IMG/VR virus record: IMGVR_UViG_3300021957_000042
Location: 1-58,459 of that record
DNA length: 58,459 bases
Reading direction: 5' to 3' (one strand)
Source: a virus
Every line of letters begins with the position of its first letter. Position 1 is the stretch's first letter. Positions 1-58,459 of the stretch are shown here, one piece after another. Under the pieces are notes generated by a model. That model searched no databases. It was not told the origin of the DNA and saw only the letters and a list, made by a program, of their open reading frames with translations. A program made the position numbers and the translations under genes.

Positions 1-1
1 A

Positions 2-1162
2 CATGATTTGATTGAGGCACTTGAAATGCCATTTGAAGTTCGTGACTATCAAGCACAGGCTTTTGTTCATGCAGTTCAGAAACAAAGGTCTATTTTAGTT
101 TCTCCAACTGGAAGTGGTAAATCAGCAATCATCTATCTACTGATGCGATTGTTCGAACAATTAGAAAGAAATGTTTTAATGATCGTACCTACTGTGAATC
201 TTGTAAGTCAGATGAAACAGGACTTCATTGACTATTCACCAAACTTTGCGCCTCTTGATGTACAAGAAGTATATGCTGGTAAGACCAAAGAAGTGCAATC
301 TCCGATCATGTTGTCAACTTGGCAAAGTTTACAGAATCTTGAGAAGGATTGGTTCAAGCAATTTGACACTGTAGTCATTGATGAAACTCACCTAGCAACT
401 GGTCAGACATTACAAAAGATTCTCAACTACTGTGAGAATGCGGACTTTCGTGTGGGATTGACTGGTACACTGACAGGTGAGAAGGTACATGAGATGTTAC
501 TCATCAGTACCATTGGTGAACCAAAGAAGATTATTTCAACTAGTGAACTTATCGACAATAAGATGCTCAGTGATTTGAAGGTGAAATGTATCATCTTAGA
601 TCATAAAGATTCCCCACCCAAGATGAATTACAAGGAGGAGATCGACTATCTTATCAGTCACCAGGAAAGAAATGATTTTATTATCAACTTGGCAAAGACA
701 CTGAAAGGTAACACTCTGATTCTGTTCAATTATGTCGAGAATCACGGAATGGTCCTTTATGATCAAGTTGAGAAAGTTATTAAAAATAAAAACATTTTCT
801 TCATGTCCGGTGACACCAAAGCGGAACTTCGGGAGAATATAAGACAACACGTTCGAGATAACCATGCAGACAATATCATTCTGGCAAGTAGTGGTGTCTT
901 CTCAACCGGTGTTAATATCCCAGCACTTCACAATGTAATATTCGCCTCACCAACAAAATCGAAAATTCGTGTCCTTCAATCTGTTGGTAGAATTCTGCGA
1001 AAACATGATTCAAAAGAGGTCGCCACTGTATATGACATTGCTGATCGTATATATCGAAACAAAAAAAATTATGTTTATTCCCACTTTGAAGAAAGATACA
1101 AGTATTATATTGAAGAAGATTTTGACATAAAGTATTATGAACATTTATTAAAATCTGCTTGA
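2..1162 (+). CDS. uvsW: UvsW-like SF2 DNA/RNA helicase, 5' end outside the window
   Basis: ATP-dependent SF2 helicase of the T4 UvsW type, which remodels recombination and stalled-fork intermediates and unwinds R-loops. Visible motifs are Walker A SPTGSGKS, motif Ia IVPTVNLVSQ, the DEAH-like box VIDETHLA, motif III GLTGTL, motif V STGVNIPALH and motif VI QSVGRILRK. T4 UvsW is about 500 aa, while only about 387 codons lie here. The reading frame runs open to the left edge, so the small N-terminal domain lies upstream. A TTG at position 8 is possible but unlikely as a start. Followed directly by the gene 55 promoter. Identification is firm; completeness is not. Confidence 0.9.
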   Translation, partial: HDLIEALEMPFEVRDYQAQAFVHAVQKQRSILVSPTGSGKSAIIYLLMRLFEQLERNVLMIVPTVNLVSQMKQDFIDYSPNFAPLDVQEVYAGKTKEVQSPIMLSTWQSLQNLEKDWFKQFDTVVIDETHLATGQTLQKILNYCENADFRVGLTGTLTGEKVHEMLLISTIGEPKKIISTSELIDNKMLSDLKVKCIILDHKDSPPKMNYKEEIDYLISHQERNDFIINLAKTLKGNTLILFNYVENHGMVLYDQVEKVIKNKNIFFMSGDTKAELRENIRQHVRDNHADNIILASSGVFSTGVNIPALHNVIFASPTKSKIRVLQSVGRILRKHDSKEVATVYDIADRIYRNKKNYVYSHFEERYKYYIEEDFDIKYYEHLLKSA

Positions 1163-1187
1163 CATTGACTTTGGACTATGATATAAT
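1159..1187 (+). promoter_or_regulatory. sigma70-type promoter for gene 55
   Basis: TTGACA at 1159-1164 and TATAAT at 1182-1187 are separated by 17 bp, a consensus host-type promoter that begins inside the last codons of uvsW. It can transcribe gene 55 and the recombination genes downstream. Confidence 0.85.
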
Positions 1188-1236
1188 AATACCGAGGACG
1201 TTTTATTCTCAAACAAACTACTAAGAGGTATGAATT

Positions 1237-1881
1237 ATGGCTAAAGCAAATTTCGTTGATAAACAAAAATTTTATGAGCATTTACTTCATCGATATAATA
1301 CTGTTCTTGAAGTGAAGAAAAGACAACAAAGATATTATCAACTTGTAAGCGAAACACAAGCAAACGATAATCGAAAGAGTGTAGTAAATCAAAGAATTAA
1401 AGATATGCTACATCGTATACCAATTGATGATTATATTGGTGAGTGCATTTTAAAAATCTGCCAGAATCTAATTCGCAAAAAAGGATTTATTGAATTCAGT
1501 CAGACTCATGCTGAAGATATGATCGGTGATGCAATTGAAAATTGTATTCTCTACATATCATCATTTGATCCTCGTAAGTCAAAAGAACCATTTTCATATT
1601 TCACACAAGTAGCTACCTGGGCATTTGTTCGCAGAATTGAAAAAGAAAAGAGAGAAGTTTATTTCAAATTAAGATCATTACACAATATGGATGGCTTAAT
1701 GGATTCTTCTTTTCAAGAAGAACATGATGATACTTACGATGGTAAAATTATGAGTGATGATTGGTTGATTCATACACGAAATTATGTAAATGAATATGAA
1801 AGCAAAATGGAAAAGAAAAGAAAAAGACAACGCAAGAAAAAAGAAGAGAAACAACAGATTCTAAGTTTAGAAAGGGAATGA
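1237..1881 (+). CDS. 55: late-transcription sigma factor, gp55 family
   Basis: A 214-aa divergent sigma factor that directs host RNA polymerase to TATAAATA late promoters. The clearest signature is the region-2-like stretch around residues 115-140 (SYFTQVATWAFVRRIEKEKR), typical of T4 gp55. Residues from about 185 to the end form a very basic tail (KRKRQRKKKEEK) followed by a short hydrophobic/acidic end. In T4 the gp55 C-terminus contacts the sliding clamp, so this end may do the same (inference). T4 gp55 is 185 aa, so this version is somewhat longer. It has its own promoter and is followed with almost no gap by gene 47. Exact TATAAATA boxes elsewhere in the window fit its presence. Confidence 0.85.
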   Translation: MAKANFVDKQKFYEHLLHRYNTVLEVKKRQQRYYQLVSETQANDNRKSVVNQRIKDMLHRIPIDDYIGECILKICQNLIRKKGFIEFSQTHAEDMIGDAIENCILYISSFDPRKSKEPFSYFTQVATWAFVRRIEKEKREVYFKLRSLHNMDGLMDSSFQEEHDDTYDGKIMSDDWLIHTRNYVNEYESKMEKKRKRQRKKKEEKQQILSLERE

Positions 1882-1882
1882 T

Positions 1883-2941
1883 ATGCCAAAATGGATTGCA
1901 CTGGTAACAGACCAGCATTTTGGCGCTCGAAGCAATTCTCAAATTTTTCTTGACTATTTCATGAAGTTCTATGATAACATATTCTTTCCCGCACTTGAAG
2001 AATATGGTGTTGAAGAGATCATTGATCTAGGAGATACATTTGACCGCCGAAAATCTGTTGACTTCTATATTTTAAATCAAGTAAAAGAAAGATATTATGA
2101 TAAACTATTGAATAAGAATATCAAAATTCATAGTATTGTTGGAAATCATACGGCATATTATAAAAATACCAATAATGTAAATACACTTGATCTTTTACTG
2201 AGTGATTATGAAAATGTAGTTGTATATCGTGAGCCTACAAAAACAAAAGTAAATGGTCATGAAGTTCTATTGATTCCATGGATCAATGATGAAAATAAAG
2301 CAGATACATTTAAACTGTTACGCAATAAAGAAAAATATTGTTTTGGTCATTTAGAAATTAATGGCTTTGAAATGTATAGTGGATATGCACATTCTGATGG
2401 TGAATTTAATTCAACATTATTTTCACGAATTGAAAATGTATATTCAGGACACTTTCATCATCGAAGTAAGAAGGGTAATATAATGTACTTGGGAAATCCA
2501 TATCACATTACCTGGAATGACTTTGGCGATCAAAGAGGCTTTCACATGTTAGACCTTGAAACATCGGAACTTATATTCATTGAAAATCCTTATACAATGT
2601 TTCAGAGAATTGAATATTCAGACCGTGTAATTAAACTTGACAAAGAACACATCAAGAATACTTATGTTAAAGTAATTGTTCGTGAGAAATCAAGTGCTTC
2701 AAAATTTGAAAAGTTTATTAAACAATTGTCTGATGCAAGTCCTTTAGATATTACTATTGTTGAAGATGATAAAAGTTATGATTCCGAAGGAGAAGATTTC
2801 AATCTTGAAGAAGAACACATATATGATCTTTGTAAAAATGCTGTAAAAAAATACACGGCTGAAAATAATATAACTTATGGTGATAAAATTGAATTGAAAA
2901 TTATGCAATTACTTAAAGAAGCAGAATTGGAAAACGTATGA
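1883..2941 (+). CDS. 47: recombination nuclease subunit gp47 (SbcD/Mre11 family)
   Basis: Metallophosphoesterase nuclease subunit that pairs with gp46 to resect DNA ends for recombination-dependent replication. Metal-binding motifs appear in order: TDQHFGARS (residues 8-16), DLGDTFDRR (about 47-55), GNHTAYYKN (the GNH motif), FGHLEI and YSGHFHHR. The length of 352 aa agrees with T4 gp47 (339 aa). It starts one base after gene 55 and its stop overlaps the next start (ATGA at 2938). The partner subunit lies about 1.6 kb downstream, separated by a small unknown gene and a GMP reductase gene. Confidence 0.93.
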   Translation: MPKWIALVTDQHFGARSNSQIFLDYFMKFYDNIFFPALEEYGVEEIIDLGDTFDRRKSVDFYILNQVKERYYDKLLNKNIKIHSIVGNHTAYYKNTNNVNTLDLLLSDYENVVVYREPTKTKVNGHEVLLIPWINDENKADTFKLLRNKEKYCFGHLEINGFEMYSGYAHSDGEFNSTLFSRIENVYSGHFHHRSKKGNIMYLGNPYHITWNDFGDQRGFHMLDLETSELIFIENPYTMFQRIEYSDRVIKLDKEHIKNTYVKVIVREKSSASKFEKFIKQLSDASPLDITIVEDDKSYDSEGEDFNLEEEHIYDLCKNAVKKYTAENNITYGDKIELKIMQLLKEAELENV

Positions 2942-3369
2942 GAAAAAAGAAAATTGCACCTAGAAAACAAGTTGAAGAAGTTGATGATTCGATACTTGAA
3001 CAATTAAAAGGTCAATCTGATCCAGAAGCAACAGGTAAACTTGGTCCAATTGCTGGTACTGCTAACGCACCTATGAAAAGAAAGGCAGGTGCTCCAGTTG
3101 AAGCACTAAAGCCTAAAAAGAAAAAAGAAATACAAGTACCAATTGCAAAATTAAATCGTACTGTAGAAAAGAAAATTCAAAACTTTGCTGAAGGCATGGG
3201 AATTATAAGTATGCAATATAATTCAGAAAATGATTCAATTTCTTTTGAATTAGAAGAAGAGTTCTATCATACACTTAATACAATATGTTCATGGAAGAAA
3301 ATACAACCTGAAGTATATCTTAGCAAATTACTTACAGAATACTTTCTAATTCAAAAAAAGTATAATTAA
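2938..3369 (+). CDS. unknown protein between genes 47 and guaC
   Basis: A 143-aa protein of no recognised family. Residues 1-80 are low-complexity, rich in Lys, Pro and Ala and probably disordered. Residues 85-143 look folded, with mixed helix and strand. It is translationally coupled to gene 47 by an ATGA overlap, so it is probably made together with the recombination nuclease. A role with gp46/gp47 is possible from context only. Confidence 0.75.
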
Positions 3370-3380
3370 TAAGGAATATT

Positions 3381-4514
3381 ATGAGAATTGATAATGAATT
3401 GAAACTGGATTACAGTGATGTCTTGTTGCGGCCTAAAAGATCGACTCTTGGTTCTCGCAAAGAAGTTTCTCTTAAAAGAGATTTTCGTAAAGTTAACTGG
3501 TCTGGTCTACCAATCATGGCTGCAAATATGGATGGTGTTGGTACAATTGAAATGGCGACCGAATTAGCCAAACAGAAAATGTTTACATGTCTTAAAAAAA
3601 CATACGACACAACACAACTTATTGAATTTTTTTCAAATAAACTAAATTGTCAACACACGGCAATGAGTATTGGAATCACAGATTATGATTTTCGTAAGTT
3701 CTGTGATGTTTATAGTATATGTCAAAATTTAAAATTCGTTTGTATTGATGTTGCCAATGGTTATAGTGAAAGATTTGTTGACTTTATTAAAAAAATTCGT
3801 GAAGTTGATTCACAAGGAATATATGATGCAAAGGCAAATGATACATTTCGAAGACACAATCCTTTGTTCATCATTGCAGGTAATGTTGTAACTGGTGAAA
3901 TGACAGAACAATTGATTCTGAATGGTGTTGATATTGTTAAAGTTGGAATTGGACCGGGAAGTGCATGTACCACTCGCATTCAAACTGGAGTTGGATATCC
4001 TCAATTAAGTGCCGTAATTGAATGTGCTGATGCTGCACATGGTCTTGGTGGATTGATCATTGCTGATGGTGGTTGTACATGTCCTGGTGATGTTGTCAAG
4101 GCATTTGCTGGTGGTGCAGATTTCGTGATGCTTGGTGGTATGTTAGCTGGTCATGTTGAAGGTGGTGGTCAAATCATTGAAAAACATTATGTCACAAACG
4201 AAATTGAATACACCTCTGAAGATTATCCTCAGTATGAATTAGTTCGTGAGACAAAGAAGTTTGTCGAGTTCTACGGCATGAGCAGCAAGAAGGCAAATGA
4301 CATTCACTTCGGTGGTCTGAAAGACTATCGGGCCGCTGAAGGTCGTGAGGTGCGGGTGCCTTATCGTGGTGAAGTTGCTAATACTGTTCAAGAAATTCTT
4401 GGTGGTCTCAGAAGTGCCTGCACATATGTTGGTGCAGATCAATTAAAAGACTTGACAAAATGCGCCACATTTGTTAAAGTATCGAATCAGTACAACACAA
4501 CTTTCTCTGCATAA
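3381..4514 (+). CDS. guaC: GMP reductase (IMPDH/GMPR superfamily)
   Basis: Predicted NADPH-dependent GMP reductase converting GMP to IMP. Seen in order: [13 protein letters not shown] near the N-terminus, the loop [11 protein letters not shown] with the catalytic Cys and the Thr-Arg typical of GMPR, TGVGYPQ, the phosphate-binding region [28 protein letters not shown] (split here as two adjacent motifs, IADGG and FVMLGG), FYGMSS, and the GMPR-type C-terminal segments YRAAEGREV and [12 protein letters not shown]. No CBS domains interrupt it, and 377 aa fits GMP reductase (347 aa in E. coli) better than IMPDH. It sits between genes 47 and 46. It may rebalance host purines for DNA synthesis (inference). 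Confidence 0.88.
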
Positions 4515-4525
4515 GGACATTCTAT

Positions 4526-6262
4526 ATGATCATTGAATTTGAAAAAATCTCTTTCAAGAACTTTCTTTCTTTTGGTGACACGCCAACTGAAGTCAACTTG
4601 AAGGATTTTAAAACAACATTGGTGACAGGTGCAAACTTTTCAGGAAAGTCCTCATCAATTCTTGATACGATTACCTTTGCCTTGTTTGGCAGGCCTTTTC
4701 GTAACATCAACAAACCTCAATTGATTAATGTTTACAATAAAAAGAATTGTTTAGTTGAATTAACGTTTACTAAAAACAAAACTCATTATCGAATTGTTCG
4801 TGGTATTAAGCCGAATGTTTTCGAAATCTATCGTGACGGTGAACAATTTGATATTCAATCATCATCAAAAGATCAGCAAGATGAATTTGAGAAAACAATT
4901 CTTAATTTTACATATCAAACATTTCAGCAGATTGTAGTTTTAGGTTCTGCAAATTATATTCCTTTCATGAAGATGAAGCCAAATGATCGTCGACAAGTTG
5001 TCGATGATATTTTGAATCTTCATGTGTTCACACAAATGAATGATTTATTGCGTAATGATATTTCAGAAACGAAATCAGAAATTCAATCAATTGATAATCA
5101 GCTATATTTAAAGTCAGAGTTGCTTCAACAAAAAGAAGATTATCTTGAATCATTAAAAAATATAAATGTTTCATCAGTTGATAAGGAAGAAGTTGATGCA
5201 TTACTTAAAAAAATAAAAGATATTGTTGACCAACAAGAAGCAAAACGAGATGAACTTGATAATCTTGATATTGGTTCATTTATTGAAGAAGATGATTTGC
5301 TAGTTAAGATTCGAAAGTATGAAAAGGTAAAAGAAAAAATTATGTACTCTGTAAACTCACAGAAGAAAACATATGATTTCTTTATTGATAATTATAAATG
5401 TCCAACTTGTGAGCAAGAGATTGAAGAAACATTTCGTGAAGATAAAATCAATTCTCTGAAAAATGCAATGCTTGAAAAGAAAGAAGGTGTTGAACAACTA
5501 GTTGATAAAATCAGCGAACTTCAAACTGAGAAGCATCAAGTTGATCATCACAATAGTCTTGTACAATATAAGATACAGCAACGAGGTGGCCTGTTATCTG
5601 ACATTGAAAAGTTGAAGATTGAACATGGTGCATCAACTGATAAGTATCATTATCTACAGAAACCACAGACATTAGATAATGAAAAGATTCACCGAACAGA
5701 ACAGGAGATACAACAACTTAAAGATCAAATTCAAGAATATCAAGAACAATTAGATGCATTGCATACTGATGCAGAAATTCAAAAAGATTGTTCTTTTTTG
5801 TTAAAAGATTCAGGTATTAAATCACTCATTATGAATAAATACTTAAATCTTTTAAATAAAAATATGGAATTCTATCTTAAAAAGTTTGGTCTTAAATTAA
5901 ACTTTGAGCTTGATAGTTCATTCAATGAAAAGATTACAAATTTTTCAGGACATAGTTTTTCATATTATTCTTTGAGTGAAGGCGAAAAGCTTCGTGTTGA
6001 TTTGTCAATGATGCTATCATGGAGAACACTTGCAATTAAACGTGCAAAGATGAAAACTAATCTATTGATTTTAGATGAAGTAATGGATGGTGCTGCTGAC
6101 TCAAGTCTTCAGCATGAAATTGTTTCAACACTACATGATTTAAAGGATACAAATGTATTTGTGATTTCTCATCGTACAGAAGGTCTCGTTGAAAAGTTTC
6201 AACGTAATTTACATGTTACTCGACATATTGGTTTTTCAAGTATTCAAGAAACTTTAATCTGA
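4526..6262 (+). CDS. 46: recombination nuclease ATPase subunit gp46 (SbcC/Rad50 family)
   Basis: SMC-like ATPase partner of gp47. Walker A GANFSGKSS lies at residues 35-43. Long coiled coils flank a zinc hook, CPTC, at 292-295. The ABC signature is LSEGEKLRVDLSM near residue 485, Walker B is LLILDEVMDG near 516, and a switch His is in VISHRTE. T4 gp46 is 560 aa and this protein is 578 aa, so it looks complete. With gp47 it resects double-strand ends for join-copy recombination. The start is the ATG 11 bases after the guaC stop, preceded by AAGGACA. Confidence 0.93.
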   Translation: MIIEFEKISFKNFLSFGDTPTEVNLKDFKTTLVTGANFSGKSSSILDTITFALFGRPFRNINKPQLINVYNKKNCLVELTFTKNKTHYRIVRGIKPNVFEIYRDGEQFDIQSSSKDQQDEFEKTILNFTYQTFQQIVVLGSANYIPFMKMKPNDRRQVVDDILNLHVFTQMNDLLRNDISETKSEIQSIDNQLYLKSELLQQKEDYLESLKNINVSSVDKEEVDALLKKIKDIVDQQEAKRDELDNLDIGSFIEEDDLLVKIRKYEKVKEKIMYSVNSQKKTYDFFIDNYKCPTCEQEIEETFREDKINSLKNAMLEKKEGVEQLVDKISELQTEKHQVDHHNSLVQYKIQQRGGLLSDIEKLKIEHGASTDKYHYLQKPQTLDNEKIHRTEQEIQQLKDQIQEYQEQLDALHTDAEIQKDCSFLLKDSGIKSLIMNKYLNLLNKNMEFYLKKFGLKLNFELDSSFNEKITNFSGHSFSYYSLSEGEKLRVDLSMMLSWRTLAIKRAKMKTNLLILDEVMDGAADSSLQHEIVSTLHDLKDTNVFVISHRTEGLVEKFQRNLHVTRHIGFSSIQETLI

Positions 6263-6269
6263 GAATATT

Positions 6270-7127
6270 ATGTTGCTGCATTCTGAACTGACTGTAGGAA
6301 TGGAAATTGAGGCAATTGCTTTCGAATCAAATTACAATGCAATCAAAAATATACTCAAAGGTAACAAAACTGAAACAAATGAATGGTCTTATGCAATCAC
6401 TGGTGATTGCTCAATCGCAATTGATCCAGATATTGATGACCTGTCTGAATTTGAAATCTGCAATTCAGATGGCAGTGTAAGATATGATCGTGAACAGATT
6501 GTTCCATTTGAAATTGATACTGGCTATTTCTCATACACACCAGAGAATCAATTAAAGTTTCGTAAATTATTAGTTAATTTGTATAAGTCAGGTATCATTA
6601 CAAATTCAACATGTTCACTTCATGTGCATTTTAAACCTAAGTTTTTAAATATGCGAACAAATGAAGCAAAAATATATTCAGTAATGTTGTTGGCATATAT
6701 TGTCGAAAGTAAATTATATGAAAAGTATTTAAAGTTTCAGAATCAAGACATGACAAATACGGCATGGTCATCAGTTGATTATATGATTGATGAATATAAT
6801 TTTTATAAAAATGCCAAATCGTTGTACAGTAAATATGAATATCGAAATCGTGGTTTGTTTCATGTTCATGAACAAGGCACTTTAGAGTGGCGTGGGAATC
6901 GTAAAGTTTTTGATTGTAATCCAATTATATTCTGCAATAATCATTCATCACAATATGAACAAGATATTGTCAAACATTCAAAGTTTATGTTTTCATTTCT
7001 AAATGATATGTTTAATGCAATGAATGGTAAAGTTGATCTTGATAAAAAGAATTCATTGTATTGGAAACTTTATGATAATAAAAATTTAATGTATAGTAAA
7101 TTATTAAGGAAGAAAGAAAATGTTTAA
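6270..7127 (+). CDS. amidoligase-like enzyme (GCS/glutamine-synthetase-fold superfamily)
   Basis: A 285-aa protein with the sparse motifs of the phage and bacterial amidoligase superfamily: an N-terminal strand GMEIEAIAF (residues 10-18) with two acidic metal ligands, GDCSIA...SEFEI (about 45-63), CSLHVHF (115-121) with the His pair, and GTLEWRG near 205. Family members are predicted to join a carboxylate to an amine with ATP, on small molecules or proteins. The substrate cannot be read here. The gene overlaps the deformylase gene by 8 bases, which suggests co-expression and possibly a shared role in protein modification. Unlike the second amidoligase at 44177 it lacks the capsid-targeting N-terminus. 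Confidence 0.65.
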   Translation: MLLHSELTVGMEIEAIAFESNYNAIKNILKGNKTETNEWSYAITGDCSIAIDPDIDDLSEFEICNSDGSVRYDREQIVPFEIDTGYFSYTPENQLKFRKLLVNLYKSGIITNSTCSLHVHFKPKFLNMRTNEAKIYSVMLLAYIVESKLYEKYLKFQNQDMTNTAWSSVDYMIDEYNFYKNAKSLYSKYEYRNRGLFHVHEQGTLEWRGNRKVFDCNPIIFCNNHSSQYEQDIVKHSKFMFSFLNDMFNAMNGKVDLDKKNSLYWKLYDNKNLMYSKLLRKKENV

Positions 7128-7638
7128 GTTTACATTAGTAACTGAAGATTCTAAAGAATATCTATCTCAGGTTTCAAAAGAATATGATTACATGAATAGT
7201 CCATCTTCTCCATATGAGATTGATGAATTCATGCAACAGTATATTCGTGAAGCAAAGGCATTTGGAATTTCCGGTGTTCAGCTATCCTTTCCGTATCGTG
7301 TTTTTGCTATTCATACAGATGAAGGCACAATTACAACAATGTTTAATCCTAAACTAATTGAAGTAATTGATGATACTCAAATTCGTATGGAAGAAGGATG
7401 CCTAAGCTTTCCCGGGTTATTTTTAAATGTTAAACGACCAAGAGGTGTACGAATTGAGTACCAAGATAGATTAAAAAAGCTAAATACTATGGAACTATAT
7501 GATTATTATGCTAGAGGATTTTTGCATGAATTAGATCATTTGAATGGTGTAGTGTTCACTTCTCATGTAGGAAGACTTTCTTTGAAGATGGCAAGAAAAA
7601 AACTTTCTAAAAGAAAGAAGCGGTACAACATACAATAA
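7120..7638 (+). CDS. def: peptide deformylase
   Basis: Metallo-deformylase that removes the N-formyl group from nascent proteins. All three family motifs are present: GISGVQ (motif I, with the oxyanion Gln), EGCLS (motif II, with the metal Cys, residues 91-95) and HELDHLNG (motif III, HExxH, near 137). The length of 172 aa is normal for the family. The C-terminal tail is very basic (KKLSKRKKRY) and might associate with ribosomes (inference). The ATG lies inside the end of the amidoligase gene. Phage deformylases are known from marine T4-like phages. Confidence 0.9.
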   Translation: MFKFTLVTEDSKEYLSQVSKEYDYMNSPSSPYEIDEFMQQYIREAKAFGISGVQLSFPYRVFAIHTDEGTITTMFNPKLIEVIDDTQIRMEEGCLSFPGLFLNVKRPRGVRIEYQDRLKKLNTMELYDYYARGFLHELDHLNGVVFTSHVGRLSLKMARKKLSKRKKRYNIQ

Positions 7639-7650
7639 AGGATATAAAAA

Positions 7651-8448
7651 ATGGCTGTTGATTTAACTCAAGTCTTAGAAAAACATTTTTCACATATTGG
7701 TGGAAATTGGGCTGCTCGTAGTGGTCCATCACAACAAAAGATTACACATTCATTGTCAAAGCCTCACTATTTAACAACTGAAGAAGCTGGACGATGCATT
7801 GCGACAGAAAGAGGATGGGAATTAATACCACCAGGGCAGACTATGGTAGGTAGGAAATCAACTGAACTACTACAGGCGATTCCTGGTTTAACTGCACTTC
7901 TCGATGTTGATAATATGTCTGCACCACAACAAGCTTTGTTCAATGATGTAGTCAATAATATTGGTCAAGGTTTAGGAGGTTCTGGTTTCACAGCAATAAC
8001 TCAAGCAGTACAATTTACTGGTGCGCAAATTGCAAGACGTACAAAACAACGTTATGTGGTTAATGTAGTGTTCTCAGAAAATATTGTATTTGCCTCAGCT
8101 GGTGGTGGAACAGCAAAGTTTCGAGCAACATTTAATAATGTACCCCAGGGAACAAATGATGGCGGCGTAAATGTGCATCCCACAGATGCAAATTCAAACA
8201 CTGTAGATTATGATGTAAATGTTGCTGCTGGCTCAACTTTGGATGTTGCAAGAGTTCCATTCATGATTGAGTATACAGGCGTAACAGATGGAGTTGATGC
8301 AATTAAGGCATTCGAAGTAAGTAATGTTATAATTGTATCTTCAACTGGCGTAACTGCAGCAGACCGCCAAGGTACTACTATTGATTTAGGTGCAACAGTC
8401 CAAATTGTTAATGGACCTTATGATGTATCTTATGGTACACAATGGTAA
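7651..8448 (+). CDS. unknown protein, possibly a virion component
   Basis: A 265-aa protein of no recognised family. Residues 1-125 are mixed, and residues 135-265 are rich in Val, Thr, Gly and Asn with alternating hydrophobic residues, as in beta-sandwich domains of phage structural proteins. A good ribosome site (AAAGGA) precedes the ATG, and a strong terminator follows, so it ends a transcription unit. The structural role is only a guess from composition. Confidence 0.7.
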   Translation: MAVDLTQVLEKHFSHIGGNWAARSGPSQQKITHSLSKPHYLTTEEAGRCIATERGWELIPPGQTMVGRKSTELLQAIPGLTALLDVDNMSAPQQALFNDVVNNIGQGLGGSGFTAITQAVQFTGAQIARRTKQRYVVNVVFSENIVFASAGGGTAKFRATFNNVPQGTNDGGVNVHPTDANSNTVDYDVNVAAGSTLDVARVPFMIEYTGVTDGVDAIKAFEVSNVIIVSSTGVTAADRQGTTIDLGATVQIVNGPYDVSYGTQW

Positions 8449-8454
8449 TTAATC

Positions 8455-8485
8455 ATGAGACATCAATTGATGTCTCATTTGTTTT
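8455..8485 (+). terminator. rho-independent terminator
   Basis: A perfect inverted repeat (TGAGACATCAA and its complement, 8456-8477) is followed by TTTGTTTT. It closes the gene 46-to-8448 run on the plus strand. Confidence 0.75.
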
Positions 8486-8508
8486 ACTCAATTAGGAGAT
8501 GTTAATCT

Positions 8509-8700
8509 ATGCGTGACCGTGAATATCGTAGAAAACAAGATCAGAAGAAAAGTTATAAAAAGTTTGTAGCAGAAATGAACCGTGGCAAGATCAAAGGTAA
8601 CCGAAAGAAAGGTTCAAAAAACTTAAATAATATTGATTTTGAAAATCTTACGGAAGAAGAACTTGATGAATTATATGATGACATGCAAGACGGGGATTAA
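8509..8700 (+). CDS. small charged unknown protein
   Basis: A 63-aa protein, strongly basic in residues 1-45 (many Lys and Arg) and acidic at the C-terminus (LTEEELDELYDDMQ). This is nucleic-acid-binding-like composition but no known family. It has a good AGGAG site before the ATG, and its stop overlaps the next start (TAATG). Confidence 0.7.
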   Translation: MRDREYRRKQDQKKSYKKFVAEMNRGKIKGNRKKGSKNLNNIDFENLTEEELDELYDDMQDGD

Positions 8701-9167
8701 TGGGAGTTACAGGTCCATCACTTGCTGATATTCGTGCAGTAAAACAACTATATAATGATGAGACACATTCACTTAATATTGAGAAAAATATTTTAAAGCC
8801 ATTAAAAAATATTGTTGATACTCATATTAAAGTATTATATAAAAAATACAATTATAAGTTTTCAGATAAAATTGATAACCGAATAATTGAAGATATCGAA
8901 CATCTTCGTTCGAAAATAATGGTGATTCTTGAACAAAGATGCACCGAAATAGTAAATTTATTTGATTCAGATTATGAAAGATTTTGTAAAGCATATGGCT
9001 GGTGGGCACATCGTGGTGCCCGGGTTCGCCATAATGTTACAAGAGATGAATTGGCATATGAATTAAGTGAAGTTATTCGTAAATTATATTTTGTTTATAT
9101 GGAAAGTAAATTTCCTAAAATATATCAAGCAAAAAGTGTAGAGGAATTTTTATTAAGAGAAGATTGA
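8700..9167 (+). CDS. unknown helical protein
   Basis: A 155-aa protein, mostly helical, with no recognised domain. A Trp/aromatic cluster (AYGWWAHRGARVRH, around residues 99-112) is the only distinctive motif. It is translationally coupled to the preceding 63-aa gene by overlap at 8700, and the next gene starts 2 bases after its stop. Confidence 0.75.
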   Translation: MGVTGPSLADIRAVKQLYNDETHSLNIEKNILKPLKNIVDTHIKVLYKKYNYKFSDKIDNRIIEDIEHLRSKIMVILEQRCTEIVNLFDSDYERFCKAYGWWAHRGARVRHNVTRDELAYELSEVIRKLYFVYMESKFPKIYQAKSVEEFLLRED

Positions 9168-9168
9168 A

Positions 9169-9384
9169 ATGAGTAAAAAAGGGACTGGCGATGTTATTGC
9201 ATCCACTCCACAGTGGGCTGCTTATTGCGCAAATGAAAAAGGAAAAGGTAAGCCACAATTACCTGACTTCGTTGTAGATAAAAGAACTATTGTTGTTGAT
9301 CCAGTGAGTAAAAAGAAATTCTACAGATGTAGAATGGTCTCAGAATCTGAAATTTACAGAGAAATTAAAAACATGTTGCTATAG
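9169..9384 (+). CDS. small unknown protein with PxWAxYC motif
   Basis: A 71-aa protein. The segment PQWAAYCANEKGKG resembles PEWAKYCATDENGD in the 70-aa protein at 37438, so the two are probably distant paralogues. One Cys pairs with a second (YRCRM) in the C-terminal half. Function unknown. Confidence 0.7.
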   Translation: MSKKGTGDVIASTPQWAAYCANEKGKGKPQLPDFVVDKRTIVVDPVSKKKFYRCRMVSESEIYREIKNMLL

Positions 9385-9390
9385 GTAAAA

Positions 9391-9564
9391 ATGATTTTTA
9401 AGAAAAAAGGACCTGACGTTTTCATGTTTGAATCTGAAGAAGATTTTAAAAACTTTTGTGCTGATACGAAATCATTGACTACAAGCATGTTTAAAGATTT
9501 TGTTATTCAAAGATATAATAAACGCACAAAAAGAATTGATAAAATAAGTTCGAATAAATTATAA
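9391..9564 (+). CDS. small unknown protein
   Basis: A 57-aa ORF beginning MIFKKKGPDV and ending SSNKL. It fills the space between two genes, with 6 bases before it and a stop one base before the next start. The tight tiling is the main evidence that it is real. The C-terminal half is basic. Confidence 0.6.
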   Translation: MIFKKKGPDVFMFESEEDFKNFCADTKSLTTSMFKDFVIQRYNKRTKRIDKISSNKL

Positions 9565-9565
9565 T

Positions 9566-9769
9566 ATGCATCAAAAAATTGAGTTTGATAATTACAAACA
9601 ATATCCCGAACATTTACAAAAGGAATTGTATCTACTTGATATGGAATACTTTTGTATTGAGAAGACACAACTTGCCGGTAAGTTGCCTGAAATCCATATA
9701 CCGGAATATCCTCTAGGACTTGGACTTTACATTGACTTATTAAAAGATAAAAAAAACTTGACATTTTAA
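9566..9769 (+). CDS. small unknown protein
   Basis: A 67-aa protein with no recognised family, rich in Leu, Tyr and Glu. It is the last gene before a new promoter, and the -35 box of that promoter lies inside its final codons. Confidence 0.6.
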   Translation: MHQKIEFDNYKQYPEHLQKELYLLDMEYFCIEKTQLAGKLPEIHIPEYPLGLGLYIDLLKDKKNLTF

Positions 9770-9786
9770 ATTTTTTCTGATATGAT
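9758..9786 (+). promoter_or_regulatory. sigma70-type promoter for the VWA/MoxR pair
   Basis: TTGACA (9758-9763), 17 bp, then TATGAT (9781-9786). The bases CTGATATGATCTG around the -10 match the promoter family found at 24-34 kb, but the palindromic GATCAT extension is absent. Confidence 0.8.
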
Positions 9787-9824
9787 CTGTTGAGATTCTT
9801 TTTAAACTCAATCGGAGACAATCT

Positions 9825-12497
9825 ATGCAAGAAATTTATAGTGAGAGCCTAGCTAGGCTCTTCTCTGCTGAAAATATCAAAATTGAAATCAAGAATACGC
9901 CAACAGCATACTTCGATATTGAAAAACGAAGAATGACATTTCCAAAATGGATTCTACAGTTACCTGTTGCATCCCGTGAACTGTTGATGCTTCATGAATC
10001 TTCACATGCTCTACACACACCCGAATTTGGTACTCACGAAAAAGCTAAAGACAACCCAATGGTCTTCAAGAATATTTTAAACATCCTTGAAGATAAAAGA
10101 ATCGAAGATGCCATGAAAGATAAATTTCCTGGCTCAAAATCAACATTTATCCGTGGCTTTTATGAGTTAGTAAATCGTAATTTATTTGGTATTGTGTTTG
10201 ATGAAAATACAACAGACATGTGTTTGCTTGATCGTATGAATCTTCATTTCAAGGGTGACTACTATTTCGATTGTGAGTTTTCAGAAGAAGAACAGTATTG
10301 GGTGGACCGTGCTGCAAAAAATAAGACCTTTGAAGAAGTTCAACAAAATGCTATTGAATTATATGAATGGCTTAAAGACAAACATGCCGAAGAACTGATG
10401 AAAGATGTTAGGTATGTACATGGTGAATATGATCCAGATGCTAAACCTGCTGATGAATATGAAGATTATTTTGATGACAGATCAGACATTACGGACATTC
10501 TATCAGATGAGGAAATTGAACAAGCTAAAGAAATGATTGATGATGGTCAAGAAGAAGAACTTAGAAAGTTTTTAAAGAATAAAATTGAAGAAAATCCAGG
10601 TAGCTTTGAAGATCAAGAATCATCAATGACCGACAATCATTGGGAACGAAATCAAGAACAAATGATGTCAGAAAATAAGCATACTTCAAATCCTGTCAAT
10701 GCTTCATTTCCTAAGCATTTAAAAACTGAAGATTTTATTATCGACAATAAAATGTGTATTTCGGTTTTATCAAAGAATATGCAAAGTATGTCGCCTCATC
10801 AAAGAAGTCTATATGATTTGTTTATGAGTGAATATAAAAAAGAAACGGCTCCAATACAGTCACATATGGTAAGAGAATTCTATCGTATGAAAGCGGCTGA
10901 AGATTATCGCAGAACTCAAGAGTCAAAGACAGGTAATTTAGACCTACATAAATTGGCACATTATAAGTACACTTCGGATGTATTTTTAAATAAGTCAATT
11001 ATAAAAGATGAAAAAAATCATGGCTTTGTTTTGTTACTTGATTGGTCTGGCTCAATGAGCGGAATTATGACAAATGCAATTCTGCAATTGATCAATAATG
11101 TAATGTTCTGCCGAAGTATTCAAGTGCCATTTGTTGCTTATGCATTCACAACGGATGGTGGAAACTGTTGTGATTATCCAATCAATGTAGTTACTCACGC
11201 AACAGAGCCTGGTGATTTAAGAATGCCAATTAAATATAAATTATTAAAGTTAGCCGATTCTTCAAGACAAAATTATGATGAGCAGTTAAGAACGTTGTTC
11301 TATCTTGCTTATTGTTTTCTTGGTACAACACATGCGTACAAAGAAACGGCGTTTGCACGTTATAAAAATAATATTCGTGAAAGACTTGAAAAGGTTTATA
11401 GTCCTGAAGAATATGATGCAAAGCAAAGACAATATGAGGCAGAGACAGAAAACATAGTTGAATTGAGTGATCTATTTGACCTAAGTTCAACGCCACTAAA
11501 TGATTCATTAATTATGATGAACTACCTTTTACCTAAACATCAAAAAGAAATGAATGTTGATGTAATGAATCTAATTGTAATTACAGATGGTGACAGTGAT
11601 GGTCTTCAGGGAATTGCAAATAGTTATGTAGACCGCCATGAAATCGTAACACCGGCGTTTACTGATCGTTTGCGAAAAGAAAAACTGATGGCTGAAAATA
11701 ACACTGCATCAGCAAAAGACGAATTTAGTCTTTTTGAAGACCGGTACTTTGACCGTCATGATACATGGAAAAATGATAGTGGTTCAGATACCGGACCTGT
11801 TTCAGAAACAGATGCCGGTGGATTTCATCGTCTATATGAAAAGAATGGCTGTTACAATCATACCGGCAATCCAAATGTTAATGACCGAGACCTATTTGTT
11901 CGTGGTCTACATAAGTCAACAACATACCGAGTTTATCCAAGAGGGTATGATACTTCAATTTCAAATTATAATCGTGCGAGAACAAGAGAATGGGCTCGAA
12001 TCTTAAAAGCGGAAACTGGTGCAAACGTTGTTTGTATTGAACTAGTCAATCATACAAGAAATTCATTCAAGTATGATGCACCTAAAAATTATGGAGACTT
12101 TACTTTTGAAGAAGTCGAAAAAATGCTCAAAGATTTTCGAACACATGGCTTTATTGCAATTGATAAGAATACTGGTTATGATAAAATTTTTGTAGTGAAC
12201 ATTCAATCAATTGGCAATCCTAAGTATAATTCTTACAATTATTTCTATCTTCCTGATGATGAATCATTATTTAGATCTGAAGATGTTGACCATCTTGTAG
12301 GAGTTGAACAATCTGAAAAAACCGGCAAGTTTACTTCGAAATCATTAGCGAATGCTTTGAGTAAAAACGCATCAGTAAAGAATAAAAGAAAGTTTCTTGC
12401 TACTCGTATTGTTGAACTGGTCTCAGAGCAGCAATACGTTAAGAAAGAAAAATTCGATTTAGTAAAAAAATATGTTGACAATTTAGAAGAAGTGTGA
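9825..12497 (+). CDS. VWA-domain protein with N-terminal HExxH motif (CobT-like partner)
   Basis: An 890-aa protein. Near the N-terminus, MLHESSHALH (HExxH at 57-61) followed by ILEDKRIED (about 86-94) is the pattern of a zinc metallopeptidase or its relic. A long acidic middle follows (about 205-290). The MIDAS motif DWSGS lies near residue 405 and VITDGDSDG near 585, which define a von Willebrand A domain with large insertions. Such proteins pair with MoxR/CobS AAA+ ATPases, and the next gene is exactly that. T4-like aquatic phages carry similar pairs, often annotated as cobalt-chelatase or porphyrin proteins, although the reaction is unproven. Whether the HExxH is active cannot be judged. 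Confidence 0.75.
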   Translation: MQEIYSESLARLFSAENIKIEIKNTPTAYFDIEKRRMTFPKWILQLPVASRELLMLHESSHALHTPEFGTHEKAKDNPMVFKNILNILEDKRIEDAMKDKFPGSKSTFIRGFYELVNRNLFGIVFDENTTDMCLLDRMNLHFKGDYYFDCEFSEEEQYWVDRAAKNKTFEEVQQNAIELYEWLKDKHAEELMKDVRYVHGEYDPDAKPADEYEDYFDDRSDITDILSDEEIEQAKEMIDDGQEEELRKFLKNKIEENPGSFEDQESSMTDNHWERNQEQMMSENKHTSNPVNASFPKHLKTEDFIIDNKMCISVLSKNMQSMSPHQRSLYDLFMSEYKKETAPIQSHMVREFYRMKAAEDYRRTQESKTGNLDLHKLAHYKYTSDVFLNKSIIKDEKNHGFVLLLDWSGSMSGIMTNAILQLINNVMFCRSIQVPFVAYAFTTDGGNCCDYPINVVTHATEPGDLRMPIKYKLLKLADSSRQNYDEQLRTLFYLAYCFLGTTHAYKETAFARYKNNIRERLEKVYSPEEYDAKQRQYEAETENIVELSDLFDLSSTPLNDSLIMMNYLLPKHQKEMNVDVMNLIVITDGDSDGLQGIANSYVDRHEIVTPAFTDRLRKEKLMAENNTASAKDEFSLFEDRYFDRHDTWKNDSGSDTGPVSETDAGGFHRLYEKNGCYNHTGNPNVNDRDLFVRGLHKSTTYRVYPRGYDTSISNYNRARTREWARILKAETGANVVCIELVNHTRNSFKYDAPKNYGDFTFEEVEKMLKDFRTHGFIAIDKNTGYDKIFVVNIQSIGNPKYNSYNYFYLPDDESLFRSEDVDHLVGVEQSEKTGKFTSKSLANALSKNASVKNKRKFLATRIVELVSEQQYVKKEKFDLVKKYVDNLEEV

Positions 12498-12503
12498 TAT
12501 AAT
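12475..12503 (+). promoter_or_regulatory. sigma70-type promoter for the MoxR ATPase gene
   Basis: TTGACA (12475-12480), 17 bp, TATAAT (12498-12503). It lies in the last codons of the VWA gene and gives the ATPase gene its own promoter. Confidence 0.8.
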
Positions 12504-12548
12504 ACATCAGACCACTCTATCTTTTATTATCCAACAAAGGAGTCCTAT

Positions 12549-14027
12549 ATGATGAACCGAATTGAACAACTTCGTGAAGTGATTGACAAAACTACTGTAA
12601 CTCGTAAAGAGATTGCCGAAGCCGCAGAAAAGCTTGGATTTCCATGCAATACAAAACTTTTGAAACAACTTCAAAAAGTTTCTCATGGCGTATATAATCT
12701 TGAACTTGCATCCAAAAATGAAGATAATGTTGTGACATTTAAACCTAAGAAAACACAATCAGTGGTTGAACTAACAAAAGGTTATATACCTGAACGTGAT
12801 ATATGTTTTGTGCCGTTTGGTGATTTCGGTGTAATTGATGCTGTAGTCAAATCAAAGAAGTTCATGCCTGTTGTAATTACTGGTGATTCTGGTAATGGTA
12901 AAACAAAGATGGTAGAGCAGGCTTGTGCAAAAAACAAGCGTAATTTCTATCGTATGAATATTACGGTTGAGACCGATGAAATGGATATTCTCGGTCACTA
13001 TAATCTGATCAACGGTGAAACAATTTGGGAAGATTCACCTCTTGTAGAAGCAGCAAAAACTGGTGGTGTTGTATTGCTTGATGAAATCTTTGCAGGAAAT
13101 CCAGCCAGAATGCTTGCTCTTCAAGGCATCCTCGAAGGTAAACCATTCTTAGTTAAAAAGACTGGTGAACGAATCATACCTGTTGAAGGCTTCAATATCA
13201 TTGCAACTGATAATACAAAAGGTAATGGTTCAGATACTGGACGTTATATTGGCACAAACATTCAGAACACTGCATTCCTTGAGCGTTTTGTAATGTGCAT
13301 TGAGCATGATTATCCGTCAAAGTCAAAAGAAACACGAATGCTTGAGAAATATATTGAAGCAAAATCAATTCCAGTTGACGATGCTTTGTTTCCTGAGAAG
13401 CTTTGTCAGTGGGCAGAAGTAACCAGAAAGTCCTATAAAGATGAGGCAATTGATGAAATGATCACAACTCGTCGACTGTTTCATATACTCGATATTTATT
13501 CTGTTTTGAAAGATAAAGAAAAAGCAATTTTATACGCAATTGCTCGTTTTGATGATGAAGTTCGTGATGCATTTATCTCACTTTACAAGAAAATTGATGA
13601 TACTATTTTCGATGATAATCATGAACCAATTGATCCAAATAACATGATGTCTACTGAAGATATTATTCAACTTGCCTGGGATGAATTTTCAGACCACTTT
13701 AATCAAGTTTCAATAAGTGAAAGTAAAACTAAGTTGTCGGATCAATTATCAAACAAGGCGTTAGAATATGCATTTCGTGCAATGCAACTTGAAGAGACAA
13801 AGACCTATATTAAACAAACGTATGATCGAACAGATCCTAAAGATGTAGCTAATGGTAAAGAATATTTTAAAATGTTATTCAACTTTATCATTGAAGGATT
13901 CTATGATCATACCGGAGAAGATCATCCTTATTTCAGAAAGAGTAGAACAAATTGGTCTGCCGTTGAAAATCCAGAAGGATTTTATGCAGATGTTGTTTTG
14001 AAAATAAGAGAAGAAATTATTTATTAA
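12549..14027 (+). CDS. MoxR/CobS-like AAA+ ATPase
   Basis: A 492-aa AAA+ ATPase. Walker A is GDSGNGKTKM near residues 113-122, Walker B VLLDEIFAG near 175, and sensor-1 and arginine-finger regions follow (IIATDNT, FLERFVM). The N-terminal 60 residues form a separate helical domain. The family acts as a remodelling motor for a VWA-domain partner, and the partner is encoded immediately upstream. The enzyme is often called CobS in aquatic T4-like phages. A role in cobalamin synthesis is not supported here because no other cobalamin gene is present. The start is one of two adjacent ATGs after AAAGGAG. Confidence 0.82.
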   Translation: MMNRIEQLREVIDKTTVTRKEIAEAAEKLGFPCNTKLLKQLQKVSHGVYNLELASKNEDNVVTFKPKKTQSVVELTKGYIPERDICFVPFGDFGVIDAVVKSKKFMPVVITGDSGNGKTKMVEQACAKNKRNFYRMNITVETDEMDILGHYNLINGETIWEDSPLVEAAKTGGVVLLDEIFAGNPARMLALQGILEGKPFLVKKTGERIIPVEGFNIIATDNTKGNGSDTGRYIGTNIQNTAFLERFVMCIEHDYPSKSKETRMLEKYIEAKSIPVDDALFPEKLCQWAEVTRKSYKDEAIDEMITTRRLFHILDIYSVLKDKEKAILYAIARFDDEVRDAFISLYKKIDDTIFDDNHEPIDPNNMMSTEDIIQLAWDEFSDHFNQVSISESKTKLSDQLSNKALEYAFRAMQLEETKTYIKQTYDRTDPKDVANGKEYFKMLFNFIIEGFYDHTGEDHPYFRKSRTNWSAVENPEGFYADVVLKIREEIIY

Positions 14028-14047
14028 TAAGTTTTAAACTCACTAAA

Positions 14048-14083
14048 TAGTAGAGAATTGAGATGATTCTCTACTATTTTAAT
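14048..14083 (+). terminator. rho-independent terminator
   Basis: The stem AGTAGAGAAT (14049-14058) pairs with ATTCTCTACT (14066-14075) and an A/T-rich tail follows. It closes the VWA/MoxR unit. Confidence 0.75.
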
Positions 14084-14105
14084 TATTAATTTTTATGGAG
14101 TTTTT

Positions 14106-15062
14106 ATGGCTGAAGAACAAACACAACCAGCAGTACAAGATGTTGGTGATGAGCAACCTCAAGATACTGGAATGAAACAGCAACTTGAACCAAAAGACTT
14201 TGAAGGTAAAAGTCTAATGGTTTGTATGCCATGTTATGGTGGACAGATGATTGCTGAAACTGCATCCAGATTAATTGACTTAAATACATTGTGTTCTTAC
14301 TTTGGTATTAAACTACAATGTAAGTTTATTATGAATGAAAGTTTAATTCAAAGAGCAAGAAACTATCTAACACATTATTTTGAAGTATCAGATTTCACTC
14401 ATATGATCTTTATTGATGCTGATGTTGTTTTTGATCCTCGTGACGTATTGCATCTACTTCACCTTTCTGATGAAGAACATGAAATCATTGGTGGTCTATA
14501 TCCTAAAAAACATATTCTCTGGCCAAGAGTAAATAAAGCCGCAAGCATTGATGGATTCTTAGATGATCCAAATAAACTTGCTGATTTTGGTGGTGACTTT
14601 GTTTTCAATCCTGTTAATCGTGGTGAAATCGAAATCTTCAAACCAGTTGAAGTTCTTGAAATTGGAACTGGTTTCATGATGATTCGAAAGTCCGCACTTG
14701 AAAGATATAAAACAGAATTCCCACATTATGAATATAAGCCAGATCATAATCACTCAGCCGATTTCAATGGTTCAAAACTCATTACTGCTTATTTTCATTG
14801 TGACTTTGACCGACCAGATACAACAGGTGGTGAAACAAATCGTCTACTATCCGAAGATTACTTCTTCTGTCAAATGTCTCGAAAAGTTGGCACTAAGATT
14901 TGGGCATGTCCTTGGATGCAATTGAGTCATGTAGGCACCTATGTCTATCGTGGTTCTGTTCAAGCACTCGCCGCAATGGAACATGTGTTGTCTACACAAA
15001 CAACACAAAGTGTTCCTTCAATTGATGTAGGACCTCCACCTCCTGCTGCTGAGGCTGCATAA
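14106..15062 (+). CDS. GT-A fold glycosyltransferase
   Basis: A 318-aa predicted nucleotide-sugar glycosyltransferase. The N-terminal 36 residues are a Gln/Glu/Pro-rich extension. The catalytic domain starts at SLMVCMPCYGG, the metal-binding DxD is in FIDADVVFDPRD near residue 104, and EIGTGFMMIRKSALE and LLSEDYFFC supply the acceptor-side and catalytic acidic residues. The C-terminus is Pro/Ala-rich. Similar single-domain glycosyltransferases are common in T4-like aquatic phages. The acceptor (DNA base, capsid protein or host surface) is unknown. Confidence 0.75.
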   Translation: MAEEQTQPAVQDVGDEQPQDTGMKQQLEPKDFEGKSLMVCMPCYGGQMIAETASRLIDLNTLCSYFGIKLQCKFIMNESLIQRARNYLTHYFEVSDFTHMIFIDADVVFDPRDVLHLLHLSDEEHEIIGGLYPKKHILWPRVNKAASIDGFLDDPNKLADFGGDFVFNPVNRGEIEIFKPVEVLEIGTGFMMIRKSALERYKTEFPHYEYKPDHNHSADFNGSKLITAYFHCDFDRPDTTGGETNRLLSEDYFFCQMSRKVGTKIWACPWMQLSHVGTYVYRGSVQALAAMEHVLSTQTTQSVPSIDVGPPPPAAEAA

Positions 15063-15067
15063 AAGCC

Positions 15068-15096
15068 TTGACATTGATTTAATATTATGTTATAAT
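15068..15096 (+). promoter_or_regulatory. sigma70-type promoter for gene 45
   Basis: TTGACA (15068-15073), 17 bp, TATAAT (15091-15096). Initiation is expected near 15102-15104, which falls inside the 5' arm of the hairpin at 15100-15115. Confidence 0.85.
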
Positions 15097-15099
15097 ACA

Positions 15100-15126
15100 G
15101 GGCGCCTTTGCGCCCTTTTATTTTTT
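15100..15126 (+). terminator. terminator hairpin overlapping the gene 45 start site
   Basis: GGGCGC (15100-15105) and GCGCCC (15110-15115) enclose a 4-base loop, followed by TTTTATTTTTT. This is a textbook intrinsic terminator for the glycosyltransferase transcript. It lies exactly where the gene 45 promoter should start transcription. Confidence 0.8.
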
Positions 15127-15154
15127 GATCATTATTATATACGAGGTGATTATT

Positions 15155-15835
15155 ATGGAATTATCAAAAGTTGATTTACATCTACTCTCAAACTTCTCTT
15201 CAATCAATCAATCAATATCCTTTAAAGAAGGTGTAACACAAAGAACAAAGGCAGATTCTGGCAATGTGTTTGCCATTGCCGAATTCAATCTCGATTTACC
15301 TAGAGAGTTTTGCATTTTTGATTTAAATCATTTTATCAATGTGTTCAGCCTTGTTCAATCAACTGGCGATGCTGAACTATATTTTCCTAAAGATGAAGAA
15401 CATTTGATTATTCGTTCTGACAAAACTGAGCAAGGTATTCGTTTTGCTGATCCTGAAATCATTGCAGAATTTGATGATACAAAAGATTATAACATTCGTA
15501 AACCAGATGCAGAATTTGTATTGACTGAAGATATGCTTGCATATGGTATTAAAGCTACCAATGTAAACGGCTATCAGCATCTAGCATTTGTTGGAGATGA
15601 AAAAGAAATCTATATGGTTTCAAATGATTTTTCAAACCCAAGTGCTGAGAAACATAGTAGAAAACTTGACCAAAAAAATAATAGTGAACCATTTGAAGCA
15701 ATCTTTGATATTGCTAAATTAAAAATGATTCCCGATGATTATACAGTAAAGATTAATTTAAAAGGCGGTGCTCAGTTTACATCAAAGAACCGTTCTTATG
15801 ATTTCTTTTCCGTAATTGAAAACCCAAATAGGTAA
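15155..15835 (+). CDS. 45: sliding clamp, DNA polymerase accessory protein gp45
   Basis: A 226-aa protein matching the T4 clamp family in length (228 aa) and layout. It begins MELSKVDLHLLSNFSSINQS, with FNLDLPREFCIFDLNHFINV as a typical first-domain strand region and NPNR at the end. The trimeric clamp tethers polymerase and, in T4, also activates late transcription through gp55. The ATG at 15155 is chosen because GAGGTGAT precedes it at 15143-15150; an upstream ATG in frame has no ribosome site. The promoter is at 15068. Confidence 0.87.
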   Translation: MELSKVDLHLLSNFSSINQSISFKEGVTQRTKADSGNVFAIAEFNLDLPREFCIFDLNHFINVFSLVQSTGDAELYFPKDEEHLIIRSDKTEQGIRFADPEIIAEFDDTKDYNIRKPDAEFVLTEDMLAYGIKATNVNGYQHLAFVGDEKEIYMVSNDFSNPSAEKHSRKLDQKNNSEPFEAIFDIAKLKMIPDDYTVKINLKGGAQFTSKNRSYDFFSVIENPNR

Positions 15836-15839
15836 TATA

Positions 15840-16145
15840 ATGAAAGTATATTCTATGAAAATGATCACTGGTGAAGAGGTACTCGCTAGAGTAGGTCTTG
15901 ATGATGTAGAGTTTTGGCAATCACAAAGCAAACTAAGTTTGTCTAATCCATCTGTTTTTGTTCAATCACCTCAAGGTGTTGCCTTAATGCCCTGGATAAA
16001 TACTGGTGATAAAGATTCAGTAATCACTGTTGAAACAAGTAAAATTGTGGCAATGGTAAAACCAAACAAGGAAGTTGAAAGTGCTTATTTAGGAGCAGTT
16101 ACAGGTATCGATGTTAGCGCAGAGCAATCACAAATTATACTCTAA
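15840..16145 (+). CDS. Sm-like (LSm-fold) small protein
   Basis: A 101-aa protein beginning MKVYSMKMITGEEVLARV. The K-x-x-T-G-E-E-V/I pattern, followed by LMPWINTGD and a C-terminal VAMVKPNKEVESAYLGAVTG (20-residue stretch), recalls the Sm-like proteins described from putative cyanophage sources. Sm folds usually form rings that bind RNA. The ATG at 15840 is chosen over an upstream in-frame ATG inside gene 45 because it starts 5 bases after the clamp stop. The family assignment rests on motif memory, so it is moderate. Confidence 0.6.
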   Translation: MKVYSMKMITGEEVLARVGLDDVEFWQSQSKLSLSNPSVFVQSPQGVALMPWINTGDKDSVITVETSKIVAMVKPNKEVESAYLGAVTGIDVSAEQSQIIL

Positions 16146-16707
16146 GATTTTAATTGGTATTTCAGCACTTTTATTAATGGGTGCTGAACGTGATCCTTTT
16201 AACATGTATTCAAATAGTTCATATTTTAAATATCATGTAAAGAAGTGTGTAAGTAAAGCAAAGACTGATGGTTATCTTGAATACATTATACCAGAACTTT
16301 ATAAAAATAAATTGCCTTATGAACTGGCATATTTGCCGATCATTGAAAGTTGTTTTGAACCTACTGCGGTTTCAATAAAAGGAGCCAAAGGTCTTTGGCA
16401 AATAAATGATTTGACTGCAAAGCATTTAGGTATGGAAACTCGTATCTTAATTGATGAAAGATATGATTGGCGAAAGTCAACACATGCCGCAATAAATTAT
16501 TTAAAGTTTTTGAAAGCAAGATTTCCATCCTGGATACAAGTTCTTGCCGCCTACAATGTAGGTCCAACTTATATCCGTGATCAAATGAGAGAAAAAAATT
16601 CTGATAAACTTGGTGATTTAAAACTACCAAGAGAAACAGTAAAGTATATTAATCAGTTTGTTGCAATGATTGATATCTTGCGGAATATTAATCGTAATAA
16701 AATATAA
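16111..16707 (+). CDS. lytic transglycosylase with N-terminal signal/anchor (MltD/SLT type)
   Basis: A 198-aa enzyme predicted to cleave peptidoglycan to 1,6-anhydro products. Residues 11-24 (KILIGISALLLMGA) are a signal or anchor segment. The catalytic domain shows PIIESCFEP (catalytic Glu), SIKGAKGLWQIN, DERYDWRKSTHAAINYL and LAAYNVGP, the standard SLT/MltD motif order. The gene overlaps the Sm-like gene by 35 bases in another frame. It could be a lysis enzyme or a wall-opening factor. It sits oddly inside the replication cluster. Confidence 0.85.
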   Translation: MLAQSNHKLYSKILIGISALLLMGAERDPFNMYSNSSYFKYHVKKCVSKAKTDGYLEYIIPELYKNKLPYELAYLPIIESCFEPTAVSIKGAKGLWQINDLTAKHLGMETRILIDERYDWRKSTHAAINYLKFLKARFPSWIQVLAAYNVGPTYIRDQMREKNSDKLGDLKLPRETVKYINQFVAMIDILRNINRNKI

Positions 16708-16717
16708 TGGAGTGAAA

Positions 16718-16996
16718 ATGTCAGAAGAAATTGAAGCAAGTGTGCTACCTTCATTGGAAGAAGACCGTGAGCAAATTCAAAAAGTGATTCGAGAAATTTC
16801 AAATTGTAAAACAAGAATCGAAGGCGAAAATGAATACATCAAGGATGCCTTGTCTGATTTGTCGAAGCAATTTAAAATTCCGAAAGCAAGTTTGGTTAAA
16901 CTTGCTAACATCTACCACAAAAGAAATAGTGCTGAAGAAAGAGCAAAGTCAGAAGAAGTTTTCAATATGTATGATGTAATCTTCAAAACTTCTTGA
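16718..16996 (+). CDS. dsbA: DsbA-type double-stranded DNA-binding protein (T4 late-transcription factor)
   Basis: A 92-aa protein whose second half (NEYIKDALSDL, KLANIYHKRN, EEVFNMYDVIF) matches T4 DsbA, an 89-aa dsDNA-binding protein that binds near late promoters. It is not the disulfide oxidoreductase of the same name. The ATG at 16718 follows TGGAGTG; an earlier in-frame ATG lies in the transglycosylase gene. In T4 dsbA neighbours gene 33, but the gene after it here is not recognisable as 33. Confidence 0.82.
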   Translation: MSEEIEASVLPSLEEDREQIQKVIREISNCKTRIEGENEYIKDALSDLSKQFKIPKASLVKLANIYHKRNSAEERAKSEEVFNMYDVIFKTS

Positions 16997-17021
16997 TTTT
17001 AATTTATAAACATGTTATAAT
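16993..17021 (+). promoter_or_regulatory. sigma70-type promoter
   Basis: TTGATT (16993-16998), 17 bp, TATAAT (17016-17021), followed by AAAGGAG and the ATG at 17037. It serves the small gene and the clamp loader. Confidence 0.7.
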
Positions 17022-17036
17022 GAAAGGAGTCTGCCT

Positions 17037-17237
17037 ATGAAAGGTGGTTCTGCTGCAAAAAGATTTCGTCAGAAGTCTGCTGTGAAACGTCTTGAGAATA
17101 ACATCAAGGAATATACTGACTTGATTTCAAAGACAAAAGATGAAGATGAATTAAAAAAATTTGGCGATAAGGTCAAAAAGCATACACTCACTATTGAGAA
17201 TACAAACAAAAAGATAAGTGAGAAGAAAGCCTATTGA
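17037..17237 (+). CDS. small basic coiled-coil protein
   Basis: A 66-aa, Lys-rich, heptad-like helical protein with no recognised family. A good AAAGGAG site precedes it. It sits between dsbA and gene 44. Its location invites comparison with the gp33 co-activator, but no gp33 motif is visible. Confidence 0.7.
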   Translation: MKGGSAAKRFRQKSAVKRLENNIKEYTDLISKTKDEDELKKFGDKVKKHTLTIENTNKKISEKKAY

Positions 17238-17264
17238 TTAACATTTTTATTATGAGGTTATATT

Positions 17265-18206
17265 ATGAGATTCGAATTTCTATGGTCACAAAAATACCGA
17301 CCTGAAACTGTGAACGACCTTGTCTTGCCTGAAGATATCAAAGAAACTCTCAGCGGTTTCATTCAGCAAGGCGACTTGACAAACTTCCTATTTCATTCTC
17401 AATCTGGCGGTACAGGTAAAACCAGTGCTGCTCTCGCCATTGCAAATGAACTAAAACTTGAAGTGATGATGATCAATGCTTCAGAAGAGAGAAGCATTGA
17501 TGTTATCCGTACCAAGATGGCAGATTTCTCTTCTACAAAATCGTTTGATGGTCGCAGAAAGATGATGATTCTTGATGAGGCCGACCATCTTCCTGACCTT
17601 AGTCAAAATGCCTTACGAAACTTTTTTGAAAAGTATTCTTCAAATTGTTGTTTCGTGATGACCGCAAATCAAGCACAAAGAATCATTCCTCCTTTGCAAT
17701 CAAGATGTGCTGTAATTCATTTCAATTTTCCTAAAGAACAAAGACCTGCATTAGCAAAAACGTTCTTCAAGAGAATTTGTGATATTCTTGAAAAAGAAAA
17801 TATATCATATGATAAGAAATTAGTTCAGCATGTTGTGATGCATTTCTTTCCTGATTTTCGCCGATGTATTAATGAGATTCAAAGATATAGTGCAACAGGC
17901 ACATTATCAGAAAAGATTTTGACTTCAATTGAAAATGAAAACATCACCGTCTTGATGACAGCAATCAAAGAAAAGAAGTTTCAAGATATACGAAAATTTG
18001 TTCTTGAAAAGTGGCATGGTACAGAACAGGAATTATATCGTGCAGTCTATGATGAATTGTTGAGAACCGCATCGGCATCTTGTTTGCCAGAGGCAATTTT
18101 AATTCTTTCGAGATATGGCTTTGAATCGACATTTGCAGTTGATAAAGAAATTCATTCAGTTGCCTGTATGATTGAATTGATGATGTTACCTTGTGAATTT
18201 GAGTGA
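17265..18206 (+). CDS. 44: clamp loader large subunit gp44
   Basis: A 313-aa AAA+ clamp-loader ATPase that, with gp62, opens and loads the gp45 ring. The N-terminal box WSQKYRPETVNDLVLP is followed by Walker A SGGTGKTS (47-54), Walker B MILDEADHL, sensor 1 FVMTANQ and the arginine-finger SRC motif (PPLQSRCAVI). Length and order match T4 gp44 (319 aa). Its 3' end lies 7 bases before the gp62 ATG. Confidence 0.93.
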   Translation: MRFEFLWSQKYRPETVNDLVLPEDIKETLSGFIQQGDLTNFLFHSQSGGTGKTSAALAIANELKLEVMMINASEERSIDVIRTKMADFSSTKSFDGRRKMMILDEADHLPDLSQNALRNFFEKYSSNCCFVMTANQAQRIIPPLQSRCAVIHFNFPKEQRPALAKTFFKRICDILEKENISYDKKLVQHVVMHFFPDFRRCINEIQRYSATGTLSEKILTSIENENITVLMTAIKEKKFQDIRKFVLEKWHGTEQELYRAVYDELLRTASASCLPEAILILSRYGFESTFAVDKEIHSVACMIELMMLPCEFE

Positions 18207-18213
18207 GGTAACT

Positions 18214-18648
18214 ATGACAAACTTTTTTGGCTTTGAGGAAAAAGAAGAAGAAATAATTGAACCATACAAAAGGACTAAGCTAGGCCCGTTTGATTATGTG
18301 AAATCAATATGTAATAAAACAGAATATCTAGGAGAAAGGCTTGAGGATTATCCACCGTTTATTGTGAATCGTGCCATGGCGAGTTATGTTGATTGTGTAT
18401 TATACGCAAAAGAATTGAATATGTATCCATCGTTTCACTCCCGAATGGACTATGATTTCTATTATTATGCCATCAGTAAGAAAAAAAGATTTGCACAATG
18501 GTATAAGAATAATGACGAGGTGATTCAAAATCTTATTGATTATTTTAAAATATCAAGAAAAAAGGCAAGTGAAGTAATTGATATTTTAACAGAAGAAGAT
18601 CTAAAAAAGATAAAGAATTCGCTAACTTATGGAATTGTAGAAAAATGA
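18214..18648 (+). CDS. 62: clamp loader small subunit gp62
   Basis: A 144-aa protein, with FIVNRAMASYVDCVLYAKELN, the region DYDFYYYAISKKKRFAQW and the tail ILTEEDLKKI giving the gp62 pattern, and the position after gene 44 confirms it. T4 gp62 is 187 aa, so this is a short version. A GTG at 18193 is an alternative start, but the ATG at 18214 has GAGG at good spacing (18206-18209). Confidence 0.85.
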   Translation: MTNFFGFEEKEEEIIEPYKRTKLGPFDYVKSICNKTEYLGERLEDYPPFIVNRAMASYVDCVLYAKELNMYPSFHSRMDYDFYYYAISKKKRFAQWYKNNDEVIQNLIDYFKISRKKASEVIDILTEEDLKKIKNSLTYGIVEK

Positions 18649-18653
18649 AAAAA

Positions 18654-18661
18654 TATAAATA
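18654..18661 (+). promoter_or_regulatory. T4-type late promoter box
   Basis: An exact TATAAATA in the 71-base gap between genes 62 and regA, at a workable distance (59 bases) from the regA ATG. It is a candidate gp55-dependent promoter. In AT-rich DNA a chance match is possible. Confidence 0.5.
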
Positions 18662-18719
18662 TGTATAATCTATTATATGATTTTTTCGTTTTTATATTTA
18701 AATTTAATGGGAGATTTTT

Positions 18720-19136
18720 ATGACTGTTGAAATGGTGGAAGATTTGTTTCGAGGCGTGGGTGCGGAAGTCACTTTGAAAAGCCAAGATGATTTTTTAAAA
18801 GTCCGGGAAACTTTAACTCGTATCGGTATTGCTTCAAAGAAAGAACGTAAACTTTATCAATCATGTCACATATTACATAAACGTGGTAGATATGTGATTC
18901 TTTCTTTCAAGGAACTTTTCAAACTTGACGGAAAAGAAAGTAACTTTACTGAATCTGATCTGGCACGAAGAAATACTATTGCTAAACTCCTACATGACTG
19001 GGGACTTGTTAATTTAATTGATATAAGTAAAGTAGAAGATCCTACTATTCCTATTTCACAGATTAAAATTATTCCGCATAAGGAACGAACTCAGTGGGAA
19101 TTAATAGCTAAATACCAAGTAGGCTCAAAAAATTAA
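18720..19136 (+). CDS. regA: RegA translational repressor
   Basis: A 138-aa RNA-binding autoregulated repressor of early phage mRNAs. Residues 19-60 (DDFLKVRETLTRIGIASKKE, then LYQSCHIL) and the C-terminal QWELIAKYQVG match T4 RegA closely. T4 RegA is 122 aa. The roughly 15 extra N-terminal residues here are in frame and the ATG has a clear GGGAG site, so the extension appears genuine. It follows genes 44 and 62, close to T4 order (45-44-62-regA). Confidence 0.9.
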   Translation: MTVEMVEDLFRGVGAEVTLKSQDDFLKVRETLTRIGIASKKERKLYQSCHILHKRGRYVILSFKELFKLDGKESNFTESDLARRNTIAKLLHDWGLVNLIDISKVEDPTIPISQIKIIPHKERTQWELIAKYQVGSKN

Positions 19137-19155
19137 TTAAATAAAAAAAGTTTAG

Positions 19156-19656
19156 ATGGACTTTAATACATTTTCTGAACGCATTGAAATATATGCAAGG
19201 TTTATAAATAAACTTAAATATTATGAAAATATATTATTACAACCAACAACTGTACTGAATGCAACTAAAATTGCAGCCGCCGAAGTATATGTAACAACAT
19301 ACACACCTTGGTCAGTTCAGTGTAACGTATCAACGTTTAAATTAAAAGATGCATTTGTTGAAAGACATGACAAGGCTTTAGATTTAATAGATGAATTGAT
19401 TGGAAATGGATACAATCCTACTGATGCAACTAAACTTACGGATTTGAAAGATGTGAGATACAATAAGTTACTTGTTGTTGAAGCAGAGCAAATCTTTAAG
19501 ATGTATTACATTATGGATTATTATCGACGGATGTGTGACGAAACACATCCTGATAGTTGGTTAAATGATTTGAATTTATTTCAAACAATTAATGACGTAT
19601 CTTATTCAAATTTAAAGACGGATACTACCAAATTTTTTAGTAATCTATTAATATAA
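19156..19656 (+). CDS. unknown helical protein
   Basis: A 166-aa protein, mostly helical and rich in Tyr, Asp and Leu, with no recognised family. No convincing ribosome site is visible before the ATG. It is followed after 15 bases by another unknown gene, and the two may form a unit. Confidence 0.7.
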   Translation: MDFNTFSERIEIYARFINKLKYYENILLQPTTVLNATKIAAAEVYVTTYTPWSVQCNVSTFKLKDAFVERHDKALDLIDELIGNGYNPTDATKLTDLKDVRYNKLLVVEAEQIFKMYYIMDYYRRMCDETHPDSWLNDLNLFQTINDVSYSNLKTDTTKFFSNLLI

Positions 19657-19671
19657 TATAAAGGTAAAAAC

Positions 19672-20637
19672 ATGCTATCGTTTACTTCGCCGCAAATTAA
19701 AGCAATCTTAATGAAGCCTATTCAAATTAAGGCTTGTATTAATGAAGTTATTACACTAGAAAGCACTAGTGTTATTTCTACAAGTACTTGTATGGATATT
19801 GTTGTTGAATTGTTTGATGATATTCGAACGGGTGATGCAGTTACTTTATTTGCTGAATTAGCAACACTTGAAACTCAACTTCATGAATGGAGTTCTTATC
19901 TATATCGCACAACTGATGAACTAAATGCAGAGATCGGTCTTGCGGGTTCTGACATAAGTCGAGTAAACACACTGAGGTCTGAACTTACAAATGTGTTTAA
20001 TTTGATGAATTCAGGTTATAGTGCTGCCGCAAAGGTAACACAACATACAGATTCATTGTCAAATGATTTTTTTGGTAGTACACCATATTATCAATTAAAT
20101 TATCTAACAGCATATCCTGCTTCAACATTTGATTTTATTTATAATGAAACAATAATTGATACTATTGTTTCTGAAATCGAAACTGCTAAAAACACATTGC
20201 TAAATCAACAATCTGAATTGACAAGATTGAAAGCAACTTATGCAACAACAATTGAACCAACTCCTTTAGTTGGTTCTGCATCTTGGATGCCAGCAACAAT
20301 TTGGATTCGTGCAGAAGACAATAATGTCAATCCACGATTAACATTCTATACTGATGCAAATTTAATTACTGGTATGGGCTCACGTTTCCCAGTTGATTCT
20401 CTACTTGTTCGTTCAGGTAGTGCGTATACGATCAACTATGATGATTCATTAGCAGTAAATACAGCACTTAAAATTGTTGATTCAGGTGCAAATGTTGTTA
20501 GTATTGTTTCTGGATCACAAGGTGTATTCACTGGAGATAAGTTCCGCTCAATGATTGTTCGACAAACTTCTGGTACACCAGCAGATTTATCAACCCAAAA
20601 TAATGCTGGTGTAAATTCGTTTGTTGTTGTTCCCTAA
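19672..20637 (+). CDS. unknown protein, possibly structural
   Basis: A 321-aa protein of no recognised family. The first two thirds are helical with coiled-coil-like stretches (TLETQLHEW, TAKNTLLNQQSELTRL). The last 110 residues are beta-rich, with small and polar residues. This architecture is common among phage structural and accessory virion proteins, but that is weak evidence. Confidence 0.7.
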   Translation: MLSFTSPQIKAILMKPIQIKACINEVITLESTSVISTSTCMDIVVELFDDIRTGDAVTLFAELATLETQLHEWSSYLYRTTDELNAEIGLAGSDISRVNTLRSELTNVFNLMNSGYSAAAKVTQHTDSLSNDFFGSTPYYQLNYLTAYPASTFDFIYNETIIDTIVSEIETAKNTLLNQQSELTRLKATYATTIEPTPLVGSASWMPATIWIRAEDNNVNPRLTFYTDANLITGMGSRFPVDSLLVRSGSAYTINYDDSLAVNTALKIVDSGANVVSIVSGSQGVFTGDKFRSMIVRQTSGTPADLSTQNNAGVNSFVVVP

Positions 20638-20652
20638 TTAAAAGGATATATT

Positions 20653-21150
20653 ATGAAATTAAAAGTTTTTAAACTGAATGAAAAAGCAATAATGCCTTCC
20701 TTTGCAACGGAAGGCTCTGCTTGTTTTGATTTGTGCGCTTGTCTATGTGAAGGATCAGACGAAATACTAGTATATCATAATATTGATAGTGAAAACATTA
20801 TCATTGCAGATAATGTTTTTGTACTTGAGCCAAGAAAACGTGTAATGATTCCAACGGGATTAATATTCGATATACCAAAAGGCTATAGTGTTCGTTTGCA
20901 TCCACGGTCTGGACTTGCATTAAAAAGTGGAATTAATTTAGTCAATCAAGAGGCTGTTATTGATTCCGATTATGTACATGAAGTAAAAATACTCCTCACA
21001 AATACAACAAGTACATCATTTATAGTTGAACATGGTATGCGAATATGCCAAGGTGAACTTGTCAAATCAGTAAATACAGAGTTTTCCGAAACAAAAAAGA
21101 AACCTGTAGAATCTACTCGAAATGGTGGTTTCGGCTCAACAGGTGTTTAA
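20653..21150 (+). CDS. dut: dUTPase, trimeric type
   Basis: A 165-aa dUTP pyrophosphatase that makes dUMP and keeps uracil out of DNA. All five motifs are visible: GSACFDL (1), PRSGLAL (2), VIDSDYVHEVKI (3), GMRICQGEL (4) and STRNGGFGSTG (5). Motif 3 has VHE where the family usually has RGE, but the catalytic Asp and Tyr are kept. An insert of about 20 residues lies between motifs 1 and 2 (residues 32-58). Its stop overlaps the next start. Confidence 0.9.
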   Translation: MKLKVFKLNEKAIMPSFATEGSACFDLCACLCEGSDEILVYHNIDSENIIIADNVFVLEPRKRVMIPTGLIFDIPKGYSVRLHPRSGLALKSGINLVNQEAVIDSDYVHEVKILLTNTTSTSFIVEHGMRICQGELVKSVNTEFSETKKKPVESTRNGGFGSTGV

Positions 21151-21323
21151 TGTTATTCACACCAAAAGAAGTCCGTGATTACAGATATGATATCTGTCAA
21201 GCATGTCCTAAATTTAAAAGAAAAATAAAAATGTGTGGCGTTTGTAAATGTTTTATGCCTGTAAAGGTTAAAATAGCAAGCACACATTGTCCTGATAATA
21301 AATGGGGACCACATCGAAAATAA
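21150..21323 (+). CDS. small zinc-ribbon-like protein
   Basis: A 57-aa protein with cysteines in a CxxC...CxxCxC...C layout (CQACP, CGVCKC, HCP), ending NKWGPHRK. Tiny proteins with this Cys pattern and a terminal W recur in T4-like phages. It overlaps the dUTPase stop (TAATG). Function unknown; zinc binding is inferred. Confidence 0.7.
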   Translation: MLFTPKEVRDYRYDICQACPKFKRKIKMCGVCKCFMPVKVKIASTHCPDNKWGPHRK

Positions 21324-21336
21324 ATAAAGGAGCAAA

Positions 21337-21537
21337 GTGAAATCTGTATTTTATGTAATTTATGTAATTGCTGCTTATCTAGTTTTAACTTCTTTATTTT
21401 CTGCTATATTTTCAGTACAGCAAACTAAGCAAACCAGTTTTCATTATGAAACGTTTGTAAAACTTTGCGATAATAATTATGTTGATTTAGCAGATGATGC
21501 AAGAAGAAAATGTGATCAAATATATTCTAATCGATAA
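21337..21537 (+). CDS. small membrane protein, GTG start
   Basis: A 66-aa protein with one membrane or signal segment (residues 4-26, VFYVIYVIAAYLVLTSLFS) and a Cys-containing polar C-terminus. The GTG start follows AAAGGAGC. It lies just before the endolysin gene, so a lysis-related role (holin or spanin-like) is possible but has no direct support. Confidence 0.65.
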   Translation: MKSVFYVIYVIAAYLVLTSLFSAIFSVQQTKQTSFHYETFVKLCDNNYVDLADDARRKCDQIYSNR

Positions 21538-21553
21538 ATAATATAGGAGGAAG

Positions 21554-22012
21554 ATGGCTTTTAAATTATCACAAAGGTCTCTCGGTAGACTTGAAGGTGT
21601 TAAACCAGAATTAGTTGATGTTGTTAAGAGAGCAATTGAATTGACAACTGTAGATTTTGGCGTCACTGAAGGAGTCCGCACAGTTGAGCGGCAAAAGGAA
21701 CTTGTTGAAAAAGGTGCCTCTCAAACAATGAAGTCAAAGCATATCACAGGTGATGCCGTTGATTTGATGGCATACATTGGTGGTAAAGGTTGCTGGGAAT
21801 TAAATGTCTATGATGAAGTTGCTGATGCAATGAAGGCTGCAGCAAAGGAACTTGATGTAAAAATCAAGTGGGGTGCAGCATGGTCAGTTGATTGTCTCAA
21901 TGATTGGGAAGACACTGCAGAGGCTGCAATGAATTCATATGTAGATTTGAGAAGAAGTCAAGGTCGCCGACCATTCATTGATGGACCACATTTCGAACTT
22001 GTAATTTCATAA
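21554..22012 (+). CDS. endolysin, L-alanyl-D-glutamate peptidase type (M15C)
   Basis: A 152-aa zinc peptidase that cuts the peptidoglycan stem peptide, like T5 endolysin. The metal motif SKHITGDAVDL (SxHxxGxAxD) and the C-terminal DGPHFEL (HxE/D ligand) are both present, together with VTEGVRTVERQ near the N-terminus. No signal peptide is seen, so release would need a holin. It is preceded by a perfect AGGAGG. Confidence 0.87.
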   Translation: MAFKLSQRSLGRLEGVKPELVDVVKRAIELTTVDFGVTEGVRTVERQKELVEKGASQTMKSKHITGDAVDLMAYIGGKGCWELNVYDEVADAMKAAAKELDVKIKWGAAWSVDCLNDWEDTAEAAMNSYVDLRRSQGRRPFIDGPHFELVIS

Positions 22013-22085
22013 ATATTATTATATAATGATCAAGTGATTGTCCTCTCACAGTAGAGAGAGTTTGCCGATCTTTCACAACCAAAAC

Positions 22086-22114
22086 TTGACAAAGAGGAAG
22101 TACAGTGCTATACT
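22086..22114 (+). promoter_or_regulatory. sigma70-type promoter opening the accessory region
   Basis: TTGACA (22086-22091), 17 bp, TATACT (22109-22114). The 150-base gap 22013-22162 also holds a weak hairpin (CTCTC/GAGAG near 22043-22058) that may end the endolysin transcript. Confidence 0.75.
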
Positions 22115-22162
22115 GATCTTACTGGGAGAGATTTTTTCAACCCGTAATTCTGGAGATCATTC

Positions 22163-22360
22163 ATGTACACATCGATTCCGTCCTTTGAAGACACTGAGGT
22201 AAATATTACGAAAGTAATGTATCAGTATCCTAAAGCCTGGGAATTTGATTTCGTTTCATCGGGAAATGAACGAATAATGCGAGGTAGATTTCAATCACCT
22301 CTTGACGGAAATGATTTAATCTGGCGAAATATCGCCAAACTTCAGAAGCATGTATTTTGA
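22163..22360 (+). CDS. small unknown protein
   Basis: A 65-aa protein of no known family, beginning MYTSIPSFEDTEVN. It is the first gene after the promoter at 22086, with an untranslated leader of about 40 bases. Probably an early gene. Confidence 0.65.
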   Translation: MYTSIPSFEDTEVNITKVMYQYPKAWEFDFVSSGNERIMRGRFQSPLDGNDLIWRNIAKLQKHVF

Positions 22361-22401
22361 AAAAACATTTGTTTTTTGACCAGTAATTTATAGGAGGTCT
22401 C

Positions 22402-22662
22402 ATGTCTCGAACATACCGAAATCCCAATGCTAAATTTAATCTTTTTCGCAAGCCAAAGCATAAAGGTGTTCTTCAAGCCGCTACAGATGAATATGGAATT
22501 CGCCCAGGTGCAAAGCCACCAACTGACAGAGAGGATATATTTGTGAAGGCCCGCCGAGAAGACTTTAACTTTTATAAAAAGGAGCAAAAGTATGACAAAA
22601 TTTTTCGGGATCATCGTAAGGTTAAAGAAAGGAGCTTAGACCGAATTGACATTTCTGCATAA
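22402..22662 (+). CDS. small basic unknown protein
   Basis: An 86-aa, very basic protein (for example NLFRKPKHKG, KARREDFNFYKKEQKYDK) preceded by TAGGAGG. The composition suggests nucleic-acid binding. No family recognised. It is followed by a hairpin at 22681. Confidence 0.65.
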   Translation: MSRTYRNPNAKFNLFRKPKHKGVLQAATDEYGIRPGAKPPTDREDIFVKARREDFNFYKKEQKYDKIFRDHRKVKERSLDRIDISA

Positions 22663-22680
22663 CTTAACAATCTAAAACTG

Positions 22681-22708
22681 TGAGGACATTAAGTTGTCCT
22701 CATTATTA
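22681..22708 (+). terminator. hairpin, possible terminator
   Basis: TGAGGACA (22681-22688) and TGTCCTCA (22695-22702) enclose a 6-base loop, followed by TTATTAAGG. The weak T-tract leaves termination uncertain. It separates the 86-aa gene from the Mom-like gene. Confidence 0.55.
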
Positions 22709-22721
22709 AGGCTATTATATT

Positions 22722-23705
22722 ATGAGTAAAAACAGACAAGGTTCTGCATTCAATCCAGAAACTCAAGTTCGTAAAATAGAATTTAAAGTTGAAACTATAA
22801 CAAAAGATCGTGCAATTGCTTTTGTTTCAAAATATCATTATTCACCTGTGATGCCTGTACAAACAAAATATTTTCTCGGTTTCTTTGATGAAGGTAAGTT
22901 AAAAGGTGTTTTGACATTAGGTTATGGTGTGCAGCCAAGACATACAATTAATAAAATATTACCAACATGTAGTGATGAAATCATGGAACATCACATTGAG
23001 TATAAAGGAAAAAAGTCTAAGAAAATATATCATAATCCACTAGATGAATGGTATTTTGAAATTGGTAAAATGTGTATGTCTGATGATATGCTAAAGAATT
23101 CCGAAACACAAATGCTTTCTGCAACTGTAAAATGGTTGAAACGCCACTCGAAAAAAACTAAGTTTTTGTATACTATGGCTGATGGCATCATGGGTAAGCA
23201 TGGTGGTGTATATCAAAGTTTTAGTATGTACTATGGTGGTATGAAATCAACTGAAATCTATCGTAGCAAAACAGGCGAGAGAATTCATCCTAGAAGTTCA
23301 GCCGCAATGTGTAAAGAAGATGCTAGAATAGAAGGTATTGATAAGAGAACAAGATTATCGATATCATATATGGAAAGTAAAGGTATACAACATGTACATG
23401 GATATATGGTTTGTTATATGATACCTCTCAATCCAGAAGGTAAAAGACTTATAGCTGAAGCAATGCCTTTTGAGAGAACTTCAAGTACATGTAAATGGCA
23501 AAAGGGAAACTATCCTAAATTTGAAGATTTACGATGGTTTATAAGAGTTCGCAAAGAAGGTGATAATGATTATAATCCAAAAACAGAAAAAGTTGAGATT
23601 AATCAACCTGAATTTAATTATGACAATATTGAGTATAATCCTCAATTAAAAAAACGATTGTATAAATCTAACATACCAAATTTAGAAGATATTCTTTCAG
23701 AATAA
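22722..23705 (+). CDS. Mom-like DNA modification protein (GNAT fold)
   Basis: A 327-aa protein resembling phage Mu Mom and its relatives, which modify adenine in phage DNA to resist restriction. The key stretch is AIAFVSKYHYSP followed by YFLGFFDEGKLKGVLTLGYG and PLDEWYFEIGKMCM, the family's N-terminal HY motif and acetyltransferase-like core. A long C-terminal extension (about 235-327) is unassigned. It follows a hairpin and no promoter is obvious directly upstream. If active, it implies hypermodified adenine in this phage's DNA. Confidence 0.65.
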   Translation: MSKNRQGSAFNPETQVRKIEFKVETITKDRAIAFVSKYHYSPVMPVQTKYFLGFFDEGKLKGVLTLGYGVQPRHTINKILPTCSDEIMEHHIEYKGKKSKKIYHNPLDEWYFEIGKMCMSDDMLKNSETQMLSATVKWLKRHSKKTKFLYTMADGIMGKHGGVYQSFSMYYGGMKSTEIYRSKTGERIHPRSSAAMCKEDARIEGIDKRTRLSISYMESKGIQHVHGYMVCYMIPLNPEGKRLIAEAMPFERTSSTCKWQKGNYPKFEDLRWFIRVRKEGDNDYNPKTEKVEINQPEFNYDNIEYNPQLKKRLYKSNIPNLEDILSE

Positions 23706-23717
23706 AAGGAGGTATAA

Positions 23718-23894
23718 ATGTTTGATATAGTATTTGGTGGCCTTTTATTTTTTGCATTTGGATTGGGAGCAGTTTTGATTCTATTATTTTTTGTCTTTTG
23801 GCCTATGCAAATAAAGAAACGCCATGATTATTGGTGTCATCGTCAGAATATTGAACATGGTGATGACCATGGAAATCAGGAGCCACATGTATAA
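23718..23894 (+). CDS. small membrane protein
   Basis: A 58-aa protein, with residues 4-28 forming a single hydrophobic segment (IVFGGLLFFAFGLGAVLILL) and a His-rich polar tail (HRQNIEHGDDHGNQ). It has AGGAGG before the ATG and overlaps the next gene by 8 bases. Confidence 0.65.
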   Translation: MFDIVFGGLLFFAFGLGAVLILLFFVFWPMQIKKRHDYWCHRQNIEHGDDHGNQEPHV

Positions 23895-24072
23895 ACTAAT
23901 TGATTATATAACACATCATCTGCCCGAGACAATTCATATCAATCCTAAAAGAAGAAAGATCCTCTCAAACATTCTGTACTATGGTGCATTAGTCAATGCA
24001 ATTGTTTTTATGTTTTTATATGTGACTTTATATTATGGATATGATGTTTTTGGTCTCAAAGGATTAATCTGA
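23887..24072 (+). CDS. small membrane protein
   Basis: A 61-aa protein beginning MYKLIDYITHHL, with a hydrophobic segment in residues 30-52 (YGALVNAIVFMFLYVTLYYG). The ATG at 23887 is chosen because CAGGAG precedes it; an earlier in-frame start at 23824 lacks one. Coupled to the preceding membrane peptide. Confidence 0.6.
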   Translation: MYKLIDYITHHLPETIHINPKRRKILSNILYYGALVNAIVFMFLYVTLYYGYDVFGLKGLI

Positions 24073-24098
24073 AACTCAAAATCGACGAAAAAAAGTTC

Positions 24099-24126
24099 TT
24101 GACATTTACATTTCATCTGATATGAT
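24099..24126 (+). promoter_or_regulatory. early promoter cassette copy 1 (with GATC palindrome)
   Basis: GAAAAAAAGTTCTTGACA precedes a 16-bp spacer and TATGAT (24121-24126). The 13-mer ATGATCTGATCAT (24122-24134) is a perfect inverted repeat across the -10 and expected start, and holds two GATC sites. It drives the HNH gene. Confidence 0.8.
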
Positions 24127-24153
24127 CTGATCATTCATTTTTCAAGGAGTTCT

Positions 24154-24582
24154 ATGAAACGTTCAGAGTTGCCAGAAGGAATTGAAATTATTGATAATCG
24201 TGAAAAATGTGTTGTGATTGGCTGCAACAAAGTCGGTCAGCACATGGGACAATACCGCAAAGATGGATCAGTGGTTCGCCGAGCAACCTGTGATATGCAT
24301 CATGGCCTACGCTACAACATTGGTGGCTGGGAATACAAGCAATATCGCAAAGACTATTGTGAGAACAAAGATGGTCGCCTCGGTTTCGAATGTACTGCAA
24401 CAATCATCATGCAATTGATGCTTGACGTAGATCATATCGATGGAAACCCTGAGAACAATTCACAAGAAAACTTGCAAACTCTCTGCAAGAATTGCCACGC
24501 CTACAAGACTTGGGTCAATCAGGACGGTTTGACCGAAGGCCGAAAGACCTTGAAAGAAAAACGTAAACTCTCCAATCAGTGA
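24154..24582 (+). CDS. HNH endonuclease
   Basis: A 142-aa protein with a C-terminal HNH module: VDHIDGNPENNSQENLQTL followed by CKNCHAYKT, giving the catalytic His, Asn and His. An N-terminal CxxxxC...CDMHH region may hold a structural zinc. It could be a free-standing homing endonuclease or a host-DNA nuclease. It is the first gene of the repeated-promoter block. Confidence 0.82.
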   Translation: MKRSELPEGIEIIDNREKCVVIGCNKVGQHMGQYRKDGSVVRRATCDMHHGLRYNIGGWEYKQYRKDYCENKDGRLGFECTATIIMQLMLDVDHIDGNPENNSQENLQTLCKNCHAYKTWVNQDGLTEGRKTLKEKRKLSNQ

Positions 24583-24590
24583 GGTATATT

Positions 24591-24851
24591 ATGATAGCAA
24601 GAGATCTTGAATTCCAGCTGGAAGAAAGACAACATCTCAAAGTTCTGCATCAATCAATGCAAATGCTCCGTGATGACTTGGCTGAACAACGGATGGCTTT
24701 GCCTGAACGCCACAAAATAAACAGACTTGGAGACCAAATTGCATACGATGAACTAACAATGCAATTGCTTGCCGTGCAAATGGATTTGGATCAACTCGCC
24801 ACCAAACTTGAGAAAACAGGCACAACGAAAATTTTTCCAAAAAGTTCTTGA
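24591..24851 (+). CDS. small helical protein
   Basis: An 86-aa protein, almost entirely helical with heptad-like Leu/Gln pattern (MQLLAVQMDLDQLATKLEK), probably a coiled coil. The ATG at 24591 is chosen over a GTG at 24579 because GAGG lies at 24581-24584, overlapping the HNH stop. Function unknown. Confidence 0.65.
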   Translation: MIARDLEFQLEERQHLKVLHQSMQMLRDDLAEQRMALPERHKINRLGDQIAYDELTMQLLAVQMDLDQLATKLEKTGTTKIFPKSS

Positions 24852-24875
24852 CATTTTCGATCCATCTGATATGAT
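24848..24875 (+). promoter_or_regulatory. early promoter cassette copy 2
   Basis: TTGACA (24848-24853), 16 bp, TATGAT (24870-24875), with the same AAAAAGTTC upstream and ATGATCTGATCAT (24871-24883) downstream as copy 1. Confidence 0.8.
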
Positions 24876-24912
24876 CTGATCATTCGATGACAGATCACAC
24901 ACAAGGAGCCAA

Positions 24913-25239
24913 ATGATACCTCAAAGAGAAATTCTTCGAATGGCGATTCAAGCAACCGCTCAGGAAATGGCAGTAAGCCGAAGACGGTTAGCCCGAATCT
25001 CTGATGAGACTATGCAAGAGTTTTGTGAGGAAGTTGAAAATCGACTTCGTGAAACTCATCTCTGGGGATTCATGGTTGATTACCCCCAAGTTCTTCCAGA
25101 GCATATTCTTGATATCTTCTTCAACACTGATGAAGAAGATTGGCGAGAACGCCGAGAAATTCACCGCAGACATGAAGAGCAGTGGGAAGACAGAAGCCCA
25201 ATTGAATATTGGGAAAACATCAGGCACCTAAACTTCTAA
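24913..25239 (+). CDS. unknown early protein
   Basis: A 108-aa protein rich in Arg, Glu and Trp, with an acidic/basic C-terminal half (DEEDWRERREIHRRHEEQWE). No family recognised. Expressed from its own promoter copy after an AAGGAG site. Confidence 0.65.
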   Translation: MIPQREILRMAIQATAQEMAVSRRRLARISDETMQEFCEEVENRLRETHLWGFMVDYPQVLPEHILDIFFNTDEEDWRERREIHRRHEEQWEDRSPIEYWENIRHLNF

Positions 25240-25263
25240 TCAACAAAGAATTTCAAAAAGTTC

Positions 25264-25291
25264 TTGACATTTCCTGCTAGTCTGATATGAT
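25264..25291 (+). promoter_or_regulatory. early promoter cassette copy 3
   Basis: TTGACA (25264-25269), 16 bp, TATGAT (25286-25291), then the palindrome ATGATCTGATCAT. The leader AGTGATTGAGACACA is shared with copy 4, pointing to a recent duplication. Confidence 0.8.
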
Positions 25292-25332
25292 CTGATCATA
25301 GTGATTGAGACACAACACACACGGAGCGCACA

Positions 25333-25590
25333 ATGAGCAATCACACTATCACAGTCATCCCTCACAAAATTTGGAAGAACAGCAAGACCAATCAGACCGC
25401 ATCAATTTACGGTGCAGTTCCTGCAGGAGATAACTGGTCTGTAGTTAAAGCCGGATTTACTGTACGCATCAACAACAACGGTTCACTCAGCACCGGATTG
25501 TCATCCCTACCAAACAACGCAACAATTGAAGAGGCAACTGAAGTTGCCAACCGCTATGCTGCTCTAAGTCCAAATTGTGTTGTAATCTAA
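25333..25590 (+). CDS. unknown early protein
   Basis: An 85-aa protein beginning MSNHTITVIPHKIW, predicted beta-rich in the first half with a final helix. No recognised family. Single gene behind promoter copy 3 with a CGGAG site. Confidence 0.6.
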   Translation: MSNHTITVIPHKIWKNSKTNQTASIYGAVPAGDNWSVVKAGFTVRINNNGSLSTGLSSLPNNATIEEATEVANRYAALSPNCVVI

Positions 25591-25609
25591 ACTTTTTCGA
25601 AAAAAGTTC

Positions 25610-25637
25610 TTGACTTTCCTGTCCAGTCTGATATGAT
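25610..25637 (+). promoter_or_regulatory. early promoter cassette copy 4
   Basis: TTGACT (25610-25615), 16 bp, TATGAT (25632-25637) and the palindrome at 25633-25645. A self-complementary TTTTTCGAAAAA lies just upstream of the -35. Confidence 0.8.
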
Positions 25638-25682
25638 CTGATCATAGTGATTGAGACACACCAACCTCAAACGAGAATCGTC

Positions 25683-25922
25683 ATGTTTCTTCGTCAACAA
25701 AAGCTTCTGAAACTCGCCACAATGATGAACCTCACTCCTGCTCAAACCGCTTGGTTGCCAGCAACCTTCGACAAAGCCGCCGAGAAAGTGAACATGAGCC
25801 ACGACCTGTTCTACCGCCACATGGAAACTAGTAAAGAATTGCGAGACTACATCAAAGACGGCATCGTGAGATGTAGCCAAAACATTGCTCTTTCTGTTTA
25901 CAAGACCCCAGCAACCATCTAA
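25683..25922 (+). CDS. unknown early protein
   Basis: A 79-aa helical protein beginning MFLRQQKLLKLATM. An in-frame GTG at 25647 would sit about 3 bases from the expected transcript start, so the ATG at 25683 is preferred although its ribosome site is weak. The pattern NMSHDLFYRHMETSKELRDYIKDG resembles a DNA-binding helical domain, but no family was identified. Confidence 0.6.
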   Translation: MFLRQQKLLKLATMMNLTPAQTAWLPATFDKAAEKVNMSHDLFYRHMETSKELRDYIKDGIVRCSQNIALSVYKTPATI

Positions 25923-25932
25923 GGAGATGATC

Positions 25933-26145
25933 ATGTCAAAGTCAGAAATGCGACAAGCAATTGAAAATGCCATGGCTCGCTACGACAGACCAGTCGAGAA
26001 AATCGAAAAGGTCCTTGGTGAAAATCTGTTGAACAAATATACTGCCAACTATCGTGCCGGATCCGGTCAATTGAGACTTGGCAAGAACAGCAGCGGCAAG
26101 CATTGCATGTCAGAAACAGGCGGAAAGCAAAAAGCTTTTTATTGA
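25933..26145 (+). CDS. unknown early protein
   Basis: A 70-aa basic protein beginning MSKSEMRQAIENAM and ending GGKQKAFY. The ATG at 25933 has AAGGAG at 25921-25926; a longer frame from 25885 overlaps the previous gene and has no ribosome site. Confidence 0.6.
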   Translation: MSKSEMRQAIENAMARYDRPVEKIEKVLGENLLNKYTANYRAGSGQLRLGKNSSGKHCMSETGGKQKAFY

Positions 26146-26164
26146 AATTTTTCGAAAAAAGTTC

Positions 26165-26192
26165 TTGACATTCCTGACCAGTCTGTTAAGAT
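26165..26192 (+). promoter_or_regulatory. early promoter cassette copy 5 (diverged -10)
   Basis: TTGACA (26165-26170), 16 bp, TAAGAT (26187-26192), then CTGATCAT. The left half of the palindrome is altered. TTTTTCGAAAAAAG lies upstream as in copy 4. Confidence 0.75.
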
Positions 26193-26241
26193 CTGATCAT
26201 GTTGAGTGATTGATTAATAACACACACAATGAGGAGCCACT

Positions 26242-27237
26242 ATGGCACTAAAAAGAGTTACCCTTGAGCAGTTCAGCACCGCTATCATCAACCACTACGG
26301 TCGTGAAATCATGAACCGTACCGAAATCAATAGCTTCGCCGCATCTGCCGGTTACTCTCGTCCAAACGGCTGGGATACTGACCAAATTGCCAGAGGCAAA
26401 TACCGCTTCAGCAAGACATCCGCAGCCAAAATCGGTCGTGTAAAGATTGATTATGATAACTTGAGTGATGATTCTCAAGAAGTCTTTGAAGACCTTGCGA
26501 TGTTGACTCGAGCTGTTGCTGCAAAAGCAATCAATTCTGTAATCGTAACCGGCTCAGCCGGCGTCGGCAAAACACATACTGTGACCGATGAGTTGAACCG
26601 CCGTGGTCTTCGCAAAGACCATGACTACGTTATTCTCAAAAGTAAGACTAGCCCACTCGGTTTGTACATGACCTTGTTCTTGCATCAAGACAAAATCATC
26701 ATTTTTGATGATATGGATGATGCGCTCAAGAACGATGATTGTGCCAGCATCCTGAAAGCGGCACTTGACTCCTACGAAGATCGTGAAATCTCCTGGAGTT
26801 CGAAGCGTATGGTAAATGTTGTTGGCGCTACGCCAGATACTCGCCGTCAAGTTGAGAGTGATGCCCGTGATGCTCTGCGCAATGGCGAAACTGATGTACA
26901 ATTGCCAAATCGCTTTATGTTCAAAGGCAATGTTATCTTCATCTCCAACTTGTCTTCTGACAAGTTCGACAAGGCAGTAATGTCTCGTAGTATGAAGATT
27001 GACTTGACCATGAGTGACAAGCAAGTGTTTGCTCGTATGAAGACCATCGTGCAGAAGCTGAAAGGCATCTCACCAAACCTTGCTCGTCGAGCAATGTCTG
27101 TCATCATTGATGACTACAATACCGGCAAAGGTGATGTGCCTAACATGCGCACCGTCATCAACTACGCCAAAGTGCTTTCTGCTCCCGGTGTGACCAATGA
27201 TCCTCGCAAACTCGAGCGATTGTCAAAATACTGCTGA
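26242..27237 (+). CDS. AAA+/P-loop ATPase
   Basis: A 331-aa protein. Walker A is GSAGVGKTH near residues 104-112, Walker B IIIFDDMDD near 152-160, sensor-1 VIFISNLSSD near 232, and an arginine-finger region NRFMF/SRSMKID. The N-terminal 60 residues form a separate domain, perhaps helix-turn-helix. It resembles small AAA+ replication or DNA-remodelling ATPases, but no specific partner is known. Its codon use is richer in C-ending codons than that of the late genes nearby. It is followed by a strong terminator. Confidence 0.75.
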   Translation: MALKRVTLEQFSTAIINHYGREIMNRTEINSFAASAGYSRPNGWDTDQIARGKYRFSKTSAAKIGRVKIDYDNLSDDSQEVFEDLAMLTRAVAAKAINSVIVTGSAGVGKTHTVTDELNRRGLRKDHDYVILKSKTSPLGLYMTLFLHQDKIIIFDDMDDALKNDDCASILKAALDSYEDREISWSSKRMVNVVGATPDTRRQVESDARDALRNGETDVQLPNRFMFKGNVIFISNLSSDKFDKAVMSRSMKIDLTMSDKQVFARMKTIVQKLKGISPNLARRAMSVIIDDYNTGKGDVPNMRTVINYAKVLSAPGVTNDPRKLERLSKYC

Positions 27238-27249
27238 TAGCAGTTTCAT

Positions 27250-27275
27250 AGCCTCGCCCTGCGAGGCTTTTCCCC
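27250..27275 (+). terminator. rho-independent terminator
   Basis: AGCCTCGC (27250-27257) and GCGAGGCT (27261-27268) enclose a 3-base loop, followed by TTTCCCCTTT. It ends the repeated-promoter block. Confidence 0.8.
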
Positions 27276-27298
27276 TTTCTATTATTTGAGGAACTGAA

Positions 27299-27487
27299 AT
27301 GATTGGATACAAGCTTATTCTAAAAACCAAAACAAATGAGATACATAAGATTGATGGTTGGATTCGGCATGGCAACAAACTTACCAAGAAGCTGGCTGAA
27401 CAACTTGCAAGAGAAGAATTAGCAGATCCACAGTACATGTCAGCAACTGTACTTACTGAAAATGGCACTAAAGTATATTCACGATAA
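27299..27487 (+). CDS. small unknown protein
   Basis: A 62-aa protein beginning MIGYKLILKTKTNEIHKIDG, which looks like a small alpha/beta fold. No family recognised. It is preceded by TGAGGA and sits 9 bases before the next gene. Confidence 0.6.
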   Translation: MIGYKLILKTKTNEIHKIDGWIRHGNKLTKKLAEQLAREELADPQYMSATVLTENGTKVYSR

Positions 27488-27496
27488 GGAGAAAAT

Positions 27497-27976
27497 ATGG
27501 GACTTGATATGAGTGTCCACGAAATTCGTCCATGGGAAAAACGGGAATTGAATCGATTTATAGTTGCAATTCGAAAAGCTACACCATCAATCAATGTGAA
27601 CAATCTTGATGCGGATGATGAAGTTGATGTTGATGCATTGTTTCTAAAAAATCCAACAATACCTGTACCATATCAAATTGGTCTTGAGTTGTGTTATTGG
27701 CGTAAACATCCAGATCTTCATGGTTGGATGCGAGATTTATTTTATGAAAAAGGTGGTAGTTCAGATTCATCATTCAATGGTGATGTTGTATTTCTCACTG
27801 TTGAAGATGTAGATAATCTAAAAACAGCAGTGCTTAATGGCACTTTACCGACTACTACAGGATTCTTTTTTGGTGACTCCGATGAAGATCGTAAAACAAT
27901 TGACCTAGAATCAATTGACAAGATGCTCGAGGCTCTTGAAAACGGTTCATCAATCTATTACACTTCATCATGGTAA
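27497..27976 (+). CDS. GLDM-family protein of unknown function
   Basis: A 159-aa protein whose N-terminus MGLDMSVHE and central ELCYWRKHPDLHGWM match a widespread bacterial and phage family of unknown function that starts MGLDM and carries a WRK...H-W motif. Asp/Glu-rich. No catalytic role is established. Preceded by AAGGAGA. Confidence 0.65.
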   Translation: MGLDMSVHEIRPWEKRELNRFIVAIRKATPSINVNNLDADDEVDVDALFLKNPTIPVPYQIGLELCYWRKHPDLHGWMRDLFYEKGGSSDSSFNGDVVFLTVEDVDNLKTAVLNGTLPTTTGFFFGDSDEDRKTIDLESIDKMLEALENGSSIYYTSSW

Positions 27977-27998
27977 TCATATACCAATAAGAGGAAAT

Positions 27999-28478
27999 AT
28001 GTATTGGATTGAATTGATTAACTTGATTTACATGTCATTGGTGTTTTTAGCACCATTCATTTTATTAATTTTATTCCTATTATTGTGTAGACGTATGGCA
28101 GAAAAACACTGGGCTCGACAATCAGAAAAAAGCTTATTAGCTACTCGACAGAAACTCATGGCCGAATGCAATGCCTTCAACAAAGGCCTTTCTCCTCGCT
28201 TGAGAAAAAGTTATGAGGAATACGTGGCCTATAAATATGGCATTGTAACACCAGAACCCGATCTTCGTTGGATCTCAATACCAAAAGAAGAGGTTGTGTA
28301 TCGACGTGAAGAACAGCATGTGCCAAGTTTAAATAGTGGTGTTCTTTGTCCTGCAGAAAAGACAGAAAAAGTATATACTGGTGAGGTTGTAACTGGTATT
28401 GCAACAATGCATAAATCAAATCAAATTCCGGTTATCAATAAACAGCAGGCAAAAGACTTGGCATCAATGAGGCGATAA
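27999..28478 (+). CDS. membrane-anchored unknown protein
   Basis: A 159-aa protein with one N-terminal membrane segment (residues 7-30, IYMSLVFLAPFILLILFLLL) and a long soluble C-terminal part. The topology would also suit an inner-membrane spanin, but no coiled coil is evident. The ATG at 27999 follows AAGAGGAAAT; a longer frame from 27915 overlaps the previous gene. It shares the A of its stop with the next ATG. Confidence 0.65.
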   Translation: MYWIELINLIYMSLVFLAPFILLILFLLLCRRMAEKHWARQSEKSLLATRQKLMAECNAFNKGLSPRLRKSYEEYVAYKYGIVTPEPDLRWISIPKEEVVYRREEQHVPSLNSGVLCPAEKTEKVYTGEVVTGIATMHKSNQIPVINKQQAKDLASMRR

Positions 28479-29179
28479 TGAGTACACTTAACCTATTTTC
28501 AATTCCTATTGAGATTAAACATTTAGATTCTGATTTAGTTAATGAAATAGACCAAGAAGTTAAAGCATGTCTTGAAATCAATGATAAGTATTGGTCTTCA
28601 GAGGGACAAATTGGAAGAGGTTCTGATTTCATGGCTTATGATGATCCTAAAACTTTAGGTTCAGGAATAACACATTCAGGATCAAATTTAGATGTTAAGA
28701 TGAATTGGGATTTGTTTTCATCGTATGATTTTTCAACTCTTGAATATGTGATTAAAAATGAGTATCTTGAATATATTAATATACATACGCATTTATTAAC
28801 TGATGTTGTCTGGAGTTCAATTGATAAAACTTCAATTAAACTTGAATCATGGTTATTAAAAAATGATAGTGATGCTTCAGGATTACTTGCTCATCAACAT
28901 GAAAATAGATTTTTAAATTGTGTGTATTATCATGAAATGCCAGATTTGAAAGGACAAGATGGTGGTGAACTAGTATTGTATTCAACAAATCCACTGTTAT
29001 CATTTTATACTTTCAACTCACAGCAAAAAGAATTCATCAATGTTTCGAAAGGAACACTTATTGTTTTTCCTTCATTTTTAGTACATGCTGTAAATTCTTT
29101 ACCAAGAAGTGTGCAATCTAAAAGAATTAGCATATCAACTATTTTATCATTTAATGAAATAAGAAAACTATATGACTGA
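28478..29179 (+). CDS. 2OG-Fe(II) oxygenase-like protein
   Basis: A 233-aa protein whose C-terminal half fits the 2-oxoglutarate/Fe(II) dioxygenase pattern common in aquatic phages: LLAHQHENRFLNCVYYH (first His region), a Gly-rich turn DGGELVLYSTNP, then KGTLIVFPSFLVHAVNSLP with the distal His and RISISTILSF with the 2OG-binding Arg. Substrate unknown. It overlaps both neighbours by a few bases, as in an operon. Confidence 0.65.
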   Translation: MSTLNLFSIPIEIKHLDSDLVNEIDQEVKACLEINDKYWSSEGQIGRGSDFMAYDDPKTLGSGITHSGSNLDVKMNWDLFSSYDFSTLEYVIKNEYLEYINIHTHLLTDVVWSSIDKTSIKLESWLLKNDSDASGLLAHQHENRFLNCVYYHEMPDLKGQDGGELVLYSTNPLLSFYTFNSQQKEFINVSKGTLIVFPSFLVHAVNSLPRSVQSKRISISTILSFNEIRKLYD

Positions 29180-29546
29180 AAAAGATCGTGCTGAATTGAG
29201 ATATAGTTGTGAATATAATTACAAATATAAACTATATAAAGAAGTAACAGCAGGTTTTCTATGTTCATTAGGTATTCGTGATATTTTTCAAGGCTTTGGC
29301 AATCCTCAAAAAGATGAAGGAATAATTGGCATTCTTCATTTAAAATGGACTCTTGATTCAAATGATGGAGTTGGATATTTTAAAAGTATATGGTATGATA
29401 CTGTAGAAGATGCAGCAACTGCCGCCTTTAATATTGAAAATAGTAAAAAAATTGATAGTGTAAAGTGTGTACAAATTGTAAAAGATTTTGTTCGTACCAA
29501 ATATGAAGGCGCAAAACCTGTATCTGATGATGTACTTCTAAACTAA
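29172..29546 (+). CDS. unknown protein
   Basis: A 124-aa protein with no recognised family. It overlaps the oxygenase-like gene by 8 bases and is probably co-translated. Confidence 0.65.
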   Translation: MTEKDRAELRYSCEYNYKYKLYKEVTAGFLCSLGIRDIFQGFGNPQKDEGIIGILHLKWTLDSNDGVGYFKSIWYDTVEDAATAAFNIENSKKIDSVKCVQIVKDFVRTKYEGAKPVSDDVLLN

Positions 29547-29554
29547 GGAGATGT

Positions 29555-29878
29555 ATGACAACTGAGCATGTATTTGGCGAGAGAAAAGATTTACCCTTCT
29601 ATCATCGTTTCGAAGAAGGTAGTGATGTTTATGAAAAGTATGGTTCTGGCGATCAATATATCAAGCGATTTGATAATGGCTATTCAACATCAGTAATTCG
29701 CCATGCCACTTCTTATGGTGGAATGAAAGGTCTTTGGGAAATGGCATTATACTACAAAGACCAACAAATTTATGTTGAAGAAATTCAGGGTGAAGATGAA
29801 AATACTGTGATTGGTTGGTTGAGCGAAAATGATGTATTAGATATATTCGAAAAAGTTAAGGAATTAAAACCCAGATAG
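29555..29878 (+). CDS. unknown protein
   Basis: A 107-aa protein, beta-rich in the middle (NGYSTSVIRHATSYGG) and acidic in the C-terminal half. No family recognised. A good AAGGAG site precedes the ATG. Confidence 0.65.
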   Translation: MTTEHVFGERKDLPFYHRFEEGSDVYEKYGSGDQYIKRFDNGYSTSVIRHATSYGGMKGLWEMALYYKDQQIYVEEIQGEDENTVIGWLSENDVLDIFEKVKELKPR

Positions 29879-29882
29879 GCGT

Positions 29883-29969
29883 ATGGAGCCCGAAGAATAT
29901 ATTCTAATTGTTAGTGCGGCAGGAGCAATCGTTGCCGCAATCACTATTATAATTTTATTATTTTTATAG
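29883..29969 (+). CDS. 28-aa membrane peptide
   Basis: MEPEEYILIVSAAGAIVAA begins a 28-residue ORF that is essentially one transmembrane helix, ending in LLFL. It tiles between two genes with gaps of 4 and 5 bases. Its paired position before a mini-lipoprotein is suggestive. It may also be chance. Confidence 0.45.
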   Translation: MEPEEYILIVSAAGAIVAAITIIILLFL

Positions 29970-29974
29970 GTAAG

Positions 29975-30127
29975 ATGAAATACTCAATTTTGATTTTTTT
30001 TAGTCTTTTTATTTTTGGCTGTGGTTTAATACCTGAAGATGAACGTTATCACTCTAACGAGAGTATTAACAGTGATGATAATGCATCTGTGAACAACCGA
30101 GAGGTATTGGCAATCTTTCGAAAATAG
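29975..30127 (+). CDS. 50-aa lipoprotein
   Basis: Residues 1-16 form a lipoprotein signal with lipobox IFGC (Cys 16), followed by a 34-residue polar mature peptide (GLIPEDERYHSNES...). Its size is like that of an Rz1-type outer-membrane spanin, but no Rz-like partner overlaps it. It ends next to promoter 30131. Confidence 0.6.
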   Translation: MKYSILIFFSLFIFGCGLIPEDERYHSNESINSDDNASVNNREVLAIFRK

Positions 30128-30130
30128 TTC

Positions 30131-30159
30131 TTGACATTCATAAATTCAACTGCTATGAT
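30131..30159 (+). promoter_or_regulatory. sigma70-type promoter for the ADP-ribosylglycohydrolase gene
   Basis: TTGACA (30131-30136), 17 bp, TATGAT (30154-30159). It shares GAAAATAGTTC upstream with the early cassette but lacks the GATC palindrome. Confidence 0.8.
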
Positions 30160-30188
30160 CTAAGAGTCAATAAATTCTTATGGAGTAA

Positions 30189-31073
30189 ATGATGATGCGA
30201 AAGCAGAACGCCATCGGAATGATGGTGGGACTTGCAATCGGTGATGCAATGGGTTCAGCACTTGAATTCATGCCAATGAGAGACCGTGGCAATTTCATCA
30301 CAGACTATCAGAAAAGTCCTACATTTCCAATTGCCGCAGGACAGTGGACAGATGATACAAGCATGGCACTAGCCCTTGCTGATTCCATCATTGAGAATGA
30401 TGGTGAATGGACTCCACCTGCAGCAATGCAGAACTTTCTTGACTGGTATCAAGCTGGTAGGTTTTCTGCAATTGACCATTGTTTTGATATTGGTAATACT
30501 TGCCGGACTTCGATTGAAAACTGGATGTTAGATACTGCAAATCCTTATCAAGGTAGCACAGATCCAAATACATCTGGCAATGGCGCATTGATGAGAATGG
30601 CACCCGTGATTATATCATCTTGTACATTACAAGAGGCAAGAAGAAAAGCAGAAGAACAAACACTATTAACACATGGAAGTTCAGAATGTATAAAATATTC
30701 CCGTGCATTTGCCTATGAATTGTTCTACTATCGTTATGCTCCGTCACTTGAAGTTGATTTTAAGATTCCTCGTGAGCATGTAAAAACTACTGGCTATGTG
30801 AAAGATAGTTACGAAGCTGCCTGGTGGGCAGTCAAGAATGGTAAGGACTTTGAATCAACAATCATCAAAGCAATCAATCTTGGTGGTGATGCAGATACTA
30901 TTGGTGCAATTGCAGGACAAATTGCCGGTGCCTTGTATGGTGCAAATAACATACCTGATTGGATGAAAAATGGTTTATATGAATATAAAATGATTGAAAA
31001 TACTGCAATCAAACTTTTTAATATTGCAAGAAAGAGAGAAAAGTATGAACGAGAAATCAGACTCATCAATTGA
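30189..31073 (+). CDS. ADP-ribosylglycohydrolase (DraG/ARH family)
   Basis: A 294-aa all-helical hydrolase that removes ADP-ribose from proteins or nucleic acids. The di-metal motifs are GLAIGDAMGSALE (N-terminal), GQWTDDTSMALAL (TDD), GNGALMRMAP and LGGDADTIGAIAGQIAGAL (second Asp cluster). All metal ligands appear present and the length is normal. It could reverse host or phage ADP-ribosylation, including defence toxins of the DarT type (inference). The start is one of three consecutive ATGs after TGGAG. Confidence 0.87.
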   Translation: MMMRKQNAIGMMVGLAIGDAMGSALEFMPMRDRGNFITDYQKSPTFPIAAGQWTDDTSMALALADSIIENDGEWTPPAAMQNFLDWYQAGRFSAIDHCFDIGNTCRTSIENWMLDTANPYQGSTDPNTSGNGALMRMAPVIISSCTLQEARRKAEEQTLLTHGSSECIKYSRAFAYELFYYRYAPSLEVDFKIPREHVKTTGYVKDSYEAAWWAVKNGKDFESTIIKAINLGGDADTIGAIAGQIAGALYGANNIPDWMKNGLYEYKMIENTAIKLFNIARKREKYEREIRLIN

Positions 31074-31692
31074 TGTATTAAAAAAGACCATTCTTGCAAT
31101 GGATGATCTTACATTGGATCAAGCAGAAGACGTTATTGATAAGTTTGCACCACAAGTTTATGGTTTTAAATTTAATCATATACTTTATCCATATGTGATC
31201 AAAGATGGCATATTTGCTTTTGCAGATTATAAATTGTTTGATACACCAAGAACAGTTGAATTAGTAGTCAAACATTTGATTGATACCGGTGCAGAAATGG
31301 TCACCGTTCATATGACAAACAATGATGCGACCTTAGATGTTTTGTCAAAGTATGTTGATATGATCAAGATTGTTGGTGTGTCTGTTCTGACAAGCTGGGC
31401 GAATGTTGATTGTTTGTGGAAATTAGGATTACAACCAGAACAAGTGTACGAACATTCTGTAACTGAAATGGAAACTCGAGGCTTTTGGGGAATGATTTGT
31501 TCAGCCAACGAATTAAAACTTTCAATGGTTGAAAAATCAAATCTTAAAAAGATTTGTCCAGGTATTCGTACAGGTAAAAACACTGATAAAACAGATGCAA
31601 AACAGCAGGTGAGAATTGCAACACCTGAACAAGCTTTCAGTGATGGTGCTGATTTTATTGTTCAAGGTAGAAGTTTTTTCAATAATTATTAA
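31045..31692 (+). CDS. pyrF: orotidine 5'-phosphate decarboxylase
   Basis: A 215-aa TIM-barrel enzyme making UMP from OMP. Catalytic residues align with E. coli PyrF: Asp20 (AMDD), Lys42 (FKFN) and the D61-x-K63-x-x-D66 tetrad (DYKLFD), plus the loop CPGIRTG and the phosphate Arg in VQGRSF. The ATG at 31045 lies inside the 3' end of the glycohydrolase gene, a 29-base overlap; a longer frame exists from 30994. De novo pyrimidine genes of this kind are rare in phages. Confidence 0.85.
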   Translation: MNEKSDSSIDVLKKTILAMDDLTLDQAEDVIDKFAPQVYGFKFNHILYPYVIKDGIFAFADYKLFDTPRTVELVVKHLIDTGAEMVTVHMTNNDATLDVLSKYVDMIKIVGVSVLTSWANVDCLWKLGLQPEQVYEHSVTEMETRGFWGMICSANELKLSMVEKSNLKKICPGIRTGKNTDKTDAKQQVRIATPEQAFSDGADFIVQGRSFFNNY

Positions 31693-31703
31693 AAAGGTAT
31701 ATT

Positions 31704-31919
31704 ATGTCAGATAAAACTAAACGCCGAGAAAGTAAAAGAAAACTAGTTGCTCGTACAATGGATCAACAGATTGATAAGATGATTAAAGTATCTACAGAAC
31801 ATAAAGTTCCGGAAACTACAGTTGACCGTAAAATTGAAAACATGCTTGATTTCTTTCAAACAAAACATAATTTGAAAAGCAGAGATAATATCATATTCAA
31901 ACTGATGAATCACGGATGA
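31704..31919 (+). CDS. small basic unknown protein
   Basis: A 71-aa helical protein, Lys/Arg-rich at the N-terminus (KTKRRESKRKLVAR). It ends 7 bases before a tRNA gene. No family recognised. AAAGGTA precedes its ATG. Confidence 0.65.
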   Translation: MSDKTKRRESKRKLVARTMDQQIDKMIKVSTEHKVPETTVDRKIENMLDFFQTKHNLKSRDNIIFKLMNHG

Positions 31920-31926
31920 AGAATTC

Positions 31927-32001
31927 GTGCCCATAGTTAAACGGATATAACAGTGGATTTCTACTCCTCTATTCCAGGTTCGATTCCTGGTGGGCGCACC
32001 A
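31927..32001 (+). tRNA. tRNA-Arg (anticodon TCT)
   Basis: A 75-nt cloverleaf with encoded CCA. The acceptor stem is GTGCCCA/TGGGCGC, the D stem GTTA/TAAC, the anticodon loop TTTCTAC with TCT, and the T arm CCAGG-TTCGATT-CCTGG. The anticodon stem GTGGA/TCCTC has one T-T mismatch. It reads AGA, a codon used very often in this window, so it probably supports phage translation. Confidence 0.88.
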
Positions 32002-32005
32002 TGAG

Positions 32006-32086
32006 ATTGCCAACACCGGCAATACACTAGAGCATAGGCTCTTATACCTATGTTTTAGTTTTTTTGAAGCTTCCTAAAACGAAGCT
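32006..32086 (+). promoter_or_regulatory. multi-hairpin segment after the tRNA
   Basis: Four complementary pairs lie in 81 bases: ATTGCC/GGCAAT (32006-32023), CATAGG/CCTATG (32033-32052), GTTTTAG/CTAAAAC (32052-32058 with 32074-32080) and AGCTTC/GAAGCT (32068-32086). The last two interlock, so both cannot form fully. This may be a tRNA processing trailer or a leader of the ParB-like gene. Confidence 0.5.
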
Positions 32087-32109
32087 AAATCCTTAACCGG
32101 AGAATTAAT

Positions 32110-33399
32110 ATGTCAAACCAATTATCTTTTACCATGCTGCAAGAAATTGCTGAAAGTGATACCCCACATGTTAATATTCGAATGTTACAAGCACAAGGTA
32201 TATTTACCATAGAGGATGCAAGTATTAGCAGAGAACATTATCCAGTCCGAAGAGTTTCACATCATGAATTCTATGATGTGAACGTCCTTGAAGCCAAAAA
32301 CTTAGTACTTACTCAACCGTCCGCATTAGTTGATATGAATAAGATTATAGTGGAGGGTTCGACTGACGTTTCACAAAATCATGTGTGGAGAGGTAAGTTG
32401 AATCCTGAAATTGATAATCTTCATCGAAAACTTGAAAGAGGATGGGAACTTTGGCGACCTCCAATCATTTTGCATAAAACTGATGATGAAAAATATACAG
32501 TTGTTGATGGACGTACACGTTTGATTTATCTTCGTGAAATCGGCCATCAGAATGTTATTGCAGATATCCTTGAAACAAAAGATCATGAATCTGATGTTGA
32601 GACTTCGATTGATGATATGCAGATGAAAGGAAATATTTCCGGACATGATACCCGTGGTAAAGCAAACAAAGAAGATGCTATTACCTTCTTGCAATCACAA
32701 ATGACAAAAGGTAGAATCAAGAAAGATTCTCACGGCAATCCACATTATGCACAAACTGTAAATGTTGCTCAGGATGTTTTTGGTGATTATTTTACCTCAG
32801 ATACATTGAGTGAGATTGTAAACAAAGCAATGTTTACTTGGCCAGGAGCTTCTTTTAATATACGTTGTTTTAAAGATAAGGCAGCAGTAAGGCATTGGGC
32901 TACTTCTGATGGTAGGCATTATAAAGATTTGGCGCCTGATGTGGCTGCAAATGGTGAAGTTGTTCGACGTGGTATTCATTATTTTTATTATGATGTTAGT
33001 CAACCTCGCAATTTTGTTAAATCATTAGCAGATGATCTAGACAAGTACCCATTTGAACAATATGAATATAGAGTATTGTTATTTCAAAAGATACCTGAGT
33101 CCGTGAATACTATTAGTAAATTTAATAAAAATCGAGATGGTTTTATTTCAGACGTTAATGGTATCTTAACTAAAATCTCAAAATGTTGGTTTAATAGTGC
33201 GCCTGTCAATTTGTTTAATAATCCAAATATTGCAATTTATGGCATGGCATCATCAATTGGAGAAGTTCATAATTTAGATGAGCTTATTCTCTTTAATAAT
33301 CATGATGATAATTCAAAGCCAACTTGGTATCAAAAGAATCCACCTAAAGGTGTTTCTGAAGATGCCTTGTTAACTCATTGTTATAATGATGATTGTTGA
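32110..33399 (+). CDS. ParB/Srx-like nuclease-domain protein
   Basis: A 429-aa protein. Residues 110-160 hold a ParB-N-like core: RPPIILHKTDDEKYTVVDGR followed by TRLIYLREIG, with the GR-x-R motif seen in ParB/Srx folds. Many phage proteins of this type are nucleases or DNA-binding regulators rather than partition proteins. The remaining 270 residues have no recognised domain. A GGAG site precedes the ATG, and a tRNA and structured region lie upstream. Confidence 0.65.
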   Translation: MSNQLSFTMLQEIAESDTPHVNIRMLQAQGIFTIEDASISREHYPVRRVSHHEFYDVNVLEAKNLVLTQPSALVDMNKIIVEGSTDVSQNHVWRGKLNPEIDNLHRKLERGWELWRPPIILHKTDDEKYTVVDGRTRLIYLREIGHQNVIADILETKDHESDVETSIDDMQMKGNISGHDTRGKANKEDAITFLQSQMTKGRIKKDSHGNPHYAQTVNVAQDVFGDYFTSDTLSEIVNKAMFTWPGASFNIRCFKDKAAVRHWATSDGRHYKDLAPDVAANGEVVRRGIHYFYYDVSQPRNFVKSLADDLDKYPFEQYEYRVLLFQKIPESVNTISKFNKNRDGFISDVNGILTKISKCWFNSAPVNLFNNPNIAIYGMASSIGEVHNLDELILFNNHDDNSKPTWYQKNPPKGVSEDALLTHCYNDDC

Positions 33400-33410
33400 T
33401 TAATTTATTG

Positions 33411-33428
33411 GCACTCTTTCGAGAGTGC
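33411..33428 (+). terminator. TTCG-capped hairpin next to a late promoter
   Basis: GCACTCT-TTCG-AGAGTGC is a perfect 7-bp stem with a UUCG loop. It directly abuts the TATAAATA box at 33429, with no T-tract. It could stabilise the 3' end of the ParB-like transcript. Confidence 0.5.
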
Positions 33429-33436
33429 TATAAATA
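33429..33436 (+). promoter_or_regulatory. T4-type late promoter box
   Basis: An exact TATAAATA, 42 bases before the ATG at 33479, in an intergenic region. Good placement for a gp55 promoter. Confidence 0.65.
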
Positions 33437-33478
33437 CTGTAAAGAAATTTAATTGATTAATTCTTTACGGGGTAACAT

Positions 33479-33838
33479 ATGACAGTAGATAAAAGAAAAC
33501 AATTGATGGAAGCAGTTCAATCAATTGAACGATGTGAAAATACAATCGTTCAAGAAATCAAAAGATGTCCAGAAGAAAATTCTGAATTGCAAGATGCTCT
33601 AGGAACTCTTCGTATTCAACTCCTAAAAATTCTATATCCTTTTAACATGCAAAGAGCCAAGTATGGCCTTGAGCGCAGGGCTGATCCAGAAGTCAGTAGC
33701 ATGTCATCAAGAAGGAAATTTCCTCGTAGAGAAAAACCAAGAGACGGTGGTACAGACCGCAGAAGCAGTGTGGATCGCAGGTCTTCTGATATCTATGGTA
33801 TTGGCATGGATCGTCAGTCTCGTCCAATGTTTAGCTGA
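33479..33838 (+). CDS. unknown protein with Arg-rich tail
   Basis: A 119-aa protein. Residues 1-60 are helical and resemble a small coiled coil, and residues 75-119 are Arg/Ser-rich and likely disordered (RRKFPRREKPRDGGTDRRSS). The basic tail suggests nucleic-acid or capsid interior binding. Transcribed from the late box at 33429. No family recognised. Confidence 0.65.
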   Translation: MTVDKRKQLMEAVQSIERCENTIVQEIKRCPEENSELQDALGTLRIQLLKILYPFNMQRAKYGLERRADPEVSSMSSRRKFPRREKPRDGGTDRRSSVDRRSSDIYGIGMDRQSRPMFS

Positions 33839-33885
33839 TGAGAGATGCCAACGGATACCCCATTCGAACAGAGAAAGGGAAAATT

Positions 33886-33987
33886 ATGAAGTTTATTGAG
33901 ATGTACAAAGAACAACCTTTGGTCGCCAAGATATTTTATCCCTACTTGGCGTTCATGATTATCACAACAGCAATTGAATTTTTTTGA
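33886..33987 (+). CDS. 33-aa membrane peptide
   Basis: MKFIEMYKEQPLVAKIFYPY starts a 33-residue ORF ending in a hydrophobic stretch. GAGAAAGGGA precedes the ATG well. It occupies the gap between two genes, and its stop lies just before the promoter at 33997. Confidence 0.5.
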   Translation: MKFIEMYKEQPLVAKIFYPYLAFMIITTAIEFF

Positions 33988-33996
33988 AAAAAGTTC

Positions 33997-34024
33997 TTGA
34001 CTTTCCTGTTTGGTCTGATATGAT
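33997..34024 (+). promoter_or_regulatory. early promoter cassette copy 6
   Basis: TTGACT (33997-34002), 16 bp, TATGAT (34019-34024), perfect ATGATCTGATCAT palindrome (34020-34032) and TTTTTTGAAAAAAG upstream. It lies 8 kb from the other copies and drives the helicase gene. Confidence 0.82.
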
Positions 34025-34079
34025 CTGATCATGTTGAGCGAGACCGCTCCCTGACCCAACACTCCTTCGGAGATTCGCA

Positions 34080-35618
34080 ATGACACCTACCAACGAACAA
34101 CAAGCAATCTTGAACGATTTCAACATGACTGATGAGAACATCAAAGTTCTCGCACTTGCAGGAACCGGCAAGACCTCCACTCTGCTTGAGCTTGTTTTGC
34201 AGAATCCCGGATTGACTTTCCTCTACATGGCATTCAACAAAGCAGTGAAAGTTGAAGTTGAAGCCAAAGCCCGCAAGGCAAACATCACCAACCTCAAAGT
34301 CAAGACTCAGAACGGCTTCTGCCTTGAGCTTGCAAGAGGCGCCGGTCTTCAGACTCGCAACATCAAAGGCTACATGTCTGCGAAAGATACTGGAACACGC
34401 CTCGGTCTGGTTGGCCCCGACCGCTACCTTGCATACCCAGCATTTCAGATCATGACACGTTTCATGATTTCCCGTGATACTGAAATGACCATGCATCATA
34501 TTCCAAAAGATGTTGAAGAAAGAATGTACAACAATGTTCGCCGCTACGGCAAGAACATGGATGAGAGTGCAATTCTTCGTGAGACAGTCGAGAGAATGAA
34601 GTCCGCACTCAACATTGCTCGACGCTTGTTTGCTTCTTTCAACTTCAATAGTGATATCATGCTGCATGATGCATATGTCAAGCTTGTTCAAATGCATTAC
34701 AACGAAGTGCCTGTCACAGAAGATGTTGTGTTGCTTGATGAGGCACAAGATATCAATCCTGTGTTCAGTGATATTGCTTCACGTTTCACCGCTCGTACAA
34801 TTGCTGTTGGTGATAACAACCAAGCTATCTACCAGTTTCGTGGTGCAAAAGACTATTTGAAAGAAATGCAAACAGAACAAGTTTTCACCTTGACACAATC
34901 TTTCCGCTTTTTGCCAGAGATTGCCGACAAGGCAAACTTGTTGCTTCAGCATATGACCGACCTTCGCCTGAAAGGTTTCGAAGATGTCAAAGAAGAAGAT
35001 ACTTCAGCGATTCTTTGCCGCAGCAACATGGGATGTTTGACAGAAGCCCTCAACTTGCTCGAAACAGACACCAAGTTTGTTCTTGAGGGTGGTGTTGACA
35101 ACGAAGGTTTCAAAATGATTGCTGACCTCGTTTCTTTAAATGAAGGCCGCACCAGTGATGTTCAGCATCCTGACCTGAGAGGCATCCGGAACATGATTGA
35201 TTTTGAAGCCGAGCTAGAGCAGGAATTACTAAATAAAGAATGGAAAACAGCCATGAAAGTGATTGACAAGATGGGTGGCTTTGACAAAGCACTTGATGTT
35301 ATCCATGAGATCAAAGCAACTCAGAAAAACCTTCCTGATAATGCAGTGGTAATCACCACAATGCACAAGTCAAAAGGCAAAGAATGGAATTCAGTTCGCA
35401 TCTCCGATGATGCTGAGAATGCCTTCTATACTTCTGAAATTGATGCTGCTGGAAGAAGAATTCGTATAGCAATTCCCTTTGAGAAAGCACCAGTGATGGA
35501 ACAGAATTTATTCTATGTTGCAGTGACTCGAGCCAAGCGCAATCTTGAAGTTGGTATCTGCGAAAGATTGTTTGTAGAACCAGCTGCCGCAAACACTGAG
35601 ATTGCCGAAGCAGCATAA
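34080..35618 (+). CDS. SF1A DNA helicase (UvrD/PcrA-like)
   Basis: A 512-aa helicase. Motifs in order: Q-motif NEQQAIL, Walker A AGTGKTST, Ia AFNKAVK, II LLDEAQDINP, III GDNNQAIYQFRGA, IV QSFRF, V TMHKSKGKEW and VI YVAVTRAKR. It is shorter than UvrD or Rep, closer to phage one-subunit helicases. It may act at forks like T4 Dda, though Dda belongs to a different SF1 branch. Its codon use is richer in C-ending codons, like the early genes at 24-27 kb that share its promoter type. Confidence 0.88.
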   Translation: MTPTNEQQAILNDFNMTDENIKVLALAGTGKTSTLLELVLQNPGLTFLYMAFNKAVKVEVEAKARKANITNLKVKTQNGFCLELARGAGLQTRNIKGYMSAKDTGTRLGLVGPDRYLAYPAFQIMTRFMISRDTEMTMHHIPKDVEERMYNNVRRYGKNMDESAILRETVERMKSALNIARRLFASFNFNSDIMLHDAYVKLVQMHYNEVPVTEDVVLLDEAQDINPVFSDIASRFTARTIAVGDNNQAIYQFRGAKDYLKEMQTEQVFTLTQSFRFLPEIADKANLLLQHMTDLRLKGFEDVKEEDTSAILCRSNMGCLTEALNLLETDTKFVLEGGVDNEGFKMIADLVSLNEGRTSDVQHPDLRGIRNMIDFEAELEQELLNKEWKTAMKVIDKMGGFDKALDVIHEIKATQKNLPDNAVVITTMHKSKGKEWNSVRISDDAENAFYTSEIDAAGRRIRIAIPFEKAPVMEQNLFYVAVTRAKRNLEVGICERLFVEPAAANTEIAEAA

Positions 35619-35628
35619 AATAAACCAA

Positions 35629-35655
35629 AAGAGGGAATTTTTCCCTCTTTTTTTT
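35629..35655 (+). terminator. rho-independent terminator
   Basis: AAGAGGGAA (35629-35637) and TTCCCTCTT (35641-35649) with a 3-base loop and a T-tract. A strong terminator after the helicase gene. Confidence 0.85.
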
Positions 35656-35660
35656 CTCCT

Positions 35661-35688
35661 CATTCTTAGATAAATATAAATAAGAATG
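35661..35688 (+). promoter_or_regulatory. late promoter box inside an inverted repeat
   Basis: An exact TATAAATA lies at 35675-35682. The arms CATTCTTA (35661-35668) and TAAGAATG (35681-35688) are perfect complements, so the box lies in the loop and right arm of a possible cruciform. The expected leader to the ATG at 35718 is about 30 bases. Confidence 0.65.
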
Positions 35689-35717
35689 AGATAACTTAAA
35701 TAAAAGGAACTAATAAT

Positions 35718-36236
35718 ATGAAAAAATTCATCATTTCAATTGCAGCACTGTTTGTGATTTCAACACCAGTTTTTGCAGATAGCCATGAAGGTGGATATGA
35801 GGTGCCGTGTATACAATGTGAAGAAAAAGAAGAAGCACCAAAAGGATTATCAGATCTAAAACCAGAATTACTTAAAGAAGAAGAATTAGCATTTGATGCA
35901 TCAAAACTTTCACCAGAAGGTTTCCCAAAAGTTCCATATCCCACAGCAATGATTGGACAATTCATGACCTTTTGTGTGAACATCATGAATCAGAGGTTCT
36001 ATCAGGAGAGGTTACCCCAGCAAGTTGCCTATGCCTCTTCTGCATTTATCTGTTCTTGTGTGATGGATAGTTATCGTGATAAAAATCAACAAGCAGAATT
36101 TCAATATGAGTTTACTCGAAAAACTGCTAAAGAAGTTCCTTTGTTTACAGACTATCTAAAAACTTGTACAACATTGAATAATAAAAATTTGTCAGCATTT
36201 TTTCCAAATAATTCTAGAACACAATTTAACCAATAA
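35718..36236 (+). CDS. secreted Cys-containing protein
   Basis: A 172-aa protein with a classic Sec signal peptide, MKKFIISIAALFVISTPVFA, cleaved after AFA at residue 20. The mature part has seven Cys residues, including CIQC and CSC, so disulfides are likely in the periplasm. No family recognised. It is late-type by its promoter. It may be an envelope factor or a virion-associated exported protein. Confidence 0.75.
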   Translation: MKKFIISIAALFVISTPVFADSHEGGYEVPCIQCEEKEEAPKGLSDLKPELLKEEELAFDASKLSPEGFPKVPYPTAMIGQFMTFCVNIMNQRFYQERLPQQVAYASSAFICSCVMDSYRDKNQQAEFQYEFTRKTAKEVPLFTDYLKTCTTLNNKNLSAFFPNNSRTQFNQ

Positions 36237-36242
36237 TCTAAA

Positions 36243-37115
36243 ATGACTTCAGTCCGTGTATCAAATATTGAATATCCAACTCGGTTTGCAAAGGATCAAA
36301 TAACATTTAAAGTACCCGACAATAGTCGGGTTTACTTGTTTAATCTAAGAACTCAGTTTATTAGCCAAGTTGCTTTTAAAGTGGGTACACTTGATACAGT
36401 TGGTCCTGTAAGTGGCGCCGTTAATCGTTATAATGCCAGTGTTCAGGCAGATATTGCCTCAGATACCGGTATTCAAAATGTTGACGGAACCATTGAGAAA
36501 AAGGAACAAATTGTAATGCGAGATTACTATATGGGTAGATCTTATGGTGCTGATTTGTATGTGACTGATGGATATTCAGCATCTGAAAAAACCTGGATCA
36601 TTTCAAATGCTATTGAGAACATTCGTTTTTCTCAAAGAATATGTGATGTTCCAGCAGCAGTTAGTTCAGATGAGTGGGGTAACCTTTGGTATCAAGAAGA
36701 CCAAAAACAACTTGAAAAAAGTTCATATACTTTCTTTGCTGATCAAGTTGTATACGATGCACAACTAAAAGACCGTTTTTGGGGCGTAAAAGGTACGGAG
36801 CATAAAATTAAAATCAAGTATGACCGATGGCCAAATAATGTTATGCCTGATATGTCACCAATAACTTTTCCATATACAAAATATTATAATGGTGTAGAGT
36901 ATGCTGTAGATTTTGACAGAAGTGAGTTTCTAGATTATGCTGATTCAAGAAGAGTTTCGAAATTAATTATGAGTGGTAAAACATGGCTACAAAGATTTGC
37001 GGATAAAAAATTCTTAATTTTGTTTAGACCGAATCATATAAATAGTAACCCAAGAATATTATACGGAATACCGGTAGCGGATCTTCGCTATCATGATTCA
37101 GATAAAAAGAGGTAA
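36243..37115 (+). CDS. unknown protein, possibly structural
   Basis: A 290-aa protein with many aromatic residues and beta-like alternation. No recognised family. It starts 7 bases after the secreted-protein gene, in a late-type unit. The composition fits a virion protein, but this is only inference. Confidence 0.7.
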   Translation: MTSVRVSNIEYPTRFAKDQITFKVPDNSRVYLFNLRTQFISQVAFKVGTLDTVGPVSGAVNRYNASVQADIASDTGIQNVDGTIEKKEQIVMRDYYMGRSYGADLYVTDGYSASEKTWIISNAIENIRFSQRICDVPAAVSSDEWGNLWYQEDQKQLEKSSYTFFADQVVYDAQLKDRFWGVKGTEHKIKIKYDRWPNNVMPDMSPITFPYTKYYNGVEYAVDFDRSEFLDYADSRRVSKLIMSGKTWLQRFADKKFLILFRPNHINSNPRILYGIPVADLRYHDSDKKR

Positions 37116-37132
37116 AAATATAGGAGTTTATA

Positions 37133-37441
37133 ATGACATATAATGAATTTAAAGTAAGTGTAGAAAAACTGACTGAATACAAATGGAATCGTGAAGAAAT
37201 GGAAATTGAAAGCGGTGGTGTTGTTGGTCTGTATGCAGTTTTTGCTAAGTGGAAAGAGAATGAATATTGGGTATTTTCCCGTGCCTTTGAAACATACGAA
37301 GGTTTGAAATTTTTCGTAAGAGCAATTCCAGAAGATATATTTAATCAACAGTACATTAAAATTTTATTTGTTCACTGTAACAATGGTGAAAATTACACTG
37401 ACTTGTTGCTTTCATCCGAAGTTAAAGAGGAGGTACAATGA
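37133..37441 (+). CDS. unknown protein
   Basis: A 102-aa acidic alpha/beta protein with no recognised domain. A TAGGAG site precedes it, and its 3' end overlaps the next start by 4 bases. Confidence 0.65.
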   Translation: MTYNEFKVSVEKLTEYKWNREEMEIESGGVVGLYAVFAKWKENEYWVFSRAFETYEGLKFFVRAIPEDIFNQQYIKILFVHCNNGENYTDLLLSSEVKEEVQ

Positions 37442-37650
37442 CAGTAATGGAATTGAATTTTAATCTACCAGAATGGGCAAAGTATTGCGCAACTGATGAA
37501 AATGGTGATGTTTGTGTTTTTGAAGATAAACCTTTTCTAATTGATCAAATTGTAGGAGAAGGAATCTATGAAACAAAAACAAATTTTATGTGTATTGCAA
37601 AACATTGTTTAACACCAGATTGGAAGAAATCATTAATTGAAATTTCTTAA
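37438..37650 (+). CDS. small unknown protein with PxWAxYC motif
   Basis: A 70-aa protein. PEWAKYCATDENGD aligns with PQWAAYCANEKGKG in the protein at 9169, pointing to a small paralogous family in this genome. Three Cys residues. Function unknown. Confidence 0.65.
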   Translation: MTVMELNFNLPEWAKYCATDENGDVCVFEDKPFLIDQIVGEGIYETKTNFMCIAKHCLTPDWKKSLIEIS

Positions 37651-37664
37651 TTGGAGTTTATATT

Positions 37665-38732
37665 ATGAGAAAGCGAAAAAATGTTGCTGTTGTTCGTGAG
37701 CCAGAATCACAAATCATGGATGAATGGAAACTTTGTCATTTCTATAATTGGTATCGTATAAATTATTCTGAAAAAGATGCTAAAGAATTTCTTTTGCAGT
37801 ATGTAACAGAAGACAGTACGAAAAGTATTATTCGAAAACTTTCTTTCATTAAATTAACATATTGCTGGCTTGCAAGAATTCTCACAAATAATAATCAAAT
37901 ACCAGAAAAGTTTGAAAAGGACCTTCAAAGATATTTGAATAGCCTTGATAATGAACTTTGTATTCAGAAATCATATAAATTAAAATTAGCAGAAGCAGAA
38001 TTTACACCACCGCCTGATCGTAAATCAGAAAGAGAGTTTGATAATGCTTTAAGTTATATGAATGATCAAATTGATTTGATGTTTGATACAAAAGGTAAAC
38101 AGACCTTTTCTGGTGATTCAATTGTGTCAGTGTTTAATCTAACAAAAAAACACACAAAGCAACTTTCGGAGATTATTCAAAAGGACCATATATATTGGCT
38201 TGAATTGGCAAAAGAAGAAGAAGATGTTCAAGAAGCATATTCTTTTTTAACTGCAAGGCAGCAAAAAAAGATTATCAATCAAATGAAAGATATTTGTGAT
38301 AGTTTTAATGCAGCCTCTGAAAGAAAAGAACGAAAAGAGAGAAAGAAAAAGGTCCGTACACCTGAAGAAAAAGTCTCTAAATTAAAATTTAAAAGTAAAG
38401 CTTTCGAGTGTAAATCAGTTGATCTAATTAAAATTATTGGAGCAAAATTATTATATGTTGTATCTGATGATAAAAGAGCCCTATATCAACTAACGTCAGA
38501 ACGAGGATTTAATACTCGCTCAAGTTTTATAACAAATGTAGATACAGCAACAAGAATCATTTCATATGGAAAAGGTCTTGAATCTTGTGTTTCACATATC
38601 TGCAATACTACAAATGCAAGAACATTGAAAAAACTTGATAAAGATGTTCACGTTTCACGCAAGGAAAAAGTTGAACTTAAAAACAATGAGTATCGTTCAA
38701 CTGATAAATTTTGTGCAATTAAAGTTTTTTAA
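37665..38732 (+). CDS. unknown protein with Lys/Glu-rich linker
   Basis: A 355-aa protein with a helical N-terminal part (1-215), a charged linker of Glu/Arg/Lys (about 220-250, RKERKERKKKVRTPEEK) and a C-terminal domain of about 100 residues (SVDLIKIIGAKLLYVVSDDK). Similar two-part proteins occur in T4-like phages but I cannot name the family. Confidence 0.65.
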   Translation: MRKRKNVAVVREPESQIMDEWKLCHFYNWYRINYSEKDAKEFLLQYVTEDSTKSIIRKLSFIKLTYCWLARILTNNNQIPEKFEKDLQRYLNSLDNELCIQKSYKLKLAEAEFTPPPDRKSEREFDNALSYMNDQIDLMFDTKGKQTFSGDSIVSVFNLTKKHTKQLSEIIQKDHIYWLELAKEEEDVQEAYSFLTARQQKKIINQMKDICDSFNAASERKERKERKKKVRTPEEKVSKLKFKSKAFECKSVDLIKIIGAKLLYVVSDDKRALYQLTSERGFNTRSSFITNVDTATRIISYGKGLESCVSHICNTTNARTLKKLDKDVHVSRKEKVELKNNEYRSTDKFCAIKVF

Positions 38733-38741
38733 GGTATTACT

Positions 38742-39386
38742 ATGTTAAAACCATTACCAATTATTTTTAAAGAGATATCAGACGCACCGACTCATCTTGA
38801 AAAAGTTCAGACATTAAAGAAAAATCGAAATGCAATGGTTGATTTGTTGCTTGAACTTACTTTTAGTAGAGATGTTATGATTACAGGTTTGCCCGAAGGT
38901 AAACCAGAAACAGTCTCAGGAGAAGCATCATTATATAATGCTCATTTGTTATATGCAAATCGCCGGCAAATTGAAATGTTTATCAATAATAATACGGCAC
39001 ATCTCAATTCAATGAAAAGAGAAAGACTTTTTTTAGATCTTATTGAGAATTTAGATCCATCTGAAGTTGTTTTATTGTGTGAAGTTAAAGATCGAAAGCT
39101 TACAAGTTTTCCTGGAATCACTCGAACAGTTATTGAAAAGATTTATGATTGGCCACTTGAGACAGTTGGTACTCCAGTAGCGCCAGAACCTGCACCAGTT
39201 GAAGAAGTTCGGGCTCCTGTAGCAGAACCTGCCCCGGTTGAAGAACCTGTGACAGCAGAACCAGAGGTTAAAGAAAAACCTGTGAAGAAAACAACAAGAA
39301 GAAAGCCAGCGGCAAAGAAAACACCGGCTAAAAAGCCAGCAACAAGGAGAAAGAAGCCAACTGCAAATACAAGTTCAACTTCTTAA
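38742..39386 (+). CDS. phage protein with histone-H1-like basic tail
   Basis: A 214-aa protein. Residues 1-145 form a helical domain that seems conserved among T4-like phages. Residues 147-175 are Pro/Glu/Val repeats (PAPVEE, VAEPAPVEEP), and residues 178-214 are an Ala/Lys/Pro tail (KKTTRRKPAAKKTPAKKPAT) like histone H1 or AlgP. Such tails bind DNA without sequence preference. It converges with the minus-strand block, overlapping by 12 bases. Confidence 0.7.
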   Translation: MLKPLPIIFKEISDAPTHLEKVQTLKKNRNAMVDLLLELTFSRDVMITGLPEGKPETVSGEASLYNAHLLYANRRQIEMFINNNTAHLNSMKRERLFLDLIENLDPSEVVLLCEVKDRKLTSFPGITRTVIEKIYDWPLETVGTPVAPEPAPVEEVRAPVAEPAPVEEPVTAEPEVKEKPVKKTTRRKPAAKKTPAKKPATRRKKPTANTSSTS

Positions 39387-39698
39387 AATATTTTTTTCAA
39401 ACCAATGCAATATTTCAAAAGCAATTTCTGACATTTTATCTTTCAGCCCGATTTCATCAAACTTTGTTACGGCAGATTTTAAATCTTTATTGATTTGCCG
39501 TTTTAAGTCTTCCTCTTGAAATTCTTTCATATTTTCGGCAGTTAACATAATTGTTATTTTGATGATATCAGAATCATTCTCTTTATCTTTGATATAAAAA
39601 TAATAATTTGTTTTATCATTGTCAACTGTATCAATATACCTTTGAATATCTTTTATTTCTTCTCGCAATTGATGCCGAAAAATTCGAAATGTTTTCAT
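39375..39698 (-). CDS. small protein with capsid-targeting-like N-terminus
   Basis: A 107-aa protein beginning MKTFRIFRHQLREE. MKTF-x-x-F followed by L-x-E fits the T4 capsid-targeting and gp21-cleavage pattern, though less cleanly than its neighbours. The rest is helical and charged, with no recognised domain. It is the last gene of the minus-strand block and starts one base after the 365-aa gene ends. Confidence 0.65.
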   Translation of the reverse strand: MKTFRIFRHQLREEIKDIQRYIDTVDNDKTNYYFYIKDKENDSDIIKITIMLTAENMKEFQEEDLKRQINKDLKSAVTKFDEIGLKDKMSEIAFEILHWFEKNILRS

Positions 39699-39699
39699 A

Positions 39700-40797
39700 T
39701 CATCCTAGGTCAAAAAGAATACTATCTGTAGGAAGTTCAAATAAAGTTCTCGGATAAACTTTATAGATCTTTTTACCCGCCTTTGTACTGCTTGCAGCTT
39801 CGATTTTATAACGCATTTGAATCAAAGGTTTATTATTAGTTGTTTCACGAATAATAATTGTTGGATCACCCTCGACTTTTGCGTGTGCTGTGAAATTAAA
39901 CTTACGAATATTTTTTTCAAATTTCTTTTCAAACCTTAAAGATTGTGCTTTCTTTTTATCAATCTTTACAAATTCAATATACTGATGTTCATCTTTTGTC
40001 ATGTGTTTACGAATAAATTTAATCAAATGTTCGACAAGGTCAATTTCACCAGAAGTTGATAACTGATTTATTTTGCTTACAATTTTTGTAAACATTGGTT
40101 TAATTGCATTACGAAGCATACTCTTTTGTTTTTCAAGTTGTGGATCTGCTCTTGTTTCATATTCAATCTTCTCATTAAAGTCACCAATATTTCGAATAAA
40201 CTCTGATTTTAATGAAGCAATATCAATATCAAATCCTTCTCGCCATAATGTATGTTGTTTATCAAATGACACACCACTAACCTGACCGAACTGTTCACCA
40301 CCTTTAGTCTTCAATGAAATTTGATTCTTTGATCGTTTACCATCAAAGACAAGTGCAATATCAACTTTTGTACCTTTTTGATCTTTTGTACCTTCACCTT
40401 TGACTTCAATCTTATTTTTTTTATTGTTCATATAATAAACTTTTGCCTGCAAGTTTAATCGGCGAGTTGTATTCACATACTCAATGCAGGCGTCAAAGAT
40501 ATCAGAAAATTGAGGCCAGTTTTTCTTTGAAGATAGATAAGTAGTTGCCTTTTGAGGTATGCTAATATCTAATTCAATAGTATCAACTGTAACATTATCT
40601 CGATCTTTTCTTGTTTCAGTTTTTTTATGTTGAATCATGATACGGTCTAACGCTTTTTCAACATCACTTTTTGAAACTTTTTGTTCTGGTTTCACCAAGA
40701 ATCTTGCTGCAAGTGCTGATGCAAAGATTGCTTCAGCAACATCACCACGATTATATTCAGGCGACTCTAATAGAAACGTTTTAAAGTTTGTTATCAT
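39700..40797 (-). CDS. possible PD-(D/E)XK nuclease with capsid-targeting N-terminus
   Basis: A 365-aa protein beginning MITNFKTFLLESPEYNRGD, where FLLE|S fits a head-protease cleavage site. GDVAEAIFASALAARF (18-33) with Glu22, GTKVDIALVFDGKR (about 142-155, Asp146) and QISLKTKGG (159-167, S-x-K) follow the helix-Glu, Asp, x-Lys order of restriction-like nucleases, although the usual ExK Glu is Ser. The following FGQVSGVSF adds to the resemblance. If packed in the head it would be injected with the DNA. The nuclease assignment is tentative. Confidence 0.55.
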   Translation of the reverse strand: MITNFKTFLLESPEYNRGDVAEAIFASALAARFLVKPEQKVSKSDVEKALDRIMIQHKKTETRKDRDNVTVDTIELDISIPQKATTYLSSKKNWPQFSDIFDACIEYVNTTRRLNLQAKVYYMNNKKNKIEVKGEGTKDQKGTKVDIALVFDGKRSKNQISLKTKGGEQFGQVSGVSFDKQHTLWREGFDIDIASLKSEFIRNIGDFNEKIEYETRADPQLEKQKSMLRNAIKPMFTKIVSKINQLSTSGEIDLVEHLIKFIRKHMTKDEHQYIEFVKIDKKKAQSLRFEKKFEKNIRKFNFTAHAKVEGDPTIIIRETTNNKPLIQMRYKIEAASSTKAGKKIYKVYPRTLFELPTDSILFDLG

Positions 40798-40832
40798 TTT
40801 TTATTTCTTTCTACAATTATTGAAATGGTATC

Positions 40833-40880
40833 TTACCAGGCTTCTTCTATATATACTCGGAATTCTTTAAATGTTTTCAT
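40833..40880 (-). CDS. 15-codon ORF encoding only a capsid-targeting-like peptide
   Basis: The peptide MKTFKEFRVYIEEAW carries MKTF-KEF and I-E-E|A, the targeting and cleavage pattern without a cargo. Its ATG overlaps the stop of the 529-aa gene (ATGA), so it may be translated by coupling. It may be a relic of a larger gene or a real peptide. Confidence 0.4.
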   Translation of the reverse strand: MKTFKEFRVYIEEAW

Positions 40881-42466
40881 GTGTCTTTTTGTGAATTAAC
40901 ATATTCTTGTCCCTCTTTTTCTGCTCGTTGTTTTGCGGCACGGAATGCTTGAATCACATTTTCATCTTGTTTGTTCCATTTGTTTTCATACATTCTTAGT
41001 GACTGTCGAATATCAAGCAATGGTGAACCTACACTCTTAGGATCACGATTTCCTTTCTGACGAACTAATTCTTCAAGACCAAAGATGATTGTTTCTGGTG
41101 TAATTTTGCATTCAGGCCCTTTTGATAGATAAACAGTTAAAGTATCAGGTTTTTCTTTGAGCGCAATTTTCATACAATTATTGATTACTTCTTTCATATG
41201 CCCTGTGCGGTAAAAGTCTCTGACTGTATGTGGTTCTAATTTTGCTAATATTTTCAGAACGTCTCCGCTCACTATAATACTTTGATTTCTTAGCTTCTCG
41301 AAGAAACGCCACAGACTAACACTCTCTTGTCCTTGAACGATATCACCGTTCTCAACCTTCTGAAGAAATTTAGCTTTACCTTCATCCGTTTTTTCTTCTT
41401 GGTATTTTACAATAGGTGGTTTTTTATCTTCATATGTTTTGTTCTCAATAATCTCAAGAACTTTGTATCCTCTTCTTGCCAAGAAAACTGCTTGAATTGG
41501 TTCTGCAGGATGAATCACTCTCTTACCACTTCGATCAGCAATTGAATCATAACCAATATTTGCCAATAAAACTGCCCAAGCATTTGCAAATGGATTTGTT
41601 TTGCCCTTTTCTTTCTTATCACCAGATGGTTCATAGATATGTGCGGCAGTCATCTCTGCTTTATCGCCTTTCATCTTTTGAACTTTAGTGAACACCTTGC
41701 TTAACAATTCAGCCGGAACTCTTTGTGGTTTATCAGGATCATAGTTTTGTTCAACATCTTCTTTTGAACCATAAATCCACCATGCTGACATTCTTGGCAT
41801 ATCTTCACCAATTCGGAAGTTTCTTTGATATGCTCCTTTTTCACCAGCAGTTACATTACTAGTAAGTGATTTCTTTTCATGAGCCAAAGCAACTAATGCT
41901 GAACACAATCTTGATGCATTCCAGAATTGCATTCCTGGTAGATCATTTGATGCTCGAGTAAATGCATAACGAATTGTGGCACAAACGATCAAGAAAATTA
42001 AATGCTCATTCTTGACATTCAAAATCTTCATCAGTTTTTGAGTGGTATATTTTGCAATCTTTTCAGTATCACCAGCAAGTTTAGCATTTGAATATTCACC
42101 AGAACCAACATCGTCAATATAATTTTTACCTTTACGCTGAAGTACAGCAATCTTTGGCATATGACCAGCAAATGGCACATTGAATCTTTTCCAACCTTTT
42201 CCTGGAACATAGTGGTGAAACACTTCAACCATCGGATAGGTATAGATACCATTTGGTGTATTATATCTTGACTTTGTATTCAGACCTACTTGAGCAGCAT
42301 TGTAATCATCTTTACCTGTTTCAGTAAAGTCCTTTGCATTTGTAATAAAAGTAATAAAGATATCATCATTATCTTTATATTTCTCTAATGCTTGCACAGG
42401 AAACTGCTTCACATTCTGTTCGGGATTACGTCTAGCCTCGGTAATAAAACTACGAAAAGATTTCAT
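40877..42466 (-). CDS. large capsid-targeted protein, possible ADP-ribosyltransferase-like fold
   Basis: A 529-aa protein beginning MKSFRSFITEARR, where FITE|A is the T4-type capsid-targeting and cleavage pattern. GIYTYP at 73-78 and GYDSIADRSGKRVIHPAEPI (305-324) followed by QAVFL recall the first and last strands of some ADP-ribosyltransferase-like domains in phage polyvalent proteins. T4 Alt, an injected ADP-ribosyltransferase, is the known precedent. No R-S-E triad could be confirmed, so the fold is a hypothesis. The gene runs opposite to its neighbours. Confidence 0.55.
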   Translation of the reverse strand: MKSFRSFITEARRNPEQNVKQFPVQALEKYKDNDDIFITFITNAKDFTETGKDDYNAAQVGLNTKSRYNTPNGIYTYPMVEVFHHYVPGKGWKRFNVPFAGHMPKIAVLQRKGKNYIDDVGSGEYSNAKLAGDTEKIAKYTTQKLMKILNVKNEHLIFLIVCATIRYAFTRASNDLPGMQFWNASRLCSALVALAHEKKSLTSNVTAGEKGAYQRNFRIGEDMPRMSAWWIYGSKEDVEQNYDPDKPQRVPAELLSKVFTKVQKMKGDKAEMTAAHIYEPSGDKKEKGKTNPFANAWAVLLANIGYDSIADRSGKRVIHPAEPIQAVFLARRGYKVLEIIENKTYEDKKPPIVKYQEEKTDEGKAKFLQKVENGDIVQGQESVSLWRFFEKLRNQSIIVSGDVLKILAKLEPHTVRDFYRTGHMKEVINNCMKIALKEKPDTLTVYLSKGPECKITPETIIFGLEELVRQKGNRDPKSVGSPLLDIRQSLRMYENKWNKQDENVIQAFRAAKQRAEKEGQEYVNSQKDT

Positions 42467-42547
42467 TTGATTATTTTGAAAAAATTAAAAACTAAATATT
42501 GATATAAATTATGTTAAAGTATTTATCAATTCTTAGTGGAGAAAAGA

Positions 42548-42799
42548 ATGCCAGCTTATGATTACTACTGTGAAAAATGTGACCAATCTTTCGAGCTTTT
42601 CCGAAAAGTTGCAGAAAGAAATAATACTAACAACGAAGAGTGTGATCGCAATGATTGCAATCTACAACTAAAGCCTGCATCACCTTTAATCGGATACGAT
42701 AGTTTTTCCTTAGCCGGAAGAAAGCCTACGGATAGCTTTCGAGACCGATTAAAAGAAATTAAGAAAAATGTACCAGGCGCTCAAATTAACACTATATAA
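42548..42799 (+). CDS. FmdB-type zinc ribbon protein
   Basis: An 83-aa protein beginning MPAYDYYCEKCDQSFELF, the hallmark of the FmdB putative regulatory zinc ribbon, with a second Cys pair (ECDRNDC). The ATG at 42548 is chosen because GTGGAG precedes it and the family begins with MP-x-Y-x-Y. Similar genes are common in T4-like aquatic phages. Function unknown. Confidence 0.75.
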   Translation: MPAYDYYCEKCDQSFELFRKVAERNNTNNEECDRNDCNLQLKPASPLIGYDSFSLAGRKPTDSFRDRLKEIKKNVPGAQINTI

Positions 42800-42835
42800 C
42801 TCAACAGGAGGATTTGGTTAACAATACTTATTAAT

Positions 42836-42884
42836 CTCACTCAGGTCTTTTTGATCATTACTGAGTGAGTAAAAGAACCTGAGT
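42836..42884 (+). promoter_or_regulatory. phoH leader with two mutually exclusive hairpins
   Basis: CTCACTCAG (42836-42844) pairs perfectly with CTGAGTGAG (42861-42869). ACTCAGGT (42839-42846) also pairs perfectly with ACCTGAGT (42877-42884). Both use the same CTCAG, so only one can form. This is the layout of an attenuator or RNA switch in the gap before phoH. Confidence 0.55.
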
Positions 42885-42915
42885 AATTCTTATACATAAA
42901 GTTACGGAGTTACTT

Positions 42916-43710
42916 ATGTCAAGAAAGAAAGCACAATCTTCTGAATTCAAGAATAGTTTGAATCTGAAAACAATTGAACCATTGAATAATGCACAGAACT
43001 CATTATTCGAAGCATTTTATGATGGTTACAATATTATATCAATGGGAACAGCCGGCACAGGCAAATCCTTTTTATCGATATTTCTTGGATTAGAGGCAGT
43101 GTTTGACCCGCAATTATCTTTACATAAAGTTCTAATCTGCCGTTCTTGTGTACCCTCAAGAGATATTGGTTTCTTGCCAGGAACAGAAGAAGAAAAGATT
43201 GCAGTTTACAAGCGGCCTTATGTGTCAATTGTAAATGAACTTTTCCGTCGAGATGATGCTTGGGAAATTCTTGAAAAGAAAGGTATTGTTGAATTTTGTT
43301 CAACATCTTTTTTGAGAGGAACGACCATTGACCATACAGTACTATTTGTTGATGAAATTCAAAATCTTGGTTTCAATGAACTTCATAGTGTTGTAACTCG
43401 GTTAGGAAAAAATTCAGCCTTAGTTATGGCTGGTGATTTCTTCCAAATGGATCTAGACCAAGATGAAAGCGGACTCAAAGACTTTTTTGAAATTTCAAAG
43501 AAAATGAATGGTTTTAAAACTATTCATTTTCAAGAAACAGATATTGTTCGTAGTGATTTTATACGAGAATATATTATTGCTAAGAACGCATATGAAAGAG
43601 AAAAAAGTCAACGCAAAATATTCAATGGTCACACCGTACATCGCACATCAATTAATACTGTTCAACTGAAGGGTAAAGAATTTGTTGTTGAACACTCTCC
43701 TGTAAATTAA
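42916..43710 (+). CDS. phoH: PhoH-like P-loop ATPase
   Basis: A 264-aa ATPase. Walker A MGTAGTGKS lies near residues 43-51, followed by SRDIGFLPGTEEEKIAVYK, the PhoH hallmark RG-x-T-x-D in FLRGTTIDHTVLFVDEIQN (Walker B), and MAGDFFQMD. PhoH is a common gene in marine phages and is thought to be an RNA-related helicase or ATPase. A structured leader precedes it and a terminator follows. Confidence 0.88.
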   Translation: MSRKKAQSSEFKNSLNLKTIEPLNNAQNSLFEAFYDGYNIISMGTAGTGKSFLSIFLGLEAVFDPQLSLHKVLICRSCVPSRDIGFLPGTEEEKIAVYKRPYVSIVNELFRRDDAWEILEKKGIVEFCSTSFLRGTTIDHTVLFVDEIQNLGFNELHSVVTRLGKNSALVMAGDFFQMDLDQDESGLKDFFEISKKMNGFKTIHFQETDIVRSDFIREYIIAKNAYEREKSQRKIFNGHTVHRTSINTVQLKGKEFVVEHSPVN

Positions 43711-43727
43711 CATAAATATTATTATTC

Positions 43728-43755
43728 AGGGATGTTTCGGCATCCCTATTTTTAA
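43728..43755 (+). terminator. rho-independent terminator
   Basis: AGGGATG (43728-43734) and CATCCCT (43741-43747) with a TTTCGG loop, then ATTTTT. It ends the phoH unit. CATAAATA at 43711-43718, a weak late-box match, lies just before it. Confidence 0.75.
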
Positions 43756-43773
43756 TATTTAAACTTCGCTTAA

Positions 43774-44172
43774 ATGCAAACCAAAAAAGAATACGAACTT
43801 TACATTCAGAAAACTGTAGCATATATTCAATCAAGAAAAATGCAGGTTGTTGGTGTTGATAAACTGTATGATAATGAAGAAACACCTAACAATCTAGTTG
43901 CACGAATAGCCTTGTTTAAACATTTGCCATTATTATTGGAATTATATACAGATGAATCTTTAGGATTATATGTCAATATGTTTGACTGTGATCCATTAAC
44001 TGCTTCAGTTTTTACTAAAGAACTTATGCCATTGCGCTTAACTCACATTGATGGTTTTGTTGCAATGAAAACAATGAATGGTGAACTACAAACTTTATTG
44101 TTTGGTGAAGATGCATTAGAGCAATATAAAAAAGAAAAAGATAGAGATTTACAATCAACACACTTAAATTAA
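43774..44172 (+). CDS. unknown protein
   Basis: A 132-aa protein, helical, with a conserved-looking core LPLLLELYTDESLGLYVNMF. No family recognised. It lies 4 bases before the capsid-targeted amidoligase. Confidence 0.65.
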   Translation: MQTKKEYELYIQKTVAYIQSRKMQVVGVDKLYDNEETPNNLVARIALFKHLPLLLELYTDESLGLYVNMFDCDPLTASVFTKELMPLRLTHIDGFVAMKTMNGELQTLLFGEDALEQYKKEKDRDLQSTHLN

Positions 44173-44176
44173 AAAT

Positions 44177-45562
44177 ATGAAAGCTTTTCACGAATTTCTA
44201 CTTGAAGGTATTAAAAAAGAACAAATCAATCGAGTGTTCGCAAACAAAGATTTTAAGATTGGTCTTGAATTTGAATTTTATAATGAAGATTTTGTACGAG
44301 AAAATAATCGTCCATCAACAAAAGAAGTATTAGTCATGGCTGATTATGTTGAACTAATTAATGAAACCAAAAAACAAAATGTTAAGATTGTCATGAAGAA
44401 TAAAACTTCAAAGGCATCTCCGAATCGAAAGATTATAACACCTGAACAAATTATGGATGATTTCTCAAAAGCTAACCGCTCAGTTTTGTTTGGCTTTTTT
44501 AAAAGAAATGGTATTAATGAAAAAGAATTGGTTGAATTAACATACCGATATATTAATTCTGCATTAGAAAAATCAGAAAAATATATGGCTCATGGTGATT
44601 TTCGAAGAGACATCTTTGAAAAATATGCAGGTGAGAACAAAGTCCTGCAGCAATATATGAATGTGATCATCAAGGCAGTTCAAACAGAAGGTGCTGATAT
44701 TGACAAAGAGATTTTAAAATACTATAAAAAAGACAATGCAATTCCTTCTTTCATACGAGATTACAAAGTAATTGTGAAAGGTAAGAATTCTGATCCGACT
44801 AAGTGGACAATTCTACCAGACTTATCTGTTCTTTCAACTTTAGGTGGTATTGAATTTGTTTCACCAGTTATGACGCCAGAACAAACCTTGAAAGCAACTG
44901 ATGAAATGTTCAAGTATATTCGTAAAGTCGGTAACACACAATCTCACCATACAGAAGATCAAGATGGTAAAGGTGGTGATAAACGAAATGCTCAATGCGG
45001 ACTACATATCAATATCTCAACAACACCTGAAAGAATGAAAGAGTTTGATCCTGTAAAGTTTATCATCTATTCAAATGAAGGACAATTTAATTCTGAAAAG
45101 CTTTTTGGTGATCGTAAAGATGCCGATTATATTGGTAGTGTTCTGTCTGACTTGAGAAAACATTATAAAAGAAAAGTTGGTATGTTAAGTGGTGGTGATG
45201 ACCAGGCATATGTTAATACACTTATAAAAAATAAAATGTTTCATGGTGTCAAATATCTACAAAGCTTAACTCGTTTTATCAATGACAAATATTCAAACGT
45301 GAATCTACAGAACTATTCATTTGATAATGCTTCAAAGAGAAGATCGAAATCAGAACGAATTGAAGTTCGTTATTTTGGTGGTCAGGATTATGAAAAGAAG
45401 TTTGAAACTTTTCGTAGAGTTTTGGGTGAATTATTATATGCACTTGAAGTCGCAACTGATCCAGAGTTGAATAAAAATGATTATCAAAAGAAACTATATA
45501 AGTTATTATCAAGTGGCGCAGACGATAAACCAAAACTATCACTCACGAAAAATAAAAAATAA
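44177..45562 (+). CDS. amidoligase with capsid-targeting N-terminus
   Basis: A 461-aa enzyme. It begins MKAFHEFLLEGIKK, with FLLE|G as a head-protease site. The amidoligase motifs are GLEFEF (29-34), DLSV...GGIEFVSP (215-230), CGLHINI (274-280) with the His pair, and RIEVRYFGG near 390. These match the GCS-fold amidoligase superfamily (ATP-dependent amide bond formation). The combination suggests an enzyme packed inside the head and injected at infection. The substrate is unknown. A shorter relative lacking the targeting peptide lies at 6270. Confidence 0.75.
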   Translation: MKAFHEFLLEGIKKEQINRVFANKDFKIGLEFEFYNEDFVRENNRPSTKEVLVMADYVELINETKKQNVKIVMKNKTSKASPNRKIITPEQIMDDFSKANRSVLFGFFKRNGINEKELVELTYRYINSALEKSEKYMAHGDFRRDIFEKYAGENKVLQQYMNVIIKAVQTEGADIDKEILKYYKKDNAIPSFIRDYKVIVKGKNSDPTKWTILPDLSVLSTLGGIEFVSPVMTPEQTLKATDEMFKYIRKVGNTQSHHTEDQDGKGGDKRNAQCGLHINISTTPERMKEFDPVKFIIYSNEGQFNSEKLFGDRKDADYIGSVLSDLRKHYKRKVGMLSGGDDQAYVNTLIKNKMFHGVKYLQSLTRFINDKYSNVNLQNYSFDNASKRRSKSERIEVRYFGGQDYEKKFETFRRVLGELLYALEVATDPELNKNDYQKKLYKLLSSGADDKPKLSLTKNKK

Positions 45563-45563
45563 T

Positions 45564-45833
45564 ATGAAAAAAGGTCAAAAGCTGACAGAAGAAAATTCAT
45601 GGAAAGTTATCTTTCATAAAAATCCAGATGATCAAGAGGGTTATCTATTTGCTTCAGCTAATGATGCAAACAATAGTGCGAGAGAATTTTGCAAATATTT
45701 TAGTCCTGATAGTAAGGCAAAATTAGCCGCAGTCAATGGTGCTGGCATCCGTTTAGTTTCTGTTGGTTCAGAAGCATATGCAATGATCATTCCTCCAGAA
45801 CTTGCTCTTGCCCGTGAATTCTATAGCTTATAA
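45564..45833 (+). CDS. small unknown protein
   Basis: An 89-aa protein beginning MKKGQKLTEENSWKV. It contains a small alpha/beta fold with no recognised family. The ATG at 45564 immediately follows the amidoligase stop; a longer frame from 45477 would overlap that gene. Confidence 0.65.
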   Translation: MKKGQKLTEENSWKVIFHKNPDDQEGYLFASANDANNSAREFCKYFSPDSKAKLAAVNGAGIRLVSVGSEAYAMIIPPELALAREFYSL

Positions 45834-45844
45834 TTAAGGTAAAT

Positions 45845-46276
45845 ATGAACAAATACGTTATTGGATTGTTGCTTATGTTTGCGGCACAATGCCATGCTGT
45901 ACCGCAAACATATGCATCAACAGATGCTTTTGATTATATTGAATATGTTTCCTGTTATGATGGTGATACATGTAAATTTAATATAGCAAATCTTCCCGAT
46001 GTCTTTGGGCAAAAATTGCCCGTCCGCTTACGAGGTATTGATACACCAGAGATTCGTGGAAAATGTAATAAAGAGAAAGAGTTAGCTTATAAAGCAAGAG
46101 ATTTTATTCGATTTTTGCTAAATAAAGCAGAAACAATTGAGCTTCGAAATATATCGAGGGGGAAATATTTTCGCATAGTTGCCGACATATATGCTGATAA
46201 TAAAAATGTATCTGAAATAATGTTATTTAATGGACATGCAAGGCTTTATGAAAGTAAAATCGATTGGTGTTCTTAG
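45845..46276 (+). CDS. secreted thermonuclease (staphylococcal-nuclease-like)
   Basis: A 143-aa nuclease with a signal peptide, residues 1-18 (MNKYVIGLLLMFAAQCHA). The SNase fold shows YDGDTCKF (Asp ligand), PVRLRGIDTPEIRG (the Arg35, Asp40, Thr41 and Glu43 equivalents) and GKYFRIVADIY (the Arg87 equivalent). All catalytic positions are present, so a calcium-dependent DNase/RNase active outside the cytoplasm is predicted. It opens the exported-protein run. Confidence 0.87.
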   Translation: MNKYVIGLLLMFAAQCHAVPQTYASTDAFDYIEYVSCYDGDTCKFNIANLPDVFGQKLPVRLRGIDTPEIRGKCNKEKELAYKARDFIRFLLNKAETIELRNISRGKYFRIVADIYADNKNVSEIMLFNGHARLYESKIDWCS

Positions 46277-46955
46277 TGTTTTAGTTCTGTTTCTCAATGG
46301 ATGTTTATCGGGATTTCTAAGACCAGATGATGTAAGTTTAGACCAGAGAGCCTGGTTTGGTTGGGGAGAAGCGTCCGGTGTTTATCAAGAAGACAAATAT
46401 CAAATTGATGAAGGAACAAAAGGTATCACATACGAAGGTATGTATGAATATCAGGTAGATACACAAAAAAGTTCTTTTGAAAGAACAAGAGGTGTCTCAT
46501 TATTGAAAACTGATTTTATTGATACCTACGATGGTGCGGATGGTTCAACTCATAAAAATAATCTCACAATTCTTCATCCATTCACATATCATATTGGTTA
46601 CGGTAGAGGATATAAACTTTTCGACGAAACAAAATTTATAGTTTCTGGTGACCTCTTCGGTGGACTTGGTCTTGATGTTTTCAGCGGAGAAAAATCTTTT
46701 TCTGATGGTAGAGTAGATGAATATCCTCAAACATTTGGTCTTGACCTATTATATGGTATCGGTCTTCTCACGATCCTAGAAATTGAAGATGGATTAACAA
46801 TAGGCTGGCATCGTATGAATATGCAAAATAAAGTTCGTATGGATTTTGGAAATGATGCCGGATTTCTCACTCAATATAATTCAACTGTATTTTTCATTGG
46901 TTGGAAATATTCAGGTAAGTCGTGCATTGATACGGCTTATGTCAAATGCGACTAA
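46248..46955 (+). CDS. outer-membrane-like lipoprotein
   Basis: A 235-aa protein with a lipoprotein signal ending FLNG-C (Cys 19 in the chosen start). The mature part has repeated aromatic and Gly-rich strands (GYGRGYKLFDE, SGDLFGGLGLD, LLYGIGLLTI) and ends in IGWKYSGKS, which recalls outer-membrane beta-barrels. It overlaps the end of the nuclease gene by 29 bases. An earlier in-frame ATG at 46230 is less suitable because it would precede the signal with acidic residues. Confidence 0.7.
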   Translation: MKVKSIGVLSVLVLFLNGCLSGFLRPDDVSLDQRAWFGWGEASGVYQEDKYQIDEGTKGITYEGMYEYQVDTQKSSFERTRGVSLLKTDFIDTYDGADGSTHKNNLTILHPFTYHIGYGRGYKLFDETKFIVSGDLFGGLGLDVFSGEKSFSDGRVDEYPQTFGLDLLYGIGLLTILEIEDGLTIGWHRMNMQNKVRMDFGNDAGFLTQYNSTVFFIGWKYSGKSCIDTAYVKCD

Positions 46956-46972
46956 TATCATTAAATATTTTT

Positions 46973-47104
46973 ATGTTAGCAATTATAGCTTTTATAGTAG
47001 CAGTTCTTTTTATTACAGATGCAAAGGATGAACAAACCGCTTATGATCGAAAAGTTCAAATTCAAAAAGAGTATAATACTGATCGGAATTCTAAGTATCC
47101 TTAG
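46973..47104 (+). CDS. small membrane peptide overlapping the next gene
   Basis: A 43-aa ORF, MLAIIAFIVAVLFIT followed by a charged tail (DAKDEQTAYDRKVQIQKEYN). The membrane segment and charged tail resemble a small inner-membrane spanin or signal-anchored peptide. It overlaps the following exported-protein gene in another frame, as spanin genes often do. Confidence 0.45.
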   Translation: MLAIIAFIVAVLFITDAKDEQTAYDRKVQIQKEYNTDRNSKYP

Positions 47105-47513
47105 TTTTGCTCCAACAATTGCAAATAGTTCTTCTCATACAAGAATTGAATTACCAAAACTTCGGTTTGAAACATGTTTGCTTTATCCTGTTTGTTCTTT
47201 TTATATTTTAGATGAAAGTAAAAAGAGGGCAGCGATATCTGGATTTCATCATAATAAAATTGTAATACGAATTGAACCACTTGTACATATGTCTTATTTA
47301 CGACAATGTACAAAAGAGACTTTAGGTATTGGTGATTTTCGACAAGTTATATGGATTGACTTTGCAAAAAAAATGATGGAAGCTGAAAGTATTTCGGCAA
47401 GAGGTAAAAAATTTCGTGGTATGTTATTGGGTGATGTAATCATCGACAGTCATCGTTCACAAGATGTTGTGATTCGTTTAATTGCCGATTTTTGCTCTGC
47501 TGGAGGTGTTTAA
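47043..47513 (+). CDS. exported unknown protein
   Basis: A 156-aa protein with a signal segment (IILIGILSILSFAPTIANS) after a basic n-region. The mature part has five Cys residues. Starts at 47019 and 47028 are also possible; the ATG at 47043 gives the most typical signal peptide. No family recognised. It sits between two lipoprotein genes. Confidence 0.65.
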   Translation: MIEKFKFKKSIILIGILSILSFAPTIANSSSHTRIELPKLRFETCLLYPVCSFYILDESKKRAAISGFHHNKIVIRIEPLVHMSYLRQCTKETLGIGDFRQVIWIDFAKKMMEAESISARGKKFRGMLLGDVIIDSHRSQDVVIRLIADFCSAGGV

Positions 47514-47540
47514 TTTTGAAATTTTAAGAGCAGCTATTTT

Positions 47541-50500
47541 ATGAAGTATTTTTATATTTTATTCTTATCAATTATATCATTTACATTCACCAGTTGTGAA
47601 ATCTGTATCGGCCCAGTATGTGAGGGTCGAATTATCTATGATGACATTGAACTACCAAAAGATGATAATAGTGATTCCGGTGGTGGTTCCGGTAGTTCTG
47701 CGCCAGATCCTGTAACAGATTTATCTGCAACCTCACCTTATTCAAATCAAGTTGATCTCAGTTGGACTGCAATCACAGGTTCTGATAATTATACAATTCA
47801 TTTCAGTACAGATAATTCATCCTTTAGTGCAATAGTTCCTGATGTCACAGGAACTACCTACTCACATACTGGTAGAACCGCATCGACAACTTACTACTAT
47901 TATGTTATAGCAAACAATTCAACCGGTCCAAGTACACAATCAAACACGGCAAGTATCACTACCTCAGGCGCTCCAACTGTTACACTTACCGCAACTGCAT
48001 CCGTTGCTGAAGGAAATTCAGGCACAAAAAGTCAAACAATTACCGCAACACAAAGTGCCACATCAACTACAAACACAACAGTCAATCTCTCCACCTCAGG
48101 TACTGCTTCTGATAATGGCACTGACTACACCTTAGATAATTCAACAATTCTCATTACCGCAGGCTCGACAACAGGTACAACTTCTGTTACAATTGTTGGT
48201 GACCGTATTCAAGAAAACAATGAAACAATTGTTGTTGATATCGATAATGTTACTGGTGGTGATAACGCCACTGAAAGTGGTACACAACAAGAAACAATTA
48301 CGATCACAAATGATGACATTGCGGGCTTCAGTTTCACCATTTCAACAAACAACACGGTCACTGAATCAGGAGCAGGTGATAGTTTTGATGTTGAACTTGA
48401 TACAGAACCCACAGCAAATGTGACGGTCACAATTACCGATAATGATAGTAGTGAGATTTTAGTTTCACCTACCACACTTGTCTTCAGTTCTGGTAATTAT
48501 AGCACAGCACAAACGATCAATCTAACAGCAGTTGAAGATAATGCAACTGATGGTAATCAAACTGTAACAATCACGTTGGCTGGTAGTTCTGTTGATAGTT
48601 TTTACAATGGTGCTGCCGCACAAACAATAGCAACAGTGGTGGATTCAGGTAATGAACCACCAAGTGTTCCTGTTTCGAACTTATCAGCAACTGCTGTTTC
48701 AACAACACAAATTGATCTCAGTTGGTCGGCAAGTGCCAATACAGATAACTATACAGTTTACTTTAGCACAGACAATTCATCCTTCAGTGCGATTTCACCA
48801 GTAGTCACTAGTACATCTTATTCACATACAGGAATAACGCCAGGAACTACTTACTATTATTATCTGATTTCAAACAATGCTTATGGAGTGAGTGGTCAAT
48901 CAAATCGTGCCAATGATACAACGACCAGCATTCTTGTTGACTTATCAGCAGATATCACTTCAGTCACAGAAGGAGATACTGGTTCACAGACAATCACACT
49001 TACAGCAACTCAAAGCCAAACTGCTACAACAAATACCACTGTCACTTTGTCAGCTTCGACTGCTCCGGCTGATGCTGCTATATCAACGGGAACGGCAAAC
49101 ATTGATAAAGATTATGCTTTTGTTTCATCCACAATTACAATTACTGCCGGTTCTCTTACAGGCACAACTACTCTAAATGTATATGGTGATTATCTTGATG
49201 AAGATAATGAAACCATTTATATAAACATGTCAGGTGTTAGTGGTGGTGATGGTGCCTCAGAGAATGGAACACAAACGGCAAACATTTCAATTGTTGATGA
49301 TGATAATACAGAATTCAAATATAGCATTTTAGGAGGTGATAGTGTTGCTACAGAAGGCGGTTCTGGTATCACTTATTATATCACTTTGAATTTATATCTT
49401 GATTCAAGACCAGATGGAAATGTTTTAGTTGATTTCAGTTTAGAAGATTCAACACAACTCAGTTTGTTGGATGGACCAACATTGACGTTTACACCATCAA
49501 ATCATATGAACACACAAGTTGTTCGTGTTGCTGCTGTTGATGATCTATATGATGATGGTAACGTAACTTCGAAAGTTTATATTGATCCCAATGGCGGTAC
49601 TGCCGACACAACTGGCTACGCAAGTTTGTCACAGAAAAGTAAAAATATCACAGCAGAAGATAATGATGCGCCAGGTCCTGTGCTTGATAATGTCACCGCA
49701 GGCATTCAACAAAACTATATTTCTTGGCAAGCATTTGCTGGTGAAGATGGTGGCTATCGTTTGTATTATCGTACAACAGATGATCAACACACAGGTTCAG
49801 ATAGTTATATTACGATTGGTACAGGCATCACAGAATACTATCATAGCGGACTTGATAGTGGCCTAACCTATTATTATCGTGTAACTGCTTTTGTTTCTGC
49901 CGCAGAATCTTCAATGTCAAATTCTCTAAATGGTGTACCAACAACACCTTGGCCTGGTTGTACATCAACAGGACCTTCTGCTTCACCTTCAGATCCAACA
50001 CTTGAAGTTCATTATCCCTTTGAAAACAATGGTGAAGATTTGCTTGATAAAAATGCGAACAATGTGTATGACCTGACAAATGTTCATCCATCAAATACAA
50101 CTTTCAATTATGTTGCTGGTTGTGCTGGTGGTAAGGCACTCTATATTGATAGCACATCAGGTATTTACGCAACCAGTGCGTTTACAAGTTCAGCAGTTGG
50201 TGGGAATCTGAATTCTGGCAACTTCACAATTTCTTTCATGGCAGTTGCTGATGCGGATATGGAAACAAATAGTTCTGCTCTCAACACCGGATTCAAAGAC
50301 CTTCATTCACCTTTTGGAAGTTATGCTACAAAATCTCAATTTGATATTGGTAATTCAGATCAAATAAGATTTAGATCTCCTAGTTCAAACACGGGAGATC
50401 CTTCCGCACTAACTCAAAACACTTGGCATCATATTGTCGCAACATCAAATTCAGGACAAGATGCTGTTTTATATAAAGATGGTGTTGTAGTTGATTCGAC

Positions 50501-52172
50501 AAATACTGGAAATTTTGATGCTGATTTCTTTGGTTTAGCAATTGGTATAAACCGAGATGAAGGTTGGACAAATCGTTTCTGGAAAGGATACATTGATGAT
50601 GTCCGTGTTTATTCAGAAACAAAGTCTGTTGACCAAGTTCGAACCATTTGTATGGAATATGATGGCTGTTCATACATACCAGAAACACCAACACTCACCG
50701 CAACGGCAAGAGCAAGTTCAATCTACCTGTCTTGGAATTTGCCAACTGGAGCAGATAATGTTACAATCTATTGGCGAGAAAGTACTGGCTTTGAAGGTTC
50801 ACCAACCGCACCAACAGCAAGTAATAATGTGATCAATGCTGTTGATAATCAAACATCTTACTTTCTGGCGAACTTAGACGTTACAAATTATCATCATTTT
50901 GTCATTCTTGCAAACAATCGAAATGGTAGCAGTAGTCCAAGCTCAGTAGCAGCAACAGCAAATGTACAACCACTCAATGCTCGTTTTCGATCAACTTCGA
51001 TCAATGGTAACACTTTAGTATACATCAATCGAGATAATGAACTTTGGGTGCGAGGAAACAACTGGTCACCTTCTGAGGGCGGAAATGCTGAAATTTATTT
51101 CTCTCCAAGGAATAGCAATTTTGGTGAGCAAAATTCAGTTCATGCAGATAGTATTTCAAATGCTTCAGTGGTCGGTGCTGGTTCAAATAAGATTTCTGCT
51201 CTTTTAGATAATGGTAGTGTTTATCATTTTCACACAAATAATTCTTCCTTGTTCTGGGATAGTTATAATACTGAGACCACACCTACAAACATACCAGGTG
51301 GCACAACCATTGTTGATATGAGACATAGTTTAAAAGCAGTTTATTATTTGCTAAGTGACGGCACGATTCTTGCGAAAGGCAGAAATCATGTAGGTCAACT
51401 TGGAAATGGTACAACTACAGATGAAACTGGTTCAACAGGTGTGTTTGTTTCCGGGATCAATACAGCAACTCAAATTGCCGTTGGTATACAACATGCCTGT
51501 GCGTTGTTGTCGAATGGACAAGTATGGTGTTGGGGTGATGGAGATAAAGGTGAGCTTGGAGATGGATTAGATAGAGATTCTTCAACGCCTGTTCAAGTTT
51601 CTTTGCCTACGAATACTGCTACAATGATTGATGGTACTTATAATGATACATTTGCCTTGATGTCTGATGGGACTGTTTACGGTTGGGGCGAAAATCGTTC
51701 GGGTAAAATCAAGTGTTCAACCGATAATTCTCAAGTTCTCTCACCTGAACGTGTGTCTGGTCTATCAAACATAATTGATATTGCCGTTGGATATGAAACC
51801 GTTCATCTGTTAGAAGACGATGATAATGATGGACGTGGAACTCTGTACACCTGCGGTCGTGCCAACAAGAATTATGACCAAACTAACAATGCTGCCTTTC
51901 GTTTCTGGAATGATAATAATGGGGACATCAACTATATCTCCAGTTATAACGGTGTCGGAAACGCCATCAAAGCTGACGAATATAATAATCGTTTGATTCA
52001 GATTGATGGAGATCGATATTCACTTCTTCTAATTAGGGATGACCTCACACTGATGGGTATCGGTCAGTCACAACACAAGCAATTTTCTATCACTGATAAT
52101 AATGGCGCCAATCGAATGGTGATTTTTGATGATAATTTGCAACCGATTGAAAGTACAAATCCTATCGATTAG
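47541..52172 (+). CDS. giant multidomain lipoprotein A (Calx-beta, FN3, LamG, RCC1)
   Basis: A 1543-aa surface-type lipoprotein. The signal ends FTFTS-C (Cys 19). Domains by eye: FN3 (55-143), Calx-beta-like repeats (about 144-258, 259-370), FN3 (371-462), Calx-beta-like repeats (463-592, 593-712), FN3 (713-808), LamG/concanavalin-like (810-1048; TWHHIVATSNS, WKGYIDDVRVYS), FN3 (1050-1148) and RCC1-type repeats to the end (WCWGDGDKGELGDG). Such adhesion and ligand-binding modules are unusual on a phage lipoprotein. It has a paralogue next door. It might decorate the infected cell surface. Confidence 0.85.
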   Translation: MKYFYILFLSIISFTFTSCEICIGPVCEGRIIYDDIELPKDDNSDSGGGSGSSAPDPVTDLSATSPYSNQVDLSWTAITGSDNYTIHFSTDNSSFSAIVPDVTGTTYSHTGRTASTTYYYYVIANNSTGPSTQSNTASITTSGAPTVTLTATASVAEGNSGTKSQTITATQSATSTTNTTVNLSTSGTASDNGTDYTLDNSTILITAGSTTGTTSVTIVGDRIQENNETIVVDIDNVTGGDNATESGTQQETITITNDDIAGFSFTISTNNTVTESGAGDSFDVELDTEPTANVTVTITDNDSSEILVSPTTLVFSSGNYSTAQTINLTAVEDNATDGNQTVTITLAGSSVDSFYNGAAAQTIATVVDSGNEPPSVPVSNLSATAVSTTQIDLSWSASANTDNYTVYFSTDNSSFSAISPVVTSTSYSHTGITPGTTYYYYLISNNAYGVSGQSNRANDTTTSILVDLSADITSVTEGDTGSQTITLTATQSQTATTNTTVTLSASTAPADAAISTGTANIDKDYAFVSSTITITAGSLTGTTTLNVYGDYLDEDNETIYINMSGVSGGDGASENGTQTANISIVDDDNTEFKYSILGGDSVATEGGSGITYYITLNLYLDSRPDGNVLVDFSLEDSTQLSLLDGPTLTFTPSNHMNTQVVRVAAVDDLYDDGNVTSKVYIDPNGGTADTTGYASLSQKSKNITAEDNDAPGPVLDNVTAGIQQNYISWQAFAGEDGGYRLYYRTTDDQHTGSDSYITIGTGITEYYHSGLDSGLTYYYRVTAFVSAAESSMSNSLNGVPTTPWPGCTSTGPSASPSDPTLEVHYPFENNGEDLLDKNANNVYDLTNVHPSNTTFNYVAGCAGGKALYIDSTSGIYATSAFTSSAVGGNLNSGNFTISFMAVADADMETNSSALNTGFKDLHSPFGSYATKSQFDIGNSDQIRFRSPSSNTGDPSALTQNTWHHIVATSNSGQDAVLYKDGVVVDSTNTGNFDADFFGLAIGINRDEGWTNRFWKGYIDDVRVYSETKSVDQVRTICMEYDGCSYIPETPTLTATARASSIYLSWNLPTGADNVTIYWRESTGFEGSPTAPTASNNVINAVDNQTSYFLANLDVTNYHHFVILANNRNGSSSPSSVAATANVQPLNARFRSTSINGNTLVYINRDNELWVRGNNWSPSEGGNAEIYFSPRNSNFGEQNSVHADSISNASVVGAGSNKISALLDNGSVYHFHTNNSSLFWDSYNTETTPTNIPGGTTIVDMRHSLKAVYYLLSDGTILAKGRNHVGQLGNGTTTDETGSTGVFVSGINTATQIAVGIQHACALLSNGQVWCWGDGDKGELGDGLDRDSSTPVQVSLPTNTATMIDGTYNDTFALMSDGTVYGWGENRSGKIKCSTDNSQVLSPERVSGLSNIIDIAVGYETVHLLEDDDNDGRGTLYTCGRANKNYDQTNNAAFRFWNDNNGDINYISSYNGVGNAIKADEYNNRLIQIDGDRYSLLLIRDDLTLMGIGQSQHKQFSITDNNGANRMVIFDDNLQPIESTNPID

Positions 52173-52175
52173 TTA

Positions 52176-52204
52176 TTGACATCTTATTGAATTTATGTTA
52201 CAAT
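52176..52204 (+). promoter_or_regulatory. sigma70-type promoter for giant lipoprotein B
   Basis: TTGACA (52176-52181), 17 bp, TACAAT (52199-52204), in the 116-base gap between the two giant genes. It gives the second gene an early-type promoter of its own. Confidence 0.82.
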
Positions 52205-52288
52205 ATTGAAACGAACAGGGAATATTTTACCCACTAACTAAATATGGGTATGACCTACTTTCACAAATTCATTCAATAGAGGTAACGC

Positions 52289-55200
52289 ATGAGAAGCTTG
52301 ATTGTTCTACTTTCACTCATTATGATCTCCTTTTCATTTATTAGTTGTGACCAACTTCCTGAAGAAGGTACTATTATCTATGACGTAGATTTTCCAAGAG
52401 CGGATTCTTGTGAAGCAACGGGAACTTGTAATTCTGGCGGTGGTGGCGGTGGTGGCGGTACTTATGTACCTCCTGTAATCACACCAGGAATCCCGAGTGT
52501 ACCATCAGGCGTCACAGTTGTCAATCCTACATTCACCGAAACAGAAGGAAACACACATACAGGAACAACAATAGTTCTTGATTCTGCTCCTTCAGGAACA
52601 GTGACAATCAGTTTTACTTCTGGTGATACCTCTGAAATTACAGTCAATAGTCCTTCATTGACATTCACTCCTGCCAATTACAGCACACCTCAAGTAATTG
52701 TCATGACTGCGGTAGAAGACTTCATCAACATTCCCACCGATTCAAATACAACTACTGGCATTGCCTTTAGTATCTCATCAACAAATACATCAGACCTCGT
52801 TCATGGAAGAATTGGAAATTTAGTAGGTTATGTTTTAGATTCAGGCAGAACACTCTTCACAATTGGCGGAGGAACACCAACAATACCTGAAGGTCAAAGT
52901 GATAATTCATCTTATACGTTTGTTCTGAATGATATGCCGAATGGTGTGGTCACCGTCACTCTTACTTCGACAGATACAAACGAAGTTCTCATAGGTTCGC
53001 CATTGGTTTTTACACCAGGGTCGTACAATGTTCCGCAGAATCTTTCCCTGACTGGAGTGGAGGATTACATAGTCGATGGACTTCAAGACACGAATATTAC
53101 AGTGACTTATACCAGTACCGACCCTACGGACATCCAAGATGGTGAAACAAATACTTTTATAGTCAATACAACAGATAGTGGTCAAAGTAGTGTTACTTTA
53201 GATGATGCGAATCCTTCTGTTGCTGAAGGTAGTTCTTATACAGGTACAATTGTTCTTGATGCGGCTCCAGCCGGAACAGTTACAATCACACTGACTTCTG
53301 ATGATGTAGGTGAAGCACAACTTGTACCAGATCCAACAGTCTTGACATTCACGCCCGTCAACTGGAATTCACCTCAGAATTATACTGTGAATGGTATTGA
53401 AGATTTAGAGATTGATGGTCCTGTTGAAACAAACATCAACATTGTGGCAAGTTCAACAGATCCAACAGATTCAATTCATGGCTTGAATACTTCGTTTACA
53501 ATGACCACAACTGATTCTGGCATTGATGGACCATACACAATCAATCCAACAACACCTTCAGTTACAGAAGGTACTACAGATAATATGACATTTGTTCTGA
53601 ATTATCCACCAACAGATACTGTAACAATCACGTTGACTTCAGGTGGCGCAGATGAAGCAGGTATTTCACCCACAACATTGACATTCACACCTGTCAATTG
53701 GAATTCACCTCAAACAGTGATTGTAACAGGTGTTGAAGATTTTGTAGTTGATAATGATCAATTAACTGCAATCACAACAACAATTTCTTCGAATGATTCA
53801 GTTTACGATAATTCAACAGGCTATTTCAATATCACAACAGTAGATAGTGGAAGAGGTCCTACTTCTATCACAAGTGCTGTAGCGGGAGATCAACAAGTCA
53901 CGCTCAACTGGAGTGGTCCAACTGGAATGGATGGCTATGTAATTTATTATACAAATGATGGTTCAACACCAACACTCGCAAGTGATAATGTTTCAGGTAT
54001 TTCTGGTACAGTCACATCTTATGTTCATAGTGGCCTGACCTCTGGCTTGACATACACTTATCGAATTGTTGCCAATTTAGGTTCTGATTCTTCTGGTCTT
54101 TCACCAACAGTCTCGGCAAATCTAAAACCAGCAACTCCTACTGGGCTGACTGCAACAAACCCTGGCAGTGGCACATCCATCAATCTGACTTGGAATGCTT
54201 CCACTGGTGCTGACAACTACACCGTTTACTGGACTGATGATCCAAGCACACCAATCGATCCATCCAATCCTGCTACTTATGATGGCTCCACTACTGTCAC
54301 GGGAACCTCTACAACTGCTACAGGCTTGACAGCCGGAACGCCTTATGACTTCACAATAGTTGCCACAAATAACACTGCTGGCAGTAGTCCTCCTGCTACT
54401 GAAGTCAATGCCACCCCGACTCTGATAATGCCAGCAGCCATCGATAATGTGACTGCCTATCACGGATTCTATGGTGATGCGACAATCTACACGGCTAGTA
54501 ACCCAGATAGATATTCTATTTTCCCTCCTTCATATGCCATAACATGGAATGCTCACCCTGACTTTGTTTATTCTGCCAATGGAGATTATTACAAAGTTTT
54601 TATCTCAGATAATTTGAGTCAACCCATTGATCCAACAGACAGTAGCACTTATATCAGTCAACAATGGGCTACAACGAATCAAACGGTTATTACAACTCGC
54701 CCCTTCATCACAATCGATGGCGTCACTCATAATGATGGCTTCTTGGAGAATACACCTCTAAGAATTGCTGTGGTTTTTGAGGATTATTCAAAAGGACGCA
54801 TTCTATCACCAGTAACAGAGGTCACACCAACAATGGCTTCTGAAGCCTATCGTCAATGGGGTGACCTAAGAATTCATGGTGGCTTCTTTGCGGCTGGTGA
54901 TAACAGCACACTCTATGGCTTTGGACGTTCTAATGGTAGTGACCCTATTCGCATTGAACACAAAGATATGGTCAATGTAGGTGAACGAGCAATCTTTGAT
55001 GGTGCTTGGCTCAACAGTGATGTCTTTCCCCTGATGAGTAATTCTGCTGGCTATGATTATATGTTTTTGACTTGGTACCAACCCGAAAAACCATTTTTTA
55101 ACCACAACTTCTCTACTAACGGAACATACTTTAAGAGATCCCGCACCTCTGATTGGCGGCTTGAATCAAACGCAATTTCAGCAGGTAGCGCAGTGGGAGA

Positions 55201-58120
55201 TTACGATTTCGGAATGGAGTTTCAAGCAGAAGATACGGTAGGACTGATCATTCAGCACAGTAGTAATCGCACAGGAACATTGAATGGCCCAACAGACTAT
55301 GCTGCTGTTAGTTATGCAGATTATGCTGCTGGCAATGGGCTATATTCAGCAGAGCATACAGGTACTTCACACTGGTTAGACAATTCTTCGTATGCTGGGA
55401 TGACGTTGTTCTCAACCAAAAACATGTATCAAATCAATCTTGCCAATGCGGATGCTGCAATCTCAAAAGTGGCGATTCCGTTTAAAAGTCCAGATAATCT
55501 GACAGTCACTCCATCTGGATCAAACATCAATCTCAGTTGGGATAACTCGACTTCTTTCACGAACACTTATGACATCTATCGAAGCACAGACAACAGCACA
55601 TGGAGCTTAGTCACTAGCATTAGTGGATATACAAACACTACTTATACAGACTCTTCTCTAGCTGATGGCACTTACTACTATAAGATTGGAGCGAATGGAA
55701 CTTACTTTACCCCAGACAATTCAACAGTAGCTTCGGGCGTGATTTCTACTACTCCGGCAGCCCCTGTTCTCAATTCTGTCACTGCCGGTGTTCAACAGAA
55801 CACAATTGCTTGGAGTGCTTACACGGGAGCAACTAGTTACAAGTTATACTGGGATACTTCAGCATCTGTATCAACAAGTGATAATCTGATCACCATTAGT
55901 GATAACACTTCAACCAGTTATATTCATTCTGGTAGAACAGCAGGTACTCAGTACTACTATAGACTAATTGCGACAACTTCTGGAGGAGATTCAGGACTTT
56001 CAAATGAACTGAGTGATACACCAACTGCTCTTGTTGGATGTACAAGTTCAGGTGCTGTAGCAGATAATGATCCTGACTTGTTAGTGCATTATGCTTTTGA
56101 AGGAAACTTAGAAGATGTTGAGGATACTAACGGTGATAATCGCTATGACCTGACAAATGAAGAAGGAACAATGCAATTTGCTCAAGGTTGTGCCCAGGGT
56201 CAGGCTGCTTATATTGATTCTGCTTCTGGATATGGAGTGAATAATAACTTCACAAGTACAAATGTTGGTGGAAATTTAGCAAATGACAACTTCAGTATCT
56301 CACTATGGGTAGCGAAAGACGGAGATATGGCAGACTATTCTTCTGCATTCAATACTGGCTTTTACAATGAACACACACCAACAGGAGATCAAGAAAAAAC
56401 TCAAATTGATATTCAGGCAGGTAAGTTTCGAGCAATCTCAAATAGTCCCGGTAATGGTAAAAAGGTTAGATCATCCTTCACACCAAATATGGACCAGTGG
56501 TATCATGTTACACTCACTCATAGTCCACCAAGCACTGTTTCATTATATACTGATGGTACCCTACAAGAAACCAACACGAATATGAATATAGATTTCTACG
56601 GTTTGGTTGTTGGTTTGAATCGAAGCAGAAGTGTAGGAACACTCAACTGGAAAGGATATATAGATGAAGTCAAGGTCTTCAACAGAACCTTTAGTGCGGA
56701 TGATGTTGCTGATGATTGTATGAAATCTGAAGGTTGTCCTTATGTTCCAGCAACAGCACCGACACTCTCAGCAGACGCAAGGGCTCAGGCAATCATGTTG
56801 ACTTGGAATTTGCCCGGTGGAACAGACAACGCAACCATCTATTGGAGAACAAGTGGTGGTTCGTTTGAAGGATCACCAACAGCACCTACAGCCAGTGATA
56901 ATGTGATCAATGTGACAAATGGTCAGACAAGTTACTTGCTGACTGGCTTGACTGGTGGTGATTACTATCACTTTGTGATTTTGGCAAATAATCGAAATGG
57001 TAGCAGTCCTGTCAGTTCTGTATTGGGCAATGTTCAGCCGACAAGTTTTATTGCTAACACCTTTGATTCTGGAAACAACGGAGGTATCTGTAAAATTCAA
57101 AATGATGGCAGTCTAAAATGCAAAGGCCGCAACAACTTAGATCAGTTCAATAATGACAGGATTGACCGACCAAGTGCCACTGACATTTTTGGTATCACGA
57201 ATGCGGAGACTATCACATTCTCTTCAAATAAGATTGGTGTTGTTCAGTCAGATGGGAGCTACCAGCATCGTGGAGACAATGATGGTATGAGTACACGCTC
57301 AAGTCCAGTAACTGGTGTGACGAATCCAGTGCAAGTGGAGCATGGATATAATTTTGTGGCTTACTTGATGAGTGATGGGACAGTCCGCACAAGAGGTGCT
57401 AATTACAATGGACAACTGGGTGATGGCACAACCAACAATGAAACTTCTGGTTCCGTTCAAGTCAGTGGAATCACCACAGCAAATAAGATTTCTGCAGGAC
57501 AGTATCATGCTTGTGCGCTCTTGACGAATGGTCAGATCTGGTGTTGGGGTGATAATTCATTTGGTGAGTTAGGGGATGGAACAACAACACAAAGAGAAAC
57601 TCCTGTTCAAGCAGGATTACCGACAGATACTGCTGTTGGTATTTTTGTAAGCCAAAGAACATCTGCGGCTGTTCTAGCTAACGGCAAGGTCTACATTTGG
57701 GGTTCTAATGTTAACAGCAGAGCAAAGTGCAGTAACAATACAAGTGCCATTTCAAATCCAAGAGAACTCACTGTTATTTCAAATGTGAAGCAGATTGATT
57801 TCGGATTTGGTCACTCTGTAATTCTTACAAATGATGGCAATGTCTATACATGCGGCACAGTCTACTCCACATCAAATGTAGCTGGAAATGCCACTTTCTT
57901 TGCAAGCATGGGTACTGAGGCAAAGACAAATGGAGCTATTCTGATGGATGATTATCAAGGCAGAGTGATTGAAGTCCGAGCAGACAACTACAATTCATAT
58001 ATGTTATTGGATAACGGAAGTCTTGCTTGTATCGGAGACAACAATTACGGGCAATGTAATAACGATGGTGCAACGATGGGAACAGATCAGCTAACACCAA
58101 TCATTATTCCTGATATGTAA
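52289..58120 (+). CDS. giant multidomain lipoprotein B (four tandem Calx-beta-like, FN3, LamG, RCC1)
   Basis: A 1943-aa lipoprotein with Cys 20 (FSFIS-C) followed by Asp at +2, which in enterobacteria retains lipoproteins in the inner membrane. A Gly-rich linker (residues 50-60) leads to four ~113-aa Calx-beta-like repeats (about 72-527), two FN3 domains, an unassigned region (about 715-1065), FN3 modules, a LamG-like domain (about 1250-1485; KGYIDEVKVF), FN3, and RCC1 repeats from about 1585 (WCWGDNSFGELGDG). It shares the N-terminal motif EGTIIYD-x-D-F-P with lipoprotein A (EGRIIYDDIELP). Confidence 0.85.
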   Translation: MRSLIVLLSLIMISFSFISCDQLPEEGTIIYDVDFPRADSCEATGTCNSGGGGGGGGTYVPPVITPGIPSVPSGVTVVNPTFTETEGNTHTGTTIVLDSAPSGTVTISFTSGDTSEITVNSPSLTFTPANYSTPQVIVMTAVEDFINIPTDSNTTTGIAFSISSTNTSDLVHGRIGNLVGYVLDSGRTLFTIGGGTPTIPEGQSDNSSYTFVLNDMPNGVVTVTLTSTDTNEVLIGSPLVFTPGSYNVPQNLSLTGVEDYIVDGLQDTNITVTYTSTDPTDIQDGETNTFIVNTTDSGQSSVTLDDANPSVAEGSSYTGTIVLDAAPAGTVTITLTSDDVGEAQLVPDPTVLTFTPVNWNSPQNYTVNGIEDLEIDGPVETNINIVASSTDPTDSIHGLNTSFTMTTTDSGIDGPYTINPTTPSVTEGTTDNMTFVLNYPPTDTVTITLTSGGADEAGISPTTLTFTPVNWNSPQTVIVTGVEDFVVDNDQLTAITTTISSNDSVYDNSTGYFNITTVDSGRGPTSITSAVAGDQQVTLNWSGPTGMDGYVIYYTNDGSTPTLASDNVSGISGTVTSYVHSGLTSGLTYTYRIVANLGSDSSGLSPTVSANLKPATPTGLTATNPGSGTSINLTWNASTGADNYTVYWTDDPSTPIDPSNPATYDGSTTVTGTSTTATGLTAGTPYDFTIVATNNTAGSSPPATEVNATPTLIMPAAIDNVTAYHGFYGDATIYTASNPDRYSIFPPSYAITWNAHPDFVYSANGDYYKVFISDNLSQPIDPTDSSTYISQQWATTNQTVITTRPFITIDGVTHNDGFLENTPLRIAVVFEDYSKGRILSPVTEVTPTMASEAYRQWGDLRIHGGFFAAGDNSTLYGFGRSNGSDPIRIEHKDMVNVGERAIFDGAWLNSDVFPLMSNSAGYDYMFLTWYQPEKPFFNHNFSTNGTYFKRSRTSDWRLESNAISAGSAVGDYDFGMEFQAEDTVGLIIQHSSNRTGTLNGPTDYAAVSYADYAAGNGLYSAEHTGTSHWLDNSSYAGMTLFSTKNMYQINLANADAAISKVAIPFKSPDNLTVTPSGSNINLSWDNSTSFTNTYDIYRSTDNSTWSLVTSISGYTNTTYTDSSLADGTYYYKIGANGTYFTPDNSTVASGVISTTPAAPVLNSVTAGVQQNTIAWSAYTGATSYKLYWDTSASVSTSDNLITISDNTSTSYIHSGRTAGTQYYYRLIATTSGGDSGLSNELSDTPTALVGCTSSGAVADNDPDLLVHYAFEGNLEDVEDTNGDNRYDLTNEEGTMQFAQGCAQGQAAYIDSASGYGVNNNFTSTNVGGNLANDNFSISLWVAKDGDMADYSSAFNTGFYNEHTPTGDQEKTQIDIQAGKFRAISNSPGNGKKVRSSFTPNMDQWYHVTLTHSPPSTVSLYTDGTLQETNTNMNIDFYGLVVGLNRSRSVGTLNWKGYIDEVKVFNRTFSADDVADDCMKSEGCPYVPATAPTLSADARAQAIMLTWNLPGGTDNATIYWRTSGGSFEGSPTAPTASDNVINVTNGQTSYLLTGLTGGDYYHFVILANNRNGSSPVSSVLGNVQPTSFIANTFDSGNNGGICKIQNDGSLKCKGRNNLDQFNNDRIDRPSATDIFGITNAETITFSSNKIGVVQSDGSYQHRGDNDGMSTRSSPVTGVTNPVQVEHGYNFVAYLMSDGTVRTRGANYNGQLGDGTTNNETSGSVQVSGITTANKISAGQYHACALLTNGQIWCWGDNSFGELGDGTTTQRETPVQAGLPTDTAVGIFVSQRTSAAVLANGKVYIWGSNVNSRAKCSNNTSAISNPRELTVISNVKQIDFGFGHSVILTNDGNVYTCGTVYSTSNVAGNATFFASMGTEAKTNGAILMDDYQGRVIEVRADNYNSYMLLDNGSLACIGDNNYGQCNNDGATMGTDQLTPIIIPDM
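52500..53870 (+). repeat. four tandem Calx-beta-like coding repeats
   Basis: Four units of roughly 340 bases each encode FTP-x-N/S-x-x-x-P-Q-x... and GVED motifs. Units 3 and 4 share a near-identical 35-base DNA stretch (53342-53376 and 53678-53712) with only three synonymous differences, so duplication or conversion is recent. Confidence 0.75.
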
Positions 58121-58164
58121 AACAAAAATTTATTATCTTATATTAATTATTCGAGGAGAGTAAG

Positions 58165-58459
58165 ATGAAAGTCCTGAAACTCTTATGTTTTTTAGCATTA
58201 TTATCATTTCTTGTTGGTTGTTTTGAATGTACAAATCCATTATCATTTGAAAAATGTGAAGAGGTGACATCAACAAGTTCAACAACAACATCATCTACAC
58301 CAACCACAGGTTACACATTCTCAGCAAGCTCAGTGAACGTGGCTGAGAATAGTGGTACTGGAACGTACACGGTGAAGCTGAATACAGCACCGACAGCCAC
58401 AGTCACCTTTGCGATCACATCAGATAACACTAGCCATATTACTGTCTCTCCGAGCAGTA
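58165..58459 (+). CDS. third lipoprotein of the same family, cut by the window edge
   Basis: An open frame to the right edge, 98 codons visible. The signal ends SFLVG-C (a strong lipobox), followed by a Ser/Thr-rich linker (TSTSSTTTSSTPTTG) and the start of a Calx-beta-like domain (SVNVAENSGTGTYTVKL). TCGAGGAGAG precedes the ATG. It repeats the lipoprotein-linker-Calx-beta plan of its two neighbours, so at least three paralogues stand in a row. Confidence 0.8.
   Translation, partial: MKVLKLLCFLALLSFLVGCFECTNPLSFEKCEEVTSTSSTTTSSTPTTGYTFSASSVNVAENSGTGTYTVKLNTAPTATVTFAITSDNTSHITVSPSS

Follow-up and report, generated by a model that had tools for sequence, protein, structure and literature searches.

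The genes closing the right end of the analyzed window, i.e. the whole 58,459-nucleotide stretch of the virus record IMGVR_UViG_3300021957_000042, probably represent a surface-display island that a T4-like phage would express during infection, as judged from their sequences. From position 45845 to the right edge, all seven genes were found to encode an export signal or a membrane anchor when the open reading frame listing was examined with simple signal rules, which bears out the first-pass annotation in its claim that every gene here encodes an exported protein. Lipoproteins were recognized by a signal peptide with a lipobox whose Cys lies at positions 15-35, using a strict PROSITE-type rule and a looser, relaxed variant. 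Three genes satisfied the strict rule and one the relaxed rule only, while two of the remaining products carry cleavable signal peptides and one is a membrane peptide. The genes occupy a single strand and are tightly packed or overlapping (Table 1). Elsewhere in the window, about four out of roughly 60 other genes have credible exported products. The hypergeometric chance of seven consecutive exported genes is approximately 4e-7 to 1e-6, as calculated from the simple rules and the open reading frame list, not from SignalP. The clustering had been called unusual, and it is indeed unusual in comparison with the phage's own sisters, which are without the island. A T4-type replication and recombination core is present, with gp47 homologues in 2447 phage records and the best among the matches listed, at 43-46%, being to cyanomyophage-type phages.

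Table 1. Genes of the export block and other exported-looking genes in the window.
Feature	Position	Strand	Basis
Endonuclease of the staphylococcal nuclease type, exported; core gene bordering the island on its left	45845..46276	+	PF00565, N-terminal signal peptide
235-aa predicted lipoprotein (longest ORF 241 aa, from 46230)	46248..46955	+	lipobox LNGC
52-aa membrane peptide (single transmembrane segment at the N-terminus) that overlaps both neighbors	46946..47104	+	ORF and transmembrane prediction
161-aa exported protein (longest ORF 164 aa, from 47019)	47028..47513	+	signal peptide, four Cys
Giant lipoprotein 1, 1543 aa, intact	47541..52172	+	strict lipobox FTSC, Cys19
Giant lipoprotein 2, 1943 aa, intact	52289..58120	+	strict lipobox FISC, Cys20
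Third lipoprotein of the same type, start only, cut by the contig end	58165..58459	+	strict lipobox LVGC, Cys19
Other exported-looking window genes	16111-16707, 21337-21537, 29975-30127, 35718-36236		simple signal rules

By employing PhoH as query, we found nine related viral contigs. In two of these (L006 and L007) a tail-fibre-type gene of roughly 1000 aa lies 184-187 bp past the nuclease, with baseplate genes on the opposite strand beyond it, and three more (L008, L009 and L014) are near-identical to this pair. The fibre gene is present also in L013, where the nuclease is missing. As nuclease and fibre lie within about 200 bp of each other in L006 and L007, the island occupies a defined site; by gene order, the lipoprotein genes are an island inserted at the nuclease/tail-fibre junction, with the nuclease belonging to the core. 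The nuclease was consequently rejected as an island member, being present also in sisters without the lipoprotein genes. The block from 45845 to the edge had been proposed as one unit; its exported nature held throughout, while its left border has to be moved past the nuclease, and on the right it runs beyond the window edge. The order of the window recurs in L011, i.e. nuclease, lipoprotein, exported protein and a giant lipoprotein of like type, at which that contig also ends. An assembly chimaera with bacterial DNA could thereby be ruled out, given this shared order, substitutions falling mainly at third codon positions and a phage-like synonymous composition.

The nuclease has the SNase fold (Pfam PF00565 above cut-off, E 6.6e-12), and an alignment to staphylococcal nuclease (1a2t) showed that the equivalents of R35, D40, E43, R87 and D21, taken as catalytic, are kept. 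Its orthologues in L006, L007 and L011 also have signal peptides. The LNGC lipobox of the following gene fails the strict rule due to the N at -2 but passes the relaxed one, and LNGC occurs also in the L011 orthologue, which is found at the same place and is 65% identical. This lipoprotein had no match in Pfam, PHROG, NCBIfam or PADLOC, nor did the 241-aa form in Bdellovibrionota genomes. Likewise, the 161-aa exported protein matched no known family; its orthologue at the same place in L011 is 73% identical and conserves the four Cys. AlphaFold models of the two proteins were too poor to interpret (pLDDT 33 and 46, respectively).

Giant lipoproteins 1 and 2 share a common plan, consisting of the lipobox, a short conserved EG-IIYD stretch, a Gly/Ser linker, fn3/Calx-beta-type units, a laminin-G-type lectin domain and an RCC1 propeller. 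RCC1 repeats were identified above the Pfam cut-off in both (PF00415 and PF13540), and lipoprotein 2 in addition gave structural matches to UVR8 and RCC1. The two are paralogues, with 42-45% identity over the C-terminal 800 aa, and the third lipoprotein shows local identities of 38-57% to them. Weak PHROG matches to tail-protein Ig domains were also found. Scans of viral contigs with parts of the giant lipoproteins gave L011 only, or no match. The best bacterial matches are only about 30-40% identical, mostly within RCC1, and the bacterial searches found no gene of the same architecture. Bacterial RCC1/fn3/Calx-beta surface lipoproteins nevertheless resemble them in domain types, and some of these have lipoboxes as well. 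In E. coli, an Asp at +2, as in lipoprotein 2, means retention in the inner membrane, but this sorting rule may not be that of the host.

Between the window and L011, nucleotide identity is 85% in a shared 385-aa block of lipoprotein 1, as opposed to about 72% for the flanking genes. The identity at 4-fold sites is 73% (n=188) in this block vs 37-61% in its neighbors, and stronger constraint is thus no explanation for the similarity. In addition, the L011 giant lipoprotein has two extra Calx-beta-type units before the shared block. A block more similar than its flanks, together with differing repeat numbers, shows in the alignments of this one pair (window and L011) that the giant lipoprotein genes recombine, with domains being both exchanged and multiplied between phages. 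Identities to L011 at the three codon positions are 0.88/0.92/0.74 in the lipoprotein 1 block, and 0.81/0.86/0.67 and 0.71/0.81/0.49 in the two small exported proteins, a pattern that is the signature of protein-level (purifying) selection on the block. The synonymous GC of the island genes is 0.22-0.26, near the phage's own 0.11-0.25, which argues that they are long resident. High GC as a mark of recent bacterial transfer was ruled out, since it is explained by a composition rich in Thr, Ser, Gly and Ala, with 4-fold GC near background.

Alignment of the fibre gene identified another four contigs (L054-L057), showing what appears, from gene order, to be the other end of the island. L054 opens within the end of an RCC1 protein, after which come a lipoprotein with a SOUL domain, a pair of PilZ proteins, a membrane cyclase of 710 aa, an exported protein on the opposite strand and the fibre gene. 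Two PilZ genes and a multi-TM class III adenylate-cyclase-type gene precede the tail fibre in all four contigs (L054:452-4191, L055:1-2127, L056:1-2890 and L057:235-3166), and in L054 the SOUL lipoprotein lies beside them. The c-di-GMP-binding motifs RxxxR and DxSxxG are found in the second of the PilZ proteins. The class III nucleotidyl cyclase domain of the 710-aa protein can be aligned to adenylyl cyclases, and two residues that we read as adenylate-specific are kept in it, namely the Lys of NKFIGD and the Asp of VIGDAVN. Its hydropathy indicates a signal segment and about six transmembrane segments, with a match to 7TMR-DISM that is sub-threshold only. The cyclases of annotated phages were found only with other N-terminal parts. 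In Bdellovibrionota genomes, relatives of the SOUL protein and the cyclase reach 45% and 43%, respectively, while lipoprotein 1 is matched in RCC1 only. Exported proteins are found in the window and the class III cyclase only on L054-L057, with none in the window. The 84 kb L057 contig has a gene content complementary to that of the window and L011. Judged by synteny with L006, which has nuclease and fibre side by side, the nuclease-side and fibre-side halves likely form one island; for the phage of the window this is inferred, as each contig carries one half. The pairs L011 and L057, and L012 and L054, were also considered as single genomes. This is plausible, as they come from the same metagenomes and have complementary content, but their divergence does not agree exactly (86-89% vs about 75%), and this is not claimed. 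Two further small lipoprotein-like genes (L093:3918-4292 and 4954-5559) were noted towards the distal end of contig L057.

The best-known examples of phages remodelling the cell surface are small exclusion lipoproteins, serotype conversion and, still without explanation, the pelagimyophage curli islands. The latter, found in pelagimyophages (e.g. HTVC008M) and in the Methylophilales phage Melnitz, combine curli (type VIII secretion) and adenylate cyclase genes near baseplate genes, and their suggested but unproven functions are sibling capture, superinfection defence, uptake and lysis control (PMC7029224, PMC9599517, PMC9004378). The resemblance to the present island lies in a T4-like phage with a variable region beside structural or baseplate genes, with a run of exported adhesive proteins, and may extend to a class III cyclase, which is here located on the related fibre-side contigs. 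In place of curlins, however, the window encodes lipoproteins composed of fn3, Calx-beta, laminin-G and RCC1 domains, and on the related contigs there are PilZ genes and a multi-TM cyclase that differs in its N-terminal build. CsgG (PF03783) was absent from the window and from eight related records, these being fragments, while control genomes were positive. With no CsgG in the nine records tested, the island is not a member of the phage curli family, despite the like position and logic. RCC1 propellers also occur in proteins of the phages S-SRM01, BUCT-ZZ01, Jenst and SCTP-2, several of them near adhesion or glycan genes, but those of the first three start without the signal peptide or lipobox that the giant lipoproteins have.

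If the block is a surface-display island, its products would be synthesized by the infected cell and exported by Sec-type signals, with four of them predicted to be lipidated. The giant lipoproteins would then be tethered by the lipidated Cys and the flexible Gly/Ser linker, and their domain order suggests an fn3/Calx-beta rod that projects the laminin-G lectin-like domain and the RCC1 propeller in an adhesin-like manner. Once displayed, they could serve to mask phage receptors or to attach to glycans or proteins of neighboring cells or particles, and recombination between phages would swap and multiply the binding units. The domain types are generic and point to no particular ligand. The suggestion of an envelope-directed programme is well supported by the signals, lipoboxes, adhesin-type domains, purifying selection and the L011 gene order. 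As to its purpose, attachment or adhesion is the best fit to the domains and to the nearest known parallel, and exclusion is possible, whereas none of the findings speaks to the predator avoidance also named in the first-pass annotation. Adhesion of infected cells, i.e. aggregation or retention near new hosts, is somewhat likelier than pure superinfection exclusion in the light of the domain types, the domain shuffling and the PilZ and adenylate cyclase genes on related contigs; the second messengers c-di-GMP and cAMP govern the switch between sessile and motile life in bacteria. More tentatively, the two half-islands might be a single module of shuffling lipid-anchored adhesins, the SOUL lipoprotein, two PilZ proteins and the multi-TM cyclase, in which adhesin display and cAMP/c-di-GMP signaling together would cause the infected cells to cling to one another or to surfaces.

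That the block serves superinfection exclusion only, with the lipoproteins masking or occluding receptors and the exported nuclease destroying incoming DNA in the periplasm, is unlikely, albeit the strongest of the rivals. Phage lipoproteins with such a role exist, e.g. Llp of T5 (PMC9586334), the adjoining nuclease seems to have an intact active site, and a gene at 29975 encodes another lipoprotein, which at 50 aa is similar in size to Llp. The likeness to Llp, also a phage-encoded lipoprotein predicted in the host envelope, is nevertheless limited to the lipid anchor: known exclusion lipoproteins are small, while the giant lipoproteins are about twenty times larger than Llp, multi-domain and arranged as tandem paralogues, so that lectin/propeller proteins of 1500-1900 aa far exceed what exclusion requires. 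Moreover, sisters carry the nuclease without the lipoproteins, and the two are therefore not one system; nor did the lipoproteins match PADLOC.

We consider it improbable that the giant proteins are virion components, i.e. fibres or tail decorations whose hydrophobic N-terminus serves assembly rather than export. Their position at the tail-fibre/baseplate junction, the location of other phages' RCC1 proteins near tail-fibre genes and the tail-protein Ig matches would fit such a role, but it leaves unaccounted for consecutive genes with three strict lipoboxes and one relaxed, a feature not shared by the signal-less RCC1 proteins of other phages. The phages of L054-L057 also keep their own fibre gene beyond the island-type genes, and the lipoproteins are thus no replacement for the fibre there. 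A weaker point is that the late-promoter-like motif [TG]ATAAATA is absent from the block, where about two matches are expected, while the sister fibre genes have it, or a one-base variant, close upstream. Least probable is passive cargo, in which bacterial surface genes acquired by chance drift without function. Bacteria commonly have RCC1 and fn3 lipoproteins, yet the frames of 4.6 and 5.8 kb have remained open, change is biased towards third positions, both genes and order are kept in a second phage (L011), and the synonymous GC speaks of long residence.

A surface-display island of this kind would add to the curli islands a second, non-homologous set of exported adhesive proteins, placed at a comparable site in T4-like phages, which suggests convergent selection for altering the surface of the doomed cell. 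It also offers a defined protein set with which adhesion and exclusion can be directly tested against each other.

Certain other window genes deserve mention. The 50-aa lipoprotein at 29975-30127 has a strict lipobox, is conserved in L011 and L012 (44%) and is a candidate exclusion protein. The exported, Cys-containing protein at 35718-36236 has a late-promoter-like site upstream and is conserved in all sister contigs covering the region. At 24154-27237 and 34080-35618, third-position GC is 0.45-0.50 vs about 0.22 for the phage; these genes are either recent acquisitions or have their GC maintained for another reason. Lastly, three proteins (44177-45562, 40877-42466 and 39700-40797) start with an MKxFxxFLxE(A/G)-like peptide, found also on proteins of sister contigs, which we take to resemble the sequence that targets internal head proteins of T4 to the capsid, and by this analogy the three may be packaged and injected.
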